Shown here: positions 1 through 64,000 of the stretch, piece after piece
How positions within the stretch are numbered: the first letter of the stretch is position 1
Layout: each line of letters starts with the position of its first letter
DNA from: Rhodopirellula europaea 6C
GTDB lineage: Bacteria; Planctomycetota; Planctomycetia; Pirellulales; Pirellulaceae
DNA: 64,000 bases
Direction of reading: 5' to 3'
NCBI RefSeq assembly: GCF_000338295.1
Contig: NZ_ANMO01000216.1
Span: 62,001-126,000 of the forward strand
Notes under the pieces: model-generated
The model's input: only the letters and a program-made list of their open reading frames with translations
What the model was told of the DNA's origin: nothing
The model's database searches: none
Position numbers and translations under genes: made by a program

Positions 1-3000
1 AGCCAGGAGTTTCGCAATCAATGATGAGTCCGCTTGTTCCACCGCAACGTTGTGCAGCGTATCAACAACGGAGAGGAACTCATCAGACTGCGGAAGTTTC
101 GCGATTCGTGCACATTCATCGGAGGCGAGAAAGCTTTCCAGTGCGACTCGGCGAACCAATGCACTCTCGTCACTTGCGAATTCGCGGAAGTTGTTGGTGT
201 TCCAGGTCGTCGTGTGTTGGGCGGCGAGGGCGCGAAGGCGAGGTTCTGATTCCGATTGAAGCTTCGATAGCTGGTCAGAATTCAGGCTGTTCTGCTGAGC
301 CAACAAGGATGCAGCTCGGGCCTTAGTCGCTGGCTTTGTATCACCCGAAAACAACAGTTCGGAAAGGCTTTCAAGAACGAGCGATTTAGCGGTCGGATTT
401 GTTAACTGCTGCGTCAGGTGGAGAGTCGCCAATGATCGTCGGACGGCGTCATCGGAACGAAATGCTTCGATCGCTTCTTCATTGCTTTGGATGGCGTCAA
501 AGCCGGGTTCGGCTTGAGGAGGAACCAGTCGCCAGATGCGTCCAAGGTCGTTTCCGTGCCATGTGTCCGGTCGGTTCTTCAGTTCCTCGGGCGCCCAATC
601 GGGATGCTCGATGACCGCGCGAGCCATGTCGATGACCAGCACCGATCCATTTTGATCGGCAACCAAATCCACTGGGCGAAACCAGGTGTGCTCATTGGCG
701 AGCAACTCGGCGTCGTTCTCTTCTCGCGTCGCATGCCAGTTCTCGCCGTCCAGTCGCATTCGTTGACGCTGGACCAATGAACCGGTCGGTTCGCAAACGA
801 ACAACCACTCGTCATCGACCGCCAAGACACCGCAGGCCGCACTGAATTGTCCCGCGTGCAGGTGGCTGGTTGTCCAAGCGTCACTGATCGGATGAACTTC
901 TGAATGTTCACCCGCGACGGCGATGTCCAACAAAGCATCCGTCGGTGCCAGCTCGCGATCTCTTTGAATTGTGTTGGCACTCAGTACCGCTTGGATCGCT
1001 GGATTGCGATTGCTGCATCCGATTCGACGACCAAAATCGTCGATCGTCAAACCGTGTTGGCTGTTGCCAGAAACCGGACCCCAGTAGCCGCCATGCGGAT
1101 CAAAGCAGAAGTCGTTTTTCGAAAGCGTGGAAGGTCCAGCGGCTGGATCAAATCGTGAGGCAACAGCCTCGATCTTTCCGCCACGCAATCCATTCGCAAC
1201 GTAAACCAATCCGTCCGGTCCGAGGATCGGATGGTTGGCTCTGAGTTGTTCGTTGCCGGTTGTGAAGCCGCGAAACCACGTTTGGTGATCGTCAGCGATT
1301 CCATCGCCGTCAGTGTCGCGAAGCCAAGCGATTTCGCCGGCCAAGGTTACGATCGCACCGTCCATCTGCGATTCATTCTTGCTCGCGACCTTCGATGGCC
1401 ATGGCAACACTCCAGTCGCGAAATTCAGTCCGTCGGCGAAAGTGGTGGCTTGATCCATCGTGCCGTCGCCGTCGATATCACGAAGAATACGAATGCGTCC
1501 CTGGATCGGTTTCGAGTCATCGACCGGCTGCGGGTAGTCGGGCATCTCCACCACCCACAATCGTCCTTGGGGATCAAAGGCAGCCGAGACGGGATCAACG
1601 ACCATTGGTTCCGAGGCGACCAATTGCAGGCTCCACCCGTCACGCATCCGCATCATGTTGGCGATCTCGGCGGGACTAGGAGAATCGATCGTTTGAAGAG
1701 CGGGTTGTGCGATCGCTTGCTCTGTTGGGCCAATCCAAATGACCAGCAGAAGCAGGGCGGACGCCCACATTCGCAAACGTTTTCGAAGCGGTTTCCAAAA
1801 GGCTTCGAATCCGCTGAGCATCACTGCGGTCACCATCAACGCTAGTGCGAGAGGCATCGGTGCCAAGACCAATGCGATGCAACCGAGTACAAAGATCCAA
1901 GTGGCAGGGTTGGCGATCAAGTCTTGGACGTTGGTCACCCATGTGGCCTCTTCGGTTTGATGTCGATTGCGCCCCGGTTGAAGACGCAAGACAATCAGCA
2001 AACACGCACTGGTCAACAGCAATAAGAAACGCATCCCCTGTTGAGCCCATTGTGTCGCGATGGAAGACCGGGAGGCGACCGACCATTGCGGTGGAAGCTC
2101 GTTCCGGGTTGATTGATATTGACTGTCGATGATCCAGCGATCTGGTTGTTGGCTTGTGAGGGCGAAGGACCACTGGCCATCGGGACGTTTGTTTGAGTCA
2201 CTGACTTGCCACCAGTTGTCGGTTTCGCCAGCCGAGTAACGCTGGATTTGCATGGCCAGGAAGGACTCCATTTCATTCCATGAGAACACCGATTTGGGTG
2301 GTCTGCTGGAAAACTCAGCGGAAAGGCGTTCCAACGAGACAGAGTCTTCTGCCGAAGCATTCGCGGGATCAAATGGGATCCCGGCGGCTTGACTGATTGA
2401 GTCGTATCGCTGCAACCAAAGTTTCATCCACGAAGCGACTTCTTCGTCACGTCGGTCGGCCAGTGAGTCCGAAGCGGCAGCGATCGAGCGGACGGTGTTG
2501 GTGGCGAGGATTTGCCAGCGTTGGTCTGGCTTGATTGACCGCCACGGACTCCAGTCCGTGACGGTTTGGTTCGAAGTCAAGTTTTGGGAAGCCATCATGG
2601 GAGCGGCAGAGCTTTGGTGTGACAACGAAAGTGAATTCGTCCCATCACTCCGCCGAGATAGCAGGCGGGTGAACGTGGATCGAATCGGCGTTTGAATCTC
2701 GTGCCAAGTCGGTGTGTTGGAACTCAAGACTTGTGAGTCCATTTCCAATAAAACTTCTACTCCTTGGCTGAGGCGACTCAAAGGTAACAAGAACTGAAGC
2801 CGGTTGTTGTCCAACTGGATCACGTCTGCAGGCAATCCATTCGTCCAGCCCGCGACGAACTGGGCTGATTCAGGCAGTTTCAGCGTCAAGTGCGATGCAT
2901 CCCCGGGGACAATGTCAAAGCGACTGACCAGGTAGCGATCGTTCAGCAGTTGGTGATCCGCGTGCATGACGGAGGCCAAGTTGTTGGTCTTCCGCATTCT

Positions 3001-6000
3001 TTCCAATTCGACCGACCAGTTCTCGTTGGCGACACGGAAGTAGGCGGATTCTTCCGCGTCCGTTGCGTCGTCGTCCGAGGACTCTTCCGAAGTTTCATCG
3101 CCCGATGTTGATGGCAACTGCAATTTCCACCTTGGTTGCTGCATGGGTTCAACACCGTTGGTCTCCCAGCGAATCGGAGCGTTGGTCAATCGGTTGGGGA
3201 CCACGATATCGGTCCGCGAACGCTGAGTTTGTAGCACGCGAATTTTGGGAACGCTCACACGCACCAAGTCACCCGCCGCAAGACGACTTGTAAGACGAAT
3301 GGATCGGATGTCCTTGTCCGCCAAACGAATGCGAATGACTTGCCGGGCCGGAGTGAGCGTCGGTTGTCGAGTCGAGGCACAGAGTGGGGATATTTGCAAA
3401 GCGTCACACCAACGCGTGGGCATTTCGACATCCAAGAAATCAGGTTGCTGTTTCGATTTCAATTGCAGATCGGTTTGGGCGACCCACCGGCCTTCCTCCC
3501 ATCGCAACGCAACGCGAACGTCGGTTTGAAATGGATGCCGTACCAGATTGGATCGGAAGCGAGCGTCGCCCAATGCCTTGGTGGTTGATCCGCGGACCAG
3601 CCATTGATCCATCAATATCATTCCTGACGCCAGCATCGAAGCCGGGCCCGCGTCGCCGGACTTTTCGCCTTCGATCTCTGGCGGCGTTTTCCACTGAACG
3701 TTGGTGTCGGCAGAACGAGAGACAACCACTTCGCTGATGGATTCAACTTTGTCGACGGAGTGGACTGGTTCGACTTCGATCAATGCCAGGGCATTGTCAT
3801 TGTTCTTTTTTAATGAGACCTGAGCTTCGATCGACAACTCCATGCCTCGTCCTTCGTGCCGAATCAGCAAACAATCACGATTGTTCTTTCGGACCAGTTC
3901 CCACCGAGTTCCGGATTCGTTTTCGGAGGCACCTTTCGGTTTTGATGCATGGTTCGTTGTCGCTTCCGCATCCGCCGCTTCGTCATTGGTCGCATCGGCG
4001 GTTTCTAAATCAGACGCATTCCCGTCGAGCAGATCGGGTGAACTGTCGGGCAGTCCAGGTTGTTTGATTTGCCAATCGAAGATTTGGGTTTGGGGTGGAA
4101 GCACAACCTTGATGATGTGAGGTTCGACGCTTTCGTCCATGGCGGCCACGGTCGCTTCACCGCTTGCATCAGGATTTCCTGACGGCGGGTCGGTGGTCGA
4201 TGAATTGTTGTTGGCCGGAGTTGGCTCAAAGGTCGCATCGAGACGAATCGTTTGGTGCGTCGCATCCAAATGAATCTCTTGCCGCGAACTGAAGACCAGC
4301 GTCGATTGATTGGAGAATCCAATTTGAACGATCGGAGTCGTTCCGGAACTTTTGGCGGCCCTGTCGAGACGGCTGATCGGTCCTGACCATTGCGAATAAA
4401 ATTGTTCGGTCGGAACGCGTTCTGTCCCAAGCGATGCTGGCCAAAGCGGTTGCAAATCACCCGATAATGTCCACGCCACCAACGTCTCCGAAAATTCGGT
4501 GCGTGAGTTGACGAGGGCTGATTCGTCGTCTGATGTGGGCTCTTCCCAGCGGTCATGCAGTGACAGTCCGGGACAAGTCAGCAACCTTCCAGAAGCGAGC
4601 GGCAAGGAATCAGGCGATGTTGATTCGACTGCATTGGAAATGGGCGATGTGGGCTCGTCCTCAGTTGTTCGTGCCGACCAATCGGCACTGAGATCCCAAA
4701 CCAATCGAATGGGTTCGTCAGACGAACTGACGCGAGTGAGCTTCCACTGGGTCGGTGTTTGCTGAATCAATTTCCAGTCTCGGGAAATCAAACGCGGTGG
4801 TGAACTGGTTTCTCGGTGGAAACGAAGGATGACTTCTCCGCCCGATGGTGGCGGTAGCAACGGTTCGAGTTCACATTCAACGGAGCATTGTTTCGCAGTG
4901 GCGTTCAGCCAGTAGCGACGGTTCCATTGCGATGCAGAATTCCAAGCGACGGGGAGTTGGTCTGCGTCAGATGTGTCGCCTGTTTGGTTGCCTGTGTTTG
5001 GGTTGGGTGCAGATCCACTCGCGATTGCGTCTGCGGTCGCTTTACTTTGCAGGTGAATCTGCAACCGATTGCACGGGCCGATGGAAAATTGGTTGGAGGA
5101 AATGATTCCAAATCCAACCGGACGATCGACCGCTGGCCAAGCAATTTCATCGGTGACCAATCGAAAGTTGTCGATGCGATAATCTCGACGCACGACCAAA
5201 CGAGCTTGCGGAATTCGCGGAAGATCGATTGCGATTTGCGTGCCCGTCGCATTGTGTGTCGTTTTGCAACGCAGGCGAAGTTGCAAGTCAAACCGATTTC
5301 CCGAAGGCACAACGATCAGTGTGCCCGGCTGTTGATCCGTGGTGGTCGTCAATACCCGCGTGCTCTCATCCGGACGGATCAGTACCAGTTCTTCGATCGT
5401 TTCAGGCGAAAACGGAAGCCGAAGTCGACTGCTGGGAGTGGTTGTTTCCACGGTGAATCGGGCGAGCAGCTCGATGGCGAACTCGTCGTGAGCCAAACTG
5501 ATGGCTCGTTTGGAACTTTCCGACGTCAGGTCCAATTCGTAGTTGGTGTTCAGAAACGAAACTTGTCGAACACGTTCATCGGGACGAACCAAAAACAACT
5601 CTTCGTACAGCGACTCGGGGATGTACGCCTTGTTGCCCATTGGTTGGTTGGCGGAATCCAACGGAACCAAGATGTCCATCGTTTGAGCGGAGGCAACATC
5701 GCCACTGATCGCAAAGTAACTTACAATCGCCCAACCCAGCCAACTACGCAATAACGCGGAACTGGAGAAGTCGCTAGTTGGATCATTGTCAGGGGAACGC
5801 GATGGCACGTTCGAATGATTGGATTGGCCGGATGTACCCGGCGTTTGATCAAACGATGATGTGGGAGTCTTGGATGCTTGCCATTGTTGGGTCGCGATCC
5901 GCAGGAGACCGATGGTTAGCGGCAGAGCAACCCAGGTTGTCAGAGGGACTAGCGTCTCAGGCCAAAGCAGCATGGCGAAGAGACACAAAGCCAAACCACA

Positions 6001-9000
6001 TGCCAGTCCCCATCTCGCGGCCCAGCCTGCAGCCAGACTGATTGCGAGTATGACAAGTGCGCCGACCCATCCGATTCCAATCACCATTTGGGAAAAGATC
6101 AGAGGAGGTTCTTCAGAGGACCCGAGCAACGGAAGTTGCAAGCTGTCTTCGGCAGGAGAGACGCGAAACTGCGAACCCAGGGTCAGGCCAACGACTTGCA
6201 GGTCAGTGACTTCCGGTTTGCGGATCCATGATTTTTCAAAGGAGGTTGTCGTCCACTCAATTTCAAGCACCAACTCAGATTGTTTGACGGCTAGAAACCG
6301 AAGGTGGTGCTGACGCGTCATTTGCGGTTGGACTTCCACGCCATCGATGCGTGCTTCAATCAAATGAGCATCCCAAGGAAACTTCACTTCGATCGGTTGC
6401 GTGGCGATCATTTCGAATCGCGTGCGAGCTCGGTCGGTTCCGCTGGCTGAAGCAATCACGTGTGTGTGCTGCTGAAGCACCAAGTTGGACGGTGGCGTTT
6501 GGTTCCGGTGACGGACTCGCACAATCACATGCGGTGAGGTTTCGTATCGATAGCGGAACGGTTTCGATGCGGTGTCAGTGTCCGCCGTTGGGATTCCAAC
6601 CAAATTCGCGACGGGACGAGCCAGTTGCAGATCGGAATCGATCAACAGTTCACAAGTTTGCGAAGTCGCATCCGCCAAGCGGAACAAACCGATCGGAAGT
6701 GCACGCGTTGGATGGTCGTTTTTGGAACCCGCGTCGTTTTCTTTGGTTGCGTGAAAACATCTTCCGATCAGCAACGATTTGTCGTTGAAGTTTCGAGGGA
6801 CCGGGATGCTCCATTCAAACCATCCATCGGACCCGCTTGCGATTTCATCCGAGTCCGACGTGTCGGACGATGCCTGGGACTCGGCGTTCGATTCTGATTG
6901 GGGATCCATCGATTGACGCGGCACCCAACGCCGAGTGACAGCTTCCTCATCGACTGAATGAACGGCGGCGGAGGATGACAAGCGTGTCTGCCACTTCATG
7001 TCTTGTGGTGAAGCCTGTTCCGAGCGGGCGGCCAAGCGGACTTTGACGAAACGTGATGTCTGCGGCAAACCTTCGACTTGCACCTGAACCTGTTGTTCGA
7101 TTCCGGTTCGTTCCTTGCCACTTCGAGCAACCGTGAGGCTGGTTTGGCATGACCCGACGATCGTGCTGTCGGGAGTTTCCAACGCAAGAGATGGGGTTTG
7201 GCGAATCGAATGGCTGAGCACGATCGCGTCACCGGGAAGCGGGGCGAAGTAGCGTCGTTGTTGAGCGGTTAGCTCAGAGAACTCAATTCGCGAAGGCGTG
7301 ATGGCGGTTTCCGCTGTCCAACCCATATCGGCGGGAGGAATGACCGCTGCCGTCATTTGGCCCGGACATCCCAGCACTCGAATCATCCACAATTCATTGA
7401 CGCGAGGGTTGTTCGGGTCTCGCCGCGATTGTCCGGTGGCGCGGATTTCGAGAGTGCCTTCACCGGTGGGCAGTTCCTCGATCTCGTCGGGGCTGGGCCA
7501 CACCGTGATTCTGCGACCACGACGATTGGGAGCGTTGATGGTCAACGTTCGTCGTGTTTCACCGACTGTGATGGAATCGAACGAGAACCCATCTTGGATC
7601 TCTAATTGGATGGGAGCCAACCGGTCGGGAGACATCGTCATCTGAATGGTGCTGCGAGCCTGAATCGCGTTGTCTTCCAACAGAAACCGAGATTGGTGGT
7701 TGGCATACAACAGTGGTTGCGATTCCGCTAACTCGATGCCCCACGAGCTCGCGACGGAAGCAGCCGATAAACGAGTTTGGTCTGGGGCAACTGGGGGATC
7801 CAAGAGCGAATCCGTCACCAATGTTTCTCGTGAAGGCGGCGGGCCAACGGCGTTCCAAGTCGCCGGCAAGTCGGGTGACTTTGATGCGTCCAACGATGGT
7901 GGGGTGAGTTCCCATTGTTCGGGCAACTGCCAACTCGTTGCGTGTAGATGAGCCGGCATCGTCCATTGCAATTGCCAAGGCGTCGGGGAAACCACAAACG
8001 AAGATGGAAAGACCGGTTCGGGCAAGGAGATCAAGTTGCCTTTTTGAGGCAGCGGCGATGTTCCTTCCAAAACGATGATTCGCGAGTCGGCGGTGGATGT
8101 GGGTTCAGATTCTTCGATCGCCGTCATTTCGATGAGTGAAGCGAACGGTGATTGCGAGGACGTCTCGGTTGATTGCGAAGCGATGGGGCGGGAAGTGAAG
8201 GGAATCTCTTGCTCATCGATTGCGATGCGAGTCACATCACCGCGGAGCCAGACCCAAGGCGGGATGGACGCGATTGGTTGCGGATCAATGACCAAGCGAC
8301 ATTGCCAATTCAATATTGATCCATCGTGATCGAAGGACAACCTGCAACTGCGGACGATCGTTGCCGTTTGGACCTCCGCAGCATCATCGGTAACGGTTTG
8401 TAGTTGCAGATCCAAACGCGACGAACCAGCTGACTCAAGGAAAATCCAGCGATCGTTGTCCGAAGCCGAATCGGTGGCGCTGATCGACGAAGCTTCGCTG
8501 TACCAATTCGGCAGTTCGTCTGTGGTGACTTCACGCAGGACCGCTTGTTCGCAGCGAAGAGTTTGGTTTGCCGGAACACGAATCCATAAACGAGAAATCA
8601 ATGCTTGCGGCAGAACGAGTTCCCACCGACTGCCGTTCCAGGTCGGCAATGCTTGCTGTCGCCAATTCCATGCCAGATTGCGATCCGCGAGTGGTTGGCT
8701 CACATCGTTTGTGGTGATCCTGAGCATTCCCGATTCATCGGATTCGAATGCTGCCGTTGTTTCGGATTCGACGCCAGATTCATCGTCCATTTCACGAAGT
8801 CGCGAGACGGCAAAACTGACATTGCCAAACTGATGTTCGCTGCCGGCTTGCGATGAAAACAGCATTCGACTGGCGTTACTGATCAACGATCCGTTGCGAA
8901 TCGTTGCCACCATTTCGCATTGCAGAATATCGTCGGTGGACGTTTCAGGAGCGACTTCGGCCGCTTCGCCGAGAGCCTGACTCAGTTCGTCGGCCGCGAC

Positions 9001-9360
9001 GGGCCGAAAGTTGTCTGGGACGAGTCTTGCAATTTGAGATCCGAACAAAGAGATCCACCGCAATGATTCATCGCTGCGGACTTGTTGAGCCAATGCCTCC
9101 CATTGAGACAGCCTTTCAGAAACCTCGCGAGAGACCAGTTCGTCCTCGTCGGGCGAGTCGGGAACGGTTGATTCATCCGTGACCGATGGTTCGTCTGACT
9201 CCGTCGTGTCTGGTGTCGGTTCGACCACCTCGCTTGTTTCGGCTGTCGTTGCGTCCGCTTCTTGCGCGGCAACATCGCCTTTGAAAGAAAGCGACGTTGT
9301 GACGAACCAAATGGCGACCCAAATCACCCAGGCCGATCGGATTGATCGAGACCGCGTCAT
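1..9360 (-). CDS. Giant fused membrane protein: two exported modules plus PVC-type membrane-bound dehydrogenase (C-terminus cut by window edge)
   Basis: The frame is open from the ATG at 9360 to base 1, at least 3,120 codons; I checked the lower-numbered half line by line for stops. Module 1 (residues ~1-1160) has an N-terminal signal peptide, a long beta-rich ectodomain and about three membrane segments near 1086-1159. Module 2 (~1200-2520) opens with a signal-peptide-like helix ending in VASAQ and closes with membrane segments near 2443-2520. Module 3 starts near residue 2531 with another signal-peptide-like helix (ATG at 1770, ending EQAIAQ) and matches the planctomycete membrane-bound dehydrogenase family (TIGR02604-like): ASEPMVVDP, DPQGRLWVVE, and a late DMARAVIEHPDW and GRIWRL. 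The heme CxxCH expected downstream lies outside the window. The start overlaps the upstream stop as ATGA, so translation is probably coupled. Function of modules 1 and 2 is unknown. Internal initiation at 1770 could yield a free dehydrogenase. Confidence 0.85.
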   Translation of the reverse strand, partial: MTRSRSIRSAWVIWVAIWFVTTSLSFKGDVAAQEADATTAETSEVVEPTPDTTESDEPSVTDESTVPDSPDEDELVSREVSERLSQWEALAQQVRSDESLRWISLFGSQIARLVPDNFRPVAADELSQALGEAAEVAPETSTDDILQCEMVATIRNGSLISNASRMLFSSQAGSEHQFGNVSFAVSRLREMDDESGVESETTAAFESDESGMLRITTNDVSQPLADRNLAWNWRQQALPTWNGSRWELVLPQALISRLWIRVPANQTLRCEQAVLREVTTDELPNWYSEASSISATDSASDNDRWIFLESAGSSRLDLQLQTVTDDAAEVQTATIVRSCRLSFDHDGSILNWQCRLVIDPQPIASIPPWVWLRGDVTRIAIDEQEIPFTSRPIASQSTETSSQSPFASLIEMTAIEESEPTSTADSRIIVLEGTSPLPQKGNLISLPEPVFPSSFVVSPTPWQLQWTMPAHLHATSWQLPEQWELTPPSLDASKSPDLPATWNAVGPPPSRETLVTDSLLDPPVAPDQTRLSAASVASSWGIELAESQPLLYANHQSRFLLEDNAIQARSTIQMTMSPDRLAPIQLEIQDGFSFDSITVGETRRTLTINAPNRRGRRITVWPSPDEIEELPTGEGTLEIRATGQSRRDPNNPRVNELWMIRVLGCPGQMTAAVIPPADMGWTAETAITPSRIEFSELTAQQRRYFAPLPGDAIVLSHSIRQTPSLALETPDSTIVGSCQTSLTVARSGKERTGIEQQVQVQVEGLPQTSRFVKVRLAARSEQASPQDMKWQTRLSSSAAVHSVDEEAVTRRWVPRQSMDPQSESNAESQASSDTSDSDEIASGSDGWFEWSIPVPRNFNDKSLLIGRCFHATKENDAGSKNDHPTRALPIGLFRLADATSQTCELLIDSDLQLARPVANLVGIPTADTDTASKPFRYRYETSPHVIVRVRHRNQTPPSNLVLQQHTHVIASASGTDRARTRFEMIATQPIEVKFPWDAHLIEARIDGVEVQPQMTRQHHLRFLAVKQSELVLEIEWTTTSFEKSWIRKPEVTDLQVVGLTLGSQFRVSPAEDSLQLPLLGSSEEPPLIFSQMVIGIGWVGALVILAISLAAGWAARWGLACGLALCLFAMLLWPETLVPLTTWVALPLTIGLLRIATQQWQASKTPTSSFDQTPGTSGQSNHSNVPSRSPDNDPTSDFSSSALLRSWLGWAIVSYFAISGDVASAQTMDILVPLDSANQPMGNKAYIPESLYEELFLVRPDERVRQVSFLNTNYELDLTSESSKRAISLAHDEFAIELLARFTVETTTPSSRLRLPFSPETIEELVLIRPDESTRVLTTTTDQQPGTLIVVPSGNRFDLQLRLRCKTTHNATGTQIAIDLPRIPQARLVVRRDYRIDNFRLVTDEIAWPAVDRPVGFGIISSNQFSIGPCNRLQIHLQSKATADAIASGSAPNPNTGNQTGDTSDADQLPVAWNSASQWNRRYWLNATAKQCSVECELEPLLPPPSGGEVILRFHRETSSPPRLISRDWKLIQQTPTQWKLTRVSSSDEPIRLVWDLSADWSARTTEDEPTSPISNAVESTSPDSLPLASGRLLTCPGLSLHDRWEEPTSDDESALVNSRTEFSETLVAWTLSGDLQPLWPASLGTERVPTEQFYSQWSGPISRLDRAAKSSGTTPIVQIGFSNQSTLVFSSRQEIHLDATHQTIRLDATFEPTPANNNSSTTDPPSGNPDASGEATVAAMDESVEPHIIKVVLPPQTQIFDWQIKQPGLPDSSPDLLDGNASDLETADATNDEAADAEATTNHASKPKGASENESGTRWELVRKNNRDCLLIRHEGRGMELSIEAQVSLKKNNDNALALIEVEPVHSVDKVESISEVVVSRSADTNVQWKTPPEIEGEKSGDAGPASMLASGMILMDQWLVRGSTTKALGDARFRSNLVRHPFQTDVRVALRWEEGRWVAQTDLQLKSKQQPDFLDVEMPTRWCDALQISPLCASTRQPTLTPARQVIRIRLADKDIRSIRLTSRLAAGDLVRVSVPKIRVLQTQRSRTDIVVPNRLTNAPIRWETNGVEPMQQPRWKLQLPSTSGDETSEESSDDDATDAEESAYFRVANENWSVELERMRKTNNLASVMHADHQLLNDRYLVSRFDIVPGDASHLTLKLPESAQFVAGWTNGLPADVIQLDNNRLQFLLPLSRLSQGVEVLLEMDSQVLSSNTPTWHEIQTPIRSTFTRLLSRRSDGTNSLSLSHQSSAAPMMASQNLTSNQTVTDWSPWRSIKPDQRWQILATNTVRSIAAASDSLADRRDEEVASWMKLWLQRYDSISQAAGIPFDPANASAEDSVSLERLSAEFSSRPPKSVFSWNEMESFLAMQIQRYSAGETDNWWQVSDSNKRPDGQWSFALTSQQPDRWIIDSQYQSTRNELPPQWSVASRSSIATQWAQQGMRFLLLLTSACLLIVLRLQPGRNRHQTEEATWVTNVQDLIANPATWIFVLGCIALVLAPMPLALALMVTAVMLSGFEAFWKPLRKRLRMWASALLLLVIWIGPTEQAIAQPALQTIDSPSPAEIANMMRMRDGWSLQLVASEPMVVDPVSAAFDPQGRLWVVEMPDYPQPVDDSKPIQGRIRILRDIDGDGTMDQATTFADGLNFATGVLPWPSKVASKNESQMDGAIVTLAGEIAWLRDTDGDGIADDHQTWFRGFTTGNEQLRANHPILGPDGLVYVANGLRGGKIEAVASRFDPAAGPSTLSKNDFCFDPHGGYWGPVSGNSQHGLTIDDFGRRIGCSNRNPAIQAVLSANTIQRDRELAPTDALLDIAVAGEHSEVHPISDAWTTSHLHAGQFSAACGVLAVDDEWLFVCEPTGSLVQRQRMRLDGENWHATREENDAELLANEHTWFRPVDLVADQNGSVLVIDMARAVIEHPDWAPEELKNRPDTWHGNDLGRIWRLVPPQAEPGFDAIQSNEEAIEAFRSDDAVRRSLATLHLTQQLTNPTAKSLVLESLSELLFSGDTKPATKARAASLLAQQNSLNSDQLSKLQSESEPRLRALAAQHTTTWNTNNFREFASDESALVRRVALESFLASDECARIAKLPQSDEFLSVVDTLHNVAVEQADSSLIAKLLA

Positions 9361-12300
9361 GACGACGTTCCTGGAGAATGACTCGCCGCGGCTCCTTCTT
9401 CGTCGTGGCCTTCGTCCGAAGGGTTTGGGCGAGGTTCGGATTCGGTGTTGGAGCGTTGGCCGGAGTCTCCGCGATGCCTGGAGGATCCGCCCGGAACGTG
9501 CGTCCCTGTCGACTCGTTGATCATCGATCGCGAGCCGGGTGAAGAGCCCTGCCCTTTGCGATTGACTCGGGTGGAACCAAACGGTGGGATTTTCTCCGAC
9601 GCTCGTGATGCGCCAGACGACTGCAACACGCGGTCGGAGGCGGGCGGTGATATCAATGCCGAGATCGCGTAGAAGACCGCGACCAACACAAGCGAAATCA
9701 TGATCAGTTGAGCCGTCACGATCACTCCATCGGGAGCCGCAACGAGAACGCCGGCCAAAACCACCGCCAATAATACAATCGCGAAAGGATGTCGACTGCG
9801 AGGGAACAACTGAGTCGACGCGGCGAGCAATAGCGACAAGCTTCCAACGGCCAACCACATCATCGTTCGCGAAACTGTGAGAGCGGAGAACGAGTAGGGA
9901 TCGCTGGAATAGAAAAGGTACTGGTTGCTGGGAACAGTGAAGGCGGAGTTCGTGGTCGACTCATTGAGTGAACCCAACAGCGTCGCGTTCTCTTGGAATG
10001 GGAATGTGACCCATTCGAGCAATTCGGCATCGTCGGCCATCGGTTGCCGCGACAAACGCAGTTGCTCACGTTCCCAACGCATCAATCGTCCGCATGACGA
10101 GGAAGCCCAAAACAGGTGTGAGTCCGTGGGGACGGAAAGCTGCCAATCGATTTGTGCCGACCCAACAGGCAGTCTCATCAACGGCTCGATGCTGGTCCAC
10201 CATGGGCTGGAATCGGTTTCCGTCCACAGCCGAATGTCCAGCAGAAATCGTGTCGGCGATTCGGTGTCGCTCGGTTGCGAAGTTCCCAAACTGGTGGTGG
10301 GCACGTCAATTCGCAGGCCGCTTCGACCGCGAGACGTTGCGACGATGTTGCCATTCAGACGCGTTTCGATTTGGATGGCTTTGAGTGGCTGCGAAAATCC
10401 AATCGTGATTTGTTGGCCGCCTTCAACCACGGCCACCAACTGTTCGTGACGAACGCGTTGCCCGACCAGACTGCGGATCAGAGCTCGCGTGACTCGCACA
10501 GGAGTCTCTTCCAGCGACTCTTGATGAAACTCCAGTTTGAACGGTGCATCCGGAATGGATGTGAGCGTCCACTCGTTGCTTGGAATTGGTGCCGCACTTG
10601 TGCCAGCAGACGTGGTTCTTTGTGTTCCCGACAACAATCGTTCATCGCCGATCGTGACCATCCAAACCTGACCGGCTCCATCGGTGACCGAGTTGGGAAC
10701 GGTCAACAGGTAATCTGAGTCCAGGGTGACTTGGTCGGCGATCGGATAGGGGATCGCTGCCAAGATCTGATCAATGGATGACTCAGGCTCCCGAAGGCTG
10801 TCCGGTGACGCATCGAGATCGACTTCGGCCGAATCCTCTGCGAGAGGTTGCTCGGAAGCTTCGTCGTCCGCATCCAATGACGGATCATCCGCAGCCGTTC
10901 GAATCAGTGTTTCAGAGTTTGCTGGTGGCTTGAGCAGGTCACGCAGCATCGTCCGCGAAATCAGCTCGATCTCGTGAGTGCCAACCGACAATCGCGGCGT
11001 CACAATTTCGTAGGTGGTCCAACTATCTGAGTTATCCGACGAATCAGATTTGCGAACCATCGCGGGAACGCCGTCGACCACCGATGTCCACTGAACGGAT
11101 TGTGCATTCGGAGTCGGGATGGCGAACTGAGCGATGCCCTCGAGGTCAACCGCTGTGGTGAGATTCCAGCGTGTTTGAGTGACCCATTGGTTGCCTTGCG
11201 TGTCCATCGATGTACCGCCCGATAGATTCAGACGCAGTGGACGTTCAGTGAAGTTACCCGTCACGCTCCAAGGGCTATCGACCGAAAGCAACCGAAAACG
11301 ATCGGACGAATCATTGTTGATTCGTTGCAGATTTTCACTTTGTGAAAGATCCACCGTCCATTGCAGACGTTTTGCATCGGTCACCTGAAGGGTTGCTTCT
11401 GTGACCGCACTGGAGGATTCGTTGGTCTGCAGTTTCGGCAGTGTCAGCGTCAACGGTTCGGCAACCATCTGTTCGGTGACGACTCGTTCGCAAGTGATGA
11501 TGTATTGGCGTGGCCACTTGCCATCGGACGCATCCGCTTGCCATTGAACCAAGCCCTCTGAGATCGAAATGTCGAGTTCTTCGTCTTCATCGTCCGCGGT
11601 CAAATGAGTCAGCTGCCATCCTTGCAAATCCAGCTGCATGTCTTGCGGGTCGATGCCCGCGCCGCTGGATTGAACCGTCATCACCGAACGAGCCAACCGG
11701 TTGGTCATGCTGAGGTCCATCGCGATTTTCAATCGCTGCTGTCGCTGTTTGCCCGACAACCAAACCGGCAATTGAAAAGCGTCGCGAAGGAACCGGAACG
11801 TTTGGGCTCGTTCGCCGACGTTGACCGATGTTGCATCGGAAGCAATTGCCTCCACACCCAAACGAGGTCGCCAGCGAAGGCGGTGGTCTTCGGCGGTGAC
11901 GACGGTCACGGTGCCTCTTTGTCCGATCGCGTCTGGAACACGAGGCAATTGCATTGTCCACGGTGTGTTCGCCGAAGCTTCCGGGACTGGCAGTCGCAAC
12001 TGCAAGCGGACTTCAACCAAAGACGTTGATGTCATCGCATCGGCTCGTTCGGTTGAAAAACGAACGCGGCGTGTGGGTGACGAACTATTGTCTTGTGTGG
12101 TTTGCTTCGTGCCAGTTGATTCCGAATCGTTAGTTGCGTCCGCCTCAAGCAATGTCATGGTCCAACCGGAACCCGTGACGTCGATGGCGCTGCCGGATTC
12201 GAAAGCGGCGTCCGCGACTTCATCGCCGACCGAATCAGGTGTCAACGTGCTATCGCGGCTGTCTTCGTTGATGGCGACCTCTGGGCTGCCTAACAAAACC

Positions 12301-13589
12301 GCTTGTTCGGGCAATTCAATTTCGAATGCATCCAATTGACCACGCAAGTTCCGAACAATCATCTGAACCTGAAGGCTCGGAGGATCCGCGGGCGATTCCC
12401 ATCGCAAGATCGCGTTGGACTCGGTCTCGAGCAAACGAGCGGCCTGGGTCGCCGATGGCAGCCATTGCCACTTGAAAGCAAATTCACCGCCCTGGCTATC
12501 GATTTCGAATCGTGAGCGTCGTCGGTTTTCATCGTCGGAATCCGGCTCACGTTTGGATAGCTGGCGCAGCACTTCGCGGCCACTTCCAACTATCTCGGCG
12601 GTTATCAACGGAGGCGAATTCTCGGCGGCGTCTGACTGATTCGGAGCGACCGATACTTCCACTCTCGTCGGCACGGTCGGTAGCGACAAAGGAAGGAAGC
12701 TGGTCAGTGGTCCGAGCCGGCGAACTCGCGTTGACATTCTGAGTTTGCAGATGCAGTCAATCGGTTTGTCGGGCAACGCAGCTTCGGCTGGCAAAACTAA
12801 CTCGTAATTCAACCCAGCGTTTGCGCGAGACGAATTTGTCACAGTGGCACTGCCATTGGTCGCCGCGGCCGAAGCTGCGTCGAGTAGTTCGTCACGAGCG
12901 GCCGTTTTGCTTGGAGCGACTCGTACAAACGCGCGAGCGAGTTCGGTGTAGGACACGGTTTGTGTGTCCGCTTCGCCGGAGGCTTCATCACCCTCGGTGT
13001 CATTGCCGGATGGTTCGTCATCGTTGGCAACTCTTTGGACGGTTGCTGGTTCCAGCAAGTGAAAACCGTTCAAACCCAGGTCCAACACGATGGGTGTCGA
13101 CGTGCCTTCTCGGATGGTTCGGGGATCGATGACAAAGTGGCATTCGAGTTCAAACTCGGCACGCTGATCATGAACCGATCCGACCAAGTTGATTCGCTGC
13201 AGCGTCGCTCGTCGATCCTGAACCTGGATTCCCTGCTCTAGACGTCGCAAGCGATCGATCTCCTCGAACGACATCCGAGGGATGACCACGGGGGTGCCAG
13301 ATTCGTCCAAGAACACAAACGCATCCGGTGCAATTCCGCCTGAATCGCCGCGAATGATTTCCGGCGCTGGAATCGTTCCAGGTGGCTGGGCGACGATTTG
13401 TGACGCAAACCCAATCGTCACCAGGAGGCAACACACCAATGCCATGCCGATTTTGCCGCACAGTGTTTTGCCGCACAGTGTTTTGCCGCACTGAGTTTTG
13501 ACGCACTGACCTCGAGTGCACTGACCTCGAGCAAACTGAGCAACAGCATCCAGGACCGGCGCATCGATTTGGACCGGGTACCGGTCCAT
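9357..13589 (-). CDS. Exported protein with beta-rich ectodomain and C-terminal membrane segments, unknown function
   Basis: About 1,410 residues from the ATG at 13589. The frame opens further up, to 13670, and another ATG at 13445 begins directly at the hydrophobic stretch MALVCCLLVTIGFASQIVAQ, which reads as a signal peptide. With the upstream start, a Cys-rich pentapeptide repeat (CGKT-like) precedes this stretch. The body has no motif I recognise and is rich in beta-type sequence and acidic linkers. Two to three membrane segments lie near residues 1237-1320, followed by a charged Ser/Gly/Arg-rich tail that is probably cytoplasmic. The plan (signal, ectodomain, terminal membrane cluster) is the same as in modules 1 and 2 of the fused gene downstream, so I infer paralogy, although sequence identity was not measured. 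The stop overlaps that gene's start by four bases. The start codon is uncertain. Confidence 0.85.
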   Translation of the reverse strand: MDRYPVQIDAPVLDAVAQFARGQCTRGQCVKTQCGKTLCGKTLCGKIGMALVCCLLVTIGFASQIVAQPPGTIPAPEIIRGDSGGIAPDAFVFLDESGTPVVIPRMSFEEIDRLRRLEQGIQVQDRRATLQRINLVGSVHDQRAEFELECHFVIDPRTIREGTSTPIVLDLGLNGFHLLEPATVQRVANDDEPSGNDTEGDEASGEADTQTVSYTELARAFVRVAPSKTAARDELLDAASAAATNGSATVTNSSRANAGLNYELVLPAEAALPDKPIDCICKLRMSTRVRRLGPLTSFLPLSLPTVPTRVEVSVAPNQSDAAENSPPLITAEIVGSGREVLRQLSKREPDSDDENRRRSRFEIDSQGGEFAFKWQWLPSATQAARLLETESNAILRWESPADPPSLQVQMIVRNLRGQLDAFEIELPEQAVLLGSPEVAINEDSRDSTLTPDSVGDEVADAAFESGSAIDVTGSGWTMTLLEADATNDSESTGTKQTTQDNSSSPTRRVRFSTERADAMTSTSLVEVRLQLRLPVPEASANTPWTMQLPRVPDAIGQRGTVTVVTAEDHRLRWRPRLGVEAIASDATSVNVGERAQTFRFLRDAFQLPVWLSGKQRQQRLKIAMDLSMTNRLARSVMTVQSSGAGIDPQDMQLDLQGWQLTHLTADDEDEELDISISEGLVQWQADASDGKWPRQYIITCERVVTEQMVAEPLTLTLPKLQTNESSSAVTEATLQVTDAKRLQWTVDLSQSENLQRINNDSSDRFRLLSVDSPWSVTGNFTERPLRLNLSGGTSMDTQGNQWVTQTRWNLTTAVDLEGIAQFAIPTPNAQSVQWTSVVDGVPAMVRKSDSSDNSDSWTTYEIVTPRLSVGTHEIELISRTMLRDLLKPPANSETLIRTAADDPSLDADDEASEQPLAEDSAEVDLDASPDSLREPESSIDQILAAIPYPIADQVTLDSDYLLTVPNSVTDGAGQVWMVTIGDERLLSGTQRTTSAGTSAAPIPSNEWTLTSIPDAPFKLEFHQESLEETPVRVTRALIRSLVGQRVRHEQLVAVVEGGQQITIGFSQPLKAIQIETRLNGNIVATSRGRSGLRIDVPTTSLGTSQPSDTESPTRFLLDIRLWTETDSSPWWTSIEPLMRLPVGSAQIDWQLSVPTDSHLFWASSSCGRLMRWEREQLRLSRQPMADDAELLEWVTFPFQENATLLGSLNESTTNSAFTVPSNQYLFYSSDPYSFSALTVSRTMMWLAVGSLSLLLAASTQLFPRSRHPFAIVLLAVVLAGVLVAAPDGVIVTAQLIMISLVLVAVFYAISALISPPASDRVLQSSGASRASEKIPPFGSTRVNRKGQGSSPGSRSMINESTGTHVPGGSSRHRGDSGQRSNTESEPRPNPSDEGHDEEGAAASHSPGTSS
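13451..13540. repeat. Six tandem 15-bp units
   Basis: Six consecutive 15-bp units (13451, 13466, 13481, 13496, 13511, 13526). The first two are identical (ttttgccgcacagtg); the others drift, with the last two changing to a ctcgag form. They lie just before the internal ATG at 13445. Depending on the true start they either encode a Cys-containing pentapeptide repeat or form the 5' leader of the gene. Confidence 0.9.
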
Positions 13590-13851
13590 CGGTATCAGGC
13601 AGTGGGAATTCGAGATGGACGTCGGTCCGGTCAACGGGGCACCGTCACAGAATAGTGGCGCGGCGATCAATCAGAAGAGGTTTCCTAGTTTACGCAAATC
13701 ACGTCACCGGTAACAGCTTTTCCTGTCGATCCAGACAACATCCGCCCATATCAAAACCCTGCCAATCCCTACGATCTGGTCAGACGGACCGCTCGAGCGA
13801 ACAAAACGCTCGCAACGGAGCTGGAATTGAGCCCGAACTCGCTATTACGAC

Positions 13852-14199
13852 CTAGCCCGCTTGGCGGCGACGCCAAAGGAAGCGGAGGTAGTCCAACATC
13901 ATCCATTGAATGATTAGCAGTGCGACCGGACCGCCGAACAAGATGAATTGGCTGGCCTCCTCGCTTTGGAACCAGGGCACTCCGGCGGCACTCAAAGCTG
14001 ACAGACATGCCATTACAAAGGCACCATTGATCAACAACAGACCACACGACAAAGCCACCGAACTGAGCGACATCAGGCAGCCTCCCGCAAAATCGGTCAA
14101 CGGCATCGAGTGGGCGCCAATCCGTTCGGCTTCGTCCGGGGACGAATCGATTCGTTCGTTTCCCGTTCGCGAACCACGCTGCCCCTCAGAAACCTTCAT
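13852..14199 (-). CDS. Small membrane protein, unknown function
   Basis: 115 residues from the ATG at 14199 (the frame extends to 14238, but the later Met gives a more natural charged N-terminus). A hydrophilic N-terminal third is followed by two or three hydrophobic segments around SLSSVALSCGLLLINGAFVM and ILFGGPVALLIIQWMM, and the protein ends in a basic LWRRRQAG tail, presumably cytoplasmic. It lies 262 bases upstream of, and on the same strand as, the exported-protein gene that starts at 13589, so it may be the first gene of that operon. I recognise no family. Confidence 0.6.
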   Translation of the reverse strand: MKVSEGQRGSRTGNERIDSSPDEAERIGAHSMPLTDFAGGCLMSLSSVALSCGLLLINGAFVMACLSALSAAGVPWFQSEEASQFILFGGPVALLIIQWMMLDYLRFLWRRRQAG

Positions 14200-14397
14200 C
14201 GAATATTCTATCTTGCGAGATACTGCTTGAAAAACCAAACGTTAGACTGGATCGATTGGGCGGTCACTGAATGACGATCGAGAGCTCGAAGACGAGAGAG
14301 AACTCGAGATGGCGATTCAAATTAGCATGGCTGCAATTCGTGGAAGAAACAACCAGCCCGTGATCTTACGCTTATCTTTGTCGAATCGAATGACCGT

Positions 14398-15735
14398 ATG
14401 AGCCAGGACGCCCGACTACGACCTTCTCCGATCTGCTTTTCGCAGCCACCATTGCGATCGTTCGGTCCCGCAGTCGCCGGGATGGTTCTGATTTTGGTTT
14501 TGGTCGTCGCCAACGCGTCTTCTTGGTTGGTGGGCTTGGTCAGTCTGGTTGTGATCGGATTGTTGCTGGTCTTCCGTCATTGGCACAGTTCGCAACAAGA
14601 TGATGCGGTGGCTGCCTACGTCCGCGACAGCACCGAAGAAATTCAGAAGTGGCAGGAACGACTGCGTTGTCTGCATGCGGAGACTCGGCAGAACGCTTCC
14701 GCACTGCTGCAACTCAGCGACGGTGTGATTGTGCTGACAAAGGATTTTTCGGTCTTGCTGATCAATCCTTCGGCAGTCCGGTTGCTGGGACTAAAAAAAC
14801 GGGACGCTTTGCTGGGACGTTGCTTCACCGAGTTGGTGCGTGTGCCGCAATTGTTGGCATCGATTCGTTCGGCGGTCCGAGAACAACAACCGCAGGAGTT
14901 CACTGTCGAATTGCATGACCAAGGAGTCATGCGTCCGCTGCGTGTCCGAGTGGATTTGATTGATACCGGCGAAGAACCCAATTTGCAGTTGTCGCTTCGT
15001 GATGAAACGGAAACGCGCCGCGTGGAAGATATGCGACGTGAATTCATCGCCAACGTATCGCATGAATTGAAAACGCCGTTGGCAGCCATCAAAGGCTACG
15101 CTGAAACGGTCGAGTTGGCGGTGCAGGATGATCCCGATGCGGCTCTGCACTTCATGCAACAAATCATGTCGCAATGTTTGCGGCTGGAACGATTGGTTCA
15201 CGAGATGATGCAATTGGCTCGCGCACAAGCCGGACCGGCCAATCTTCATTTGTCCAGCGTATCGTTGTCGGAAATTGTCTCAGACGCGATTCGAACCTAC
15301 GAACCGGTTGCCGCGGCGAACGGGTTGGATTTGATTCAAGAGGTCCCTTCTGGTGAAGCCAAGATCATTGCTGATCGAGAAGCCACGCTGACGATCGCCA
15401 ACAATTTGATCGGCAACGCACTGCGTTACACTCCCTCGGGAGGAGAGATACGGGTGTCGATCGTTGAGCAAACCGACCAGTGGGCTCTCGTAGTCGAGGA
15501 CACCGGCGTTGGCATTCCATACTCCGAACAACAACGTATCTTCGAACGTTTCTATCGCGGCAGTCGCAACGAAGAATCCAGCACAAGCGGCACCGGGTTG
15601 GGGCTGGCCATCGTCAAGCATTTGACTCAGGCCCAACAAGGCGACGTTTCCGTCACCAGCACGCCGGGCGAAGGATCCCGCTTCTGTGTCTGCTTGCCGG
15701 CGGTGCAAGCGTCGAAGGAACTCAACCGAGTTTGA
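14398..15735 (+). CDS. Membrane sensor histidine kinase, PhoR-like
   Basis: 445 residues. Two adjacent hydrophobic segments (~23-62) anchor the protein. A PAS-like region (~100-200, with DGVIVLTKDFSVLLINPSA) is followed by the HisKA phosphoacceptor motif FIANVSHELKTPL with His222. The ATPase domain shows an N box (GNALRY, Asn340), a G1 box (EDTGVGIP, Asp368) and a G2 box (GTGLGLAIV). The order and lack of a large periplasmic domain resemble PhoR, the phosphate-regulon kinase. No response regulator lies next to it, which is unusual for PhoR, so substrate and partner are inferred from domain layout only. It diverges from the small membrane-protein gene, leaving 198 bases for a promoter region. 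Family assignment as a histidine kinase is secure; the PhoR specificity is tentative. Confidence 0.93.
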   Translation: MSQDARLRPSPICFSQPPLRSFGPAVAGMVLILVLVVANASSWLVGLVSLVVIGLLLVFRHWHSSQQDDAVAAYVRDSTEEIQKWQERLRCLHAETRQNASALLQLSDGVIVLTKDFSVLLINPSAVRLLGLKKRDALLGRCFTELVRVPQLLASIRSAVREQQPQEFTVELHDQGVMRPLRVRVDLIDTGEEPNLQLSLRDETETRRVEDMRREFIANVSHELKTPLAAIKGYAETVELAVQDDPDAALHFMQQIMSQCLRLERLVHEMMQLARAQAGPANLHLSSVSLSEIVSDAIRTYEPVAAANGLDLIQEVPSGEAKIIADREATLTIANNLIGNALRYTPSGGEIRVSIVEQTDQWALVVEDTGVGIPYSEQQRIFERFYRGSRNEESSTSGTGLGLAIVKHLTQAQQGDVSVTSTPGEGSRFCVCLPAVQASKELNRV

Positions 15736-15919
15736 TGTGGCTGCGTCGGGATGTGGTCCTGCCTGCTCCGTCTCATCCTGTGCAAATTGGCCAGTACAGA
15801 TCGGCCAGTACGGATCGGTCACGCCAAGCAAGCGAAGAAAAGCACGCGTGGTTTAGGCGGCGGTGCCCCTCGTGATACCATGGCAGCGTTCTCGCTCATC
15901 TCCGCCATCTGACACCGCC

Positions 15920-17347
15920 ATGCTCCCGCGAAACCTGACTCTGCTGTTGTCCGTGTTGGTCATTTCATTCGCGTGTTATGCCATCTACTTGCGGACACGA
16001 TCTGCGATGATGGTCAGCGAAGCCATCGAAATGATCGATCGGTACTATGTCGAACCTGTGGATCGCCGTGAATTGCTGACATCGGCGATGGCGGGCATGA
16101 CATCGACGCTGGACCAACACAGCGAATACATTCCGCCGGTCAGCTACCAAGCCTTTCAGGACACGATCCAGCAAGAATTCGCGGGAATCGGAATCTACGT
16201 CGATCAACCGGTTGAAGGCGAACCCGTTCGCGTGATCACCCCATTGGTGGGCTCGCCTGCGCTCAGGGCCGGTCTGATGCCGGGAGACGCGATCTTGGAA
16301 GTGGACGGCGAGTACGTCGGCGACATGGACATTCGATCCGTCAGCGAACGATTGAGAGGACCGATCGCAACCACGGTGCAGTTATTGGTCGAACGTGGTG
16401 ACGAGAAACTAGAAGTGAAGGTGCAGCGGGACACCATTCAGCTGGAATCCGTGATCGGTGACTATCGAAACGAAGGCAATGAATGGGTCTACCGTTTGAA
16501 GCAGCATCCCGACATCGTCTATGTCCGGATGACCAGTTTCGGCGACAAAACGGTCAGTGAACTACGTTCGGTCTTGAGTCGTTTGATGCCGAAGTCAGAC
16601 GTGTCGGGGTTCGTGCTGGACCTTCGAGGCAACGGAGGCGGGTTGCTGACCGCTGCCGTTGATGTCTGCGATATGTTTCTGAGTTCAGGACGAATTGTCA
16701 GCACCAAGACTCGCGGCGGCGTGGTCGAAGACGAGGTGTCGGCAACGGCGGGGACTTTGGTGCCGCCCGATATGCCGGTCGCGATTTTGATCGATGAGCA
16801 TTCCGCCAGTGCGAGTGAAATTGTTGCCGCGGCACTGCAAGACCACGGTCGAGCGACGATCGTTGGTACGCGGAGTTATGGCAAAGGTACTGTTCAAAAT
16901 ATCTTGCCGCTGGAATATGGACGCAGTGCTCTGCGTCTCACGGTGGCCAAGTACTATCGTCCGAGTGACCAAAACATTCACCGTGGCGTTGATGACACCG
17001 AAGAGGACGTTTGGGGCGTGAGTCCTGATCCGGGCATGGATGCAAAAATCGCGGAAGAGGATCTGCGGCAACTGGCTCGATTCTGGGAAGAGGCTTCTTA
17101 CCCATCGCTGAAGAACCGCGATTTGAAGGACTCTCGTTTGAAGCTCGTCACGCCCGATGAAGAAGTGGATTCGGATGCCGAAGCTGAGGCTTCCTCGAAC
17201 GAGGCCACGGACTCGACAGACGAGGACGCCGCTGCCCCCGAGCGAACGCCTGCCGAATCAGCCTGGGAGTTGGACAAACCCCTGCGAACCGCGGTGGAGG
17301 CCATTCGATCGGCCAACGCTTCCAAGCAAAACGCCGCGGCCGCTTGA
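15920..17347 (+). CDS. S41-family C-terminal processing serine protease (CtpA/Prc type)
   Basis: 475 residues from the ATG at 15920; an in-frame GTG at 15863 would add 19 residues in front of the membrane anchor LLLSVLVISFACYAIYL and is less convincing. After the anchor come an N-terminal helical region, a PDZ domain (GDAILEVDGEYVGDM, about residues 75-155) that gates the active site, and the S41 core. The catalytic pair is visible: Ser297 in HSASASE and Lys322 in SYGKGTVQ, with the 25-residue spacing typical of the family. LDLRGNGGGLL is the usual oxyanion-region motif. The acidic, Ala/Glu-rich tail after the core has no recognised fold. These enzymes cleave protein C-termini in the periplasm. 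The gene follows the kinase by 184 bases on the same strand; no functional link is shown. Confidence 0.95.
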   Translation: MLPRNLTLLLSVLVISFACYAIYLRTRSAMMVSEAIEMIDRYYVEPVDRRELLTSAMAGMTSTLDQHSEYIPPVSYQAFQDTIQQEFAGIGIYVDQPVEGEPVRVITPLVGSPALRAGLMPGDAILEVDGEYVGDMDIRSVSERLRGPIATTVQLLVERGDEKLEVKVQRDTIQLESVIGDYRNEGNEWVYRLKQHPDIVYVRMTSFGDKTVSELRSVLSRLMPKSDVSGFVLDLRGNGGGLLTAAVDVCDMFLSSGRIVSTKTRGGVVEDEVSATAGTLVPPDMPVAILIDEHSASASEIVAAALQDHGRATIVGTRSYGKGTVQNILPLEYGRSALRLTVAKYYRPSDQNIHRGVDDTEEDVWGVSPDPGMDAKIAEEDLRQLARFWEEASYPSLKNRDLKDSRLKLVTPDEEVDSDAEAEASSNEATDSTDEDAAAPERTPAESAWELDKPLRTAVEAIRSANASKQNAAAA

Positions 17348-17354
17348 GTCGAAG

Positions 17355-17371
17355 GCTGGCCACTTGCCAGC
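17355..17371 (+). terminator. Possible stem-loop after the S41 protease gene
   Basis: A 6-bp perfect stem (gctggc/gccagc) with a 5-base loop lies 7 bases after the protease stop codon. The following T-run is weak (gtttct), so terminator function is uncertain. Confidence 0.35.
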
Positions 17372-17569
17372 GTTTCTATGGTTGTTCGGGGCGATTTTAA
17401 ACGGGTTTTCCAAATTGATAAGCTCCGAGATCGCTTCCGTTTGGAATGGCGGTTGTGAGTCTGGATTCCGCATTGGTAAGCTATATGGTGGTCTGAGACG
17501 GCGATCTCGTCGTGGTTTTGCACCTGTCAGGCTACCGAAAAGTCCGCTTCACTCTCATTGAGTTCACTG

Positions 17570-17950
17570 ATGAAATCGATCGTTTACGTTGTTGCTGCCT
17601 TGGCCGCCGTTGGAATCATGGTCGCGATCTCAGCGACACCCGACCGAGCACCTGAAACCGAAGCCGCACCGGCCGCCTCTGTTGTCGCGACTCCTGAGAT
17701 CATGGCCGAAGCGGGCACGATGACTTTGGAAGTGCCTGAAATGCACTGCCAATTCGCATGCTTTCCTCGTGTTCAAGAAACGTTGGAAAAGAACGGTGCG
17801 GTCAACGAAGTCGCTTTGGTCGATCAACCTGATCCAAACGCTTTGACGGTTAAGAAAGTCGTTGTGAAGTACGACGCCGGGTTTGATGTCACGTCAGCCT
17901 TGGCCGCTCTGCAAGAACAAGGGTTCTCTTCGGCCCAGAAAGTTCAGTAA
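17570..17950 (+). CDS. Exported heavy-metal-associated (HMA)-like domain protein
   Basis: 126 residues from the ATG at 17570 (an in-frame TTG sits at 17558). An N-terminal hydrophobic segment (residues ~3-22) acts as signal or anchor, followed by a Pro/Ala/Glu linker. The C-terminal ~75 residues have the beta-alpha-beta look of an HMA domain, with EMHCQFACFPRVQETL. The metal-site cysteines are Cys60 and Cys64, a CxxxC pattern instead of the usual CxxC of copper chaperones and ATPases. It probably binds a metal outside the cytoplasm, but ligand and partner are not shown. It lies just before the CbiX-like chelatase gene (26 bases), so the two may be cotranscribed. Confidence 0.8.
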   Translation: MKSIVYVVAALAAVGIMVAISATPDRAPETEAAPAASVVATPEIMAEAGTMTLEVPEMHCQFACFPRVQETLEKNGAVNEVALVDQPDPNALTVKKVVVKYDAGFDVTSALAALQEQGFSSAQKVQ

Positions 17951-17976
17951 GCAAATTCACTGAAGAAAGTGGCTCG

Positions 17977-18876
17977 ATGGAACGTTGTGCATCACCAGAA
18001 GAAGCCACTTCGATCACGCAGCCCGCTTCGGTCGGTCATCCGACCCATGGGATTTTGCTGATCGGTCATGGGACCCGTGACGAACGCGGGACCGAAGAGT
18101 TTTTCGAGTTGGGCAATCGACTGGCAAGTCTTCTCGCTGGTCGATCGATTGTTCAGCCATGTTTGCTGGAGTTTCAGTCGCCAACGATTGATGAGGGTTG
18201 GCGACGATTGCTCGACGCGGGCGCGAAGCAAATCACCGTTTCGCCACTCTTGTTGTTTGCCGCGGGGCATGCCAAGTCAGACATTCCCGACGCAGTCGAA
18301 GCGGTCGCTCGCCAGACGCAAACGCTCGACCGAATCGCGGGCTACAGCCGTCCGATTTCGCGACAGCCGCACATGATCGATTTGGTTCGCGAGCGTTTGG
18401 CTGAATCACTCGAATCGGTGTCCGTCGGCGAAATGGACAATGCCCCGATCTCGACGGCGGTGGTGATGGTCGGCCGCGGAAGCTTGGACCCATGTGCTTC
18501 ATCGGACATGCGCCTGCTCACCGAAGTCACCGTTCGCGGCCGGTTGAAACAAGCCGACTCATCTTCCATCGCGGATCGGCATGCGATCGACGCGGATGGT
18601 TTGCTCACGACGTTTTATGCGATGGCACAACCGCGGTTGCCGGACACGCTGGGACAGATTGCAGCGAGCGGTCGGTTCGGTCGAGTCATCGTCCAACCGC
18701 ACCTGTTGTTCTCGGGGCGATTGTATGATGCGATCGAGCGTCAAACCAAAGAAGCCGCAGCCAAATTCAGTGAAATTGAATTTGTCATTTCACGGTACTT
18801 GGGACCGGATGCCAAAGTCGCCGCAGCCATCGCCGATCGAATTGATTCCCTGCAATCCGAGAACGTCGGCGGTTAG
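17977..18876 (+). CDS. cbiX: CbiX-type sirohydrochlorin chelatase, two-domain form
   Basis: 299 residues covering two CbiX-like domains. The first (about 25-135) has the chelatase motifs ILLIGHGTRDERG with His31 and SPLLLFAAGHAKSD with His98, the two histidines that hold the incoming metal in this family. The second domain (about 158-290) keeps the fold signature, but both positions read Arg (VGRGSLDP and LLFSGRLYD), so only the N-terminal half should be catalytic. The enzyme family inserts cobalt or iron into sirohydrochlorin for cobalamin or siroheme synthesis. No other genes of those pathways are in the window, so the product cannot be settled. It follows the HMA-domain gene by 26 bases. 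Confidence 0.9.
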   Translation: MERCASPEEATSITQPASVGHPTHGILLIGHGTRDERGTEEFFELGNRLASLLAGRSIVQPCLLEFQSPTIDEGWRRLLDAGAKQITVSPLLLFAAGHAKSDIPDAVEAVARQTQTLDRIAGYSRPISRQPHMIDLVRERLAESLESVSVGEMDNAPISTAVVMVGRGSLDPCASSDMRLLTEVTVRGRLKQADSSSIADRHAIDADGLLTTFYAMAQPRLPDTLGQIAASGRFGRVIVQPHLLFSGRLYDAIERQTKEAAAKFSEIEFVISRYLGPDAKVAAAIADRIDSLQSENVGG

Positions 18877-18896
18877 TGCCCGAATCCTTCGGGGCA
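18877..18896. terminator. Candidate bidirectional terminator between convergent genes
   Basis: tgcccgaa pairs with ttcggggca around a three-base loop, with one bulge. It sits in the 54-base gap between two convergent stop codons. There is no clear T-run on either side. Confidence 0.4.
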
Positions 18897-18930
18897 ATTC
18901 GTCAGTCGTTGATTGTGTCGGGTTGTCTGA

Positions 18931-19482
18931 TCAATCGGGAAGCTTGCGGCGGAACTGAGGGCGTTTTGCTTTGGGCAACTCGGCTTGGTGCTCTTCTTGG
19001 AATCGACGACGCTCAACGGGAGTCGCGTAGTACATCAGGTAAGTATCGTTGTCGTCCAGGCATCGCCATTCCAAGCTCTTGCCGGGCGCGTCGACCTTCT
19101 TTTCGCACGCCGGAAGAATGTCGCGGTAGATCACTCGATACAGTTCGCGATCGGAAAGGTGATCGGTGAACGTGAGCTTGATGTTTTGGGAATGCAGTTG
19201 TTGGATCGTACGCTGCAGCTCGACCGACAGCGCCGCATCGTCCAGCGATTCTGGGGCGGGGATTTGTAGCGGTGGATTGAACCACTGAGCGATCGCAAGT
19301 GCTGGTGCCCGTTCCCAGGCCAGGATCGATGCGAGGTACTCGTTCTCCTTCTGAAGCGGCATGCTCCGCGTCGTCGGATCGTCGATGGAATCGTCTCGGT
19401 ATGGTTCCAACTCGTCTCGCAAGCGAGCGTTGGTGAGAATCAAATCCACCTCGTCGATCATCGGTTGACTCGTTTCACTCAT
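18931..19482 (-). CDS. Conserved-looking hypothetical protein
   Basis: 183 residues from the ATG at 19482 (MSETSQPMIDEVD); the frame extends upstream to 19608, but that part reads as non-coding. It is a soluble, charged protein without signal peptide or membrane segment. The middle part (residues ~55-140) carries long amphipathic helices and an aromatic patch (AIAQWFNPPLQIPAP), and the C-terminus is basic and Gln/Glu-rich (RRRFQEEHQAELPKAKR). I recognise no family and assign no function. It is convergent with the cbiX gene. Confidence 0.7.
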   Translation of the reverse strand: MSETSQPMIDEVDLILTNARLRDELEPYRDDSIDDPTTRSMPLQKENEYLASILAWERAPALAIAQWFNPPLQIPAPESLDDAALSVELQRTIQQLHSQNIKLTFTDHLSDRELYRVIYRDILPACEKKVDAPGKSLEWRCLDDNDTYLMYYATPVERRRFQEEHQAELPKAKRPQFRRKLPD

Positions 19483-19933
19483 GTCCTGATACCCTTCGTC
19501 CTCTAGCAAAATCGCGTGACCGGGGCCCGTACCCCGCACTCCGTTTAATTCGCGTCGACGCGACTTGCGGCGACACTCCCAAGCTATCCAGGCCGGCTCG
19601 CCGCTCAATCTAGAATTGAGTCAAAACGGCGAACTCGCCAGATTTTTGCACGCTCGCGTGTGTCTTGATCGATACGAACGTCACGATTTACCACGTTTCA
19701 CGCTTGGACAAGTGATCTTCGAGGCATGTGAGGTTCCACCTTCTTCGCTGGGGCAACCCATGTCTCTGCCCGTCGCCATCGATTCTCGCGACTCTGCAGC
19801 AACGGCCAGCCATGGCAAAACGCCGCCGATCGCGACGCCGAATGACACTGCACTCAACCTTCTTCAGGCTGAGCTGTATTCCAAAGACACATTCGGTTGA
19901 CTTCCTGCGATCGGCAACAGTCGCTTGCCAAGC

Positions 19934-20020
19934 GAAGTTGCGGGGGAAGTCGAGCGATGCCGTTCAGGCGTACGCGAGGGGCCGGCGTGAGAAACGGTTC
20001 GCACTCCCCCTCCCGCTGCG
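19934..20020 (+). repeat. Dispersed intergenic repeat, copy A
   Basis: The core at 19955-19980 (gatgccgttcaggcgtacgc inside it) recurs in inverted orientation at 27334-27359 with one mismatch in 26 bases, and weaker similarity extends on both sides. The two copies flank the recombinase and cassette array. Confidence 0.8.
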
Positions 20021-20059
20021 GCTTGTCGATCGAGTCACCAACGCGGTTTCAACGCATGT

Positions 20060-20285
20060 AGGATGGGCACTCTTGCCGTTTTATACCCCACATCTCGAAA
20101 CACCAAAGATTAGTGTCCAATTAGAGTGGATTAGTGTTCCGCCAGAGCGGTCAAGGGAACACTAATCTCCGCTGATCGAACACTAATGGTTCTTGGACAA
20201 GGGATGTTTGGCTTCGAACCGCTTGTATTCCCAACGCAAGCCGCTCCCAAAAGATGTGGGGTACAAAAAGGCACTCTTGCCCGTC
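20060..20285. repeat. Palindromic MITE-like element
   Basis: Outer imperfect inverted repeats of about 33 bases (20060-20095 and 20253-20285, gatgtggggta...cactcttgccc type) enclose an inner inverted repeat (gattagtgttcc / ggaacactaatc) and further copies of attagtgt and acactaat. No open frame of interest lies inside. It resembles a non-autonomous mobile element. Confidence 0.65.
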
Positions 20286-20653
20286 CAAGTTACGGATGTC
20301 GGCCAAGAGTGGCCAACCGACAGCAAGATGGACTCGCCCGCCACCAACGTGCGAGGTTCGCAAGACGTCACTAACACAGCACTTCAACGCTGCACAACCT
20401 CTGCTCCGGGAGGGGCGTCCCGCTTCGGGCCGGGAGTGCGGGCATGGGATCGAACGTCTCACCCGACCCTCAATCACGTTCTAGTCGTCAGAAATCTGTT
20501 GTCGATTCAGCAACGGATCTGGCCTTTGAAGACTGTCCGGCCATTCGTTGTTCCGAAAACAGGGCTGGATCGAGATGAATTCGCATTGTTTGTCACGCTT
20601 GGCTCGCTGAACGTTTTCGAAACGTGTCTTCGCCCTGTTAGTTGGAGCAGCCC

Positions 20654-22000
20654 ATGTCTCGTCTTGTCGCACCGGATGCACCCCGTCTCTATACCAATGG
20701 CCAACCCTGGCGCGACGCCCGCGGCCGAGACGCCCCGCGACACGCCGTGGAGACGGAATTCAAAGCGGAGCATGCCGTCGTCGACCTGTCGACTCAGCCG
20801 CCCAAGCCGTTGGTTGTTAAATGTCTGGTCCGCGAGTTGCGGATCCGATTTTACTCCGTCAACACCATCAAAAACTATCGCTCCGCTTGGGTCTGCTTCC
20901 TTCGCTGGTACCGAGGACCGCTGGACCAGATCGACCAAGAGGACATTCGGGACTACTTGGAACTGCTGGTCAATGGCGGCGCGTCGGCGTCGGAGTTCAG
21001 CGTCACTTTGTCGGCACTGCGAACCGGCCTGGACAAATTCTGTTTGTTGCGTTGCACGGTTGGACTGGTGTCCCCGCGAAAGTCAAAGCAATTGCCAGTC
21101 GTGATGTCCAAGAAAGAGGTCCAGCGAATGATGGAGGCCGCTCGCACGTTGCGTGACAAGTTGCTTCTCACCGTGCTGTATGCAACCGGTTTGCGAGTCT
21201 TGGAGGTCGCCCGTTTGCAGTGGTCGGACTTTGATTTCGATCGCCAACAAATTCGGGTTCAACTTGGCAAAGGCAAAAAGGATCGCTACGTCATGTTGGC
21301 CGACGATTTGTTGCCGCTGATGCGGCAGTTGTGGCGGCGCACCCAAGGAGTTGGCTACCTATTTCCTTCCGAAGACGGGCGTGTTGGCCGGCATCTTTCT
21401 CCGCGGACGATCCAACGTGCGGTCAAGCAGGCTCGGATTCTGTCGGGAATTGGCAAGGCGGTCACGCCGCACAGTTTCCGCCACAGCTTTGCGACGCACT
21501 TGATCGAATCCGGCACCGACATTCGGTTCATCCAAAAGTTGCTTGGGCACACCAATCTGGAAACCACCTCGCTGTACACCAAGGTCGCACAGATGAAAGC
21601 GACGGCGGTCGCCAGTCCACTGGATCGGTTGGGGAACGAACCTGGTTCGTCGTCGGGTTCTTCCGGTCGGCAACCGAAACCTCGGCCCTCCGTGGGTCGG
21701 ATGCGGCTCGAGGTGGATCCGAATCCCGATCCAAACGGCGCGTATGCGGTGACGTTGGGCGTTTGGCAAGAAGGTCAATTGCTTCCGTTGCCGGGAATGC
21801 GAGCGACGATGCCACGCCGAGATTGGGTTTCCTTGCAAATCCCACTGCAAGACATCTGGGAACCGACGCTGCGTTGCCTCCCCGCGGAACAACGTGAGCG
21901 ATTGGAGTCGCCCGAGTTCTTCTCGCAGGTGCAGCGAGAGGTTGCCAAGCGAATCCTGCGAATCAGGGACGCAGAACATTCTCAGGCGATCAAGACCTAA
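20654..22000 (+). CDS. Tyrosine recombinase, probable integrase of the adjacent cassette array
   Basis: 448 residues from the ATG at 20654; an in-frame TTG lies 12 bases earlier. The SAM-like N-terminal domain (~60-150) is followed by the catalytic domain with all signature residues: Arg181 in TGLRVLEVARL, His273 and Arg276 in HSFRHSFATHL, a second His in LLGHTNLETT, and the nucleophile Tyr308 in SLYTKV. The run ending SPLDRL resembles the end of integron integrases. The ~16-20-residue insertion that marks IntI before the HxxR box is not visible: the chain passes directly from GYLFPSEDG to the helix before VTPHSFRH. Instead there is a Ser/Gly linker and a C-terminal extension of ~110 residues with no recognised fold. 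It reads toward the array, with the first cassette boundary 263 bases after its stop. Confidence 0.93.
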   Translation: MSRLVAPDAPRLYTNGQPWRDARGRDAPRHAVETEFKAEHAVVDLSTQPPKPLVVKCLVRELRIRFYSVNTIKNYRSAWVCFLRWYRGPLDQIDQEDIRDYLELLVNGGASASEFSVTLSALRTGLDKFCLLRCTVGLVSPRKSKQLPVVMSKKEVQRMMEAARTLRDKLLLTVLYATGLRVLEVARLQWSDFDFDRQQIRVQLGKGKKDRYVMLADDLLPLMRQLWRRTQGVGYLFPSEDGRVGRHLSPRTIQRAVKQARILSGIGKAVTPHSFRHSFATHLIESGTDIRFIQKLLGHTNLETTSLYTKVAQMKATAVASPLDRLGNEPGSSSGSSGRQPKPRPSVGRMRLEVDPNPDPNGAYAVTLGVWQEGQLLPLPGMRATMPRRDWVSLQIPLQDIWEPTLRCLPAEQRERLESPEFFSQVQREVAKRILRIRDAEHSQAIKT

Positions 22001-22239
22001 GCCATTCGCAGATGCGAGTTGGATTCTCCCCCCGCAGGACGTTGGTCTTGTCTGCCAGCGGGGAAGGTGTGTTTGCAACCTGAATTCAGGGTGAAAAACA
22101 CCGTCGTTTGCACCCGTGCCTCGGAACCAGCAAACGCAACCCCGCGTCACGGAACCCTCGCCCGGTCGCCCAATTGCTGCAGACCGAGCCCCCTTCAGCT
22201 AAAATCAACACCCGTTCTCCCCCATTTCCAAGCATGTAC

Positions 22240-22269
22240 GACACCCTGTCGTCCAGAACCCCGTTGTGT
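22240..22269 (+). other. Candidate attI site
   Basis: The heptamer gttgtgt at 22263-22269, continuing as gttgtgtgcc, is the exact reverse complement of ggcacacaac at the left edge of the first attC (22659-22668). Start-end complementarity of this kind is a hallmark of integron cassettes, so crossover between g and tt at 22263/22264 marks the left end of cassette 1. The preceding gtcgtccagaacccc loosely resembles the gtcgtaaaaaccttcc that precedes the same heptamer in the attC sites. Confidence 0.65.
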
Positions 22270-22272
22270 GCC

Positions 22273-22659
22273 ATGGTCACTAACTTTGCCATCGCGTTTG
22301 TGGTCGCTGTCGCCATCGTCATTCTGTGGGGCTGGCTCGGAGACTGGTCCCAGAGTCGCTTGCGGCGCGACGATGACGCTTACTGGACGTCTCACACGTT
22401 GAAATGTCCGCACTGCGACGCGCCGTACCCACCAACTGCATACACCACCCGATGGATAACGTGTTCTGAATCTCCCACCAATGGTGCTTCGATCACATGC
22501 CCGTCTTGTACGGAAATCGCCTCTTTTGATCGTACGGATGACAAGCCAGTGTTCGTTTCTCTTGCGAATCGACCGCGTGAATGCGCCAACTGCGGTGAAC
22601 GCTTCAATGGGAAACCGGATTCCGCGTGTCCGGTTTGCAACGTCGCTCGTAGCGCGTAG
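22273..22659 (+). CDS. Cassette 1: membrane-anchored zinc-ribbon protein
   Basis: 128 residues. The ATG at 22273 lies nine bases after the predicted crossover, the very short leader typical of cassette genes; a longer in-frame start at 22108 would cross the attI candidate and is rejected. One N-terminal membrane helix (AIAFVVAVAIVILWGWLG) precedes a cytoplasmic-looking domain with four CxxC pairs (CPHC, CPSC, CANC, CPVC), likely two zinc ribbons. The stop lies two bases before the R'' box of attC1. The function is unknown; it resembles cassette 4 in joining membrane helices to a zinc ribbon. Confidence 0.8.
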   Translation: MVTNFAIAFVVAVAIVILWGWLGDWSQSRLRRDDDAYWTSHTLKCPHCDAPYPPTAYTTRWITCSESPTNGASITCPSCTEIASFDRTDDKPVFVSLANRPRECANCGERFNGKPDSACPVCNVARSA

Positions 22660-22661
22660 GC

Positions 22662-22868
22662 ACACAACATGGTTTTTACGCTAGGCCGCTCTCCATTGGA
22701 GACTCGTTCGGCCATGAACGTCAATCGCTTCGGTGACGTTTTACTACGATGGAGACAGCGGCACACCCTCGCTCTTTGTTCAAACGGCGATCCTTTGGTA
22801 CGATGGCTGGTAATTCGACGCTGGTTCGCTTCGTTCGGGGTGGGTGTCGTAAAAACCTTCCGTTGTGT
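22662..22868 (+). repeat. attC-like site 1 (long form)
   Basis: R'' acacaac at 22662, L'' gtttttacg at 22672, L' cgtaaaaac at 22848 and R' gttgtgt at 22862. At 207 bases it is ~70 longer than its neighbours because of extra sequence after the first arm (about 22687-22760). Confidence 0.8.
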
Positions 22869-22878
22869 GACGCAATCT

Positions 22879-23361
22879 ATGAGCAATGGAGACCGCAACA
22901 TCACGTGGTTGCCTCCGTTGTTCACGAACGCTGGCGGTGCCGACGTCGTCGTTGGTGTCGACGCTGGCTACGATTGGGTCACGCAATACCATACAGTCGT
23001 TTCGCTCTCCGGTGATGGCTTGCCGCCTTCGATGCTCCCGCTCGTCCAACCGGGTTACGGTGGCGATTATCCCACTGCCCGCGACCTGATCACCTCCCGA
23101 CTCGAAACCGCTGGTCTTCCATCTTCGCTTGTCGATACGTTCCCATTCTTCGCGGTGGTTGACCTCGCTTTCCGATCGTCTGGCTTTTGGGCCATCAATG
23201 CTGCCGCGTGGCTCCCGCACTTTGACTTCGACGAATCGTTTGCCAATGTCCTGCTACAATTCACACTCAACAAACAACATTCGCAATCAGATCGGCATTT
23301 GGTTGCCCAACATCTTCACAAATGGGAAACGGATCGGGGCATTACGCTATTGAGACCGTAA
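22879..23361 (+). CDS. Cassette 2: hypothetical protein
   Basis: 160 residues from the ATG at 22879, 16 bases after the cassette crossover. The frame is open further upstream, but only through the attC1 repeat, so that part is not coding. The protein is soluble with no signal peptide. It has a Gly/Val/Asp-rich N-terminal part (GGADVVVGVDAGYDWVTQYH) and an aromatic C-terminal half with two acidic-hydrophobic segments (AAWLPHFDFDESFANVLLQF). I recognise no family. Intact frame and position between two attC sites make it a real cassette gene. Confidence 0.75.
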   Translation: MSNGDRNITWLPPLFTNAGGADVVVGVDAGYDWVTQYHTVVSLSGDGLPPSMLPLVQPGYGGDYPTARDLITSRLETAGLPSSLVDTFPFFAVVDLAFRSSGFWAINAAAWLPHFDFDESFANVLLQFTLNKQHSQSDRHLVAQHLHKWETDRGITLLRP

Positions 23362-23376
23362 ACGCACTTCAGCGTC

Positions 23377-23512
23377 ACCTAACATGGTTTTTACGCTAGG
23401 CCTGCGGCACACCTTCGTCCTTTGGCAACGATCGCTGGCCTTGGTACAATCTCTCGTAGTTCAGACATCGTTCGCTTCGTTTAGGGCGGTGTCATAAAAC
23501 CTTCCGTTGGGC
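23377..23512 (+). repeat. attC-like site 2 (consensus core boxes)
   Basis: R'' acctaac (23377) and R' gttgggc (23506) both fit the integron consensus RYYYAAC/GTTRRRY without mismatch. The 136-base site shares the central sequence (gctaggcc, cacaccttcgt, ctttggcaacg, cgcttcgtt) with the other copies. Confidence 0.88.
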
Positions 23513-23537
23513 GGCACCGCTCGAAAGGTAACTCTCA

Positions 23538-23735
23538 ATGACACTTGAAGATCTCGAAAAGACCATTTCACATCTGCCACCAGAGGAACTCGCGAAGTTC
23601 CGCGAATGGTTCTTGGACTTTGACGCTGCGCAATTTGACAAACGCATCGAGATCGACGCAAAAGATGGACGTCTCGATTCTCTTGCTGACGCTGCGTTGC
23701 GCGATCACTCGGCGGGCAACTCGACGCAGTTATGA
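23538..23735 (+). CDS. Cassette 3: antitoxin of a RelE/ParE-like toxin pair
   Basis: 65 residues, start 31 bases after the crossover. Small, acidic and helical, with LPPEELAKFREWFLDFDAAQFD followed by a basic-acidic segment and GRLDSLADAAL; this pattern is familiar from small antitoxins encoded before RelE/ParE-fold toxins. The stop overlaps the next gene's ATG (ATGA at 23732-23735), the usual coupling of antitoxin and toxin. It should bind and neutralise the product of the next gene and may repress the shared promoter. Identification rests on size, pairing and pattern. Confidence 0.8.
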   Translation: MTLEDLEKTISHLPPEELAKFREWFLDFDAAQFDKRIEIDAKDGRLDSLADAALRDHSAGNSTQL

Positions 23736-23989
23736 ATCACCACGCAAGCCCGTCGTTCTGGGAATGCTACAAGCAACTGCCCGAAGCAATACGGAAGTTG
23801 GCCGATAAGAATTTCGCACTGCTCAGAACTGACCCAACGCACCCGTCACTACATTTCAAAAAAGTGGGGCGATTTCGATCTGCGCGTGTCGGCAGATACT
23901 ACCGTGCATTGGCCGTTGAATCCGATGATGGATTGCTGTGGTTCTGGATTGGCAATCATGCGGAATACGAACGCTTGATCGGCGCGTAG
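23732..23989 (+). CDS. Cassette 3: RelE/ParE-superfamily toxin
   Basis: 85 residues. The sequence has the RelE/ParE-fold layout: helices with SFWECYKQLPEAIRKLADKNF, then HPSLHFKKVGRFRSARVGRYYRALAV and a final strand with LWFWIGNHAEYERLIG. This subfamily occurs widely beside short antitoxins of the type encoded just upstream. The expected activity is growth inhibition, by mRNA cleavage or gyrase poisoning; which one cannot be told. It is the only toxin in the array with an intact frame. The stop is 6 bases before the R'' box of attC3. Toxin-antitoxin cassettes are known to stabilise large integron arrays. Confidence 0.85.
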   Translation: MNHHASPSFWECYKQLPEAIRKLADKNFALLRTDPTHPSLHFKKVGRFRSARVGRYYRALAVESDDGLLWFWIGNHAEYERLIGA

Positions 23990-23994
23990 GTGCC

Positions 23995-24134
23995 GCCCAA
24001 CATGGTTATTACGCTGAGGCTTTTCGGGCACACCTTGGTTCTTTGGCAACGGGCCTTGGCCTTAGTACAATTTCCTGTAGTTCATGCATCGCTCGCTTCG
24101 TTCAGGGCGGTGTCGTAAAAACCTTCCGTTGTGC
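23995..24134 (+). repeat. attC-like site 3
   Basis: R'' gcccaac at 23995 fits consensus; R' gttgtgc at 24128. The 13-base ggtgccgcccaac here is an exact complement of the cassette 3 start at 23506. Confidence 0.87.
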
Positions 24135-24153
24135 GACCTACCGCGAGGGCCTC

Positions 24154-24471
24154 ATGGGACAACCTCTCTGGCTCGGCCTCCTAAATGTCTCGGTCATGCC
24201 AACATTTATCGGTACATCGCTGCTGTTCTACGTGGCGCAGCGCTTCGACTGGTGGTTCGGTTACACAATCTTGCTCTTCGTACCGTTCTGGGTGCTCGGC
24301 TTCTTCGTTTGGAATTTCGGCGCTGGGTTGCTGATCGACCGACTGTTGTCAAATCGCCCCAGTGCGGCGGTTGGCCCTCCTTGTCCCCACTGCACAAAAC
24401 CTCTCGCATCAAAATACGCACAGCAATGCCTTCACTGCGGTGCTGACTGGCACAATTCACGTACTGCGTAG
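24154..24471 (+). CDS. Cassette 4: membrane protein with C-terminal zinc ribbon
   Basis: 105 residues from the ATG at 24154, 25 bases after the crossover; the longer open frame upstream (from 23938) runs through the attC repeat and is not coding. Two membrane helices (GLLNVSVMPTFIGTSLLFYV and ILLFVPFWVLGFFVW) come first, followed by a zinc ribbon with CPHC and CLHC pairs and an HNSRTA end. It is the mirror image in plan of cassette 1. No known family; function unknown. Confidence 0.78.
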   Translation: MGQPLWLGLLNVSVMPTFIGTSLLFYVAQRFDWWFGYTILLFVPFWVLGFFVWNFGAGLLIDRLLSNRPSAAVGPPCPHCTKPLASKYAQQCLHCGADWHNSRTA

Positions 24472-24481
24472 GTTGCCGGTC

Positions 24482-24618
24482 GCACAACATGGTTTTTACG
24501 CTAGGCCTCCGGCACACCTTCCTTGGTTGGTCACGCGGGCTGGCATTGGTACAATCTTCCGTAGTTTGAACATCGCTCGCTTCGTTCAGGGCGTTGTCGT
24601 AAAAACCTTCCGTTGTGT
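24482..24618 (+). repeat. attC-like site 4
   Basis: R'' gcacaac at 24482, R' gttgtgt at 24612. The flank ggtcgcacaac is an exact 11-base complement of the cassette 4 start at 24128. Confidence 0.87.
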
Positions 24619-24622
24619 GACC

Positions 24623-24908
24623 CTATAGCGAACGGATGTCGCGGTCTCCGGCGAATACGCGCGCGACTTCGATACCGTTCTTGATTGGCCTGAAGAATTA
24701 TGACGTAGCGACCAACAACACTGCTACGAATCTCGGCACCGAACTCTGGCCGCCGCTCTCCAAATTCCGGAGTTGCGGCTATTAGCTTGCACTTCTCTTC
24801 AATCTTTTCGACCCAATTTGCCGCGGAGATGGGTTTATCGCGTGCGATATAATCGTAGATGTCCGACAAATCCTGCTGGGCGGACGGCGCGATTATCAAT
24901 CTTGCCAT
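24623..24908 (-). pseudogene. parE: Cassette 5: ParE-type toxin broken by a frameshift
   Basis: The ParE fold is clear at the start (MARLIIAPSAQQDLSDIYDY, then ANWVEKIEEKC and RPEFGAEIRSSVVGRYVI). After RYVI the frame goes wrong; shifting by one base restores the normal end RPIKNGIEVARVFAGDRDIRSL with a stop at 24623-24625. The simplest explanation is one extra T near 24698-24699 on the plus strand. Without the shift the frame runs on through the attC4 repeat to 24531, which is not a plausible protein. The gene lies opposite to the array direction and overlaps the parD stop by one base. Sequencing error is the main alternative. Confidence 0.82.
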
Positions 24909-25150
24909 TACTCGGCGGACTCCATCGCAATTCTTGCGCGATCTCGCAACTGCGCGAACACCACCTCACCGTCGATTCCCTGGCCGGCGTCTAGTTCATC
25001 AATTCCCTTTTGTACTTCCGCACGCAACTGTTGTTGGCTTTTCAACAATTGCACGCCCGCCGCAACGGCCGCTTCAGCTGACTCGAACTGTCCTGACGCT
25101 ACCAATCCCCTTACGAATTGCATCGCATCGGGGCTGAGCTGTACATTCAT
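24908..25150 (-). CDS. parD: Cassette 5: ParD-type antitoxin
   Basis: 80 residues from the ATG at 25150 (a Met four codons earlier is also possible). The N-terminal part looks like the ribbon-helix-helix DNA-binding region of ParD (MNVQLSPDAMQFVRGLVASG, then FESAEAAVAAGVQLL), and the C-terminal tail, rich in Gln/Glu/Asp with GIDELDAGQGIDGE, is the toxin-wrapping segment. It precedes the damaged parE on the reverse strand, with TAATG overlap. It should still be able to bind DNA and any ParE homologue. Being reverse-oriented, it needs its own promoter within the cassette, between 25150 and attC5. Confidence 0.88.
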   Translation of the reverse strand: MNVQLSPDAMQFVRGLVASGQFESAEAAVAAGVQLLKSQQQLRAEVQKGIDELDAGQGIDGEVVFAQLRDRARIAMESAE

Positions 25151-25178
25151 GGAGACCTCCAACCGGGGCTACCGGGTC

Positions 25179-25317
25179 ACACAACATGAGTTTTTCGCTA
25201 AGGCCCTGCGGGCACACCTTCGATGTGGTGCAGGCCTAGCTCCCATTATACAATCAAATCTTGTTAAGGACATCTGCGCGTTGATAGTGGCGGTGTCGTA
25301 AAAAACTTCCGTTGTCA
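25179..25317 (+). repeat. attC-like site 5 (variant centre)
   Basis: R'' acacaac at 25179, R' gttgtca at 25311. The flank gggtcacacaac is an exact 12-base complement of the cassette 5 start. The central part (ccattatacaatcaaatc) differs from sites 2-4 and 6 but is shared with site 7. Confidence 0.85.
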
Positions 25318-25333
25318 GACGCTAGTCGATCAT

Positions 25334-25729
25334 TTGGCCAACCCGTATCAATCTCCATCCACCAGCGTCGAGCCCAAATTGCTGCGATCTGTTGCACCGC
25401 GCTGGTTTGCTTCGGCAATAGCAACGTCTGCAGTTGGTGCTGCAATCTGGACGTTTGCAACGGCAGCATACGACGCCAGTGAAGAACCATTTGTTGGCAA
25501 CTTTGACGTAGTCGACTGGCTTGTAATGTTCGTTGGTGGTGGTCTTGGCGTTCTGTTCTGGTTCGGATGGGCCTGCGCGATTATGTGGGCCGTGGTCCGC
25601 CGATGGTGGTCCGTCTCAATGATTTTCCTTCTGCTCATTGCAATTCCCATTGGCTATTTACATAGCTGGTGCTTAACTGGCTACCTTGGAGACCGGCGGG
25701 CAGCGATTGAGATGCAGGCTCAGCCCTAG
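25334..25729 (+). CDS. Cassette 6: NPYQSP-type small membrane protein
   Basis: 131 residues from a TTG at 25334, 22 bases after the crossover. The protein opens with MANPYQSPS, the short NPYxSP signature that precedes membrane segments in many planctomycete proteins of unknown role. Three membrane helices follow (around AIATSAVGAAIWTFATAA, WLVMFVGGGLGVLFWFGWAC and MIFLLLIAIPIGYLHSW). The frame is intact and ends 11 bases before attC6. The motif suggests the cassette was made from a planctomycete gene and not imported from a distant phylum; this is inference. Confidence 0.78.
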   Translation: MANPYQSPSTSVEPKLLRSVAPRWFASAIATSAVGAAIWTFATAAYDASEEPFVGNFDVVDWLVMFVGGGLGVLFWFGWACAIMWAVVRRWWSVSMIFLLLIAIPIGYLHSWCLTGYLGDRRAAIEMQAQP

Positions 25730-25740
25730 TGGATCGCGTC

Positions 25741-25877
25741 TGACAACATGGTTTTTACGCTAGGCCTTCGGCGCACCTTCGTTCTTTGGCAACGGGCGGT
25801 GGCATTGGTACAGTTTCCCGTAGTTCAGACATTGTTTGCTTCGTTTAGGGCGGTGTCGTAAAAAACTTCCGTTCTGT
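25741..25877 (+). repeat. attC-like site 6
   Basis: R'' tgacaac at 25741, R' gttctgt at 25871. The flank gcgtctgacaac is an exact 12-base complement of the cassette 6 start. The R' box departs from the others (gttc instead of gttg). Confidence 0.84.
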
Positions 25878-25881
25878 GACC

Positions 25882-26166
25882 TTAGATTTTTGGTTCGTCA
25901 AAATCCCCTCGAATAACTCGGACGATCTCAAGGAATCCTTCGACGCGGCAAAAGAAAATCACGTAGCTGCCAACGTACGTGGATCGAATCTCGTTGCCAA
26001 GTTCCGGACGCGCATCGCCGACATCGGGATCCTTGGCCAACAAACAACACTTCTCGCGAAGCTTTTGAACCAATTGACGGGCCGCGACTGGTTTATCGCG
26101 GGCAATGAATCGAGCGATCTACTTGAGGTCTTCTTTCGATTCCGCAGAATAGCGAAGTCTCGGCAT
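25882..26166 (-). pseudogene. parE: Cassette 7: ParE-type toxin with premature stop
   Basis: From the ATG at 26166 the frame reads MPRLRYSAESKEDLK, then a TAG codon (cta on the plus strand, 26119-26121), then continues in the same frame as IARFIARDKPVAARQLVQKL and on through LGNEIRSTYVGSYVIFF to a natural stop at 25882. Both sides of the stop match the ParE pattern, so this is a single nonsense mutation at codon 16. Restarting at the downstream Met (MVQKL, 26073) would give a 63-residue protein missing the first helices. It is the second broken ParE in the array. Confidence 0.82.
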
Positions 26167-26420
26167 GTTCTCATGCTTCCTTGATGTTCGGCTTCTACGT
26201 TGTCAATTTCCGCGTTGATCTCGTCAAACACGGTTTCTTCGTCGTAGAATTTACCCGCATCCAATTGCTGAACGCCTTTTTGAATCTCGCTTCGCAATTG
26301 CTCACGCCCCATCAGCAACCTGACACCTTCAACGATGGCATCTTCTTCAGAATTGAATCTTCCTTGGGAAACAAGACCTTTCACGAAATCATTGACTTCG
26401 CTTGGTAGGTTCAGATTCAT
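25959..26420 (-). CDS. parD: Cassette 7: ParD-type antitoxin with aberrant C-terminal extension
   Basis: Start ATG at 26420. The first ~82 residues are ParD-like: MNLNLPSEVNDFVKGLVSQG, FNSEEDAIVEGVRLLM, then QLDAGKFYDEETVFDEINAE, closely similar to the cassette 5 antitoxin. Beyond EAEHQGS the frame fails to stop and runs for about 70 more codons through the parE gene in a shadow frame, ending at 25959. One base away in frame there is a TGA eight bases before the parE ATG, where the normal stop would be expected. A small indel near the 3' end of parD is the likely cause. The DNA-binding half should be unaffected. Confidence 0.7.
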   Translation of the reverse strand: MNLNLPSEVNDFVKGLVSQGRFNSEEDAIVEGVRLLMGREQLRSEIQKGVQQLDAGKFYDEETVFDEINAEIDNVEAEHQGSMRTCRDFAILRNRKKTSSRSLDSLPAINQSRPVNWFKSFARSVVCWPRIPMSAMRVRNLATRFDPRTLAAT

Positions 26421-26443
26421 AGCTTCACTCCAGTGCGCCGGGA

Positions 26444-26583
26444 GTATAACATGGTGTTTACGCATAGGACCTGCGGGCATACCGTCGATGTAGTGCTGAC
26501 CTCGCTTCCATTATAAAATCAAATCCACTTCAGGGCATCGCTCGCTTCGTTTAGGGCGGCATCGTAGAAACCTTCCGTTGTGC
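26444..26583 (+). repeat. attC-like site 7 (variant centre)
   Basis: R'' gtataac at 26444, R' gttgtgc at 26577. The centre matches site 5 (ccattataaaatcaaatc). The left flank is not complementary to the cassette 7 start at 25871, unlike cassettes 1 and 3-6. Confidence 0.8.
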
Positions 26584-26594
26584 GACGCAGGTCA

Positions 26595-27012
26595 ATGTTC
26601 TCCGAGGCCGATTTCCAAACCGCCGCCCATGGGATTTGCCACGGACCTGACCTCGAGTGGTTCGCCGTAGATGACCGCGACCAAATCGGAGCGTTCTGCA
26701 ACGCCGGATTCGCGTGCGTCTCTGTTCCCGTATGTGCACCGTTCGATCTGTACGTTCGCATGCTGGACGCGATCGACGCACTTACCGTTGCCTGTAGGGC
26801 AACTTGGTACTGCACGCAACCACCGATTCACGATAGGTGGGACAATTGGTCTCCGCGCGGACTATTTGGTTTCGACTGGGAGCATGCAATTGGGCGACCG
26901 GCCCTTCGCTGCCCTGTCGTCTCATGACCCGCCCAACGACGTGACCGAGTACTTCAGTTCCAACCGACTCAAAATTGCCGACTTCTATTCCGAGTCAAAA
27001 ATCATATTCTGA
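26595..27012 (+). pseudogene. Cassette 8: hypothetical protein, frameshifted
   Basis: From the ATG at 26595, 17 bases after the crossover, the frame encodes MFSEADFQTAAHG, then LEWFAVDDRDQIGAF, LFGFDWEHAIGRP, and stops at 26925. A one-base shift between about 26893 and 26912 gives a coherent end: SSHDPPNDVTEYFSSNRL, then KIADFYSESKIIF, with stop at 27010-27012. The two halves together look like a single protein of ~138 residues of a type often seen as small orphan or immunity-like proteins, but I cannot name the family. The stop is 21 bases before attC8. Confidence 0.7.
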
Positions 27013-27033
27013 CCGTGTTGCCACTTCAGGGTC

Positions 27034-27151
27034 ATACAACATGGTGTTTATGCTAGGCCTTCGGTGCACCTTCCGTGGTTGGAAGCGTAAGCTGGATTTG
27101 ATTTCACTGGTCGTGTTTCAGGCATCGCGAGGTTTGTTTGCATTGTTGTCT
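27034..27151 (+). repeat. attC-like site 8, degenerate right half
   Basis: The left half is normal (R'' atacaac at 27034, then atggtgtttatgctaggcct). Similarity fades after tcaggcatcgcgag near 27131, and the L' box is missing. gttgtct at 27145 may be what remains of R'. This is the distal end of the array. Confidence 0.65.
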
Positions 27152-27299
27152 TGAGGCCGTTACAGCGTGAGGCCGGCTGGTTTCCTCTCTCGTCCACGCT
27201 TCTTGAGGAGAGCTGTAGGCGATCATCCTGCCTCAATAGCCCAACGAGCAATTTGAAGTCGGAAATGGCAATCTATGAAATATTGCGGTAGGGAGTGAG

Positions 27300-27400
27300 G
27301 GCAGCACACGCCACTTCCCATGCCCGGCCCTCACCCTCGCGTACGCCTGAACGGCGTCGCTTGACCTCTCCCCAAACTTCGTTTCGGGAGAGGTGCGCCA
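27300..27400 (-). repeat. Dispersed intergenic repeat, copy B
   Basis: Inverted copy of the element at 19934-20020; the 26-base core lies at 27334-27359. It closes the far side of the recombinase-cassette block. Confidence 0.8.
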
Positions 27401-27535
27401 TGTGAAAATCTGCCGAAAGACGGTATCGGAAAGCTGCACGACCTCAAGCGAGGCGAGTCAGCACAGTTCAAACGGAAGCTAGCGCAAGCGGATAGGGTCC
27501 ATAACACTGAACACCTTGCAGGCAGGCCTATCGGA

Positions 27536-27643
27536 CTGTTGATTTAATAGGCGGTACCGCGTTGGCGGCGGTTGGTCAAACGCCAACCGGGGCGAACGCC
27601 CATCGGCTAATTGTTGTCATTCTGTATATGGCTAAATCAACAG
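27536..27643. repeat. Short inverted repeat, possible insertion-element remnant
   Basis: ctgttgattta at 27536-27546 and its exact complement taaatcaacag at 27633-27643 bracket 86 bases without a gene. Confidence 0.4.
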
Positions 27644-28301
27644 CCCGCTGCTCCGGCGCGGTCAACACTCGGATTGTTGATGCCGTTTTAGAGACTGACA
27701 TGCTAAGCAAGTCGGCAAGATTCTTTCGGCATTTGAACTGTTTTGGCAAACGCCACTGGTCCCACGTAAAACCGGGGCTGACACCCAAACGGCTTACATG
27801 GTTGTGCCCGATCATTCCTGCCGACCTGCTCAACCGTGTGTACATTGACGAACATGTGAGAAAGGCGAGTTCGCTGAGCCAGATGATGTTGCACGGTTCC
27901 TGGTGGCGTTGTTGGTAGATGCGACCGACGAGCTGATCGGGGCGAGCTGATCGGGTCAAGGGAAGTTTTTGATTCCAACGATGCGATTGATCGTTTGGAG
28001 GTATTGCGGCACGTTGGGAAGTAGCCTTGGATTCTGGGTGAGGTCTTGGCCCTTTTTCAGGAGGGACAGTACGAGCATTGGGTGCGTCACGTAGCTTGGA
28101 TTGTTGCAGAGTTGTTTGTCTCGGTTGCGGGGGCGATCGCGAAGAGTGGATGTGGTGTCGAGGCGTCAGTTCGCGTCCTGACTCGACTCGAGTTGATGTT
28201 CTGCGATCGGTGTGGCTCGCTACAATGAGTTGGGCTTCGCACCGGGGCCAGTTTGGCGGGCTATCACTTACACACTGATTCACGCATCCAAGGAATCCGC
28301 T

Positions 28302-29321
28302 ATGAGCATCGAGACCAATCGACCTTTCCCAGTTGTCTCCAGCAATCGCGACGAAGTTGGACCGCAGAAGCAGGCGTCACGTCGGGCTTGGATGGCAGGG
28401 GTGGCTGCGGCGGCGGGAGCGTCGGCATGTTCCGGTCGCGTGGCTTTGGCTCAAGCTGATTCTGACAAAGAAGAAGCTGCTGCATCGCGGAAGCCCAATC
28501 CGATCGCGGTGTCGACCTATTCGTACTGGCGGTATCGCGACGATAGCAAGCTTTCGATCGAGGAGTGCGTGGACTTGGCCGCTGATGCGGGATTTGATGC
28601 GGTGGAGGTGTTGCATGTTCAGATGACCGACGAATCGAACGGCACGTTGCAACGGATCAAGCAGCGGGCCTTTCGTCGAGGCTTGAGTCTGTGTGGGATG
28701 TCGACTCACCAATCGTTTGTCTCGCCCGACCCGGCTGAACGTCAAAAGAACATCGATCACACGATCCACTGCATCGAGCTGGCGTATGCGATGGGGATTC
28801 CCACGATTCGAGTGAACACTGGTCGTTGGGGAACGTCGGGCAGCTTCGATGAATTGATGGCCAACAAGGGCATCGAGCCGACCTTGGAAGGACACACCGA
28901 CGAGGAAGGTTTCGGTTGGGTCCGGGAAGGATTTGAAAAGTGTCTGCCGGTCGCCGAGAAGTGTGGTGTGGTGATGGGGCTGGAGAATCATTGGGGGCTC
29001 GGGCGAACCGCGGACGGAGTTTTAAGGGTCATTGGAGAAGTCGATTCGCCGTGGTTGCGGGCAACGCTGGACACCGGCAATTTTCTAGAGAATCAGTACG
29101 ATCAGTACCGGAAACTGGCTCCCGACGCGGTGTTTGTTCAGGCCAAGACTTACTTTGGAGGGGGCACCTGGTACACGCTGGACATTGATTACGACCGGGT
29201 GGCAGAGATTCTGCGGGAGGTTGACTATCGTGGATACATCAGCTTGGAATTCGAAGGCAGCGAGGCTCACGAATCCGCCATTCCGAAGAGTCTGGCAATG
29301 TTGAGAGAGGCATTTCACTAA
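28302..29321 (+). CDS. Tat-exported sugar-phosphate isomerase/epimerase-like TIM-barrel protein
   Basis: 339 residues from the ATG at 28302. The N-terminus has a twin-arginine signal (ASRRAWMAGVAAAAGASACSG), so the protein is probably exported folded, with its metal, to the periplasm. The rest is a xylose-isomerase-like TIM barrel (AP endonuclease 2 superfamily): CVDLAADAGFDAVEVLHV at the second strand, AYAMGIPTIRVNTGRWG, VVMGLENHWGLG with a metal-binding Glu and His, ATLDTGNFLEN, and YRGYISLEFEGSEAHE. Such secreted barrels are numerous in planctomycetes and are usually annotated only as isomerase/epimerase; the substrate is unknown. The long gap before it (from 27013) suggests its own promoter. 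Confidence 0.9.
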   Translation: MSIETNRPFPVVSSNRDEVGPQKQASRRAWMAGVAAAAGASACSGRVALAQADSDKEEAAASRKPNPIAVSTYSYWRYRDDSKLSIEECVDLAADAGFDAVEVLHVQMTDESNGTLQRIKQRAFRRGLSLCGMSTHQSFVSPDPAERQKNIDHTIHCIELAYAMGIPTIRVNTGRWGTSGSFDELMANKGIEPTLEGHTDEEGFGWVREGFEKCLPVAEKCGVVMGLENHWGLGRTADGVLRVIGEVDSPWLRATLDTGNFLENQYDQYRKLAPDAVFVQAKTYFGGGTWYTLDIDYDRVAEILREVDYRGYISLEFEGSEAHESAIPKSLAMLREAFH

Positions 29322-29354
29322 TCGGTGGACATGGGATAAGAATGGGCCCAATTC

Positions 29355-29375
29355 GATGCCGAACCCACCGGCATC
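29355..29375 (+). terminator. Possible stem-loop after the isomerase gene
   Basis: gatgccg and cggcatc form a 7-bp stem with a 7-base loop 34 bases after the stop. No T-run follows, so this is weak. Confidence 0.3.
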
Positions 29376-29474
29376 CCGTGTCGTAGCACCCGGGTATCAC
29401 TGTATTTTTTGACCGAAACAGTGGTGATCGTTTCGCTTCGATTTTGTCTTCCTACGATTGGTTGGTTTCCAGTT

Positions 29475-30152
29475 ATGTCCGCTGAAGTCCAGTTTTCAGG
29501 GGCCGCAGACGCTGCTGAGTTTCCCTACAAAGCGATCAACCGCGGCGCGATTGCGTCGCTGGTTTTCTTGGCGTTGTCGTTGCCCGGATTGATGCCGACG
29601 TTCTCGCCGATGCTGATTCTGACCGTCCCCGGGATTTTGGCGGGCGTGATTGCATTGCGAGCGATCAGTCGTTTCCCGGACGAATACAGCGGCGCGGGCG
29701 TCGCGAAAGTTGGCGTGGTCGGTTGTGCCGTGCTTTTCTTAGGTGGCATCGGGTTTCACACCTACACGTATCTGACGGAAGTTCCTGAGGGGTATGAACG
29801 CGTGGCGTTTTACAAGCTGCAGTCGGAGCCCAATGGGCCTGATTTGCCCACGCCTGATGCTTTGAAGATTGATGGGGAAGATATCTTCTTGAAGGGGTAC
29901 ATCCACCCCAGCAGCGGCAGTGGCATGCTTCGCCAGTTCGTGTTGGTTCCCGACCTTGGCACGTGTTGTTTTGGCGGAGATCCTCGTAGTAGCGACATGA
30001 TTGAGGTGACTTTGCCGCCGGGTGAATCGGTGCGAGCGGGTCTGACGAAACGTAAGTTGGCGGGCACGTTCAAGGTCAATCGTGTTCCACAAAGCAAAGA
30101 TGACTTTGAAAACGCGATGTTCTACAAAATGCGGGTCGACCTGTACAAATAA
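29475..30152 (+). CDS. Membrane protein with CCFG-motif domain (DUF3299-related?)
   Basis: 225 residues from the ATG at 29475; an upstream in-frame start at 29409 would add 22 residues. Three hydrophobic segments (AIASLVFLALSLPGLMP, MLILTVPGILAGVIAL, GVVGCAVLFLGGIGF) precede an exposed C-terminal domain with LKIDGEDIFLKGYIHP, QFVLVPDLGTCCFGGDP and MIEVTLPPG. The arrangement of strand, CCFG turn and basic strand parallels the next gene, whose product resembles DUF3299, so I infer a shared fold. The adjacent cysteines could hold a metal or disulfide. Function unknown. It lies 193 bases upstream of that related gene on the same strand. Confidence 0.78.
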   Translation: MSAEVQFSGAADAAEFPYKAINRGAIASLVFLALSLPGLMPTFSPMLILTVPGILAGVIALRAISRFPDEYSGAGVAKVGVVGCAVLFLGGIGFHTYTYLTEVPEGYERVAFYKLQSEPNGPDLPTPDALKIDGEDIFLKGYIHPSSGSGMLRQFVLVPDLGTCCFGGDPRSSDMIEVTLPPGESVRAGLTKRKLAGTFKVNRVPQSKDDFENAMFYKMRVDLYK

Positions 30153-30345
30153 CGGGACATCGATCGGCTGGATGCTGGGACGAGAATGATCGGCTGATCG
30201 TGAATGATCGACTGATTTGGCACGTTCACGTCTGATTGCGTTTTGATGTTGTGGGCCCCACGTCCGACATTGGTACGATGGGTGCATCGCGTTTGCAGAC
30301 GACCGGCACAGCAATTTTCTTCCACGAACGATGGATGCTCGTCAG

Positions 30346-30963
30346 ATGAAACTGAATTCTCGAATTCCTTCGATAGCGATGGCTGGATGCCTGGCCGTTG
30401 CAACGATGCTTCCCACCCTGTGCGTCGCGGATGACTCTCAGACGCAGAAGGAGCGTACCGCGACGGCTCGATCCATCATCGAGCAGCGTCGAGCGGCGAT
30501 GCGAGGTGAGGCCGCTGGGCGTGAAAAGGTCGAGGTCCGTAAAAGCAGCCAAGCGGATTTGGCCAAGGGAGACATCACGTTCGATGATTTGACGTTTGAT
30601 ATCGAAAAGGGCGAGGTCTTCGACGAGGAGAAGCTGACCAAAGAGCTGAAGTTCTTGAACGGCCGCAACGTGCGTCTGCGAGGGTACATGTTGCCAAGCA
30701 CGTTGTACAAAGAAACCGATATCGACAAATTCGTTTTGGTGCGAGACAACCAGGAGTGCTGTTTCGGGCCCGGTGCGGCGTTGTTTGATTGCGTGATGAT
30801 TGAGATGCAACCGGGACGGACGACGGATTTTGTGCCGCGACCCATCATGGTGGAAGGCAAGTTCGTCTTGGATACTGAGAAGTATCGATACCCGGGCGGC
30901 AAGGGCCCCGATGGGGCATCTCACATGGCCGTGTTTCGAATTGAGGGACTTCGCGTCCGATGA
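30346..30963 (+). CDS. Secreted DUF3299-like protein
   Basis: 205 residues from the ATG at 30346 (a Met five codons earlier is possible). The signal peptide IPSIAMAGCLAVATMLPTLCVA is followed by a charged helix and then the DUF3299-type domain: ITFDDLTFDIEKGEVFDEEK, NVRLRGYMLPST, DKFVLVRDNQECCFGPGA, and a final strand set ending FRIEGLRVR. DUF3299 proteins are small periplasmic proteins of unknown function in proteobacteria and planctomycetes, sometimes near transport genes. The stop overlaps the pepT start (ATGA at 30960-30963), which implies coupled translation, an odd pairing for a secreted and a cytoplasmic product. Confidence 0.85.
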   Translation: MKLNSRIPSIAMAGCLAVATMLPTLCVADDSQTQKERTATARSIIEQRRAAMRGEAAGREKVEVRKSSQADLAKGDITFDDLTFDIEKGEVFDEEKLTKELKFLNGRNVRLRGYMLPSTLYKETDIDKFVLVRDNQECCFGPGAALFDCVMIEMQPGRTTDFVPRPIMVEGKFVLDTEKYRYPGGKGPDGASHMAVFRIEGLRVR

Positions 30964-32198
30964 TCAACCAAGACCGCTTGCTGCAACGTTTTCTCCGCTA
31001 CGTTCGAATCAACACCGCCGCTGACCCGCAGTCTCAAGCCTACCCCAGTACTGAGAGCCAACGCGAATTGGGGAAGATGTTGGCGGATGAGCTGACTCAG
31101 ATGGGACTGACCGATGTGGTTTTGGATGAGCATGCGGTTGTGACGGCAACCGTCCCATCAACCATCGATGGCACCGCACCGACGGTGGCTTTGGTGGCTC
31201 ACATGGACACGTCACCGGAAGCACCCAGCGAGTCGGTCGATCCTCAAGTCGTTCAGTCGTACAGCGGCGGGGACATATCGCTTCCCAGCGGCAACACGAT
31301 CACCGTCGCCGGATGTCCCGATCTGGAAAAGATGATCGGGCACACTCTGGTCACCACCGATGGATCGACGTTGTTGGGCGGTGATGACAAAGCCGGTGTC
31401 GCGATCATCATGGAACTCGCCGAAACATTGGTCGAGAATCCTCATCTGCCACACGGTCCGGTTCGCGTCGTGATGACTTGCGACGAAGAGATCGGACGCG
31501 GCACGGACAAGCTGGATCTGCAAAAGCTCGATGCAACGGTGGCGTACACCGTCGACGGTGGCGGGCAAGGCATCATTGATGTTGAGACGTTTTCGGCTGA
31601 CGCGATGACGTTGATCTTTCGCGGGCACAACATCCACCCGGCGATCGCGAAGGACCGAATGGTCAATTCGTTGCGTGCGGCGTCCGATTTTGCCGCTTCG
31701 TTGCCCCGAGATTCCGAGACGCCTGAAACCACCGACGGTCGAGATGGTTTCGTCCATTTGCATGACATTGTCGGCGGCGTGGGGCAGACTCGCGTGGAGC
31801 TGATCCTGCGATCCTTTGATAGCGAACAGTTGTCGGTTTACGCGGACAAAGTTCGCAAGCTGGCCGAGGAAGCCACGGCGGCATGGCCGGGAATGCAATT
31901 GGAGTGTGAGGTTCGACGTCAGTATCGAAATCTGGCTGATGGGTTGGCGAAGCTGCCCGAGTCAGTCTCGTTGGCCGAACAGGCGTTCGAGAATTTGGGG
32001 CTGCCTTGTCAAACGGCGATTGTTCGAGGCGGAACCGATGGCAGTCAATTGACCGAGAAGGGATTGCCGACACCGAATTTGTCCAGCGGTCAACACAATA
32101 TCCACAGCGTCCTTGAATTCGCGAGTCTGGATGAGATGGTCATCTCCGCGAATCATTTGGTTGAGTTGTTGAAGCTGTGGAGCGATAAGCGAGTTTGA
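30960..32198 (+). CDS. pepT: Peptidase T (tripeptide aminopeptidase)
   Basis: 412 residues, the usual length for this M20 metallopeptidase. Zinc ligands and catalytic residues are visible: His81 and Asp83 in VALVAHMDTS, the bridging Asp142 in LLGGDDKAG, Glu176/Glu177 in CDEEIGRG, Asp199 in YTVDGGG, and the late His in SSGQHNIHSVLEF. The dimerisation lid lies between. The enzyme removes N-terminal residues from tripeptides in the cytoplasm during peptide use. RGGTDGSQL is the usual peptidase T motif. Its start overlaps the stop of the DUF3299-like gene by four bases, and it converges on the lipase-like gene with a 23-base gap. Confidence 0.96.
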   Translation: MINQDRLLQRFLRYVRINTAADPQSQAYPSTESQRELGKMLADELTQMGLTDVVLDEHAVVTATVPSTIDGTAPTVALVAHMDTSPEAPSESVDPQVVQSYSGGDISLPSGNTITVAGCPDLEKMIGHTLVTTDGSTLLGGDDKAGVAIIMELAETLVENPHLPHGPVRVVMTCDEEIGRGTDKLDLQKLDATVAYTVDGGGQGIIDVETFSADAMTLIFRGHNIHPAIAKDRMVNSLRAASDFAASLPRDSETPETTDGRDGFVHLHDIVGGVGQTRVELILRSFDSEQLSVYADKVRKLAEEATAAWPGMQLECEVRRQYRNLADGLAKLPESVSLAEQAFENLGLPCQTAIVRGGTDGSQLTEKGLPTPNLSSGQHNIHSVLEFASLDEMVISANHLVELLKLWSDKRV

Positions 32199-32221
32199 GT
32201 CTGTCGGTTCAATGCCCAGAT

Positions 32222-33208
32222 TCAATGAGCTTTGAGGAACTCGATCGTCCAATCCTGCACTTCGGGTTCTTCCATCAGGAATGAGTGCAGCACGGGCACT
32301 TGGTGAACCGTTTCCGCTCCTTCCAGTTGGGCTTCTTCGAGGCTGACGACGAAGTCCCCATCGCCATCGACCAAGGGATTCGCAATCGGTGTTGCGACCT
32401 TTCCCGCAACGATTGCGAAGGGAAACGGTGGGGTGGCCAAGTGCGATTCCACATCTGACCAGCGAGTGCCTAATTCCATCGCACCGGGGCCAGCAACCAA
32501 ACCAAACACGCCAGTGGGAGCAAGTCGCCGCGCGATCGCGGCACCTTGGTTGGGTGGGCCGAGCATGACCATTGATTTCAATCGCGGCAGCAGGTTTTTG
32601 GGATCGCTATCGGCCTGCAGATCACCGATCAAATGCCGAGTGATGATGTTGCCCATGCTGTGACCGACGAATGCGAACTCGGCTTCCGGCGATTGATTCT
32701 CGAGGACTTCACGGAGTGCTGCGGCTGATTCAGCCAGAGAGCCACGTGTGCTCGCGTATCCAAACCGAATGGTTTGTTCGTAGCCTTCGGCGTGAAGTTT
32801 GGTTTCCAGCGACTTCATGCAATTGTCCGTTCGCATCAAACCATGTAGCAGGACAACAACCGGCCGATCGCATGGCGAGGCGATTTCAGGTTGTAATTTG
32901 TCGAGTGCTTCATCGACGTCTTCACGACTGCCCCACGCTCGTCGAACATTGTTGGGATCAAGCAGACGCCAGTGCTTGGTCACCGCGTTTTGCTGGATGC
33001 GGTAACCAGCCCGGTAATCGTGATCGGTCCACAATTGAGCCCCGCCGAGCGTGGGCAGGGGAACGTTGATGTTCTGAGCCATGGTCGTGTTCTCGGAAGT
33101 TCCCCACCAGGTGTGAATGCCCCAACCGGGAGCAAGTGTAACGGCGGCGATCAAAGCAAATCGCCTGATGGCTTTGAAACGACGGCCGTTCATTCGAAAG
33201 AAATTCAT
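32222..33208 (-). CDS. Exported alpha/beta-hydrolase, lipase-like
   Basis: 328 residues from the ATG at 33208; Met codons at 33223 and 33193 are alternatives. An N-terminal basic stretch and hydrophobic segment (FALIAAVTLAPGWGIHTWWG) act as signal or anchor. The hydrolase core has the oxyanion strand VVVLLHGLMRTD and the nucleophile elbow FVGHSMGN (Ser184), followed by MLGPPNQG, an acidic VDGDGDFVV and a late His in VPVLHSFLM that completes the triad. This pattern fits the triacylglycerol-lipase/PGAP1-like group acting on lipids or esters outside the cytoplasm; the substrate is not shown. It is downstream of the HtrA-like operon by 125 bases and may be cotranscribed or separate. Confidence 0.88.
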   Translation of the reverse strand: MNFFRMNGRRFKAIRRFALIAAVTLAPGWGIHTWWGTSENTTMAQNINVPLPTLGGAQLWTDHDYRAGYRIQQNAVTKHWRLLDPNNVRRAWGSREDVDEALDKLQPEIASPCDRPVVVLLHGLMRTDNCMKSLETKLHAEGYEQTIRFGYASTRGSLAESAAALREVLENQSPEAEFAFVGHSMGNIITRHLIGDLQADSDPKNLLPRLKSMVMLGPPNQGAAIARRLAPTGVFGLVAGPGAMELGTRWSDVESHLATPPFPFAIVAGKVATPIANPLVDGDGDFVVSLEEAQLEGAETVHQVPVLHSFLMEEPEVQDWTIEFLKAH

Positions 33209-33333
33209 GTGTCGACAATGCATCGAGGCGAGGTGTTTGGCGAGTGCTCCGGACTGAGGAGCTATTCAACCAGAGACCACGGCTGAAGCTTTCTGCGCGA
33301 AAAACGGTGGATCGGCAGGCTTTCTTTTGCGAA

Positions 33334-35403
33334 TCACATCGCCAACAAGGATCGAGTCCATTGAAGGCACAGGTCACGGTTGAGTGTGGGGGTGGTTTGC
33401 AGCGGGCAGCCGATTCGGCGAAGTGTTTCGGCCCAAAACGGTAGCTCCGAATTGGGAGGGCTCGGGATCAGGACCCGAAGAAGCCGCGGCGGTCCGTCTT
33501 TTCGTAGGCGAACGGCAGGCGGTTCGGTCTCATTCGAGATCGCAACGCCAGTGAAAACGTTCACGGTCGAGAGAGATGCACCGAGAGCCATCGAATCAGC
33601 AGGGTTGGCTTTCTCATCCATCATGAAGGCACCTCCGCCAATCAGAGCGACCGCGGACGGCGATGCACCGGATTGCTTCAGCGATGCGGCTGTCAGTTTG
33701 CTGATTGAATCCACTTCGTTGGGACGCCATTGATCGTCGCCATCGCTGCAGATCACACAAACGGCGACGTGATGCTGGCGAGCAAGGTCTTTCCAAGGGC
33801 CCAGGATCACGGATGGATCACGGTCTTTGGGTGGAGCCAGAACGATTGCCAAAGCGAGCGGAATCGTCGGTGCTTCATCCGGGGGTGTATCGACGGTGGG
33901 TTCTGGTTTGGGGAACCAGATTGCCGCCGCGTTGGTGATGTCAGGCAATTGCAGTGTGTCAACGTTCCAGTCATCGGCCGGCAATGGTTCGGAGGTCTCG
34001 AAAGCTGCGATGCGGTCCAGGGAGCCATCTAGCGTCAGAGGATCGACCGAGACCACCTGTTCATTGCCGTCGCGTTTGATCGTCAACTCGATTGGAACAT
34101 CGGGGTCGGATGCCCAAAGACGTTGTCGCATTGCGTTGGAGTCCAGGATCGGTGAACCGTCGAGTTGAATCAAACGATCGTTGACCTTTAGCTTGCCGTC
34201 AGCGGGAGACTTGTTCCAAACATGTTGAACGATGACTGCAGTCGACGAGCTCGATTCTGCATCCGTGTCTTCCTCTTCGGTTTGTTCGATCACTTCATCC
34301 GCTGTGATCAAGCCGATGAACTGTGGTTGAAGCGGTGGGATTGTTGCAATCATCTTCGCGGCGGAAGTCATGCGTTTTCCATCCCGCTCGTATTCAATTT
34401 GGACTTCGTCTCCTGCGTCGTATTGCCCGAGTGCAAGTTTGATTTCTTGTCGTCGGGTGACGCTTTGGCCGCCGATTGATTTCAGTTGATCACCGACTTT
34501 CAATCCGGCTTTGTCGGCGGGCGATCGTTTGCGGACGACACTCAGTTCGGTTCCTTCGGCATATGGGTCGCTGCCCGCGACAACGAAGCCGAGCAGGCCT
34601 TGTTGGATGTTTTCACCACGACGCAATTGGTCCAGCTTTTGAGCGATGATCGAGCTGGGGACTGCGAACGCAATTCCGGAGTCGTACCAAGCGGTTGGGT
34701 CTTCTGCGCCGCCCTCGCCGACTGCGGGAATGACGACACCGCGAAAACGACCTTTGAGATCGACCAAGGGACCGCCATAGAAAGCCGGTGATATTCGGGC
34801 ATCGGTTTGTATCGCGGTGCCATCAAGTCGACCGACTGCGGAAAGGATTCCCGTGCTCACCATCGGCGTGTTGTTTTCACCGTAACGAGCGACCGCAACC
34901 ATTGTTTCCCCGACTTGGTCGTTGGCTGGATCGCTCGTCGGAAAAGGAATCGGTTGCCATGTTTCATCGGGAGAGGACACCTTCAGCAACACAAGGTCTC
35001 GGTGCTCGTCTTTCGCGACGACTGTGGCCGGGTAACGCTTGCCGCTTGGAGCGTTGACGATGATGCTAGCGGAGTCACCGCCCGTCACCCACGACGACGT
35101 CAGGACATGGCCCTGCTCGTCGATCACCACGCCCGACGTTGGTGCATCTTGCCGGACTTCGCCGTTGGCTTGCATGACGCCGATGACTTCGATGGTCACG
35201 ACGGAGGGCAGCGTGTCCTCGGCAACATGCCGCACGGCTTTTGCCAAAATGCTTTGGTATCGCGCGGGCGTTGGGTCATCGGCGTGTACGGACGTCGTCG
35301 TGCAAAACAGCAGGGCAACCGTAAGAAGCATTTCAAACGGATTGGATATGCGATTCACGTGAAAGCTGCGGTGCAAGCGTGCCGGGAAATATTTGCGAAT
35401 CAT
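33334..35403 (-). CDS. HtrA-like pseudoprotease with two PDZ domains
   Basis: 689 residues. After a signal segment (MLLTVALLFCTTTSVHA) comes a trypsin-like domain (~50-260), but the catalytic positions are changed: the His site reads LTSSWV (Trp105) and the nucleophile site reads SPAFYGGPL (Tyr209, where GNSGGP is normal). The Asp site survives (RDLVLLKV, Asp136). Two PDZ domains follow (~265-355 with SPADKAGLKVGDQL; ~365-460 with SPADGKLKVNDRL), then an alpha/beta domain (~500-685) of unclear family with AVALIGGGAFMM. It cannot be a normal serine protease and may bind substrates or an active partner. The ATG overlaps the stop of the preceding gene (ATGA), third in a row of HtrA-like genes. 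Confidence 0.9.
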   Translation of the reverse strand: MIRKYFPARLHRSFHVNRISNPFEMLLTVALLFCTTTSVHADDPTPARYQSILAKAVRHVAEDTLPSVVTIEVIGVMQANGEVRQDAPTSGVVIDEQGHVLTSSWVTGGDSASIIVNAPSGKRYPATVVAKDEHRDLVLLKVSSPDETWQPIPFPTSDPANDQVGETMVAVARYGENNTPMVSTGILSAVGRLDGTAIQTDARISPAFYGGPLVDLKGRFRGVVIPAVGEGGAEDPTAWYDSGIAFAVPSSIIAQKLDQLRRGENIQQGLLGFVVAGSDPYAEGTELSVVRKRSPADKAGLKVGDQLKSIGGQSVTRRQEIKLALGQYDAGDEVQIEYERDGKRMTSAAKMIATIPPLQPQFIGLITADEVIEQTEEEDTDAESSSSTAVIVQHVWNKSPADGKLKVNDRLIQLDGSPILDSNAMRQRLWASDPDVPIELTIKRDGNEQVVSVDPLTLDGSLDRIAAFETSEPLPADDWNVDTLQLPDITNAAAIWFPKPEPTVDTPPDEAPTIPLALAIVLAPPKDRDPSVILGPWKDLARQHHVAVCVICSDGDDQWRPNEVDSISKLTAASLKQSGASPSAVALIGGGAFMMDEKANPADSMALGASLSTVNVFTGVAISNETEPPAVRLRKDGPPRLLRVLIPSPPNSELPFWAETLRRIGCPLQTTPTLNRDLCLQWTRSLLAM

Positions 35404-36479
35404 GGACGTAATACCAAGTCAAGAATTTCGTTGTCTCGCTGAACCACCAAGGCGACTTGGTCGCGGCGGTCGATTCGCCTCAACAGATCACGAAGAGCAC
35501 GCTGGTGCGAAACACGACGACCATTGGCGAGAACAATCAAATCGTCCGGTCGAAGGTCCACGCGAGCGGCGGGTGAGTCTTTCTGAACGAAGTCGATGTA
35601 GGCGGGAGTGTTTTCGAGAACGTCCGGGATCAATCCAATGCCCAAGCCAATTGGCGAGTGCGATTTTTCGCGTGGAAGAACCGGATTGGATTCATCAGGA
35701 AGCGTTGTTTTGCGACCCGCGATGATGTCGCCGATCGGTTGCCGAAGAACGCCAGCTGGAATGGCGTAGTTCAGCCAAACGCCGGTCTTTCGATCTCGAA
35801 GTTCTTTTCCAAGCATGCCGAGGAATTGGCCTTCGGGATCGACCAGTGCTCCGCCAGCCGCACCGGGGTTGTTGGCGACCAAGTCGAGAAGCAATACCTC
35901 GCCGCGATAAGGTGTTTGAAAGGTTCCGCGACGAGCGTCGAGTTTGGTTTTCGCCGCGACTCGGCCCTGCATCACACTGGCGGGTTCGTTCCCCGTTGCG
36001 ATGCCAAACAAATTGCTGACCGCGAGGACCGGATCGCCCCAGGAAACGTCGTCGGATTCTGGAATGGGAAAGAAGGAAAGGTCATCCGCTTCGATCTTCA
36101 ACACCGCCGTCTCAAGTGCCGGTTCAAAGCCCACAATCTTCGATTCGAATCGTCGGCCATCGTGGAGAATGACGACCGGATCAACGTCCAGGACATAGCT
36201 CCATGCTGTTGCGATGTGACCCGCTGGGGAAACCAGGAAGCCGCTTTGGTAAGCCTCCAGTCCGGACAACCCGCCGGCACCATAGACCTTGACCATCTTT
36301 GATTGGACTTGGTCGGAAGGGCGAGCCATCGAAGGCTGGGCCCACAACTTTTCTGGCGTGAGAAATGCGACCAACGACCCAGTGATGCACCCCAGTAGAA
36401 GACGCAGCAACCACGCATGACTCGAGGCGTCATGAGGTGAGTTCATGGTGACTCTCGAAAGTTTTGAAACGCAACTCAT
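35400..36479 (-). CDS. HtrA-like pseudoprotease with one PDZ domain
   Basis: 359 residues from the ATG at 36479, which overlaps the upstream stop as ATGA; a Met 11 codons later is possible and the frame opens earlier, at 36533. A signal segment (WLLRLLLGCITGSLVAFL) leads into a trypsin-like domain in which all three catalytic positions are lost: GHIATAWSYV has Ser94 where His belongs, ALETAVLKIE has Thr124 at the Asp position, and NNPGAAGGALVD has Ala208 in place of the Ser. The framework (GALVDPEGQFLGML, AIPAGVLRQPI) is kept. A C-terminal PDZ domain (~265-355) contains SPAARVDLRPDDLIVL. It probably serves as a scaffold or regulator of the active HtrA encoded just before it. Confidence 0.9.
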   Translation of the reverse strand: MSCVSKLSRVTMNSPHDASSHAWLLRLLLGCITGSLVAFLTPEKLWAQPSMARPSDQVQSKMVKVYGAGGLSGLEAYQSGFLVSPAGHIATAWSYVLDVDPVVILHDGRRFESKIVGFEPALETAVLKIEADDLSFFPIPESDDVSWGDPVLAVSNLFGIATGNEPASVMQGRVAAKTKLDARRGTFQTPYRGEVLLLDLVANNPGAAGGALVDPEGQFLGMLGKELRDRKTGVWLNYAIPAGVLRQPIGDIIAGRKTTLPDESNPVLPREKSHSPIGLGIGLIPDVLENTPAYIDFVQKDSPAARVDLRPDDLIVLANGRRVSHQRALRDLLRRIDRRDQVALVVQRDNEILDLVLRP

Positions 36480-38383
36480 GATGCATCTCCATCGACTGGA
36501 ACCTGAGGTAGGTTGGCTGGTCCGGCCGACCAATCAGTGATTTGCAAATTTAAAACGGTGGTCAGTCCATAGCGGAGCTGCATGGTCGATGGCAGTGCGT
36601 TGTCGCCTGCATCGAACCAAAGTTCAGCGGGGTCGGTGTCGTTGCCAGCGATGGATTCAATCACTTCCAAACGTTCGGATTGTGGATGATGCAAGAATCG
36701 AGTTTCCAAATCGGAGTGGATGCCAACGACGGTGTCGCGAAGAAGACGCTGGCCAGACAGCGGCATGGTGCCCCAGTAGTAAGTGTCGCCGAATTGTTTG
36801 GGGCCGAGCGTCAGCATGCGTTGCAGAGCGTTCAAGCATGCCAGGATACCCGCGTCGCGTTGTTCGTCGACGACTTGCAGCAGTTCGTCGCCACGTGAGA
36901 GTTGCTGAACTTCGTCGCCAATTTTCAGTTTGAATTGGCCGTCGCCAATCGTGATTTGAAAATCGCTAGCTTCTTGGCCATCGACGACGGGAATGGTTTT
37001 GCCACGGATCTGCCAAACGGAATCATTTGCTACGACGTCTTTGAATTGTCGGCGAAGTCGCTCGATGAATTTCGATTGGTGCAGTTCGTTGTAGTGGTAG
37101 TTGGCATAGCCTTCACGGATCTTAATCTGCTTGGCGGCCACCACTGGAATCGGTTCGCCCGCCGCATCCTTCATCACTGGTTTCGCATCGTCCGGTTTGG
37201 GGTTGTCCGTGCCGTCTGGCGATGTCTCATCGTTTGATTCTGAGTCGTCGGGGGCGTCTCCTTCGGGATCAGACGGAGCGGGTGGCTTTGGCGGAGCGGG
37301 GGGAGGTGGTGGCAACGCCGACTTCATCTTCTCAAGCAATTCCGATCCGCGGTGAACGCTGGCCAAACGAACCAGAGTTTCTACGCTCGTTCCCTCTTGC
37401 CGATACGTGATTGGGATTCGCCATGATTCAGGGAACGTCGCAAGAATGTTTTGAACATCGTTGGCAGTTTGGATGACTTGGCCGTCGATCTCGAGAATTT
37501 CGTCCCCGTAACGCAGACCGCGTCGGTAAGCATCGCTGGAGCTGAGGATGTTGGTGACTCGGACACTGCCGTCTTCGTCCGTGCCAACAGTGGCCCCAAG
37601 AGTGGCATGGTCGACGATGCGACCGCTGTGCAAACACCCCAGGAAATTTTGTGCTTGGTCGCCCGAGATCGCGTAACCAACACCCACGTTGACGCGTCCT
37701 CGTTTTTCAAACGAAGCCCGTCCGATGATCCCGATCAAATCGCCGTCGTTGTCATACAGCGGACCACCGGAATTGCCGGGGTTGATGGAAGCATCGGTTT
37801 GAAAGCAGTTGCCGTATTCGAGCAACGTGCCAGAAGGATACTGATAGCGACGCACTCCGCTGATGATTCCAGCGGTGACGGTTGGTTGCAGATTCGTCGC
37901 GAGCAAGAATGGATTGCCGATCGCGAAGCACCAGTCACCGACTTGGACAGAGCGGCTGGGGACGAACTCAGCCGTTGTGAAATCGTCGCGGCCCAACAAC
38001 TGAATGAGTGCCAAGTCGCCGACCGGATCGATACCGACAACCACCGCGTCATACACTTTGCCATCGCTGAGACCGCATCGCATGTAGGTGCCCGCGGGAC
38101 TGCTGACGTGAAAGTTGGTCAACGCATAGCCATCGGGAGTGATCAAGACGCCGCTTCCGCCTCCTCCGCCGCCGGGAACAAACACCATGACCGTGGAAGG
38201 AGTGGCCTTTGCGATGCCGGCAACGCGAGCGGACTCAAACTGCTCAATCCACTTTTGTTCGTCAGGCAGAAGGGAAGACTCTTCGGCATGAAGAGTGGCC
38301 GTCAACGAAGTCGCTGATGCAACAAGAGCAAGCGTCAAACAACCGATTCGCACCATGGCGGAATCGAGGCATCGAGATGGCAT
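36476..38383 (-). CDS. HtrA/Deg serine protease, catalytically complete, with PDZ and extra C-terminal domain
   Basis: 635 residues. The signal peptide (CLTLALVASATSLTATLHA) is followed by a trypsin-like domain with an intact triad: His92 in YALTNFHV, Asp123 in GDLALIQL and Ser205 in NPGNSGGPLYD. A Gly-rich stretch (GGGGGGSG) sits before the first catalytic strand. One PDZ domain (~255-345, YRRGLRYGDEILEIDG) precedes a Pro-rich and acidic linker (~350-410) and a C-terminal domain of ~210 residues that I do not recognise. The enzyme should degrade or process damaged envelope proteins. It is the first of three ATGA-linked HtrA-like genes and probably shares an operon with the secreted-protein gene 73 bases upstream. 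Confidence 0.94.
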   Translation of the reverse strand: MPSRCLDSAMVRIGCLTLALVASATSLTATLHAEESSLLPDEQKWIEQFESARVAGIAKATPSTVMVFVPGGGGGGSGVLITPDGYALTNFHVSSPAGTYMRCGLSDGKVYDAVVVGIDPVGDLALIQLLGRDDFTTAEFVPSRSVQVGDWCFAIGNPFLLATNLQPTVTAGIISGVRRYQYPSGTLLEYGNCFQTDASINPGNSGGPLYDNDGDLIGIIGRASFEKRGRVNVGVGYAISGDQAQNFLGCLHSGRIVDHATLGATVGTDEDGSVRVTNILSSSDAYRRGLRYGDEILEIDGQVIQTANDVQNILATFPESWRIPITYRQEGTSVETLVRLASVHRGSELLEKMKSALPPPPPAPPKPPAPSDPEGDAPDDSESNDETSPDGTDNPKPDDAKPVMKDAAGEPIPVVAAKQIKIREGYANYHYNELHQSKFIERLRRQFKDVVANDSVWQIRGKTIPVVDGQEASDFQITIGDGQFKLKIGDEVQQLSRGDELLQVVDEQRDAGILACLNALQRMLTLGPKQFGDTYYWGTMPLSGQRLLRDTVVGIHSDLETRFLHHPQSERLEVIESIAGNDTDPAELWFDAGDNALPSTMQLRYGLTTVLNLQITDWSAGPANLPQVPVDGDAS

Positions 38384-38456
38384 AGCGAATCGTTCTTCTC
38401 AGTGTGGAGACGTCGTTGCAAAGATCATCTGAGCAGCGTCGGACCGACGCATGACT

Positions 38457-39701
38457 CTATTTTAACAAGCGGGCACCCAGCCACTCGATCCGATGCCCCA
38501 AAGCGTTGTTGATTGTCGGCAATGTCTCGGATGCGTCCGACCCGGGTTGGGTGCTTCGAAGTGTGAGCCGCCGTGCGTCTTCGATTGGCAAGATCAAGCC
38601 GTGTGGTTTGCGGTCTTTGATTTCGAGCGTCCAAGCGACGCGATCGTCCAACAGCACCGAAACCGTTAGCGGTGCGAACTGGTCCACTTCCGATGCGACT
38701 CGGACGGCGGCGACCAGTTTCTGATATACCTCGGGGATACGGATGACATGATCGGAAGACAGAACCGTTGTCAGATTCTTGGTGTCGGTTTCGGTCGCGA
38801 ACCAAGTGGAGGCGAGGTCGTCTCCAAGCAGTGCTTTGAGTGGATCCGATTGACGCTGTTCAGCAACCTCTGCGTCGGACAGATAGAGGATGCCACCGGA
38901 GAACTGGATCTCCAACAACTCTTTGACTGGAATGGAGTGCGTGATGTCGTTGCCAAGATCGAGTTGAATTGTACGGTCGGTGGCATTCCAGTTGACTTGA
39001 TCGGCCATCCAGTTCGATCCACGTTGGTCGCGGACTCGAATGGGCTTTTCCGTTTCACGGTCGCTGGTCGTGGAGAAGATCACGCCCTCGAGTTTCTTCA
39101 GGGGGGCGTCAACAATGTTTCCACTGAGGTCGAACGAAACGGAGTCTCGGTTGATTTCTAAGATCGTTCCTTCGATCGGATCCAACACATCTCCTTCGCG
39201 TCGGATGACCAAGCGGTCGCGGCGTTGTGGTTCTTCGACCAAAGCGAGCCAGTCAGCATCTGTCGCGGCGGAAGGAGCTCGGAACCGAACTGATTGAACG
39301 GACCGAATGGACACGGTGAATGACGGTTGGCCGATCGAGCGGACCAGCAGCTTCTCGTCTTCCATGGACGTCGCGGCCGATGCCACTTCCGAGCCGCCAC
39401 GAAGAACAACGCGAGTCGGTGGGTTGGTCTTTTCCGATCCATCGAACTTGATCCGTGCAATCTCGGTCAGATCCCACTGCTTGGATTCACCGCCCGCCAA
39501 AATCGCGGAAAGGGATGAACCCGTCAGGTTGCTGAGCTGTCCCGTTTCTGTGTCTCCGTCGATGGTCTCGAATTGAATTTTCGGTCCCAGATCAGCCTCG
39601 CCGGAGGTGTCCTGTCCGGATGCTTTCGTTCCTGAAAAGGCAACGATAAAAGTCGCGAAAAGAGCGATGATGGGCGTCTGGCTGCGGGACGAGCGTGTCA
39701 T
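38457..39701 (-). CDS. Secreted protein, possible C-terminal NPCBM-like domain
   Basis: 414 residues with a clean signal peptide (IIALFATFIVAFSGTKASGQ). The N-terminal two thirds consist of beta-rich segments that repeat a theme of short strands with DG and RV turns (FETIDGDTETGQL, KLLVRSIGQPSFTVSI, DPIEGTILEINRDSVSFDLS). The C-terminal ~120 residues (VSVLLDDRVAWTLEIKDRKP, then LPIEDARRLTLRS and HRIEWLGARLL) resemble the carbohydrate-binding-like NPCBM module found in planctomycete secreted proteins; this is tentative. It begins what appears to be an operon with the three HtrA-like genes and may be a substrate or cofactor of them. Upstream is a 344-base divergent region. Confidence 0.8.
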   Translation of the reverse strand: MTRSSRSQTPIIALFATFIVAFSGTKASGQDTSGEADLGPKIQFETIDGDTETGQLSNLTGSSLSAILAGGESKQWDLTEIARIKFDGSEKTNPPTRVVLRGGSEVASAATSMEDEKLLVRSIGQPSFTVSIRSVQSVRFRAPSAATDADWLALVEEPQRRDRLVIRREGDVLDPIEGTILEINRDSVSFDLSGNIVDAPLKKLEGVIFSTTSDRETEKPIRVRDQRGSNWMADQVNWNATDRTIQLDLGNDITHSIPVKELLEIQFSGGILYLSDAEVAEQRQSDPLKALLGDDLASTWFATETDTKNLTTVLSSDHVIRIPEVYQKLVAAVRVASEVDQFAPLTVSVLLDDRVAWTLEIKDRKPHGLILPIEDARRLTLRSTQPGSDASETLPTINNALGHRIEWLGARLLK

Positions 39702-40045
39702 AGGAACCGGCTTGAGCGTGAAAATCCATTCGTCGAAGCATCGTTTTGAGGTCCCCTACAGGATAACCGTCTTGCCGGTTGCGAAGCAGGGGAAAGCCAT
39801 ACTTTCGAGGTCGGTTAGTGTTCGTGCGTGCAGTGCTTTGGGGCGATTTAGGGCGTTCGTCTTCACGCAGTCTTCCTCAATTTAGATCCTTGCCCGAACC
39901 CGTCGGCGGCGCTACCATGGCTGCAGCTTGAGCATCTATGTGAAGCTTGCGTGAAATGAGTTTGCGTTGTCGAGGGTTTGTGGATATTATTCCCCCTGTC
40001 AAACGGATTTAACCAGCCGAGTGGCTGGAAGTAGAAAGGTTAATC
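39702..40045. other. Divergent intergenic region
   Basis: 344 bases between two divergent genes, expected to hold promoters for both the HtrA operon and the zinc-ribbon gene. I see no convincing -35/-10 pair or regulatory repeat. gaaagg at 40035-40040 is a plausible ribosome site for the gene starting at 40046. Confidence 0.5.
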
Positions 40046-40303
40046 ATGTCCATTCGATTCAATCAATCTTGCCCCACGTGTGGGCGGCGAATCGATATTC
40101 GCGCATCGTTACTCGGATGTACCGTTGCATGCCAGCACTGTGGTGCTGAATTCATCGCATGTATCAGCGATACGGCTCAGACGCCTGAACTGTCTGACGA
40201 ATTGCTCGATCGTGTCGAGGCGGCGCTTCGTCGCGCGGAGTCAGCGGCACAGAAGAGCGGTTTGACCGCACCGTCGATCGCCTCTCCGTCTGGTCCAAAC
40301 TGA
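40046..40303 (+). CDS. Small zinc-ribbon protein
   Basis: 85 residues. Two CxxC pairs (CPTCGRRIDI and CQHCGAEF), ~23 residues apart, form a zinc ribbon at the N-terminus with a hydrophobic strand between. The rest is a helical acidic-basic tail (SDELLDRVEAALRRAESAAQ). A ribosome site-like gaaagg lies six bases before the ATG. Small proteins of this plan are common in planctomycetes; no function is known. It stands alone between the HtrA operon and the fliM-proA pair. Confidence 0.8.
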   Translation: MSIRFNQSCPTCGRRIDIRASLLGCTVACQHCGAEFIACISDTAQTPELSDELLDRVEAALRRAESAAQKSGLTAPSIASPSGPN

Positions 40304-40515
40304 TTGCTTGCTCATGTCATGTTCGGACAGAGACAAGTGGCAATCATTTGTTGCCAGAAGATAAGACGATTCGCATTGCTGACGAAATCAATGAATGGTG
40401 GTCGCAGTTCGAACACTTGATTTGCCGAGCGATCCGCGTATGGGGCGTAGGCACGAGGGCTTCACCGTTTTGGCCTGACGGACTGCAACTTTTGTGTTGG
40501 TGACTCGGCGACGAG

Positions 40516-41802
40516 TCAGCGAGTTGGTGCCGGTTTGGTGGGCGCAGCTTGGGGTGACGCATGTGACTGCGTTGCCGTTGGAATTTTGCCTTGAGCCGTG
40601 TCCAAGACGTTTTCCAGTTCATCTTCGACAGGTTCCGCCTCCGCGGGGGCGGATGAGTCGTTCGCCAGCTCTTCCTCCGGGTCGAACTCCGGCTCAAGAT
40701 GTTTCGGCTCGACCGTCGATTGAACTTGCACCGCCTTTTTGCCTTTGTAGGCACCCGCAACGGCGGCGAATTTGTGAACGTCCTGAACGGACAATTCCAA
40801 AGCGGAGCTGGCGGCTTGTTCGGTTGTGATAATGTCGCCAACACTCAGGTCTAACAGATCGCTGGTACGGATCTTTGATCGTGCCAAAGTTACCACCACA
40901 TCCACCGGAGCTGCGTCGATGCTGCCGGCGATTTTGCGTCGAGATTGTGGTGTTGGGTTTGTTTTTCCGTAGCCCACCCATCCGTTACGAGACAGTTTGG
41001 CGTTGTATTTCTCGATTGAATTGAAGGGGATGCACAAGTTCATCATCCCTCGGTTTTTACCAAGCAGGACTTCGAAACCAACCAGGATCGCGACTTCATT
41101 GGGAGGAACGATTTGGGCGAGCTGGGGGTTGCTTTCCGTCGTATGGATCGTCGGTTCTAGCTGAATGACGTTTTCCCAGGCGGGCACGATTTGTTCGAGG
41201 AACAGATCGACAACGCGACACATCAACCGGGTTTCGATTTCGGTCAGTGGACGGCGGATCGTTTCACCAGGGACCGGGTCGCCGCCGAGCATTCGATCGA
41301 TGATTGCATATGCTAATCCGGGTGCGATATCGAGCACCCAGTGGCCTTCCAGCGGCAACGGCTTGATGACATTGAAGCAGCTTGGGTTGTCGAGGCTGAA
41401 GACAAACTCGCTGTAGGTGAGTTGGTCCACGCTCAGCAGTTTGACCTCGATCATCGTCCGCAGCAGACCGGAAATCGATGCACCGAAATTTCGGGCAATG
41501 GACTCGTGCAGCGAATGCATCGCCCGCATCTGGTCTTTGCCCACGCGTTCTGGGCGTTTGAAATCGTAGGCCGTCACACGGGCACCGGCCGGTACACCTG
41601 GCGAATAGGGCTTGGAATCCGCTGGATGAGCCGCACCGACGACGGGGGCGGAACCGCCAACGGTCGAGCCTTCGGCGTCTTTGGAATCGGCAGAGTCTTT
41701 GGGCTCGGTCGGTGCGCCGGTACCTTCCTCGTCCAAATCGGCCGTTTCCATGGCCTTCAGAAGATTCTCGACTTGATTTTGACTCAGTGATTCGTTGGAC
41801 AT
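40516..41802 (-). CDS. fliM: Flagellar motor switch protein FliM
   Basis: 428 residues, longer than the typical ~330 because of an acidic insert near the start and a ~70-residue Pro/Ala/Glu-rich tail. The N-terminus shows the CheY-binding motif (SLSQNQVENLLKAM). The middle domain has the FliM signature (FKRPERVGKDQMRAMHSLHE, FVFSLDNPSCFNVIK, IDRMLGGDPVPG), and the C-terminal SpoA-like domain (~290-370, DVVVTLARSKIRTSDLLDLSVGDII) contacts FliN in the C-ring. It indicates flagellar motility, as in swarmer cells of Pirellulaceae. Its start is only seven bases after the proA stop, so the two are likely cotranscribed; no other flagellar gene is near. Confidence 0.95.
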   Translation of the reverse strand: MSNESLSQNQVENLLKAMETADLDEEGTGAPTEPKDSADSKDAEGSTVGGSAPVVGAAHPADSKPYSPGVPAGARVTAYDFKRPERVGKDQMRAMHSLHESIARNFGASISGLLRTMIEVKLLSVDQLTYSEFVFSLDNPSCFNVIKPLPLEGHWVLDIAPGLAYAIIDRMLGGDPVPGETIRRPLTEIETRLMCRVVDLFLEQIVPAWENVIQLEPTIHTTESNPQLAQIVPPNEVAILVGFEVLLGKNRGMMNLCIPFNSIEKYNAKLSRNGWVGYGKTNPTPQSRRKIAGSIDAAPVDVVVTLARSKIRTSDLLDLSVGDIITTEQAASSALELSVQDVHKFAAVAGAYKGKKAVQVQSTVEPKHLEPEFDPEEELANDSSAPAEAEPVEDELENVLDTAQGKIPTATQSHASPQAAPTKPAPTR

Positions 41803-41809
41803 CGTGTCC

Positions 41810-43114
41810 TCAGCCTCTTATGTGACCGTTCCCACGTACGATGTACTTGTAGCTGGTCAGTTCCCGCAACCCGCATGGCCCTCTTGCGTGAAACTTATCC
41901 GTGGAAATTCCAATTTCGGCACCCAAACCGAACATTCCACCGTCATTGAAGCGAGTGCTGGCGTTCACCATCACTGCGGAACTATCCACCAAAGCGGTGA
42001 ACTGCTCGGATGCGGCGATGCTGCTGGTGACAATGGCGTCGGTGTGACCTGATCCATAGTGATTGATGTGGTCCGCGGCAGCGTCCAATGAGTCCACGAC
42101 GGCGATGCTGATCTGCGGACCCAGGAATTCAGCAGCAAAGTCAGCGTCCGAGGCGGGAACGCCATCAGGAACGTAGGCTGCTGCACGTTTGTCGACCCGC
42201 ATTTCAACGCCGCGGCTGGACAAGCGTTTCGCGATCGCTGGGAGTGCTTCGGCGGCGATCGATTGGTGAATCAGCAGCGATTCGCAGGCGTTGCAGACAC
42301 CCATTCGCTGACATTTCGCGTTTTCAATGATATCGACTGCCATTTCGATATCGGCGGACTCATCCACGTAGACGTGGCAATTGCCGTCGTAATGCTTGAT
42401 AACCGGCATGGTCGCTTCTGCGGCGACCCGGCGAATTAGGTTTTCGCCACCACGTGGGATCGTGACATCAATGTGGTCGGCTTGCTTTAGGAAGTGCCCC
42501 ACCGCGGCGCGGTCGGTTGTTCCGACCAACTGGACCGCATCCTCGGGAATCCCGACGCGACGGCCGACTTCGTGAAGAACTTCAATGATCGCTCGGCTGC
42601 TGTGAGCGGCCTCTTTGCCACCTCGCAAAATCACCGCATTGCCGCTTTTGACGCAGATTCCGGCTGCATCGGCGGTCACGTTGGGGCGACTTTCGTAGAT
42701 GAAGAAGACGACGCCCAGGGGCACGCGACGCTTTTCGATTCGCATTCCGCCCGGCCGTGCGAATCCATCGAGGACTTCGCCGATGGGATCGTTCAACGAG
42801 GCGATTTCTCGCAAACCCGTGGCGATTCCGGCGATTCGAGCTTCGTCCAGACGCAGACGATCGATACCCGCTTCGGTCAGGCCGTACTTTGGCGCGTTCT
42901 CCAAATCCAGTTGGTTGGCCGCAATGATTGCGTCGGATGCGTCGATCAAGGCGTCCGCGGATTCGATGAGCCATTGATCCTTGACGTTGGTGTCCAGAGT
43001 CCCCAGTAAACGAGATGCGGCTTTGGCACGACGGGCGATATCAACGCACTGGGCGGCAAGGTCGTCGGATTGGAGAGCGTCGGTTTGTGTGTCGGTCGTG
43101 GAAGCGGTCGACAT
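41810..43114 (-). CDS. proA: Gamma-glutamyl phosphate reductase
   Basis: 434 residues, typical for ProA. The enzyme reduces gamma-glutamyl phosphate to the semialdehyde with NADPH, the second step of proline synthesis, in the cytoplasm. Signature segments are RRVPLGVVFFIYESRPNVT, the coenzyme region SGNAVILRGGKEAAHSS, TIPRGGENLIRRV, and the catalytic cysteine loop MGVCNACESLLIH. HTDAIVTSS and FGLGAEIGIST near the end are also standard. No proB is in the window. fliM follows after seven bases. A strong hairpin upstream (43162-43198) ends transcription of the giant gene before proA. Confidence 0.97.
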   Translation of the reverse strand: MSTASTTDTQTDALQSDDLAAQCVDIARRAKAASRLLGTLDTNVKDQWLIESADALIDASDAIIAANQLDLENAPKYGLTEAGIDRLRLDEARIAGIATGLREIASLNDPIGEVLDGFARPGGMRIEKRRVPLGVVFFIYESRPNVTADAAGICVKSGNAVILRGGKEAAHSSRAIIEVLHEVGRRVGIPEDAVQLVGTTDRAAVGHFLKQADHIDVTIPRGGENLIRRVAAEATMPVIKHYDGNCHVYVDESADIEMAVDIIENAKCQRMGVCNACESLLIHQSIAAEALPAIAKRLSSRGVEMRVDKRAAAYVPDGVPASDADFAAEFLGPQISIAVVDSLDAAADHINHYGSGHTDAIVTSSIAASEQFTALVDSSAVMVNASTRFNDGGMFGLGAEIGISTDKFHARGPCGLRELTSYKYIVRGNGHIRG

Positions 43115-43161
43115 GGGAACCTATGAGTTCAGGTGGCGATCAAAAGAATCGTGATACGAAA

Positions 43162-43198
43162 ACCGGCTGAGATCGGGGAAACCCCAACCTCAGCCGGT
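43162..43198 (-). terminator. Rho-independent terminator of the giant gene
   Basis: A 10-bp perfect stem (accggctgag/ctcagccggt) with an inner gggg/cccc pairing lies 73 bases after the giant gene's stop; on the minus strand it is followed by ttttcg. It separates that gene from proA. Confidence 0.8.
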
Positions 43199-43270
43199 CG
43201 TTGATATTGTCTGGCATCGGCTCGTTGAGGTCAACGTCAACGAGCTTGCCGAGTGATTCCTGTCTTGGCT

Positions 43271-46200
43271 CTACAGCAGTTTTGCCATGGCCGCATCGAC
43301 GGCAGACTGCAGCGATTTGCTGCGGTCATCGCTGCTTGAGGAGCCTTCTCCGCCGTTTGTATTGGCCGAAGCGATGCTGTCGAGAACGTCGTCACCAAGG
43401 TCTGCGGAACTTTGGCCGATGACCTTGTCACTTTCGTACAAGACTTCGATCAGAGGTTCACCGGCGGCCGTGGAGCCTGACCCGTTCGTGCTGACATCGG
43501 AACTCGAAACGGCAGCGGAAGCACTCGTTCCGGTTGCCGCCACGCTGTTCGCGGCCACGATAGGTTCGCCAAGCGGTTCGCTTTGATTGTTGTCGCGTCG
43601 GTTCAGTTCGTTAATAACCTGCAAGGCATCGAGCGAGCTGATGCGCAGGTCACCGCTGACGTCATAATAGCGACCCGGCTGCGAAGCACTTGGTCGACCG
43701 TTGTCGCCTTGCGTTACCACCAAATCTTCATCCACCGTCGGCGTGTATCCCGCAGGGAACGACGAGAAGCGGTTGAGGTGGTTGATGATCAACAATGCGT
43801 CCAGGGCCGAAACTTCACCGTCATCGTTGACGTCGGCGTTCAGGTCTGGGTTCTGCAGACGGCTGATAACAACCTGCAACGATACGGTAGCCAAACCACT
43901 GCGACGGCCGTTGGAGTCAGCGATCGAGTAGTCGAACGAATCGCGACCGGTGTAGCCCACCGCTGGAACATATCGCAATGTTCCATCACCGACGTTTTGA
44001 ACTTCACCCGCCAATGGTTGACGTTCGATTTGAATTGAGCTGAAGTCCAGTCCATCCGCATCGGTGAAGTTGTTGCTGATGTCGATCAAGATCGCTTCGT
44101 TCAGGAAGCCTGAGCGAACACTGTCACGTCCGGCCGGTGCCGCGTTGGGACTGATCGTGACGGTTTCTTCGGTGCTGAACGTTCCCTCATCATCCGCGAC
44201 GATGTAACGGAATTCGTCATTGCCAGGGAAGTTGGTGAACGGCGTGTAGGTGATTGTTCCTTCGACAGGATCAATCGAAACGCTACCGAACGCTGGTTGC
44301 TTTGTGACCGTCAACGAGCTCGGATCAATGACCCCGTCAACATCCACATCGTTGTCCAAGACCCGAATGACAGTGCTGCCAGGGCTTTGTAACGTTGGCA
44401 CATCTGGCTCGGTCACTGGACCATCGTTGACACCCGTGACACTGACACTGACCAAGACCGAATTGCTGGTTCGGATTGGTGTCGCATTGGCACCGGCACG
44501 GTCAGCGACGGCATAGCTGAACGAATCGTTCAACGGTGCTGAACCTGATTTCAACCCTTGCAACTCAGTCGAGACGGTTGGGTCATACGTGATGGTTTGC
44601 GTGACCGGGTCGAACGTCACCAACGCACCTCGAAGTGAGAGCTGCGGCGAGTTCATCACGATTTGCAACTCATCTGGGTTGGCATCGTTCAAGTCGACAT
44701 CAACATCGTTTGCCAACAGTTCTGCCGCGGTGATCACGCGAACGGTGTCTTCATCGGTGGTGAAGTTGTCCGGTGCCGGTGATGGGAAGTCATTGACCGG
44801 TTGGATATTCACACGCAGGGTAATCGGTGCTCCAGCCAATCCTTCGCTGTCTCGAGCGACGACACGCAGGTCGACCGCACCGTTGGCGTTGAGTGCTGGC
44901 GTGAAGGTCAGAATGCCGTCCGGCGAAATCGCAGGCTGTCCGTCTTGAGTGAACAAGGCAGTGTCAGCGGCATTGATGGTTGAGACTTCGAACGAAACCG
45001 ACTGATTGGATTCGTCGATCGGCCCAGGGGAGATGTTCGTGGCCCACTGCGTTGTGTAGGGACCACGATCTTCTTGGACGCGAACGGTCGGTCCGGCGGT
45101 GAATGTCGGAGCGTCGTTGACCGGATCCACCGTGATGGTGAAGGTCCGAACGGTGGACGCGTTGATATCACCGTTGCCAGCGTCGTTTGGTCCATCATCG
45201 AACAACTGCACCGTGAAGGTGGCTGAACCATTGAGGTCTTCCGCGGTCACGTATGACAGAGTCGCATTGCCTTCGGAATCAATCGATGCCGATGGTGGAG
45301 TGACAAACAACTCGGGATTGTTCGAGGTTTGAATGATCTCGAATCGGAGTGGCTGGCCATTGGTGCCGTCGCCAATTTCATCGTCCGCTCCGGGAGGTCC
45401 GGCTTGAACGTTGGTTGCCCAGTTCTCGATCACAACACTTCCGCGGCCGCCACCATCGTTTTGATCTTCGTTGCTGGTCACATCGCCAGCACCACTGAAC
45501 TGTGGTGCGTCGTTGACGCCGAAGACTTCGAAGGTGACCGTGCCGGACGCGATGCGAGGCTCATCAATTGGTGCACCGTTGTTGCCAACGGGAACCGTGA
45601 CCCCATCGTCGGTGACGGTGTAGATGAAACTATCCGTTCCGACGAAGTTGGCTCGCGGTGTGTAGATGAACCGAGTGATCTCACCGTTCTCGGTCACGCT
45701 TTGCAGTGTGCCGCCTTCAGCGGTGGTCACTGGGATTGGCGTGGTCAAAGACAGCGTTTGGTTGCCGCCTGGTGTGTTGTCGGCCGACTCGTTGGCAGGA
45801 CCAACATCGAAGACATCCAGCAAGCCCGGTGAAGTTCCGTCGCCGTTGACCAACACGTCGAACGTGCCGTCTTCTGACAAGGAGAAGTTCAATGGGTTCG
45901 TGCCAGGTGTGCTGAACTCTGGTTTGATGAACGGACGGTCGTTGACCGGTTGAACATCAATGGTCAGCGTGACCGGCAAGGACGATCGCAAGTCACCACG
46001 CGTGCTGTTTTCCTGTTGGTTTGATCCAGGCAGGATTTCGGTCAAGACCACTTCGAATTCGAACGTGCCGTAGACATCGGCTTGAGGTTGGAAGGTCAGC
46101 ACGCCGTTGTCGCTGATTTCTGGTCCTGCGATGAAGAAGTCTTGCAACTCATCATCCAGGAAGGACAGCGTTTTGACGGTGAAGCGAACGTCTTGGCCGT

Positions 46201-49200
46201 TGATGAAGTCGACTTCATCGAATGCACTCAATGGTGGACCCGCAGCGATGCCGACGGCGAAGTTGTTGATCCGTTGTGGAGCACCATCTTCCGCGACTTC
46301 GTAGTTGAGCGTGTTCGCAACGAACTGAGGCCGGTCGTTGACGGGGTTCAAGTTCAATTGAACGATCGATGTGGATCGGCGACGGTCCTGGACCAGTGTT
46401 CCCGTGTCGGTCGAATAGGTTTCGCCGTCACCGGGGAAGTCGTCGCGGACTTCGAATTCGAAGGAGTCGAACGGTGTGTTCGGGTCAATCGTGTTGTTGA
46501 AGTCCACAGGAGGCGTGTACTCCAAGCCGATCAACAGGTTGCCTTCGAATTTCGGCGTCAATGTTCCGCCCAAAACGGTGCGGTCAGGGAAGTCGAACAA
46601 TTCGAGTTGTTGTGGACCACCGGTCGGGAAGCCAACGCTGAGCGACTGGTCTTCGTTGTCAGCACCCACTGTGTAGATGTCCAACAGACCAATTCGTTGA
46701 TACGAGCCGACTTGCACCAAGGCTTCTGGGATCGCGCGGCTCAGCGGGATGAAGTAGTTGCCCGTTGTGACGGCGTTTGCAGGATCGCTGCTGCCGGTCG
46801 GTTGGGTGTTGTCTTCACGCAGCGTGTACCGGATCACAGCTTGATCGTCGAAACCATCACCATCGGTGTCCGTGACATCGGTGATTTCGTAGGCTTCATC
46901 CGGATCGTTTGGCACTGCGTCGCCGGTCAGTCCAGGACGAATGCGAGGAGCATCGTTGACCGGGCGAACGTTGACCGTAAACGTGGTCGCTGGGATTTGT
47001 GAAGGAGCGATTCCGCTTTCGATTGGGTACAGCTCAAACGTTGCTTGGCCAACTTTGTCGGGGTTCGGTGCGACGGTGAGCGAAGCTTCTGTGTCGCCAC
47101 CGACGTAGTTCACAACCGGGAGGCTGGCCAAGACGCCATTCGGGTCAGCAACGACGCGGACTTCAAATCCGGTCACGATCTGTGCGAGCAACTCGTCCGA
47201 AGCCGTCGAGGTTGCCGAGAAGATCTCGGTCAAGAAGTCTGGCACGGTGGTCGTGCTCATGTCGTCGCGTTCCAACACGTCGACCGTATTCAGGTCGTTG
47301 GTGAAGACTGGCGGATCATTGACCGCGTCAACGGTGATCGTGATCGTGCCAGCGTTGACCGAGCGGCGAATCGCGTTGATGTCTTGACGCGTTTGAGCAG
47401 GCGAGGTGATGCGTGTGAAAGCATCGTCTTCCACGGTGTAGAGCAACAATTCGCGAGCGGCGAATGGCTGTTCGCTGTTGTAGTTCTCCGCTGGGTTAAA
47501 CGTCACGCCGCTGAAGTAGCGACGGTCCTGACCTGCGACTTGGATCGTCTCGACGGTGAACGTGTACGTTCCGCCCGCATCACTGTCGATGGTCGCGGTC
47601 GTTGCACCAGCGGGAACCGAGTTGATCTCGATCGCGTTTCCGCCTGGAGTCGAGAACGAAACGATTCGGAGGCTCTGTTCGTTTTCGTTGAAGGGAGCAC
47701 CGAGTCGGTTGTCAAACATTCCGCTGGCATCGGTCAGTTCACCCATGCGAATCGCGGAGACAAGTTGCAGCGAAACCAGCGATTGGCCCGATGGAACACC
47801 CAAAGCGGATGAGTCGGCCAATGCACCAATGCCTGCGGCACGCAGTTGCTCTTGCAAGGTTGTCGCAACGATGTCGGACGAGTCGGCAACCGTGAACTGC
47901 ACGATGACGTCGGCACCCGCGGTTTGTTGCCCGGACAGGTTGAACTCCACAACGTGTGTGGTTCCAACGTTGTCGGTGATTTCGAATCGCTCTCCATCAA
48001 TCAAGCGATCGCCAGCAGGGACCAAGATGTTGGTTCCACTGAAGGAAATGCTGGTTGGCGACAACGATCGTGTGATTGCATTCGAGGTCAGCAAAGTGAC
48101 GCTGTTGCCGGATGCTGTCGCACCGATGTTCAGCGTGCGAAGGACATCAGCCAACGTGGTCGCCACATCATCGATCGAACCCGCCGCGTCGTATTGGACG
48201 ACCGCATCATTGCCCGATGAGAGCGTACCAGTGGTGTTGAGCTCGATGCGACGCACGACACCATTTTCGTCTGTCAACGAGAACGTTTGGCCGCTGACCA
48301 AATCACCGATGACAGGCAGGACGATGTCGGTTCCGTTGAACGTGATCGCGGTTCCGGTTGGATCAACTGACGTGATGTCAACGGTGTCAATCTGCCAGGA
48401 GGTCAGCGTGACCGACTGAGCGTTCACACTGCGACTGACCAGCGCGGCTTCCAATGCAGCGGAAATTTGTGCACGTGAATCGCTGGCCGAGTATTGGACG
48501 AGAACTGCGTTCGGGTCGATCAAAGTTGTGCCGGTTTGGAACTCAGCGACGACGAGAGTTCCATCGAGAAGCTCAACGATGAGAGCGTCTCCACCGTTGA
48601 TCGCATTCCCGGCAGGAACGATCACATCCGAGCCGTCAGGAACCAGTCCAGATGCCGCACGGTTGACGCTGATCGATGCGACACTGTCCATTCGGACTCG
48701 GAATTCTTGTTGTGTGCCAGCGGTTTCGACGGCACCAAAGCCAGCCAACAACATCGCGTCGGCCAATGCGGTGGCAGCCTCTTCGGCGGTGCTGGAGTCG
48801 CTGATCGAAACTGGAATGGCACCGGAGACCAAAACCGATCCGGTCTTGGTGAACACAAATCGAGTCGGTGTGCCGGCGTTGTCCGTGATGGTCACAATCT
48901 CGCCGTCGGAGATCAAACCACCTTCGGGAACCGTGATTCGGCCCGCAGCGGAATCGACCACCACAGCGTTCTGTCCGGGAACGAACGAGAGTTGACCGGA
49001 CGCGTCGAAGTTGACGGTTGCTCCGTTGACGGTGCCACCGAATCCGAGTGAGCGAAGTGTCAATTCGAGACGCGTTGCCAGCACATCGGCGGTTTCATCA
49101 TCAGCGAACTGAACCACGCGATCAGTGCCGATCGAAGCGATGCCGGTGGTGTTGAATTCCACGACGACTCGACGTCCGTTGCCAGCGGTGACGATCAATG

Positions 49201-52200
49201 TCTCACCGTCTCGCAACTGGTCTGCGTCAGCCATGGTGACGCCCGAAGTCGTGGCCACGATGGCCGAAGGAGTCACGTTCACGCCATCGAGCAACATCAC
49301 GTCGCTGATCGTCAGTGGCGTGTCTTCGACGGTGCTTGCAAAGCGATCATAGGCCACAGGGGCATCGTTTACCGGTTCGACAAAAATGGTCGCCGACTGC
49401 GTGACCGAGATCCCTGCGGGGCTGCGGTCGCCACGATCGGTGTCATCGTTCACGTCAGCGACGGCTGTGTTTTCGTTGACTCCGTTGTCCGTGGCGGTGT
49501 AGGTGAACTCGATTTCGCCGTACACGTTTGGAGCCGGCAAGAAAGTGATTTCGTTCGTGTTCGGATCCAATGTCAATGTGCCCTGGGTTGGATCGACCAA
49601 CGCGACAGCGGTGACAACGACGGGGGCGTCGTTGTTGTTTGTGCCCGAGTTCTCGTCAGCGGCGTCGACTGGTCCAGCCATGTCGTTGCGAGTCAGGTAG
49701 GCCGTTGGGAAGACCAAGAGGGAGTCTTCGGTCGGCGTTGGAACGGCACCGGTGAAGAAGCCGGTGTAATCCGTGTTCGCATTGCCATTGGCATCGGTCA
49801 GGCCAACGTAATCGGCGGCCAAAACTGGAGCGTCGTTTTGAGGCGTGACGCGAATTCGAGCCGTGGCCGGAGCCGAAATCGGTCCGATCGCATCGAACTG
49901 ATCGCGGACACCATTGGCGATTCCGAGAACATCCCGTTCAGCCTGGCTGAGCGAAGCGTTCAGGTTGGCTTCCAAGTCGGAAGGCAATTCGGAGATGCCG
50001 TTGTCAATCAAAGTGAACGTGAACGCGTCGACGGACAAGCCGCCGGCAACGGTTCCATTGTCACTGTTGAAGTCAGGAGCCGGCGTGTAGATGACTTCGG
50101 TGATCCACTCGTTCGTTGGATTGAATGCCGCGGTCAGCGTGCCACCTTCCGGAGTGTTGGCCACTGCGAAACGGTTGTCTTTATTGATCGTGACTCCGCC
50201 GGCCGTGATCGAATGCACAAAGACGGATTGGTTGGGTTCGTCCTGCACATCGGTGCTGGACGCTGGGTTGAACTGAGCGTTGGCATCAGGTGTCGATCCA
50301 GCGATCAATTCTGCAGCGGTGATCGTCAATGGTGCACCACCGTTGGTCGCGGTTGCTTCGACCATCACAAACGATTGGTCCGTTGCACCGGGTGCATCAT
50401 TCTCAGGCACCACGTTGACCGTCACGGTTCCACACACAGGCGGATCGCCGGCATCCACTTCGCAATCGATGTTGCCCAGGTTTTGCTGAGTCGACAATCG
50501 ATAGGTGAACGTGTCGATCCCGTAGAAGTCAGGGTCCGGCACGTATCGGAAACTGCCGTTCAGGTCGTCGCCAGCATCGGTGTCGATTTCCAGCGTGCCG
50601 TTGGTAGGTTCGTCAACGACGAAGTAACGCACGGGCAGCAATTGGCCGGCACGGTTGGCGGCACTGATCAAACCTTGCGATGCATCGACGTCCAGCGTCG
50701 CGTCTTCGAACGCGGTGTAAGAACGAGGTTCTGGTTCTGGCAATGGAATCGGAAGGACTGACACGAGGTAGTCTTCGACTTCGCCACCAATCGCGACTCC
50801 ATCAGGACCAATGTTGCCGGCGTCGTTCACCCGGAATCGAGCCCAGGTATCAAACGGCAAGTTGCCGACGGTCAACGGCGTGGTGACGTTAACGATGTTG
50901 GTTCCCGTGGTCACAGGAACGTTCGACAACACGTGCTCGTCGTCATCGAAGACGCCGTTGCGGTCGAAGTCGATCCAGCCGTTCAGCAAACCACCACCCA
51001 CGACATCGACAGCGATATCGGTGCCGGCTTCATCGAACGGGTTCAAGAATCCAAGAACCTGATCGGCGTTCAGTGACGTGAGGACTTGTCCGCCCGCACC
51101 GGGTTCACCAAAGACGCGGAAGAAGTTCAGTCCATCGTCGAAGCGAACGATCGATACACCGTCTTCATCATCGATGGCACGAACGCGAATTCCTTCGGCG
51201 TTGGTTGGATGAGTCAGTGCATCCACTCCGCCACCGGTGAAGTCGAGTTGCGGACGGATCGCCGTCAACAACGCGATTTCGATTTCTCTTAGCGAGTTAC
51301 CAGTGTTGAAGAGAACCGGGATGTTCCCTGGTGATGGGTTGGTCGCCGCGTCGAGGAATTCAAATGTGAATGTTTGTGCTCCGATCACCAAAGTGATTGT
51401 GTCGCGAACGGCTGGCATCGACGTGATTTCGATGTCGATGATGTCAGTGTCCAACACTAGCGAAACCGACGCAGCGGCAGTGCTGGCCGAGATTGGAATC
51501 GTGACGTCGTCACCGATCACGTCGTTGGTTGACGAATTGGATGGTGTTCCGTCCGCTTCCGTGTCAATGCTGTTGCCCAATCGCACCGAAGTGCCATCGC
51601 TGATGACCGCGTGACGAGCACCGTTGCCCGGGATCGAGCTGTTCAGTGGGCTTTCCAGCAACGTCGCATAGCTAGCCGGTGCATCACCAAAGTCGAATCG
51701 AACTTCGGGCATGATGATGGTGAATCGGGTTTCGTCATTCACTCGCGTTTCGCGGACTGCATTGCCGGACAAGTCCGAGACGGCAGGAATGCTCAATCCG
51801 GTGACATCAACAACACCGTTTCGAGTGAACTGAGCCGAAACTGCATTGGCACCATTGATCAACAATGTGCCGCCGCCCGGTGCAAAGATTTCAAGGCCGA
51901 GGTTTGCGTTGAGAATCGTCCGTTGCAACGTGGCTGCAACCGATGCTTCGCTGAAGGTAGCCGACGGCAAGAACTCGACCGGTACCGCACCGCCACTGAT
52001 TCCGCTCTGCACCAATCCACTGGTTTCGAGGCTGATCGTCGTGACTGTGCGAACTTCACCAGTAGGAACGATCGATGAAGCTTCATTCAGCTTGATTGAG
52101 GTGCCCGAAACGACCGGAGCCAGTTCGTCTGGGTAGACCGCACTGATGACCGCAGCAGCCTTCGAGGCAAGCGTTGCGGCATCGTCGCCGCCACCGATCA

Positions 52201-55200
52201 AGATCAAACGATCGGGGCTGGTCAGCGAGGAGTCTGTTGTGAAGCGGAAAGTGGTCGCGACACCGCCAACGTCCAAGGTGAACGTTGTGCCGTCAACGTC
52301 GGCACCGGTTCGTCCAGTAGGCACTGTCAGTGACAGTGAATCGGTGACACCTGGCATTCCCGAACGTGAAAGTTGGGAATTGGTGATGTCCAAAACGTCT
52401 GACGCCAAACCACCGAGCAGGACGCTGCCGTCGCCGGTCGCTTGAGCGGAATCCAAGCCGAGCGACACGTCGCCAACTGCCGCAACGATTGCTTGGGCAA
52501 TTTCGTCTGGGGTGTCGGTGCGACTGATCGGCACCTGACGCATGGTTTCGGTTTCAACGAACGAGTTGCTGTCATCGAAGACAAACTCAACCGTGGTGCC
52601 GTTGTTGGTGTAGAGGAAGCTTTGGCCGGACTCGACGCCGTTTGTGGTGCCGTTGAGTTCCATGCCCGCGACCGTCGATCCATTGCTTCCCATGGTCACC
52701 GTGTGCCCGGAAAGGGTCCCGAGTTGGATCGAGTCGAAACCAATGGCCACCGGGGCCAAGTCCAATCGCTGAGCGTGGGTTTGACCGGATCCGGCGTGGA
52801 CGGAATTGATCGCGGCGAGGATCTGATCGCGAATGTCAGCGATGTTGCCGACACCAGCCAAGTTGATTGCAACGTTCCCAGACGCAGTGGATCCGGTGAG
52901 GTTGATCTCAAACGACTGGCTGGTTCCATCCGGTGCGGTGATCGTGAACACATCTCGGTCACGGAAACCGCTGGTGACATCCAAGATCGTAAGCGTGGAT
53001 GTTTGTGGAACAGTGACGGAGATGCCGCTCTCGAATTCAAAGACGGTCGGTCGGCCGGCTGCATCCAGAACGGTGACTTGATCGCCGTCCGAAATCTGAT
53101 CGCCACTGACAGTATCAAACGCAATTCGCGGTTGATTGTTCATGGTGATTTCATAGACCGCGTCCTGACGCCACAAACCAGCGAGAGGAGTCAACCGGAT
53201 CGTGCGGCTGTTGGCACTGTATCCGAACGTGAAATCTTGATCAGGCAGCAAACGACGGCCGTTTTCGGTCAACAAGACCGAGTCGACGGTAATCGTGGCT
53301 GGGTCAGGACCGGTGCCCGACGGGTCAACCAATTGAATTTCAAAGAACTCAACGGTTTGTTGCGGGTTGGTCAGTCGAACGAAGGAAGAACCTGGGTCGG
53401 TGTCGCCCATCGTCACGTTCTGAGCAGCCGCTTCGACGCCATCGGCATCGAACGGATTGATCAACAATGCAACGGGACGACGGTCATCGGCACGATCCAA
53501 GGCACCGCGGTCGATGAAGACGTTGGATCCAGCACCACCGGACCCACTTGATTGGCCATCGACTCGCGGTTGACCATAGGCGTCAAACGCGGGTGCGATG
53601 ATTGGCGAAGCGGAAATGCCAACCGGATTCTTGACGGTGTTGAAGAAGCTATTGCGATCAGGCAACGAGGCAAACGAACTGTCAATGACAGGGCTGTTCT
53701 CAACCGGGATGTACAGCGACCGCGATGGATCTTCGAACAATGGCGTCCCGTTGGGAATGACGATCGACGAGCTGGCGATCGCTAGTGTCGAGTTGGTCCC
53801 GTTTTCGTGGAACGCATTGCCACCAACGATGGTGTTTCCTGATGTTGCCGTGTCGACTTGGATGCCGACGTTGAATCCGGAAATGACGTTGTTCAGTAGC
53901 GTTGGGTTGGCACGTCCATCGACGGTGATTCCGTCGCCACCACCCGTGTTGACCACGGTGTTGTTGACGATTCGGCCGAACAGGTTCGGCGCGGGGCTTT
54001 CGCCATCGTCGAAGGTTCCGCCGCCGAACAGGATGCCACCGGTGCCCGAGTTGGACACGACGTTGTTGATGATGACCGCACCGGGAATCAATCCGGTTGG
54101 GTTTTCGTTGCGGAGCAAGCGAGCGGAGCCAGGCAACGTGTCTTGGGTTGCACCGTTGGTCGTGTTCCCTTGACCGCGGTCGCCCAACGTCGCCGAGATG
54201 CCGTAGTTGGCCGAGTTGGAAATGAAGTTGCTGCTGATGATGATCTGACCCTGGTCATCGGTTCGGTTCACATCGGTGATTCCGAATTGATAGTCAACCA
54301 TCAAAACGTCGCGGTCAGGAACGCGTGCTGAGGCATCGGCGTTTGGACGGATCGTCAGCTGGTATTCACCAAATTGCTGATCCGTTCCGCTGATCGGGCC
54401 AAGTCCAAAGTAAGCACTATTACTGACAACGACGTCATAGAAGCCGTTTGTTGGAGCAGTGAAGTTCAAGAATGCTCCACCAACGGTTTCCCCAGGGGCC
54501 ATGGTTGGGGTGAAACCTGAAATGCCGAGAATATTCGCGTTTAAGTCGAAGTTATCTCCCGCGTTCAGGACCGAGATCACGGGCAGTTCCAGAGCGTCAC
54601 CTGCTTTGGTGAATCCAAGGGAGTCGACATCAATGTCAACCGATTGGCCCGCCGAGAGGTAGATTCGAACAGAGTCGATGTCGTTCAGTGGGTTTGTACC
54701 CAGAACAATCAGGTCATCGACGACATTGAATGGAGAGACGCCAACGTTCACTGCGTCGCCGATCTTGCCGACACCGACAAAGGTGTCAACGTCGCCGTTG
54801 ACGAACCCTGTTACGGAAGACTGAGCGAGTTGGTCTTGGAAGTTGATGTAGTCGACGGTGTCTTCGTCATGATCGACGATCGCGATCCGGCGGCTAGTCG
54901 CATTGCCAGCGGCGGATTCTTCTTCGACCAAATCCATCTTGATGAATCGGCCACCGCTGGGGTTCACCGTGATGGCTTGACCGAACAACTCGACTCGTGA
55001 AGAGCTTGAGTCACCCTGTTCTGCACTGTCTGCTGTTGCAGCGGTTATGCCCAGAACGTTTTGGACTTGTGGGGAATTGATCGCATTGCGAATCGCTCTC
55101 GCCACATCAGCTGGATCCGTGCCACTTGGATCATAGGGAACACGGACGTTGCCGGTTTCGACGCCATTGGTATCGAGGATGCTGTCAAATTCGAAGGTGA

Positions 55201-58200
55201 GCTGTCGCGTGCCATCGTCCAAAACGAAAGTGTCGCTGGCCGTGACCGTCGAATCGAGGCTGGTGCCGACGTCGATCAGCGTGAATCCAGCTGGCGCGAT
55301 CAGCGTGACTGCACCGTCTGCTAGACGATCGTTGGAGTCAAATGATCGGCCCGCCCCGATCTGTTCATTGAGTACGAGGTTGATTGGATCATAGTCCTGC
55401 GGAACGCCATATTTATCGGCGGTCCGGATTTCCAACGAGTAGGGACCAACCAAGGTCTCGTTTTGACGTTCAGGCTGTTCGGCTTGTGGGTGGGAGTCGG
55501 GAAGGACCGATGGGTCGAAGACATAGTTGGTGTTGTTGGTCGGTGCGTTGATGACCATTTCACCGCGTTCAGCCAAGCCGATAATGATGTCGTCGATGTA
55601 AACACCTTCAACTTGGTTGTCGGCCGCACCCGCAGTTCGAATTTGATTGGTTGCGTAACTCGATGATGCGCCAACACCAAATTCGTCGCCGGGCATTGAG
55701 GTCCCGAAGAACGTATCGGTTTGAGACAATCCGTAGGATCCAATGTCCAATGCGAACGCGTTGTACAAGCGAATCGTGTCGCCACCGTAGATTGGATACT
55801 GTTCGGCAGACGCGATTTGGTTGAATCCGCTCGCTTCAGATGCAAGTCGACCAAAGCCTTCTGCGAATGCGATTCGCATCTGCTCGGTGACCTCGTTGGC
55901 CGTCTGATTCACCGTCACTTGAATCGGCGTCGGCCGAGTGTCAGCAAAGAAGTTGACGTCCGAATTCACGGTGGATTCGTAAGAAACCATCAGCGAATCG
56001 TCATTGGACAACTCGACTGAAACCGCATTGATGAGATGAACCTCGCGGTCGTTAACAACGACTCCCTGGAGTTCAGCGTTGATGGCTTCTACGACACGTT
56101 GTGCCAATGCGTCAGCGGTGTCGTTGACGTCATAGAAAATCTCAGAGTTGTTTGCCGGCGGTGTGGTGACAAAGGTGTAGGTCTCTGGAGTCGCTCCAGT
56201 TGGATCGTCTTTCCGGAACACGGTGAAGGATTCACCGGGAACAATCTCGCTGCCCTTCGGAAGCGTGATTGGGACGGCGTAAGTGGAGACGGGCGACTGG
56301 ACGAGCGTGGTTACCGTCGTGGTCGAGCCGATCGTTGCAAAGTTGAGGTTGCCGGCGAGGCGGAACCCGTCACCGGATTGATCAAGGTAGGCCTGGTAGC
56401 TGTCATCGAATGCATTGAGTGCCAAGACGATGTCGGTACCAATTTCTTCGGCCGTGGAGGTGGCATTGAAGTAGACGCTGACGTCGCCGGCGTTCGGGAC
56501 ATTCAAGCCTTCTCGGATAAAGGTAATCGTTGTGCTTTGGAAGTTTCTAAACAGGGTGATCTGCTCACCATGGTGAACCAGGTCGCCCGATGGAATATCG
56601 AAGTCCCAAATGTCATCGGTCAGAACAATCGTGTTGAATGCAAATGAAGTTCCGGCGTTGCTGGAGCTGACGGCATTGGCAGCAACCGACAAAACGTTTC
56701 CGTTGAGGATCGCACTGAAACGAGTTGGCAAATCTTGGAAGACTCGGTCAGCTAGCGTCGCACCCGGTGTGCCAGCGTTGTCGTCCGAGAACGGGATGAG
56801 TTGATCACCCACGACGTCAGGAGCGTTGACGTCCGCGAAACGGATGACGTAATCGTTGCCGTCGGTATCGACGAAGGTGATGTCTTCGTTGTTGGCGATC
56901 GAGGCACCATTGGGGATGGTGATTTCGATTCGGCCTTCGTTGGCAACTTCTTCATTGATGGAGATTCCAGTTGGTGCTGGAATGAAGTCAACACTTGTCG
57001 AAGGATCCAGGATGACGATGTCACCGGAGCCATTGACGTAGGCTTGGGTGTTGTTTGGCAGTTGCTCCAGGATCTTCTGGGCAATCGCTTGCTTGCTGTC
57101 GAACGGAGCGACGTAGATTTCACCAGGGAAGAACGTTGCTGGTGCAACGGAGTTGTCGACATTGGTGTAAGTCAATGTTGTCACCAATCCATCCGGCCCG
57201 GTGACTTCGATTTGCTCGCCAGCTTCGAAAGTTTGTGCCGTTGGGATGATCATCCGCGAGGCAGTCACTTCGACTTGAGTTGGATTGGACTGACCAGCCG
57301 CAATGTTGCCATCGACGATGACATCGGTGGCGGCACGGAAGCTGACACGCCCGTCTCCTTCGAAGTAAGGAGCGAGTACTTTGTCAACTGAAGCGACAAC
57401 CGTTTTTGCTACTTCGTTAGCAGTCATGCCGACATTGAAGACGACCTCATTCAATGGCTTCGGCGTTGCCGATGGAACAGTGACAAATGTGACTGTGGTT
57501 GGGCCGTTTGGACCGACGATCGACAACTGATCCCCGATTTCCAGGTCGGCGCCCGTTGGGAACACGATGTCGCGTCCGACGACAGTCTGGAAGAGAAGGG
57601 TATTGAACAAGTCATCTTGGAATGAGATGACTTCGCCATCGACCAAGTTCTTGCCCGCGGTGCCGGATACATTGATCGATCCGAAGTGGGTGCGCATCGA
57701 TCCCGATGTCGAGAAGTCAAATCGGATTTGAACGTTCTCATTGCCCGCCAATGGCGAGACATCGATCCGAGCCTGACGCCAGTCGTTACCGTCGTCAAAG
57801 ATCTCCTGAACGAGGATGCCGGTTTCGTTGAAGTAGTCGTATTCATCATCGAATGCTAGCTCTCGATAGTTATTGTTCGTGGCGAGCAGTTTCCATTCGC
57901 CATCGTCACCGGCGCCGAAGACGCGGAACGAATCGTTCTGAGCCCGCGGAATCTCCCCGTCATAGTCATCGTTGGCTTCCACATCGATGAAGTAGCTGAA
58001 GTACAACGTCGGTTTATCAGCCGGGTTGATTTCGCTGAGGTCGAACGGACGCGAAACGACCGAACCTTGGCTACCACCGGGGGCGATTTGTCCCAGGTTG
58101 TCACCATCGGCACGAGCGATTGTGTTGTCAGCTGCATCTGCGGTGACTTCGAATCCGTAGTACAGCGATGTGCCACCGAACGTTCGAATTCGGGTTTGTG

Positions 58201-61200
58201 CTTCGTCTGGATAGATTCCTTGACCTTCATCCAAATTGCGGTCGGTGGTGGTGTGCCATGGGTTGATCTCAAGGTTGCTAAATGCAATTCCGTTGACCGT
58301 CCGCGCGCCGTCACCAACCGCTAGGCCGCTGTCAAACTGCATTTGAATTGCAGATCGACCGTTGTAGAACACGTTGGCAGGTTTAATTGATTGCCCGTCC
58401 AATTCCAATGCGTACAACCAGCCGTCGTCAGTCGCAGCAAAGATGATTTGTTGCAGTCGACCGTTTTCGACCGTTTGCGGTCCAAACGACATGCTTTCGA
58501 AGACGGGATGACGTTCGCCCGTGGTGAAGTCGAACGGCGCTGAAAAGTGGTTGGCGTCAGCCACAACGCGACCGTAATACGTCGTTGGGATGACCCGGTT
58601 GTAGGCTTGCAGTTCGAGGTTGCCTTGTGGAGCCGGAATGGTGTTGTTGGGATCGAAACCATGAATGCCGCCCAAGTCGGTCGTGGCCAAGAATGTCTCG
58701 ATTCCTAGACCGGCCGGTGCATAAGCCAAGCCGGTGATGTCACCACCATCGGCTCCGGTGTTGTAGATGAACCCAGTGTCAATCACACCATGTTCGACGT
58801 CCGCCGAAGTTGTTCCGTAGAACGAACGATAGGGGATCGTCCCATCGAAGTTTCTGTGCGTGTTGGCGTTGGTGCTGCCAAGTGACGTGATTTGGCCGTT
58901 TGAAGCAACAGCTTGATATAGGATGTTGCGAGTCAGTTCGTCAGGGATCTCGCCACGACGACCATTGTTGTCACGTTCTCCGACCAAGAAGAAACGTTCG
59001 TTGTCGTTGACCGCGGAGGTGTTGATGCTGGTCGTTGATGGGCCTGGTGGGAAGGCCATCGCATTGATGTCGAGTTGAGCGGCGTCATCGCCTTCCAAAT
59101 CAGTTCCAGCTTGGTTATCTCGTAGGAACGTGATTCCATCGTCACCAACGTTGCTTGCAGCGGCGTTGAATGGGCTGATATTCAGGAAGTTACCAACGTT
59201 GCCGTTGTTTTCTTGTCCACTTTGTGGCCCCTGGCTGTACGAGAACAACTCGCCATCACGACGAATGGCAATGTCTCCGGTAGGTTGTCCCGATTGCCCG
59301 ATCAACCGGTCCACTCGACCGGTAAATGGATTGACGCTAACGAGCACACTGTTGTTGTTGCCTGAGATCGCTCCATCCAGGGAAACGAACAAGCGGATGT
59401 CGTCGAAGGAGTAGGGGACGATTGAAACGTCGTCGAAGATCGGCTCAACGATCGGAGCTTCGGCCGTGTATTCGAGCGAGCGAAACTCAAACTGTCGGTC
59501 GTCATCGGAATCAGCGATGGTGCTGCTTCCAGCGAGCGTGTCATCAGCAATTCGACGTACCGAATTGATTGGCATCAAACGGGTCAGCGGGTTGGCCGAG
59601 TTTGGATTGAAGAATTGATCCAAGGCCTCTGGAACGGCAACCTCGCCAGAAACAGCGACGTAGTAAGTTCCTTCGGGAAGTTCCACTGGTCCGATGTAGG
59701 CATCCAGAACGCCGGCGGAACCGCCGTCCAGGTTTTCCATGTCCACTCCGTTGAGAGGACGTCCTTGATCGTCGGCGATGTTTGAATCGCGGCTGTGCAG
59801 AATGAGTTGCCCTGCAGCGTTGTAAACCGAGATCGATGAGTTGACACGGCCCAGTGCATCGGCGTAGTCGATGTCGAACGTCGTGGTTACGAATCGGTTT
59901 TCGCTGTCGAAGACATCCGGCGAAATTTGCTGTGCGAACAAGTCGACTCGGTAAACATCAACGTCTTCGATACGAACGTCCAAGTTTGTTGAGTCGATGT
60001 TGCCGATTTCGCCGGTGATGACCAAGGATCCGCGATCCGAGGTCAACAGGTTGCCGACTGTCTGCGCATTTCCTGTGGTGAATCCGAGACGATTGTTTTC
60101 CGTTTCCAGTGTTCGCTCATCGCCACTGTTGCGGTTCGCGGGCGTCGGATCGATGTAGCGGACTGCTTCGCCCACGTCACCAACGAGCGGCGAGTGCAGC
60201 GGAGCACCCGTGACCGCGATGGCGTCAGTGGCGTAACGGATGTCGGCCAACTGAACGGTTGAACCGGCGGTTTCGTCTGTCTCACGCAGACGCAATGACA
60301 GTTGGTACTGGCCATCGGTCTTTTGGTTCAGTGTGCGGACACGGACGTAGTAAGTGTTGTCACGCTGCGTGTCACCTGGCAGGACCACCCGGAATCCGGC
60401 ATCGAGTGCGTTGGGTGATTCAACGGAACCTGTTCCCAATTGGTAGAGCGGTCGCACATCGTCGACCGAAACACCGTTGGGAAGATTGGGGTTCGCATAG
60501 AGCTTGGTTTGGTCGGTCGTTGAGACCTCTGCGTCAGTGATTTCCGAGAAACTGTTATTGCTGCTGGCGACGACGTCTTCGTTGACATTGATCAGTTCGA
60601 CGACCGTGTCGAGCCCGAACGACGTTTCATCAATGTCGATGAACAACTCGGTGCCACCGGTTGCGGTGAAGCGATAAACATCTTGGTCTTGAGGGGTCGC
60701 CAAGGTGCCGCGGACATTGAATCCGAGACGTTCGTTTTCATCGCCGGCGTATTCGTGCTGCGCGAGGTCACCGATGACCTGTGCATCATCTGGGGTGGCA
60801 TTGATGGTGATGTCAGATGCCAATGCACGCTCGTTCTCGAGCACGTAGGCGACGTTGCGATCGTTGACGTAGGCCTGCAACTGCAGTCCTTGCCAATCGC
60901 CAGCAGCTGGATCGGTGGCGTTGGCCGCGGTCTGCAGCAATGCACGACCGTCGGGTGTGAAGCCAGCACCAACGGTTTCGTCGTTCAGGCTGGTCAAGAC
61001 AACCGGGTTGCCGGGTGTTCCAAGTACTTGCAACGTACCGCCGATGCGATCGGTGATATCGAGCGGACGTCCGCTACCAACCAACGTGCCGTTCGGGCCA
61101 AATTTGACGACGAGGCTTTGGCCCACGTCGCTCTTCAATCGCAACGCACCATAGAAGTGGTTAGTCATCGAGACGACCGAACCTTCAACGATATGAACGA

Positions 61201-64000
61201 TGTCGGTGTCGTCCCAGACACTGTCCGTGGTGATGATTTCGCTACGAACACGCAAACCGTTCAGCGTGTTGAGGTCCAACAAGTTCCCCGCGATCAATGG
61301 GCCTTGGTTGTCAAGTTCGGTCGCGATGATGCTGCTTGGACCGGTGGCACGACCGGTGTCCAAAACGTCGTCGAAGTTCAGTGCATCTGGGTTGATGCTG
61401 ATCGCGGCACCTTCGTTGTCCGCAATCACATTGTTCAAGATGACAGGTTGGCTGCCACGAACAAAGATGACCGATTCGTCGTTGAATCCTCGGCCTTCAC
61501 GCGTGCTGTTGCTGGAGAATCCATCCGCGTTGCGTGTGAATGTTGAGTTGGCGACACGAACATCGGCTTGAAGGATTTCCAAGGCGTTGAATTCGGTGAA
61601 GCCACCTTCCACGGGGCTGGTGCCGCCGCCGAAACGAACTTCCGCGAAATCGAGGCTGGCCGTCGTGTCTTGTCGGAATACCAATCCACCCCAGTCGCCG
61701 GGGGTACCTGTGCTGGCACCGTTGTTGTTGCTGTCAAATGTTCCGCCGGCACCGTACGTGTCGTCCGAACGCGATGTGAAGATGACTTTGTTTCCGTCGT
61801 CGCCTTCAGCATAGAAGTCTGCACCAAATGTGGCTTCGATACGAGCCAATTCAGACTTCACGACGATGCCTGGATCGATCGTCAAACGCGCGTCATAGCG
61901 TGGCAGCAGTTTGGTTCCACCGTCAGCATCGTTGCCCAACGTTTCGCCAAGCAACAAGTTCGACGCGAACGTTGTCAGTCCACGATCCATGAAGCTGGTC
62001 TCATCCAGCATCAATCGCGCGACCAAGACATATTCACCGGTGCTAGGTGTGGAGCGATAGAGGTTTCGTCCGATGAACCCTTCAGCGGTGGGCGGCAGGT
62101 TGTCGAGGGTGATTCCGTCATTGCGGGCGACGACTTGCATCGAACTGGCGGCGCTGGCACGCGACTCACCGCCGTATGGATCGACGAACGTCATGCGATA
62201 GTCGTAAGCCTGGTTCTCTTCCAGTTCGCTGATTCCGACCAAGTTGGGATCAATGCTGGTCGTGACTCCGCTTAGGTCAGGGCTTTGCTCGCTGGTGAGA
62301 ATCCCGCCGCGGGTTGTTCCGTCATCCAGATAAAACGTTGCGCGACGATCCAATTGGATCACTAGTTCATAGCGGATGACACCAACTGGAGCGGATAGAT
62401 CGCGACGATACAAGTTTCGACCGGCAAACTCAGAAGGCGCCGAAGGCAAGTTGCTCAGTCGAACCGCACCAGTTGTCGACGTCACCGATCGTGTCGCCAA
62501 ACTCGCCAACGACTCGTTTCCGTCCTCGGTGACGTAGGTCATCACATAGTCGTATACCCCATCAGCCAGCGAACCCCCGGCGGTCGAAGTTTGGACTGTG
62601 ACACTCAAAACATCGGGGCGTTCTTCCAGCAAGACAGGTCCGCCTGGATTGCCTTCGATGGTCAACACTTCGCTGATCGCGTGGACGATATCGTGATCAT
62701 CGAAGCGACCACTGACCGTCATCGGTTGCAGTTGGCCGGCAGCGGGAGTGTCGACGCGAACGAACAAGGCGTTGATCGTGTTGTTGATCAGCGTGTTGCC
62801 GGCGATCTCAGGACCGACGCGTCCGTAGTCGCTGGTGAACGAAGCGACCGATTGATAGCGGGGCGAATGAAAGTTGGTTTCGCGGAAGCTGTCGGGGTCA
62901 GCACTGATGGCGGCATCAGCACTGTTCATGATCGTGTTGTAGATCAACGTTGGTCGACTCTCGTGCATTTGCAGAGGGGTCACGACCGGCGCGTTGGTGT
63001 CGATCTTGCCGCCACCGTATTGCATGTTGGCGTGCGAGACGTAGTCCAGGAAGATCCCTTCGGTTTCCCAAACAGGACGGCCTTCAGCGAAGTCGAAGTC
63101 GTTGCGGAACTCAACACCCGCCCAGTGTCCGGTCGATGGCACGGTGGGCAACGGGTTGTTGTCGATTCCGATGGTTGGGTCATCAAAACTGGTGAAGAAG
63201 ACCTGACCACCATCGGTTGCTACGCCGTTGGAGTCAACAAGAACCGGAGTTCCCAAGACTTGTAGGGCAGCCAACGATCGATCTTCATCGACCGATTCAC
63301 TACCGACGCTGATTTTCGCGGTCCGCAGTTTCAGAATGGCACCCGCGTCGACCATGACGGTGACGCCCTTGGGGACTTCGAAGACGTCGCCGTCTGCCAA
63401 AGCCCGATCGCCTGTACCGCCCCGCCCGATTTCGTAGGCGGGGTTGTCGGCGACCGTGGAAATCAAATTGTCGGCACCCGCACTTGGGAGCAAACGGACG
63501 ATGTCGCCCGGTTCCGCCAACTCAAATGCACGGCTGATCGTCCGCACTGGAGTAGCAAAGCTACCGTCGTTGGTGTCGTCTCCATCGGCGTCTTTCAGAA
63601 CGTACAACACTCGAGGTTCGTCGGCCGCGGAAACTTCGCGAGCGGTGCGGAACCAGAAGTTGAATTCACCGCCTTCAACGCCATCGGCGTCGCCGTCCAG
63701 GCGCGAGCCGGCCGTGTCGGTGATGGTGTTGTTGCTGTCAGGTTTGAAAGTGACACGCAGTTGGTAAGTGCCTTCGGTACGACCACCAAGTGCGCTGCCT
63801 TCGACTTCACCGTTGTACGAGTCGTTGCCGGTGCTGCTTACGCCGAGAACGTAGTTGCCAGCGGTGACGTCGACGGACACCAACGAATCGTTGCTGTAGA
63901 AGTCGTCGTTGGAAGCAACCAACTCATACGAAACCGGGTTGGATCCCGATGCGGGAACGACGCGGTAAAGCTGAACGAGAGTGTCCAGTAAGCTGCTGTC
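43271..64000 (-). CDS. Giant secreted repeat protein with dockerin C-terminus (N-terminus beyond window)
   Basis: At least 6,909 residues; the frame is still open at base 64000, so the true start is outside. From the N-terminal side: a pre-peptidase-like beta domain (SVDVTAGNYVLGVSS), right-handed beta-helix regions (DGSFATPVRTISRAF), fibronectin-like segments that end in GRNLYR, more pre-peptidase domains (DVYRFTATGGTELFIDID), then ~15 copies of a ~100-residue beta unit mixed with further beta-helix. A GEVED-type domain follows (GWIDFDRNGVFDDDEHVL, GGEVEDYLV), then a long row of cadherin-like repeats marked by VNDAP linkers and FTYTATDNG-type strands, and finally two dockerin-type calcium motifs and a Ser/Gly tail. 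It is presumably an adhesin or surface fibre. No membrane anchor is visible. Confidence 0.93.
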   Translation of the reverse strand, partial: DSSLLDTLVQLYRVVPASGSNPVSYELVASNDDFYSNDSLVSVDVTAGNYVLGVSSTGNDSYNGEVEGSALGGRTEGTYQLRVTFKPDSNNTITDTAGSRLDGDADGVEGGEFNFWFRTAREVSAADEPRVLYVLKDADGDDTNDGSFATPVRTISRAFELAEPGDIVRLLPSAGADNLISTVADNPAYEIGRGGTGDRALADGDVFEVPKGVTVMVDAGAILKLRTAKISVGSESVDEDRSLAALQVLGTPVLVDSNGVATDGGQVFFTSFDDPTIGIDNNPLPTVPSTGHWAGVEFRNDFDFAEGRPVWETEGIFLDYVSHANMQYGGGKIDTNAPVVTPLQMHESRPTLIYNTIMNSADAAISADPDSFRETNFHSPRYQSVASFTSDYGRVGPEIAGNTLINNTINALFVRVDTPAAGQLQPMTVSGRFDDHDIVHAISEVLTIEGNPGGPVLLEERPDVLSVTVQTSTAGGSLADGVYDYVMTYVTEDGNESLASLATRSVTSTTGAVRLSNLPSAPSEFAGRNLYRRDLSAPVGVIRYELVIQLDRRATFYLDDGTTRGGILTSEQSPDLSGVTTSIDPNLVGISELEENQAYDYRMTFVDPYGGESRASAASSMQVVARNDGITLDNLPPTAEGFIGRNLYRSTPSTGEYVLVARLMLDETSFMDRGLTTFASNLLLGETLGNDADGGTKLLPRYDARLTIDPGIVVKSELARIEATFGADFYAEGDDGNKVIFTSRSDDTYGAGGTFDSNNNGASTGTPGDWGGLVFRQDTTASLDFAEVRFGGGTSPVEGGFTEFNALEILQADVRVANSTFTRNADGFSSNSTREGRGFNDESVIFVRGSQPVILNNVIADNEGAAISINPDALNFDDVLDTGRATGPSSIIATELDNQGPLIAGNLLDLNTLNGLRVRSEIITTDSVWDDTDIVHIVEGSVVSMTNHFYGALRLKSDVGQSLVVKFGPNGTLVGSGRPLDITDRIGGTLQVLGTPGNPVVLTSLNDETVGAGFTPDGRALLQTAANATDPAAGDWQGLQLQAYVNDRNVAYVLENERALASDITINATPDDAQVIGDLAQHEYAGDENERLGFNVRGTLATPQDQDVYRFTATGGTELFIDIDETSFGLDTVVELINVNEDVVASSNNSFSEITDAEVSTTDQTKLYANPNLPNGVSVDDVRPLYQLGTGSVESPNALDAGFRVVLPGDTQRDNTYYVRVRTLNQKTDGQYQLSLRLRETDETAGSTVQLADIRYATDAIAVTGAPLHSPLVGDVGEAVRYIDPTPANRNSGDERTLETENNRLGFTTGNAQTVGNLLTSDRGSLVITGEIGNIDSTNLDVRIEDVDVYRVDLFAQQISPDVFDSENRFVTTTFDIDYADALGRVNSSISVYNAAGQLILHSRDSNIADDQGRPLNGVDMENLDGGSAGVLDAYIGPVELPEGTYYVAVSGEVAVPEALDQFFNPNSANPLTRLMPINSVRRIADDTLAGSSTIADSDDDRQFEFRSLEYTAEAPIVEPIFDDVSIVPYSFDDIRLFVSLDGAISGNNNSVLVSVNPFTGRVDRLIGQSGQPTGDIAIRRDGELFSYSQGPQSGQENNGNVGNFLNISPFNAAASNVGDDGITFLRDNQAGTDLEGDDAAQLDINAMAFPPGPSTTSINTSAVNDNERFFLVGERDNNGRRGEIPDELTRNILYQAVASNGQITSLGSTNANTHRNFDGTIPYRSFYGTTSADVEHGVIDTGFIYNTGADGGDITGLAYAPAGLGIETFLATTDLGGIHGFDPNNTIPAPQGNLELQAYNRVIPTTYYGRVVADANHFSAPFDFTTGERHPVFESMSFGPQTVENGRLQQIIFAATDDGWLYALELDGQSIKPANVFYNGRSAIQMQFDSGLAVGDGARTVNGIAFSNLEINPWHTTTDRNLDEGQGIYPDEAQTRIRTFGGTSLYYGFEVTADAADNTIARADGDNLGQIAPGGSQGSVVSRPFDLSEINPADKPTLYFSYFIDVEANDDYDGEIPRAQNDSFRVFGAGDDGEWKLLATNNNYRELAFDDEYDYFNETGILVQEIFDDGNDWRQARIDVSPLAGNENVQIRFDFSTSGSMRTHFGSINVSGTAGKNLVDGEVISFQDDLFNTLLFQTVVGRDIVFPTGADLEIGDQLSIVGPNGPTTVTFVTVPSATPKPLNEVVFNVGMTANEVAKTVVASVDKVLAPYFEGDGRVSFRAATDVIVDGNIAAGQSNPTQVEVTASRMIIPTAQTFEAGEQIEVTGPDGLVTTLTYTNVDNSVAPATFFPGEIYVAPFDSKQAIAQKILEQLPNNTQAYVNGSGDIVILDPSTSVDFIPAPTGISINEEVANEGRIEITIPNGASIANNEDITFVDTDGNDYVIRFADVNAPDVVGDQLIPFSDDNAGTPGATLADRVFQDLPTRFSAILNGNVLSVAANAVSSSNAGTSFAFNTIVLTDDIWDFDIPSGDLVHHGEQITLFRNFQSTTITFIREGLNVPNAGDVSVYFNATSTAEEIGTDIVLALNAFDDSYQAYLDQSGDGFRLAGNLNFATIGSTTTVTTLVQSPVSTYAVPITLPKGSEIVPGESFTVFRKDDPTGATPETYTFVTTPPANNSEIFYDVNDTADALAQRVVEAINAELQGVVVNDREVHLINAVSVELSNDDSLMVSYESTVNSDVNFFADTRPTPIQVTVNQTANEVTEQMRIAFAEGFGRLASEASGFNQIASAEQYPIYGGDTIRLYNAFALDIGSYGLSQTDTFFGTSMPGDEFGVGASSSYATNQIRTAGAADNQVEGVYIDDIIIGLAERGEMVINAPTNNTNYVFDPSVLPDSHPQAEQPERQNETLVGPYSLEIRTADKYGVPQDYDPINLVLNEQIGAGRSFDSNDRLADGAVTLIAPAGFTLIDVGTSLDSTVTASDTFVLDDGTRQLTFEFDSILDTNGVETGNVRVPYDPSGTDPADVARAIRNAINSPQVQNVLGITAATADSAEQGDSSSSRVELFGQAITVNPSGGRFIKMDLVEEESAAGNATSRRIAIVDHDEDTVDYINFQDQLAQSSVTGFVNGDVDTFVGVGKIGDAVNVGVSPFNVVDDLIVLGTNPLNDIDSVRIYLSAGQSVDIDVDSLGFTKAGDALELPVISVLNAGDNFDLNANILGISGFTPTMAPGETVGGAFLNFTAPTNGFYDVVVSNSAYFGLGPISGTDQQFGEYQLTIRPNADASARVPDRDVLMVDYQFGITDVNRTDDQGQIIISSNFISNSANYGISATLGDRGQGNTTNGATQDTLPGSARLLRNENPTGLIPGAVIINNVVSNSGTGGILFGGGTFDDGESPAPNLFGRIVNNTVVNTGGGDGITVDGRANPTLLNNVISGFNVGIQVDTATSGNTIVGGNAFHENGTNSTLAIASSSIVIPNGTPLFEDPSRSLYIPVENSPVIDSSFASLPDRNSFFNTVKNPVGISASPIIAPAFDAYGQPRVDGQSSGSGGAGSNVFIDRGALDRADDRRPVALLINPFDADGVEAAAQNVTMGDTDPGSSFVRLTNPQQTVEFFEIQLVDPSGTGPDPATITVDSVLLTENGRRLLPDQDFTFGYSANSRTIRLTPLAGLWRQDAVYEITMNNQPRIAFDTVSGDQISDGDQVTVLDAAGRPTVFEFESGISVTVPQTSTLTILDVTSGFRDRDVFTITAPDGTSQSFEINLTGSTASGNVAINLAGVGNIADIRDQILAAINSVHAGSGQTHAQRLDLAPVAIGFDSIQLGTLSGHTVTMGSNGSTVAGMELNGTTNGVESGQSFLYTNNGTTVEFVFDDSNSFVETETMRQVPISRTDTPDEIAQAIVAAVGDVSLGLDSAQATGDGSVLLGGLASDVLDITNSQLSRSGMPGVTDSLSLTVPTGRTGADVDGTTFTLDVGGVATTFRFTTDSSLTSPDRLILIGGGDDAATLASKAAAVISAVYPDELAPVVSGTSIKLNEASSIVPTGEVRTVTTISLETSGLVQSGISGGAVPVEFLPSATFSEASVAATLQRTILNANLGLEIFAPGGGTLLINGANAVSAQFTRNGVVDVTGLSIPAVSDLSGNAVRETRVNDETRFTIIMPEVRFDFGDAPASYATLLESPLNSSIPGNGARHAVISDGTSVRLGNSIDTEADGTPSNSSTNDVIGDDVTIPISASTAAASVSLVLDTDIIDIEITSMPAVRDTITLVIGAQTFTFEFLDAATNPSPGNIPVLFNTGNSLREIEIALLTAIRPQLDFTGGGVDALTHPTNAEGIRVRAIDDEDGVSIVRFDDGLNFFRVFGEPGAGGQVLTSLNADQVLGFLNPFDEAGTDIAVDVVGGGLLNGWIDFDRNGVFDDDEHVLSNVPVTTGTNIVNVTTPLTVGNLPFDTWARFRVNDAGNIGPDGVAIGGEVEDYLVSVLPIPLPEPEPRSYTAFEDATLDVDASQGLISAANRAGQLLPVRYFVVDEPTNGTLEIDTDAGDDLNGSFRYVPDPDFYGIDTFTYRLSTQQNLGNIDCEVDAGDPPVCGTVTVNVVPENDAPGATDQSFVMVEATATNGGAPLTITAAELIAGSTPDANAQFNPASSTDVQDEPNQSVFVHSITAGGVTINKDNRFAVANTPEGGTLTAAFNPTNEWITEVIYTPAPDFNSDNGTVAGGLSVDAFTFTLIDNGISELPSDLEANLNASLSQAERDVLGIANGVRDQFDAIGPISAPATARIRVTPQNDAPVLAADYVGLTDANGNANTDYTGFFTGAVPTPTEDSLLVFPTAYLTRNDMAGPVDAADENSGTNNNDAPVVVTAVALVDPTQGTLTLDPNTNEITFLPAPNVYGEIEFTYTATDNGVNENTAVADVNDDTDRGDRSPAGISVTQSATIFVEPVNDAPVAYDRFASTVEDTPLTISDVMLLDGVNVTPSAIVATTSGVTMADADQLRDGETLIVTAGNGRRVVVEFNTTGIASIGTDRVVQFADDETADVLATRLELTLRSLGFGGTVNGATVNFDASGQLSFVPGQNAVVVDSAAGRITVPEGGLISDGEIVTITDNAGTPTRFVFTKTGSVLVSGAIPVSISDSSTAEEAATALADAMLLAGFGAVETAGTQQEFRVRMDSVASISVNRAASGLVPDGSDVIVPAGNAINGGDALIVELLDGTLVVAEFQTGTTLIDPNAVLVQYSASDSRAQISAALEAALVSRSVNAQSVTLTSWQIDTVDITSVDPTGTAITFNGTDIVLPVIGDLVSGQTFSLTDENGVVRRIELNTTGTLSSGNDAVVQYDAAGSIDDVATTLADVLRTLNIGATASGNSVTLLTSNAITRSLSPTSISFSGTNILVPAGDRLIDGERFEITDNVGTTHVVEFNLSGQQTAGADVIVQFTVADSSDIVATTLQEQLRAAGIGALADSSALGVPSGQSLVSLQLVSAIRMGELTDASGMFDNRLGAPFNENEQSLRIVSFSTPGGNAIEINSVPAGATTATIDSDAGGTYTFTVETIQVAGQDRRYFSGVTFNPAENYNSEQPFAARELLLYTVEDDAFTRITSPAQTRQDINAIRRSVNAGTITITVDAVNDPPVFTNDLNTVDVLERDDMSTTTVPDFLTEIFSATSTASDELLAQIVTGFEVRVVADPNGVLASLPVVNYVGGDTEASLTVAPNPDKVGQATFELYPIESGIAPSQIPATTFTVNVRPVNDAPRIRPGLTGDAVPNDPDEAYEITDVTDTDGDGFDDQAVIRYTLREDNTQPTGSSDPANAVTTGNYFIPLSRAIPEALVQVGSYQRIGLLDIYTVGADNEDQSLSVGFPTGGPQQLELFDFPDRTVLGGTLTPKFEGNLLIGLEYTPPVDFNNTIDPNTPFDSFEFEVRDDFPGDGETYSTDTGTLVQDRRRSTSIVQLNLNPVNDRPQFVANTLNYEVAEDGAPQRINNFAVGIAAGPPLSAFDEVDFINGQDVRFTVKTLSFLDDELQDFFIAGPEISDNGVLTFQPQADVYGTFEFEVVLTEILPGSNQQENSTRGDLRSSLPVTLTIDVQPVNDRPFIKPEFSTPGTNPLNFSLSEDGTFDVLVNGDGTSPGLLDVFDVGPANESADNTPGGNQTLSLTTPIPVTTAEGGTLQSVTENGEITRFIYTPRANFVGTDSFIYTVTDDGVTVPVGNNGAPIDEPRIASGTVTFEVFGVNDAPQFSGAGDVTSNEDQNDGGGRGSVVIENWATNVQAGPPGADDEIGDGTNGQPLRFEIIQTSNNPELFVTPPSASIDSEGNATLSYVTAEDLNGSATFTVQLFDDGPNDAGNGDINASTVRTFTITVDPVNDAPTFTAGPTVRVQEDRGPYTTQWATNISPGPIDESNQSVSFEVSTINAADTALFTQDGQPAISPDGILTFTPALNANGAVDLRVVARDSEGLAGAPITLRVNIQPVNDFPSPAPDNFTTDEDTVRVITAAELLANDVDVDLNDANPDELQIVMNSPQLSLRGALVTFDPVTQTITYDPTVSTELQGLKSGSAPLNDSFSYAVADRAGANATPIRTSNSVLVSVSVTGVNDGPVTEPDVPTLQSPGSTVIRVLDNDVDVDGVIDPSSLTVTKQPAFGSVSIDPVEGTITYTPFTNFPGNDEFRYIVADDEGTFSTEETVTISPNAAPAGRDSVRSGFLNEAILIDISNNFTDADGLDFSSIQIERQPLAGEVQNVGDGTLRYVPAVGYTGRDSFDYSIADSNGRRSGLATVSLQVVISRLQNPDLNADVNDDGEVSALDALLIINHLNRFSSFPAGYTPTVDEDLVVTQGDNGRPSASQPGRYYDVSGDLRISSLDALQVINELNRRDNNQSEPLGEPIVAANSVAATGTSASAAVSSSDVSTNGSGSTAAGEPLIEVLYESDKVIGQSSADLGDDVLDSIASANTNGGEGSSSSDDRSKSLQSAVDAAMAKLL
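43595..43852 (-). other. Dockerin type I motif pair
   Basis: Two calcium-loop helices, DVNDDGEVSALDALLIINHL and DVSGDLRISSLDALQVINEL, lie ~50 residues apart at the C-terminal end of the giant protein. In planctomycetes dockerins occur without cellulosomes; the binding partner is unknown. Confidence 0.9.
47740..49250 (-). repeat. Five tandem copies of a ~100-residue beta unit
   Basis: Protein-level repeat with a ~300-base period. Each copy has a start like IVVPxGxxIxDGE, then FTITDxxGxxxxFEF, a TTG or TGS turn, a strand VxxxxxDSxxxIA, a helix of alternating Ala and Leu, and a last strand pair before the next copy. Confidence 0.8.
55950..57575 (-). repeat. Five further copies of the same beta unit, more diverged
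   Basis: Openings DIVFPTGADLEIGDQ, MIIPTAQTFEAGEQ, EITIPNGASIANNED, FDIPSGDLVHHGEQ and ITLPKGSEIVPGES recur about every 320 bases, each followed by the same strand and helix pattern. Confidence 0.7.

Follow-up and report, generated by a model that had tools for sequence, protein, structure and literature searches.

The window analysed here, a 64,000-nt stretch of Rhodopirellula europaea 6C (contig NZ_ANMO01000216.1, positions 62,001–126,000), carries a gene for a tyrosine recombinase that lacks the I2 insertion of integron integrases (IntI), followed by an attI-like site and an array of small cassettes delimited by attC-type repeats (Table 1). Three ParE-type toxin units are found in the window cassettes, and sedentary integrons likewise carry toxin-type cassettes. 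Short repeats common to other array loci lie upstream of the gene (20074–20286) and past the array end (27315–27940), and a lone match of the attC scan at 60045–60260, far from the array, was taken as chance.

Table 1. Features of the recombinase gene and the adjoining cassette array (window coordinates).
Feature	Position	Strand	Remarks
Tyrosine recombinase without I2, 448 aa	20654..22000	+	ATG start
SAM-like core-binding domain, residues 59–123	20828..21022	+	Pfam PF13495
Catalytic domain, residues 150–312, complete R-K-H-R-H-Y set	21101..21589	+	Pfam PF00589, invariant residues
SPLDRL motif, residues 321–326	21614..21631	+	common to non-IntI recombinases
C-terminal domain, residues 350–447, four strands then helices	21701..21994	+	AlphaFold models; no Pfam match, no significant Foldseek match
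attI-like site CGACA-CCC-TGTCG-N11-GTT, 3′ of recombinase	22239..22265	+	in 11/11 copies, divergence beyond
Inferred crossover, at or just after G^TT	22263/22264		attI-like site
attC1, long, 199 nt	22666..22864	+	
attC2, L′ box altered	23381..23508	+	repeat family; absent from the 73-site set
attC3	23999..24130	+	
attC4, exact L box, spacers 3 and 5	24486..24614	+	
attC5	25183..25313	+	
attC6	25745..25873	+	
attC7	26448..26579	+	
attC8, degenerate, right end not recognisable	27031..27177	+	repeat D1, 62%
Cassette 1, small protein	22264..22862	+	sub-threshold rubredoxin-like match
Cassette 2, protein without Pfam match	22863..23506	+	
Cassette 3, small ORF and ParE-like toxin	23507..24128	+	
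Cassette 4, protein without Pfam match	24129..24612	+	
Cassette 5, ParE toxin and small partner ORF	24613..25311	-	minus-strand genes
Cassette 6, protein without Pfam match	25312..25871	+	
Cassette 7, ParE toxin and partner ORF	25872..26577	-	minus-strand genes; relatives in three other arrays
Cassette 8, degenerate attC	26578..27177	+	

Residues R181, K206, H273, R276, H299 and Y308 of the recombinase were invariant in alignments A2 and A3. At the SPLDRL end P322 was invariant, and S321 and D324 almost so, over 44 rows, 37 of them from outside the family. The resemblance to IntI that an earlier note on this DNA had seen in the catalytic boxes and this ending thus stands in part: the catalytic set is full and SPLDRL is present, but the motif is widespread outside the family and not specific to IntI. 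That note had also judged the enzyme to be unlike canonical IntI, with no insertion visible before the HxxR box, and here residue spacing, profile search and phylogeny (below) all agree with it. The K box and HxxR are 68 residues apart, as against 107 in all 11 measurable canonical IntIs (12 examined), 66–73 in the nine measurable rows of the I2-less family (of ten, the pattern not matching in L097) and 63–74 in the remaining measurable recombinases. The IntI profile TIGR02249 gave 202.5 bits in two stretches (cut-off 265), leaving unmatched model positions about 180–228, which we take to be the location of I2; the positive controls, IntI1 and a same-genus canonical IntI, each matched in one stretch at 508.7 and 477.5 bits respectively. 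All seven I2-less members scanned, the window recombinase included, were split in two and below cut-off, the relative L184 also scoring below it. Because two recombinases from outside the family reached 218.6 and 210.8 bits, again in two stretches, the score of 202.5 bits is not in itself evidence of IntI likeness. The best NCBIfam match of the window recombinase was the equivalog NF040815 (tyrosine recombinase/integron integrase), at 219.1 against a cut-off of 220 that L184 reaches (222.2), while XerC, XerD and XerA_Arch matched below their cut-offs, the first two by a wide margin. Among solved structures 4a8e and 5hxy ranked first, with IntI 2a3v practically tied.

Close copies of the gene were sought in 60 genomes, including that of the window. 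Near-full-length orthologues (84–98% identity) occur in five further genomes of the genus, and the gene is multi-copy: G000 (the window's own assembly), G002 and G004 each hold three whole or partial copies, and G005 holds two, one of which carries a stop. After setting aside two of the 13 close-copy rows that stop at contig ends (C43, C202), the same attC family, a roughly 130–200-nt repeat, was found downstream in 11 of 11 close copies from six genomes (84–100% identity, window included). Six distant members (L054, L055, L056, L097, L098, L184) also lie beside this attC family; where identity is 39–45% (G006, G001, G012) the gene is divergent from the array, the layout usual in integrons. 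Rubripirellula obstinata has the arrangement of the window and a Pirellulaceae MAG the classical one, and in G364, which belongs to a different family within the class, the 59%-identical L184 has an attI-like site behind it and one such attC at a greater distance. No such attC was present in the 10–19 kb around five recombinases matching only the core (L058–L062), nor on the contigs of the full-length members L095 and L096, the latter contig stopping soon after the gene; the family was likewise not detected by fragments L185–L187, in a scan that also missed the IS-split site of L184, or by the contig-end fragment L057. Three N-terminally truncated copies from two genomes (L050, L051, L052) share a start near residue 157 (window 21124); their reading frame is still open, and DNA identity is about 92%.

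An association also shows within genomes. In G002, a single contig, 31 of 32 motif sites lie at most 13 kb from one of the three recombinase copies, and in G004 10 of 17 lie at most 18 kb from its three; clusters without a family recombinase account for seven of the 17 in G004 and for all seven in G010. G025 (at three places), G018, G036, G005:C4 and G009:C15 carry remnants of the C-terminal domain close to attC sites or motifs. The ten of 13 same-genus genomes that have this domain hold 8–65 motif sites each, and the three without it 1 (G007), 0 (G008) and 7 (G010). Among four extra genomes chosen for a motif hit, the domain is present in G018, G025 and G036, with seven domain matches against one motif site in the last, and absent from G027; in the phylum at large, three of 392 genomes sampled have it (the window's own, G364 and G323). 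As judged by these comparisons, the link between one recombinase family and one family of cassette sites across many genomes is well supported.

The attI-like site marks the edge of what the copies share. Ten other close copies align with the window over the gene and some 265 bp past it, and in all ten the homology stops at 22265–22270, within 5 nt of the G^TT of the conserved site, and CGACA-NNN-TGTCG-N(about 11)-GTT stands at the boundary in 11 of 11 copies. The R″ of the first cassette matched the post-attI sequence at 6 or more of nine positions in 15 of 16 arrays, and at all nine in eight, in a comparison made with no shuffle control; the exception, L048, has 2.9 kb ahead of the first recognised site.

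Within the arrays, R″ is the reverse complement of the start of its own cassette at 7 or more of eight positions in 43 of 59 adjacent cassettes, a set of pairs that includes some skipping an unrecognised site such as attC2 of the window. Partner shuffles (2000) gave a mean of 4.5 and never more than 12, and R″ matched the start of the next cassette in only 9 of 73 cases. Such mirroring follows integron-cassette logic, and it is the best sign in these data that R″ and R′ may pair. Across 68 well-matching pairs the mismatches numbered 4, 8 and 3 at positions 4, 5 and 6 (counted from the G of GTT) and 1, 0 and 2 at positions 7, 8 and 9 (15 versus 3 in total), a cluster that mutation could explain but that may equally hint at exchange running a few bases past GTT as in ordinary overlap-type tyrosine recombination. 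The spacers are 3 nt on the left and 5 nt on the right. In 36 of 53 sites the two L boxes are 9-mers that complement each other exactly, and in nearly all sites found the best match had no extra base; the scan misses L boxes altered by point changes, and extrahelical bases may occur in other parts of the site, so that it is for L boxes as scanned that the family lacks the extrahelical L-box base of IntI-type integrons. A conserved L″ copy lies roughly 100–190 nt to the left of L′, and a short hairpin just after it folds in 55 of 64 short sites.

In the circular-cassette form the 53 sites folded with means of −27.4 and −26.6 kcal/mol for the two strands, compared to −16.7 kcal/mol for letter-shuffled sequences. 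The bottom strand was the more stable in 19 of 53 and neither was clearly favoured; since both strands fold well, stability does not explain strand choice. RNAalifold on the attC alignment (59 of 64 short sites, five removed by hand) returned 14 pairs with no double change or compensatory pair. Because R″ and R′ of one array site come from different cassettes, covariation was tested against the start of the cassette to which R″ belongs. Some sites are cut or split beside mobile-element genes. In L052 an IS91-type transposase and a tyrosine recombinase (10026–11938, minus strand) lie just ahead of an attC cut at CACTTG/AAC; this junction recurs in L044 (two), L048 and L050, so the element may target attC sites. 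In L184 an insert with an IS110-family transposase gene (6993–8174) splits an attC near the AAC/ATGG point, and a second attC-like repeat of another build, with AAC-ATCTGTATGTCG on the minus strand, is found at 6195–6478 and 8784–9067.

Seventeen related pairs were identified among 125 cassettes. In the 11 pairs examined first, nine of them in different arrays or contigs and two inside one array, the bodies were 81–100% identical and the flanks 45–60% (random flank median, 49%); one related pair (92%) joins G004 and a different genus. In two pairs of fully identical cassettes (one within L043, one of L050 with L051) identity runs through the cassette's own attC and stops at GTT, in L043 two bases past it. 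The own attC was more alike than the preceding attC in 13 of the 17 pairs (means 82 versus 66%), and the attCs of shared cassettes were often no closer than random pairs (67–100%; random median 73%). L043 holds three copies of one cassette (6312–6439, 7845–7972 and 8840–8967 in reverse-strand coordinates) with identical gene parts, two having the same attC and the third a patchy difference in the right half of its attC. Between the window (12726–29747) and L046 of G004, which represent the same chromosomal locus with flanks 88–89% identical, the matches listed in between, the gene apart, are attC-sized or short distal ones and include no common cassette bodies. On this evidence cassettes appear to move between arrays, related ones being present in different arrays and species with differing flanks.

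Linkage, the attI boundary, own-cassette complementarity and cassette sharing, each documented by comparison of loci, point in one direction: cassette recombination without I2 is the best reading of the locus, and with good though not full confidence we regard its recombinase as the cognate integrase of an integron-like cassette platform, exchanging attI and attC at G^TT. The mismatch pattern at positions 4–6 slightly reduces support for this explanation. Also telling against it are the canonical IntIs of the genus, site clusters that lack a family recombinase and family members that lack sites, the excess of C-terminal-domain matches over motif sites in G036, the lack of compensatory pairs and of a favoured strand, the often random-level likeness of attCs in shared cassettes, and the faster evolution of the C-terminal domain. 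Catalysis by this enzyme, use of single strands and recognition by something other than I2 are what we infer beyond the comparisons. The recombinase would insert circular cassettes at or just after the G^TT of the attI-like site, which sits 3′ of the gene here and 5′ in some relatives, and would excise them at the same point of the attC. The attC would probably be used as a folded single-strand hairpin, R″ being paired to the R′ of the same cassette and L″ to L′, and the site could be recognised through the C-terminal domain, the 3/5 spacer asymmetry or the conserved mini-hairpin after L″.

A reading that differs from this one only in the form of the site, namely Xer-fashion recombination of double-stranded DNA through a common TGTCG-N(11–12)-G^TT half-site, has some purchase on the data, and we hold it to be unlikely but worth serious attention. 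The attI and the right end of attC do have this half-site in common, top and bottom strands fold equally well, mismatches between R″ and cassette start cluster in the bases right after GTT, and the enzyme, itself without I2, has XerA and Xer types as its nearest models and structures (IntI 2a3v being practically tied among the structures). Recombination of that kind, however, would not need R″ to mirror the variable start of its own cassette, as it does in 43 of 59, nor does it account for the conserved distant L″ copy.

The canonical IntIs of the same genomes must be weighed as well, since one of them might move the cassettes in trans with the linked enzyme a passenger. Canonical IntI is present in 12 of 13 same-genus genomes, and the window's own assembly has a 5′-truncated canonical intI (L009, contig C225, 255–845 and 1138–1221) adjoining one canonical-type attC. 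The best support for action in trans comes from G004, whose canonical intI is some 48 kb away from two of the attC sites described here, and from G010, which has canonical IntIs and seven sites and, at the thresholds used, no I2-less member. Against this, the C225 attC is built differently, with 6/6 spacers and the extra L-box base, which stands after GTT, and apart from one weak half-site the present attC family is absent from all ten canonical neighbourhoods examined (of 18 loci above cut-off, with up to about 8 kb per side and about 1 kb at contig ends). Further, G012 has the I2-less system and no canonical IntI at 1e-40, and G007 and G008 have canonical IntIs but only 1 and 0 motif sites. 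Near the canonical IntIs a strict-R-box scan for classical attC gave 0 sites; looser scans gave the C225 site and one possible site in L084, and one of them alone a 37-nt palindrome in L082, against 0 in shuffled controls. We therefore consider movement in trans improbable. The earlier note had named a true intI elsewhere in the genome, acting on these sites, as what would tell against its view that cassette recognition evolved another way. In form such a gene exists on C225, but the attC it adjoins is of the other build; the view itself is favoured by an enzyme that is not IntI and whose family lies beside the same cassette sites in many genomes.

Descent was examined in a tree of 70 of 73 sequences collected (L037, a fragment, L023, with an internal stop, and L044, a near-copy of the window, were dropped), from an alignment stripped of columns filled in fewer than 30% of rows, which should exclude I2 (12 of 70 rows). 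The I2-less family (nine rows) and IntI (12 rows) formed separate clades with 100/99 support each; in this tree the family lies outside IntI and is not a degenerate IntI. Forcing the two together costs 2.4 log units (p-AU 0.40), and the family may be the sister of IntI, as a relic from before I2 or the product of an early loss. Recent loss of I2 from a true IntI now in decay, a claim about descent compatible with the other readings, would draw on this p-AU value, on TIGR02249 matching both halves and on the copies that are truncated or carry a stop. Its probability is nevertheless small, given the separate clades, the lack of I2 in all nine measurable members, the added domain kept under constraint and the spread of the family over at least two families of the class. 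Chance adjacency of an unrelated Xer- or IS-type recombinase, to which the NF040815 match and the abundance of recombinases in these genomes might lend colour, is rejected as wholly implausible because the linkage recurs at many loci, in both orientations and across several genera.

The C-terminal extension, in which the earlier note had recognised no fold, comprises about 122 aa beyond SPLDRL, and our searches likewise gave no significant match. Pfam found no domain in residues 326–448 of the window recombinase and, at cut-off, none in the C-terminal domains of seven members scanned; Foldseek returned nothing at E 0.001 in PDB and BFVD. AlphaFold on the full protein (44-row alignment; mean pLDDT 86.9), the structure prediction that note had suggested, nonetheless yielded a confident domain at residues 350–447, four strands and then helices, behind a low-confidence linker, and the domain was predicted again when modelled alone (seven sequences; mean pLDDT 85). 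Its topology might suggest a PC4/PUR-like β4-α fold of the ssDNA-binding type; in a weak structural comparison with VIA the best score (Z 5.2) went to immunity proteins, and PC4/PUR was not among the matches listed. In three same-genus comparisons dN/dS was 0.17–0.30 for this domain and 0.10–0.13 for the catalytic domain: it is under purifying selection, weaker than that on the catalytic domain, and evolves faster. As dN/dS of the short linker is similar (0.27–0.30), the constraint is only moderate. Kept with the family and moderately constrained, the extension is a candidate only for the part that recognises the site.

The platform has much in common with IntI integrons (TIGR02249; IntI1, VchIntIA 2A3V), including an attI adjoining the integrase gene, an array of small cassettes, among them toxin–antitoxin ones, and attCs of R″-L″-L′-R′ form with complementary R and L boxes that join at the G^TT of a GTT core. 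It departs from them in having no I2, in lying outside the IntI clade, in the extra C-terminal domain, in 3/5 attC spacers with no extra base in the L box and, in the window's clade, in the position of attI 3′ of the gene. In Treponema integrons (PMC3607928), cassette genes point the same way as the integrase gene, as here; those were reported as intI integrons, whereas I2-less relatives show both orientations with one attC family. Xer recombinases (XerC, XerD, XerA) share the distance from K box to HxxR and include the top-ranked structures 4a8e and 5hxy; unlike them, the present enzyme has a long C-terminal domain, is multi-copy, is tied to cassette arrays and scores below the XerC and XerD cut-offs. 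The Pseudomonas elements in rulB termed integron-like also have an XerD-like recombinase, but the part of their description cited here mentions no cassette array of this kind (PMC4542609).

The platform thus appears to work like an integron while lacking the defining feature of IntI. The sections cited of PMC7790495 describe I2 as necessary for cassette capture and found in no other protein, and IntegronFinder requires an IntI-specific profile, the I2 feature being what defines IntI (PMC9668308). Current tools would probably file these arrays as CALIN, clusters of attC without integrase, from which they differ in that a likely cognate recombinase adjoins the array. The attC of planctomycetes has been modelled (PMC8352920), and R. 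baltica figures among integron carriers (PMC3108266), so the attC sites, or a canonical IntI there, may already be known. Searches of open PMC text, judged mostly from titles listed, turned up no paper recognisable as a description of an I2-less cassette integrase.

How the platform arose bears on what it means. We give about an even chance to a second, independent origin of integron-type capture, in which an Xer-like lineage outside IntI came to use folded sites without I2, the extrahelical L-box base of attC having been lost or never present, and a new C-terminal domain or asymmetric spacers serving in site reading and second-strand control. If this is a living system, cassettes can be recombined as single strands in more than one way, or else a double-strand mode of older date has survived, and with a living cassette system without I2 the origin of integrons becomes testable with natural enzymes. 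Surveys demanding an IntI-specific profile would overlook platforms of this type or enter their arrays as integrase-less, and a second way of capturing cassettes may have arisen in bacteria.
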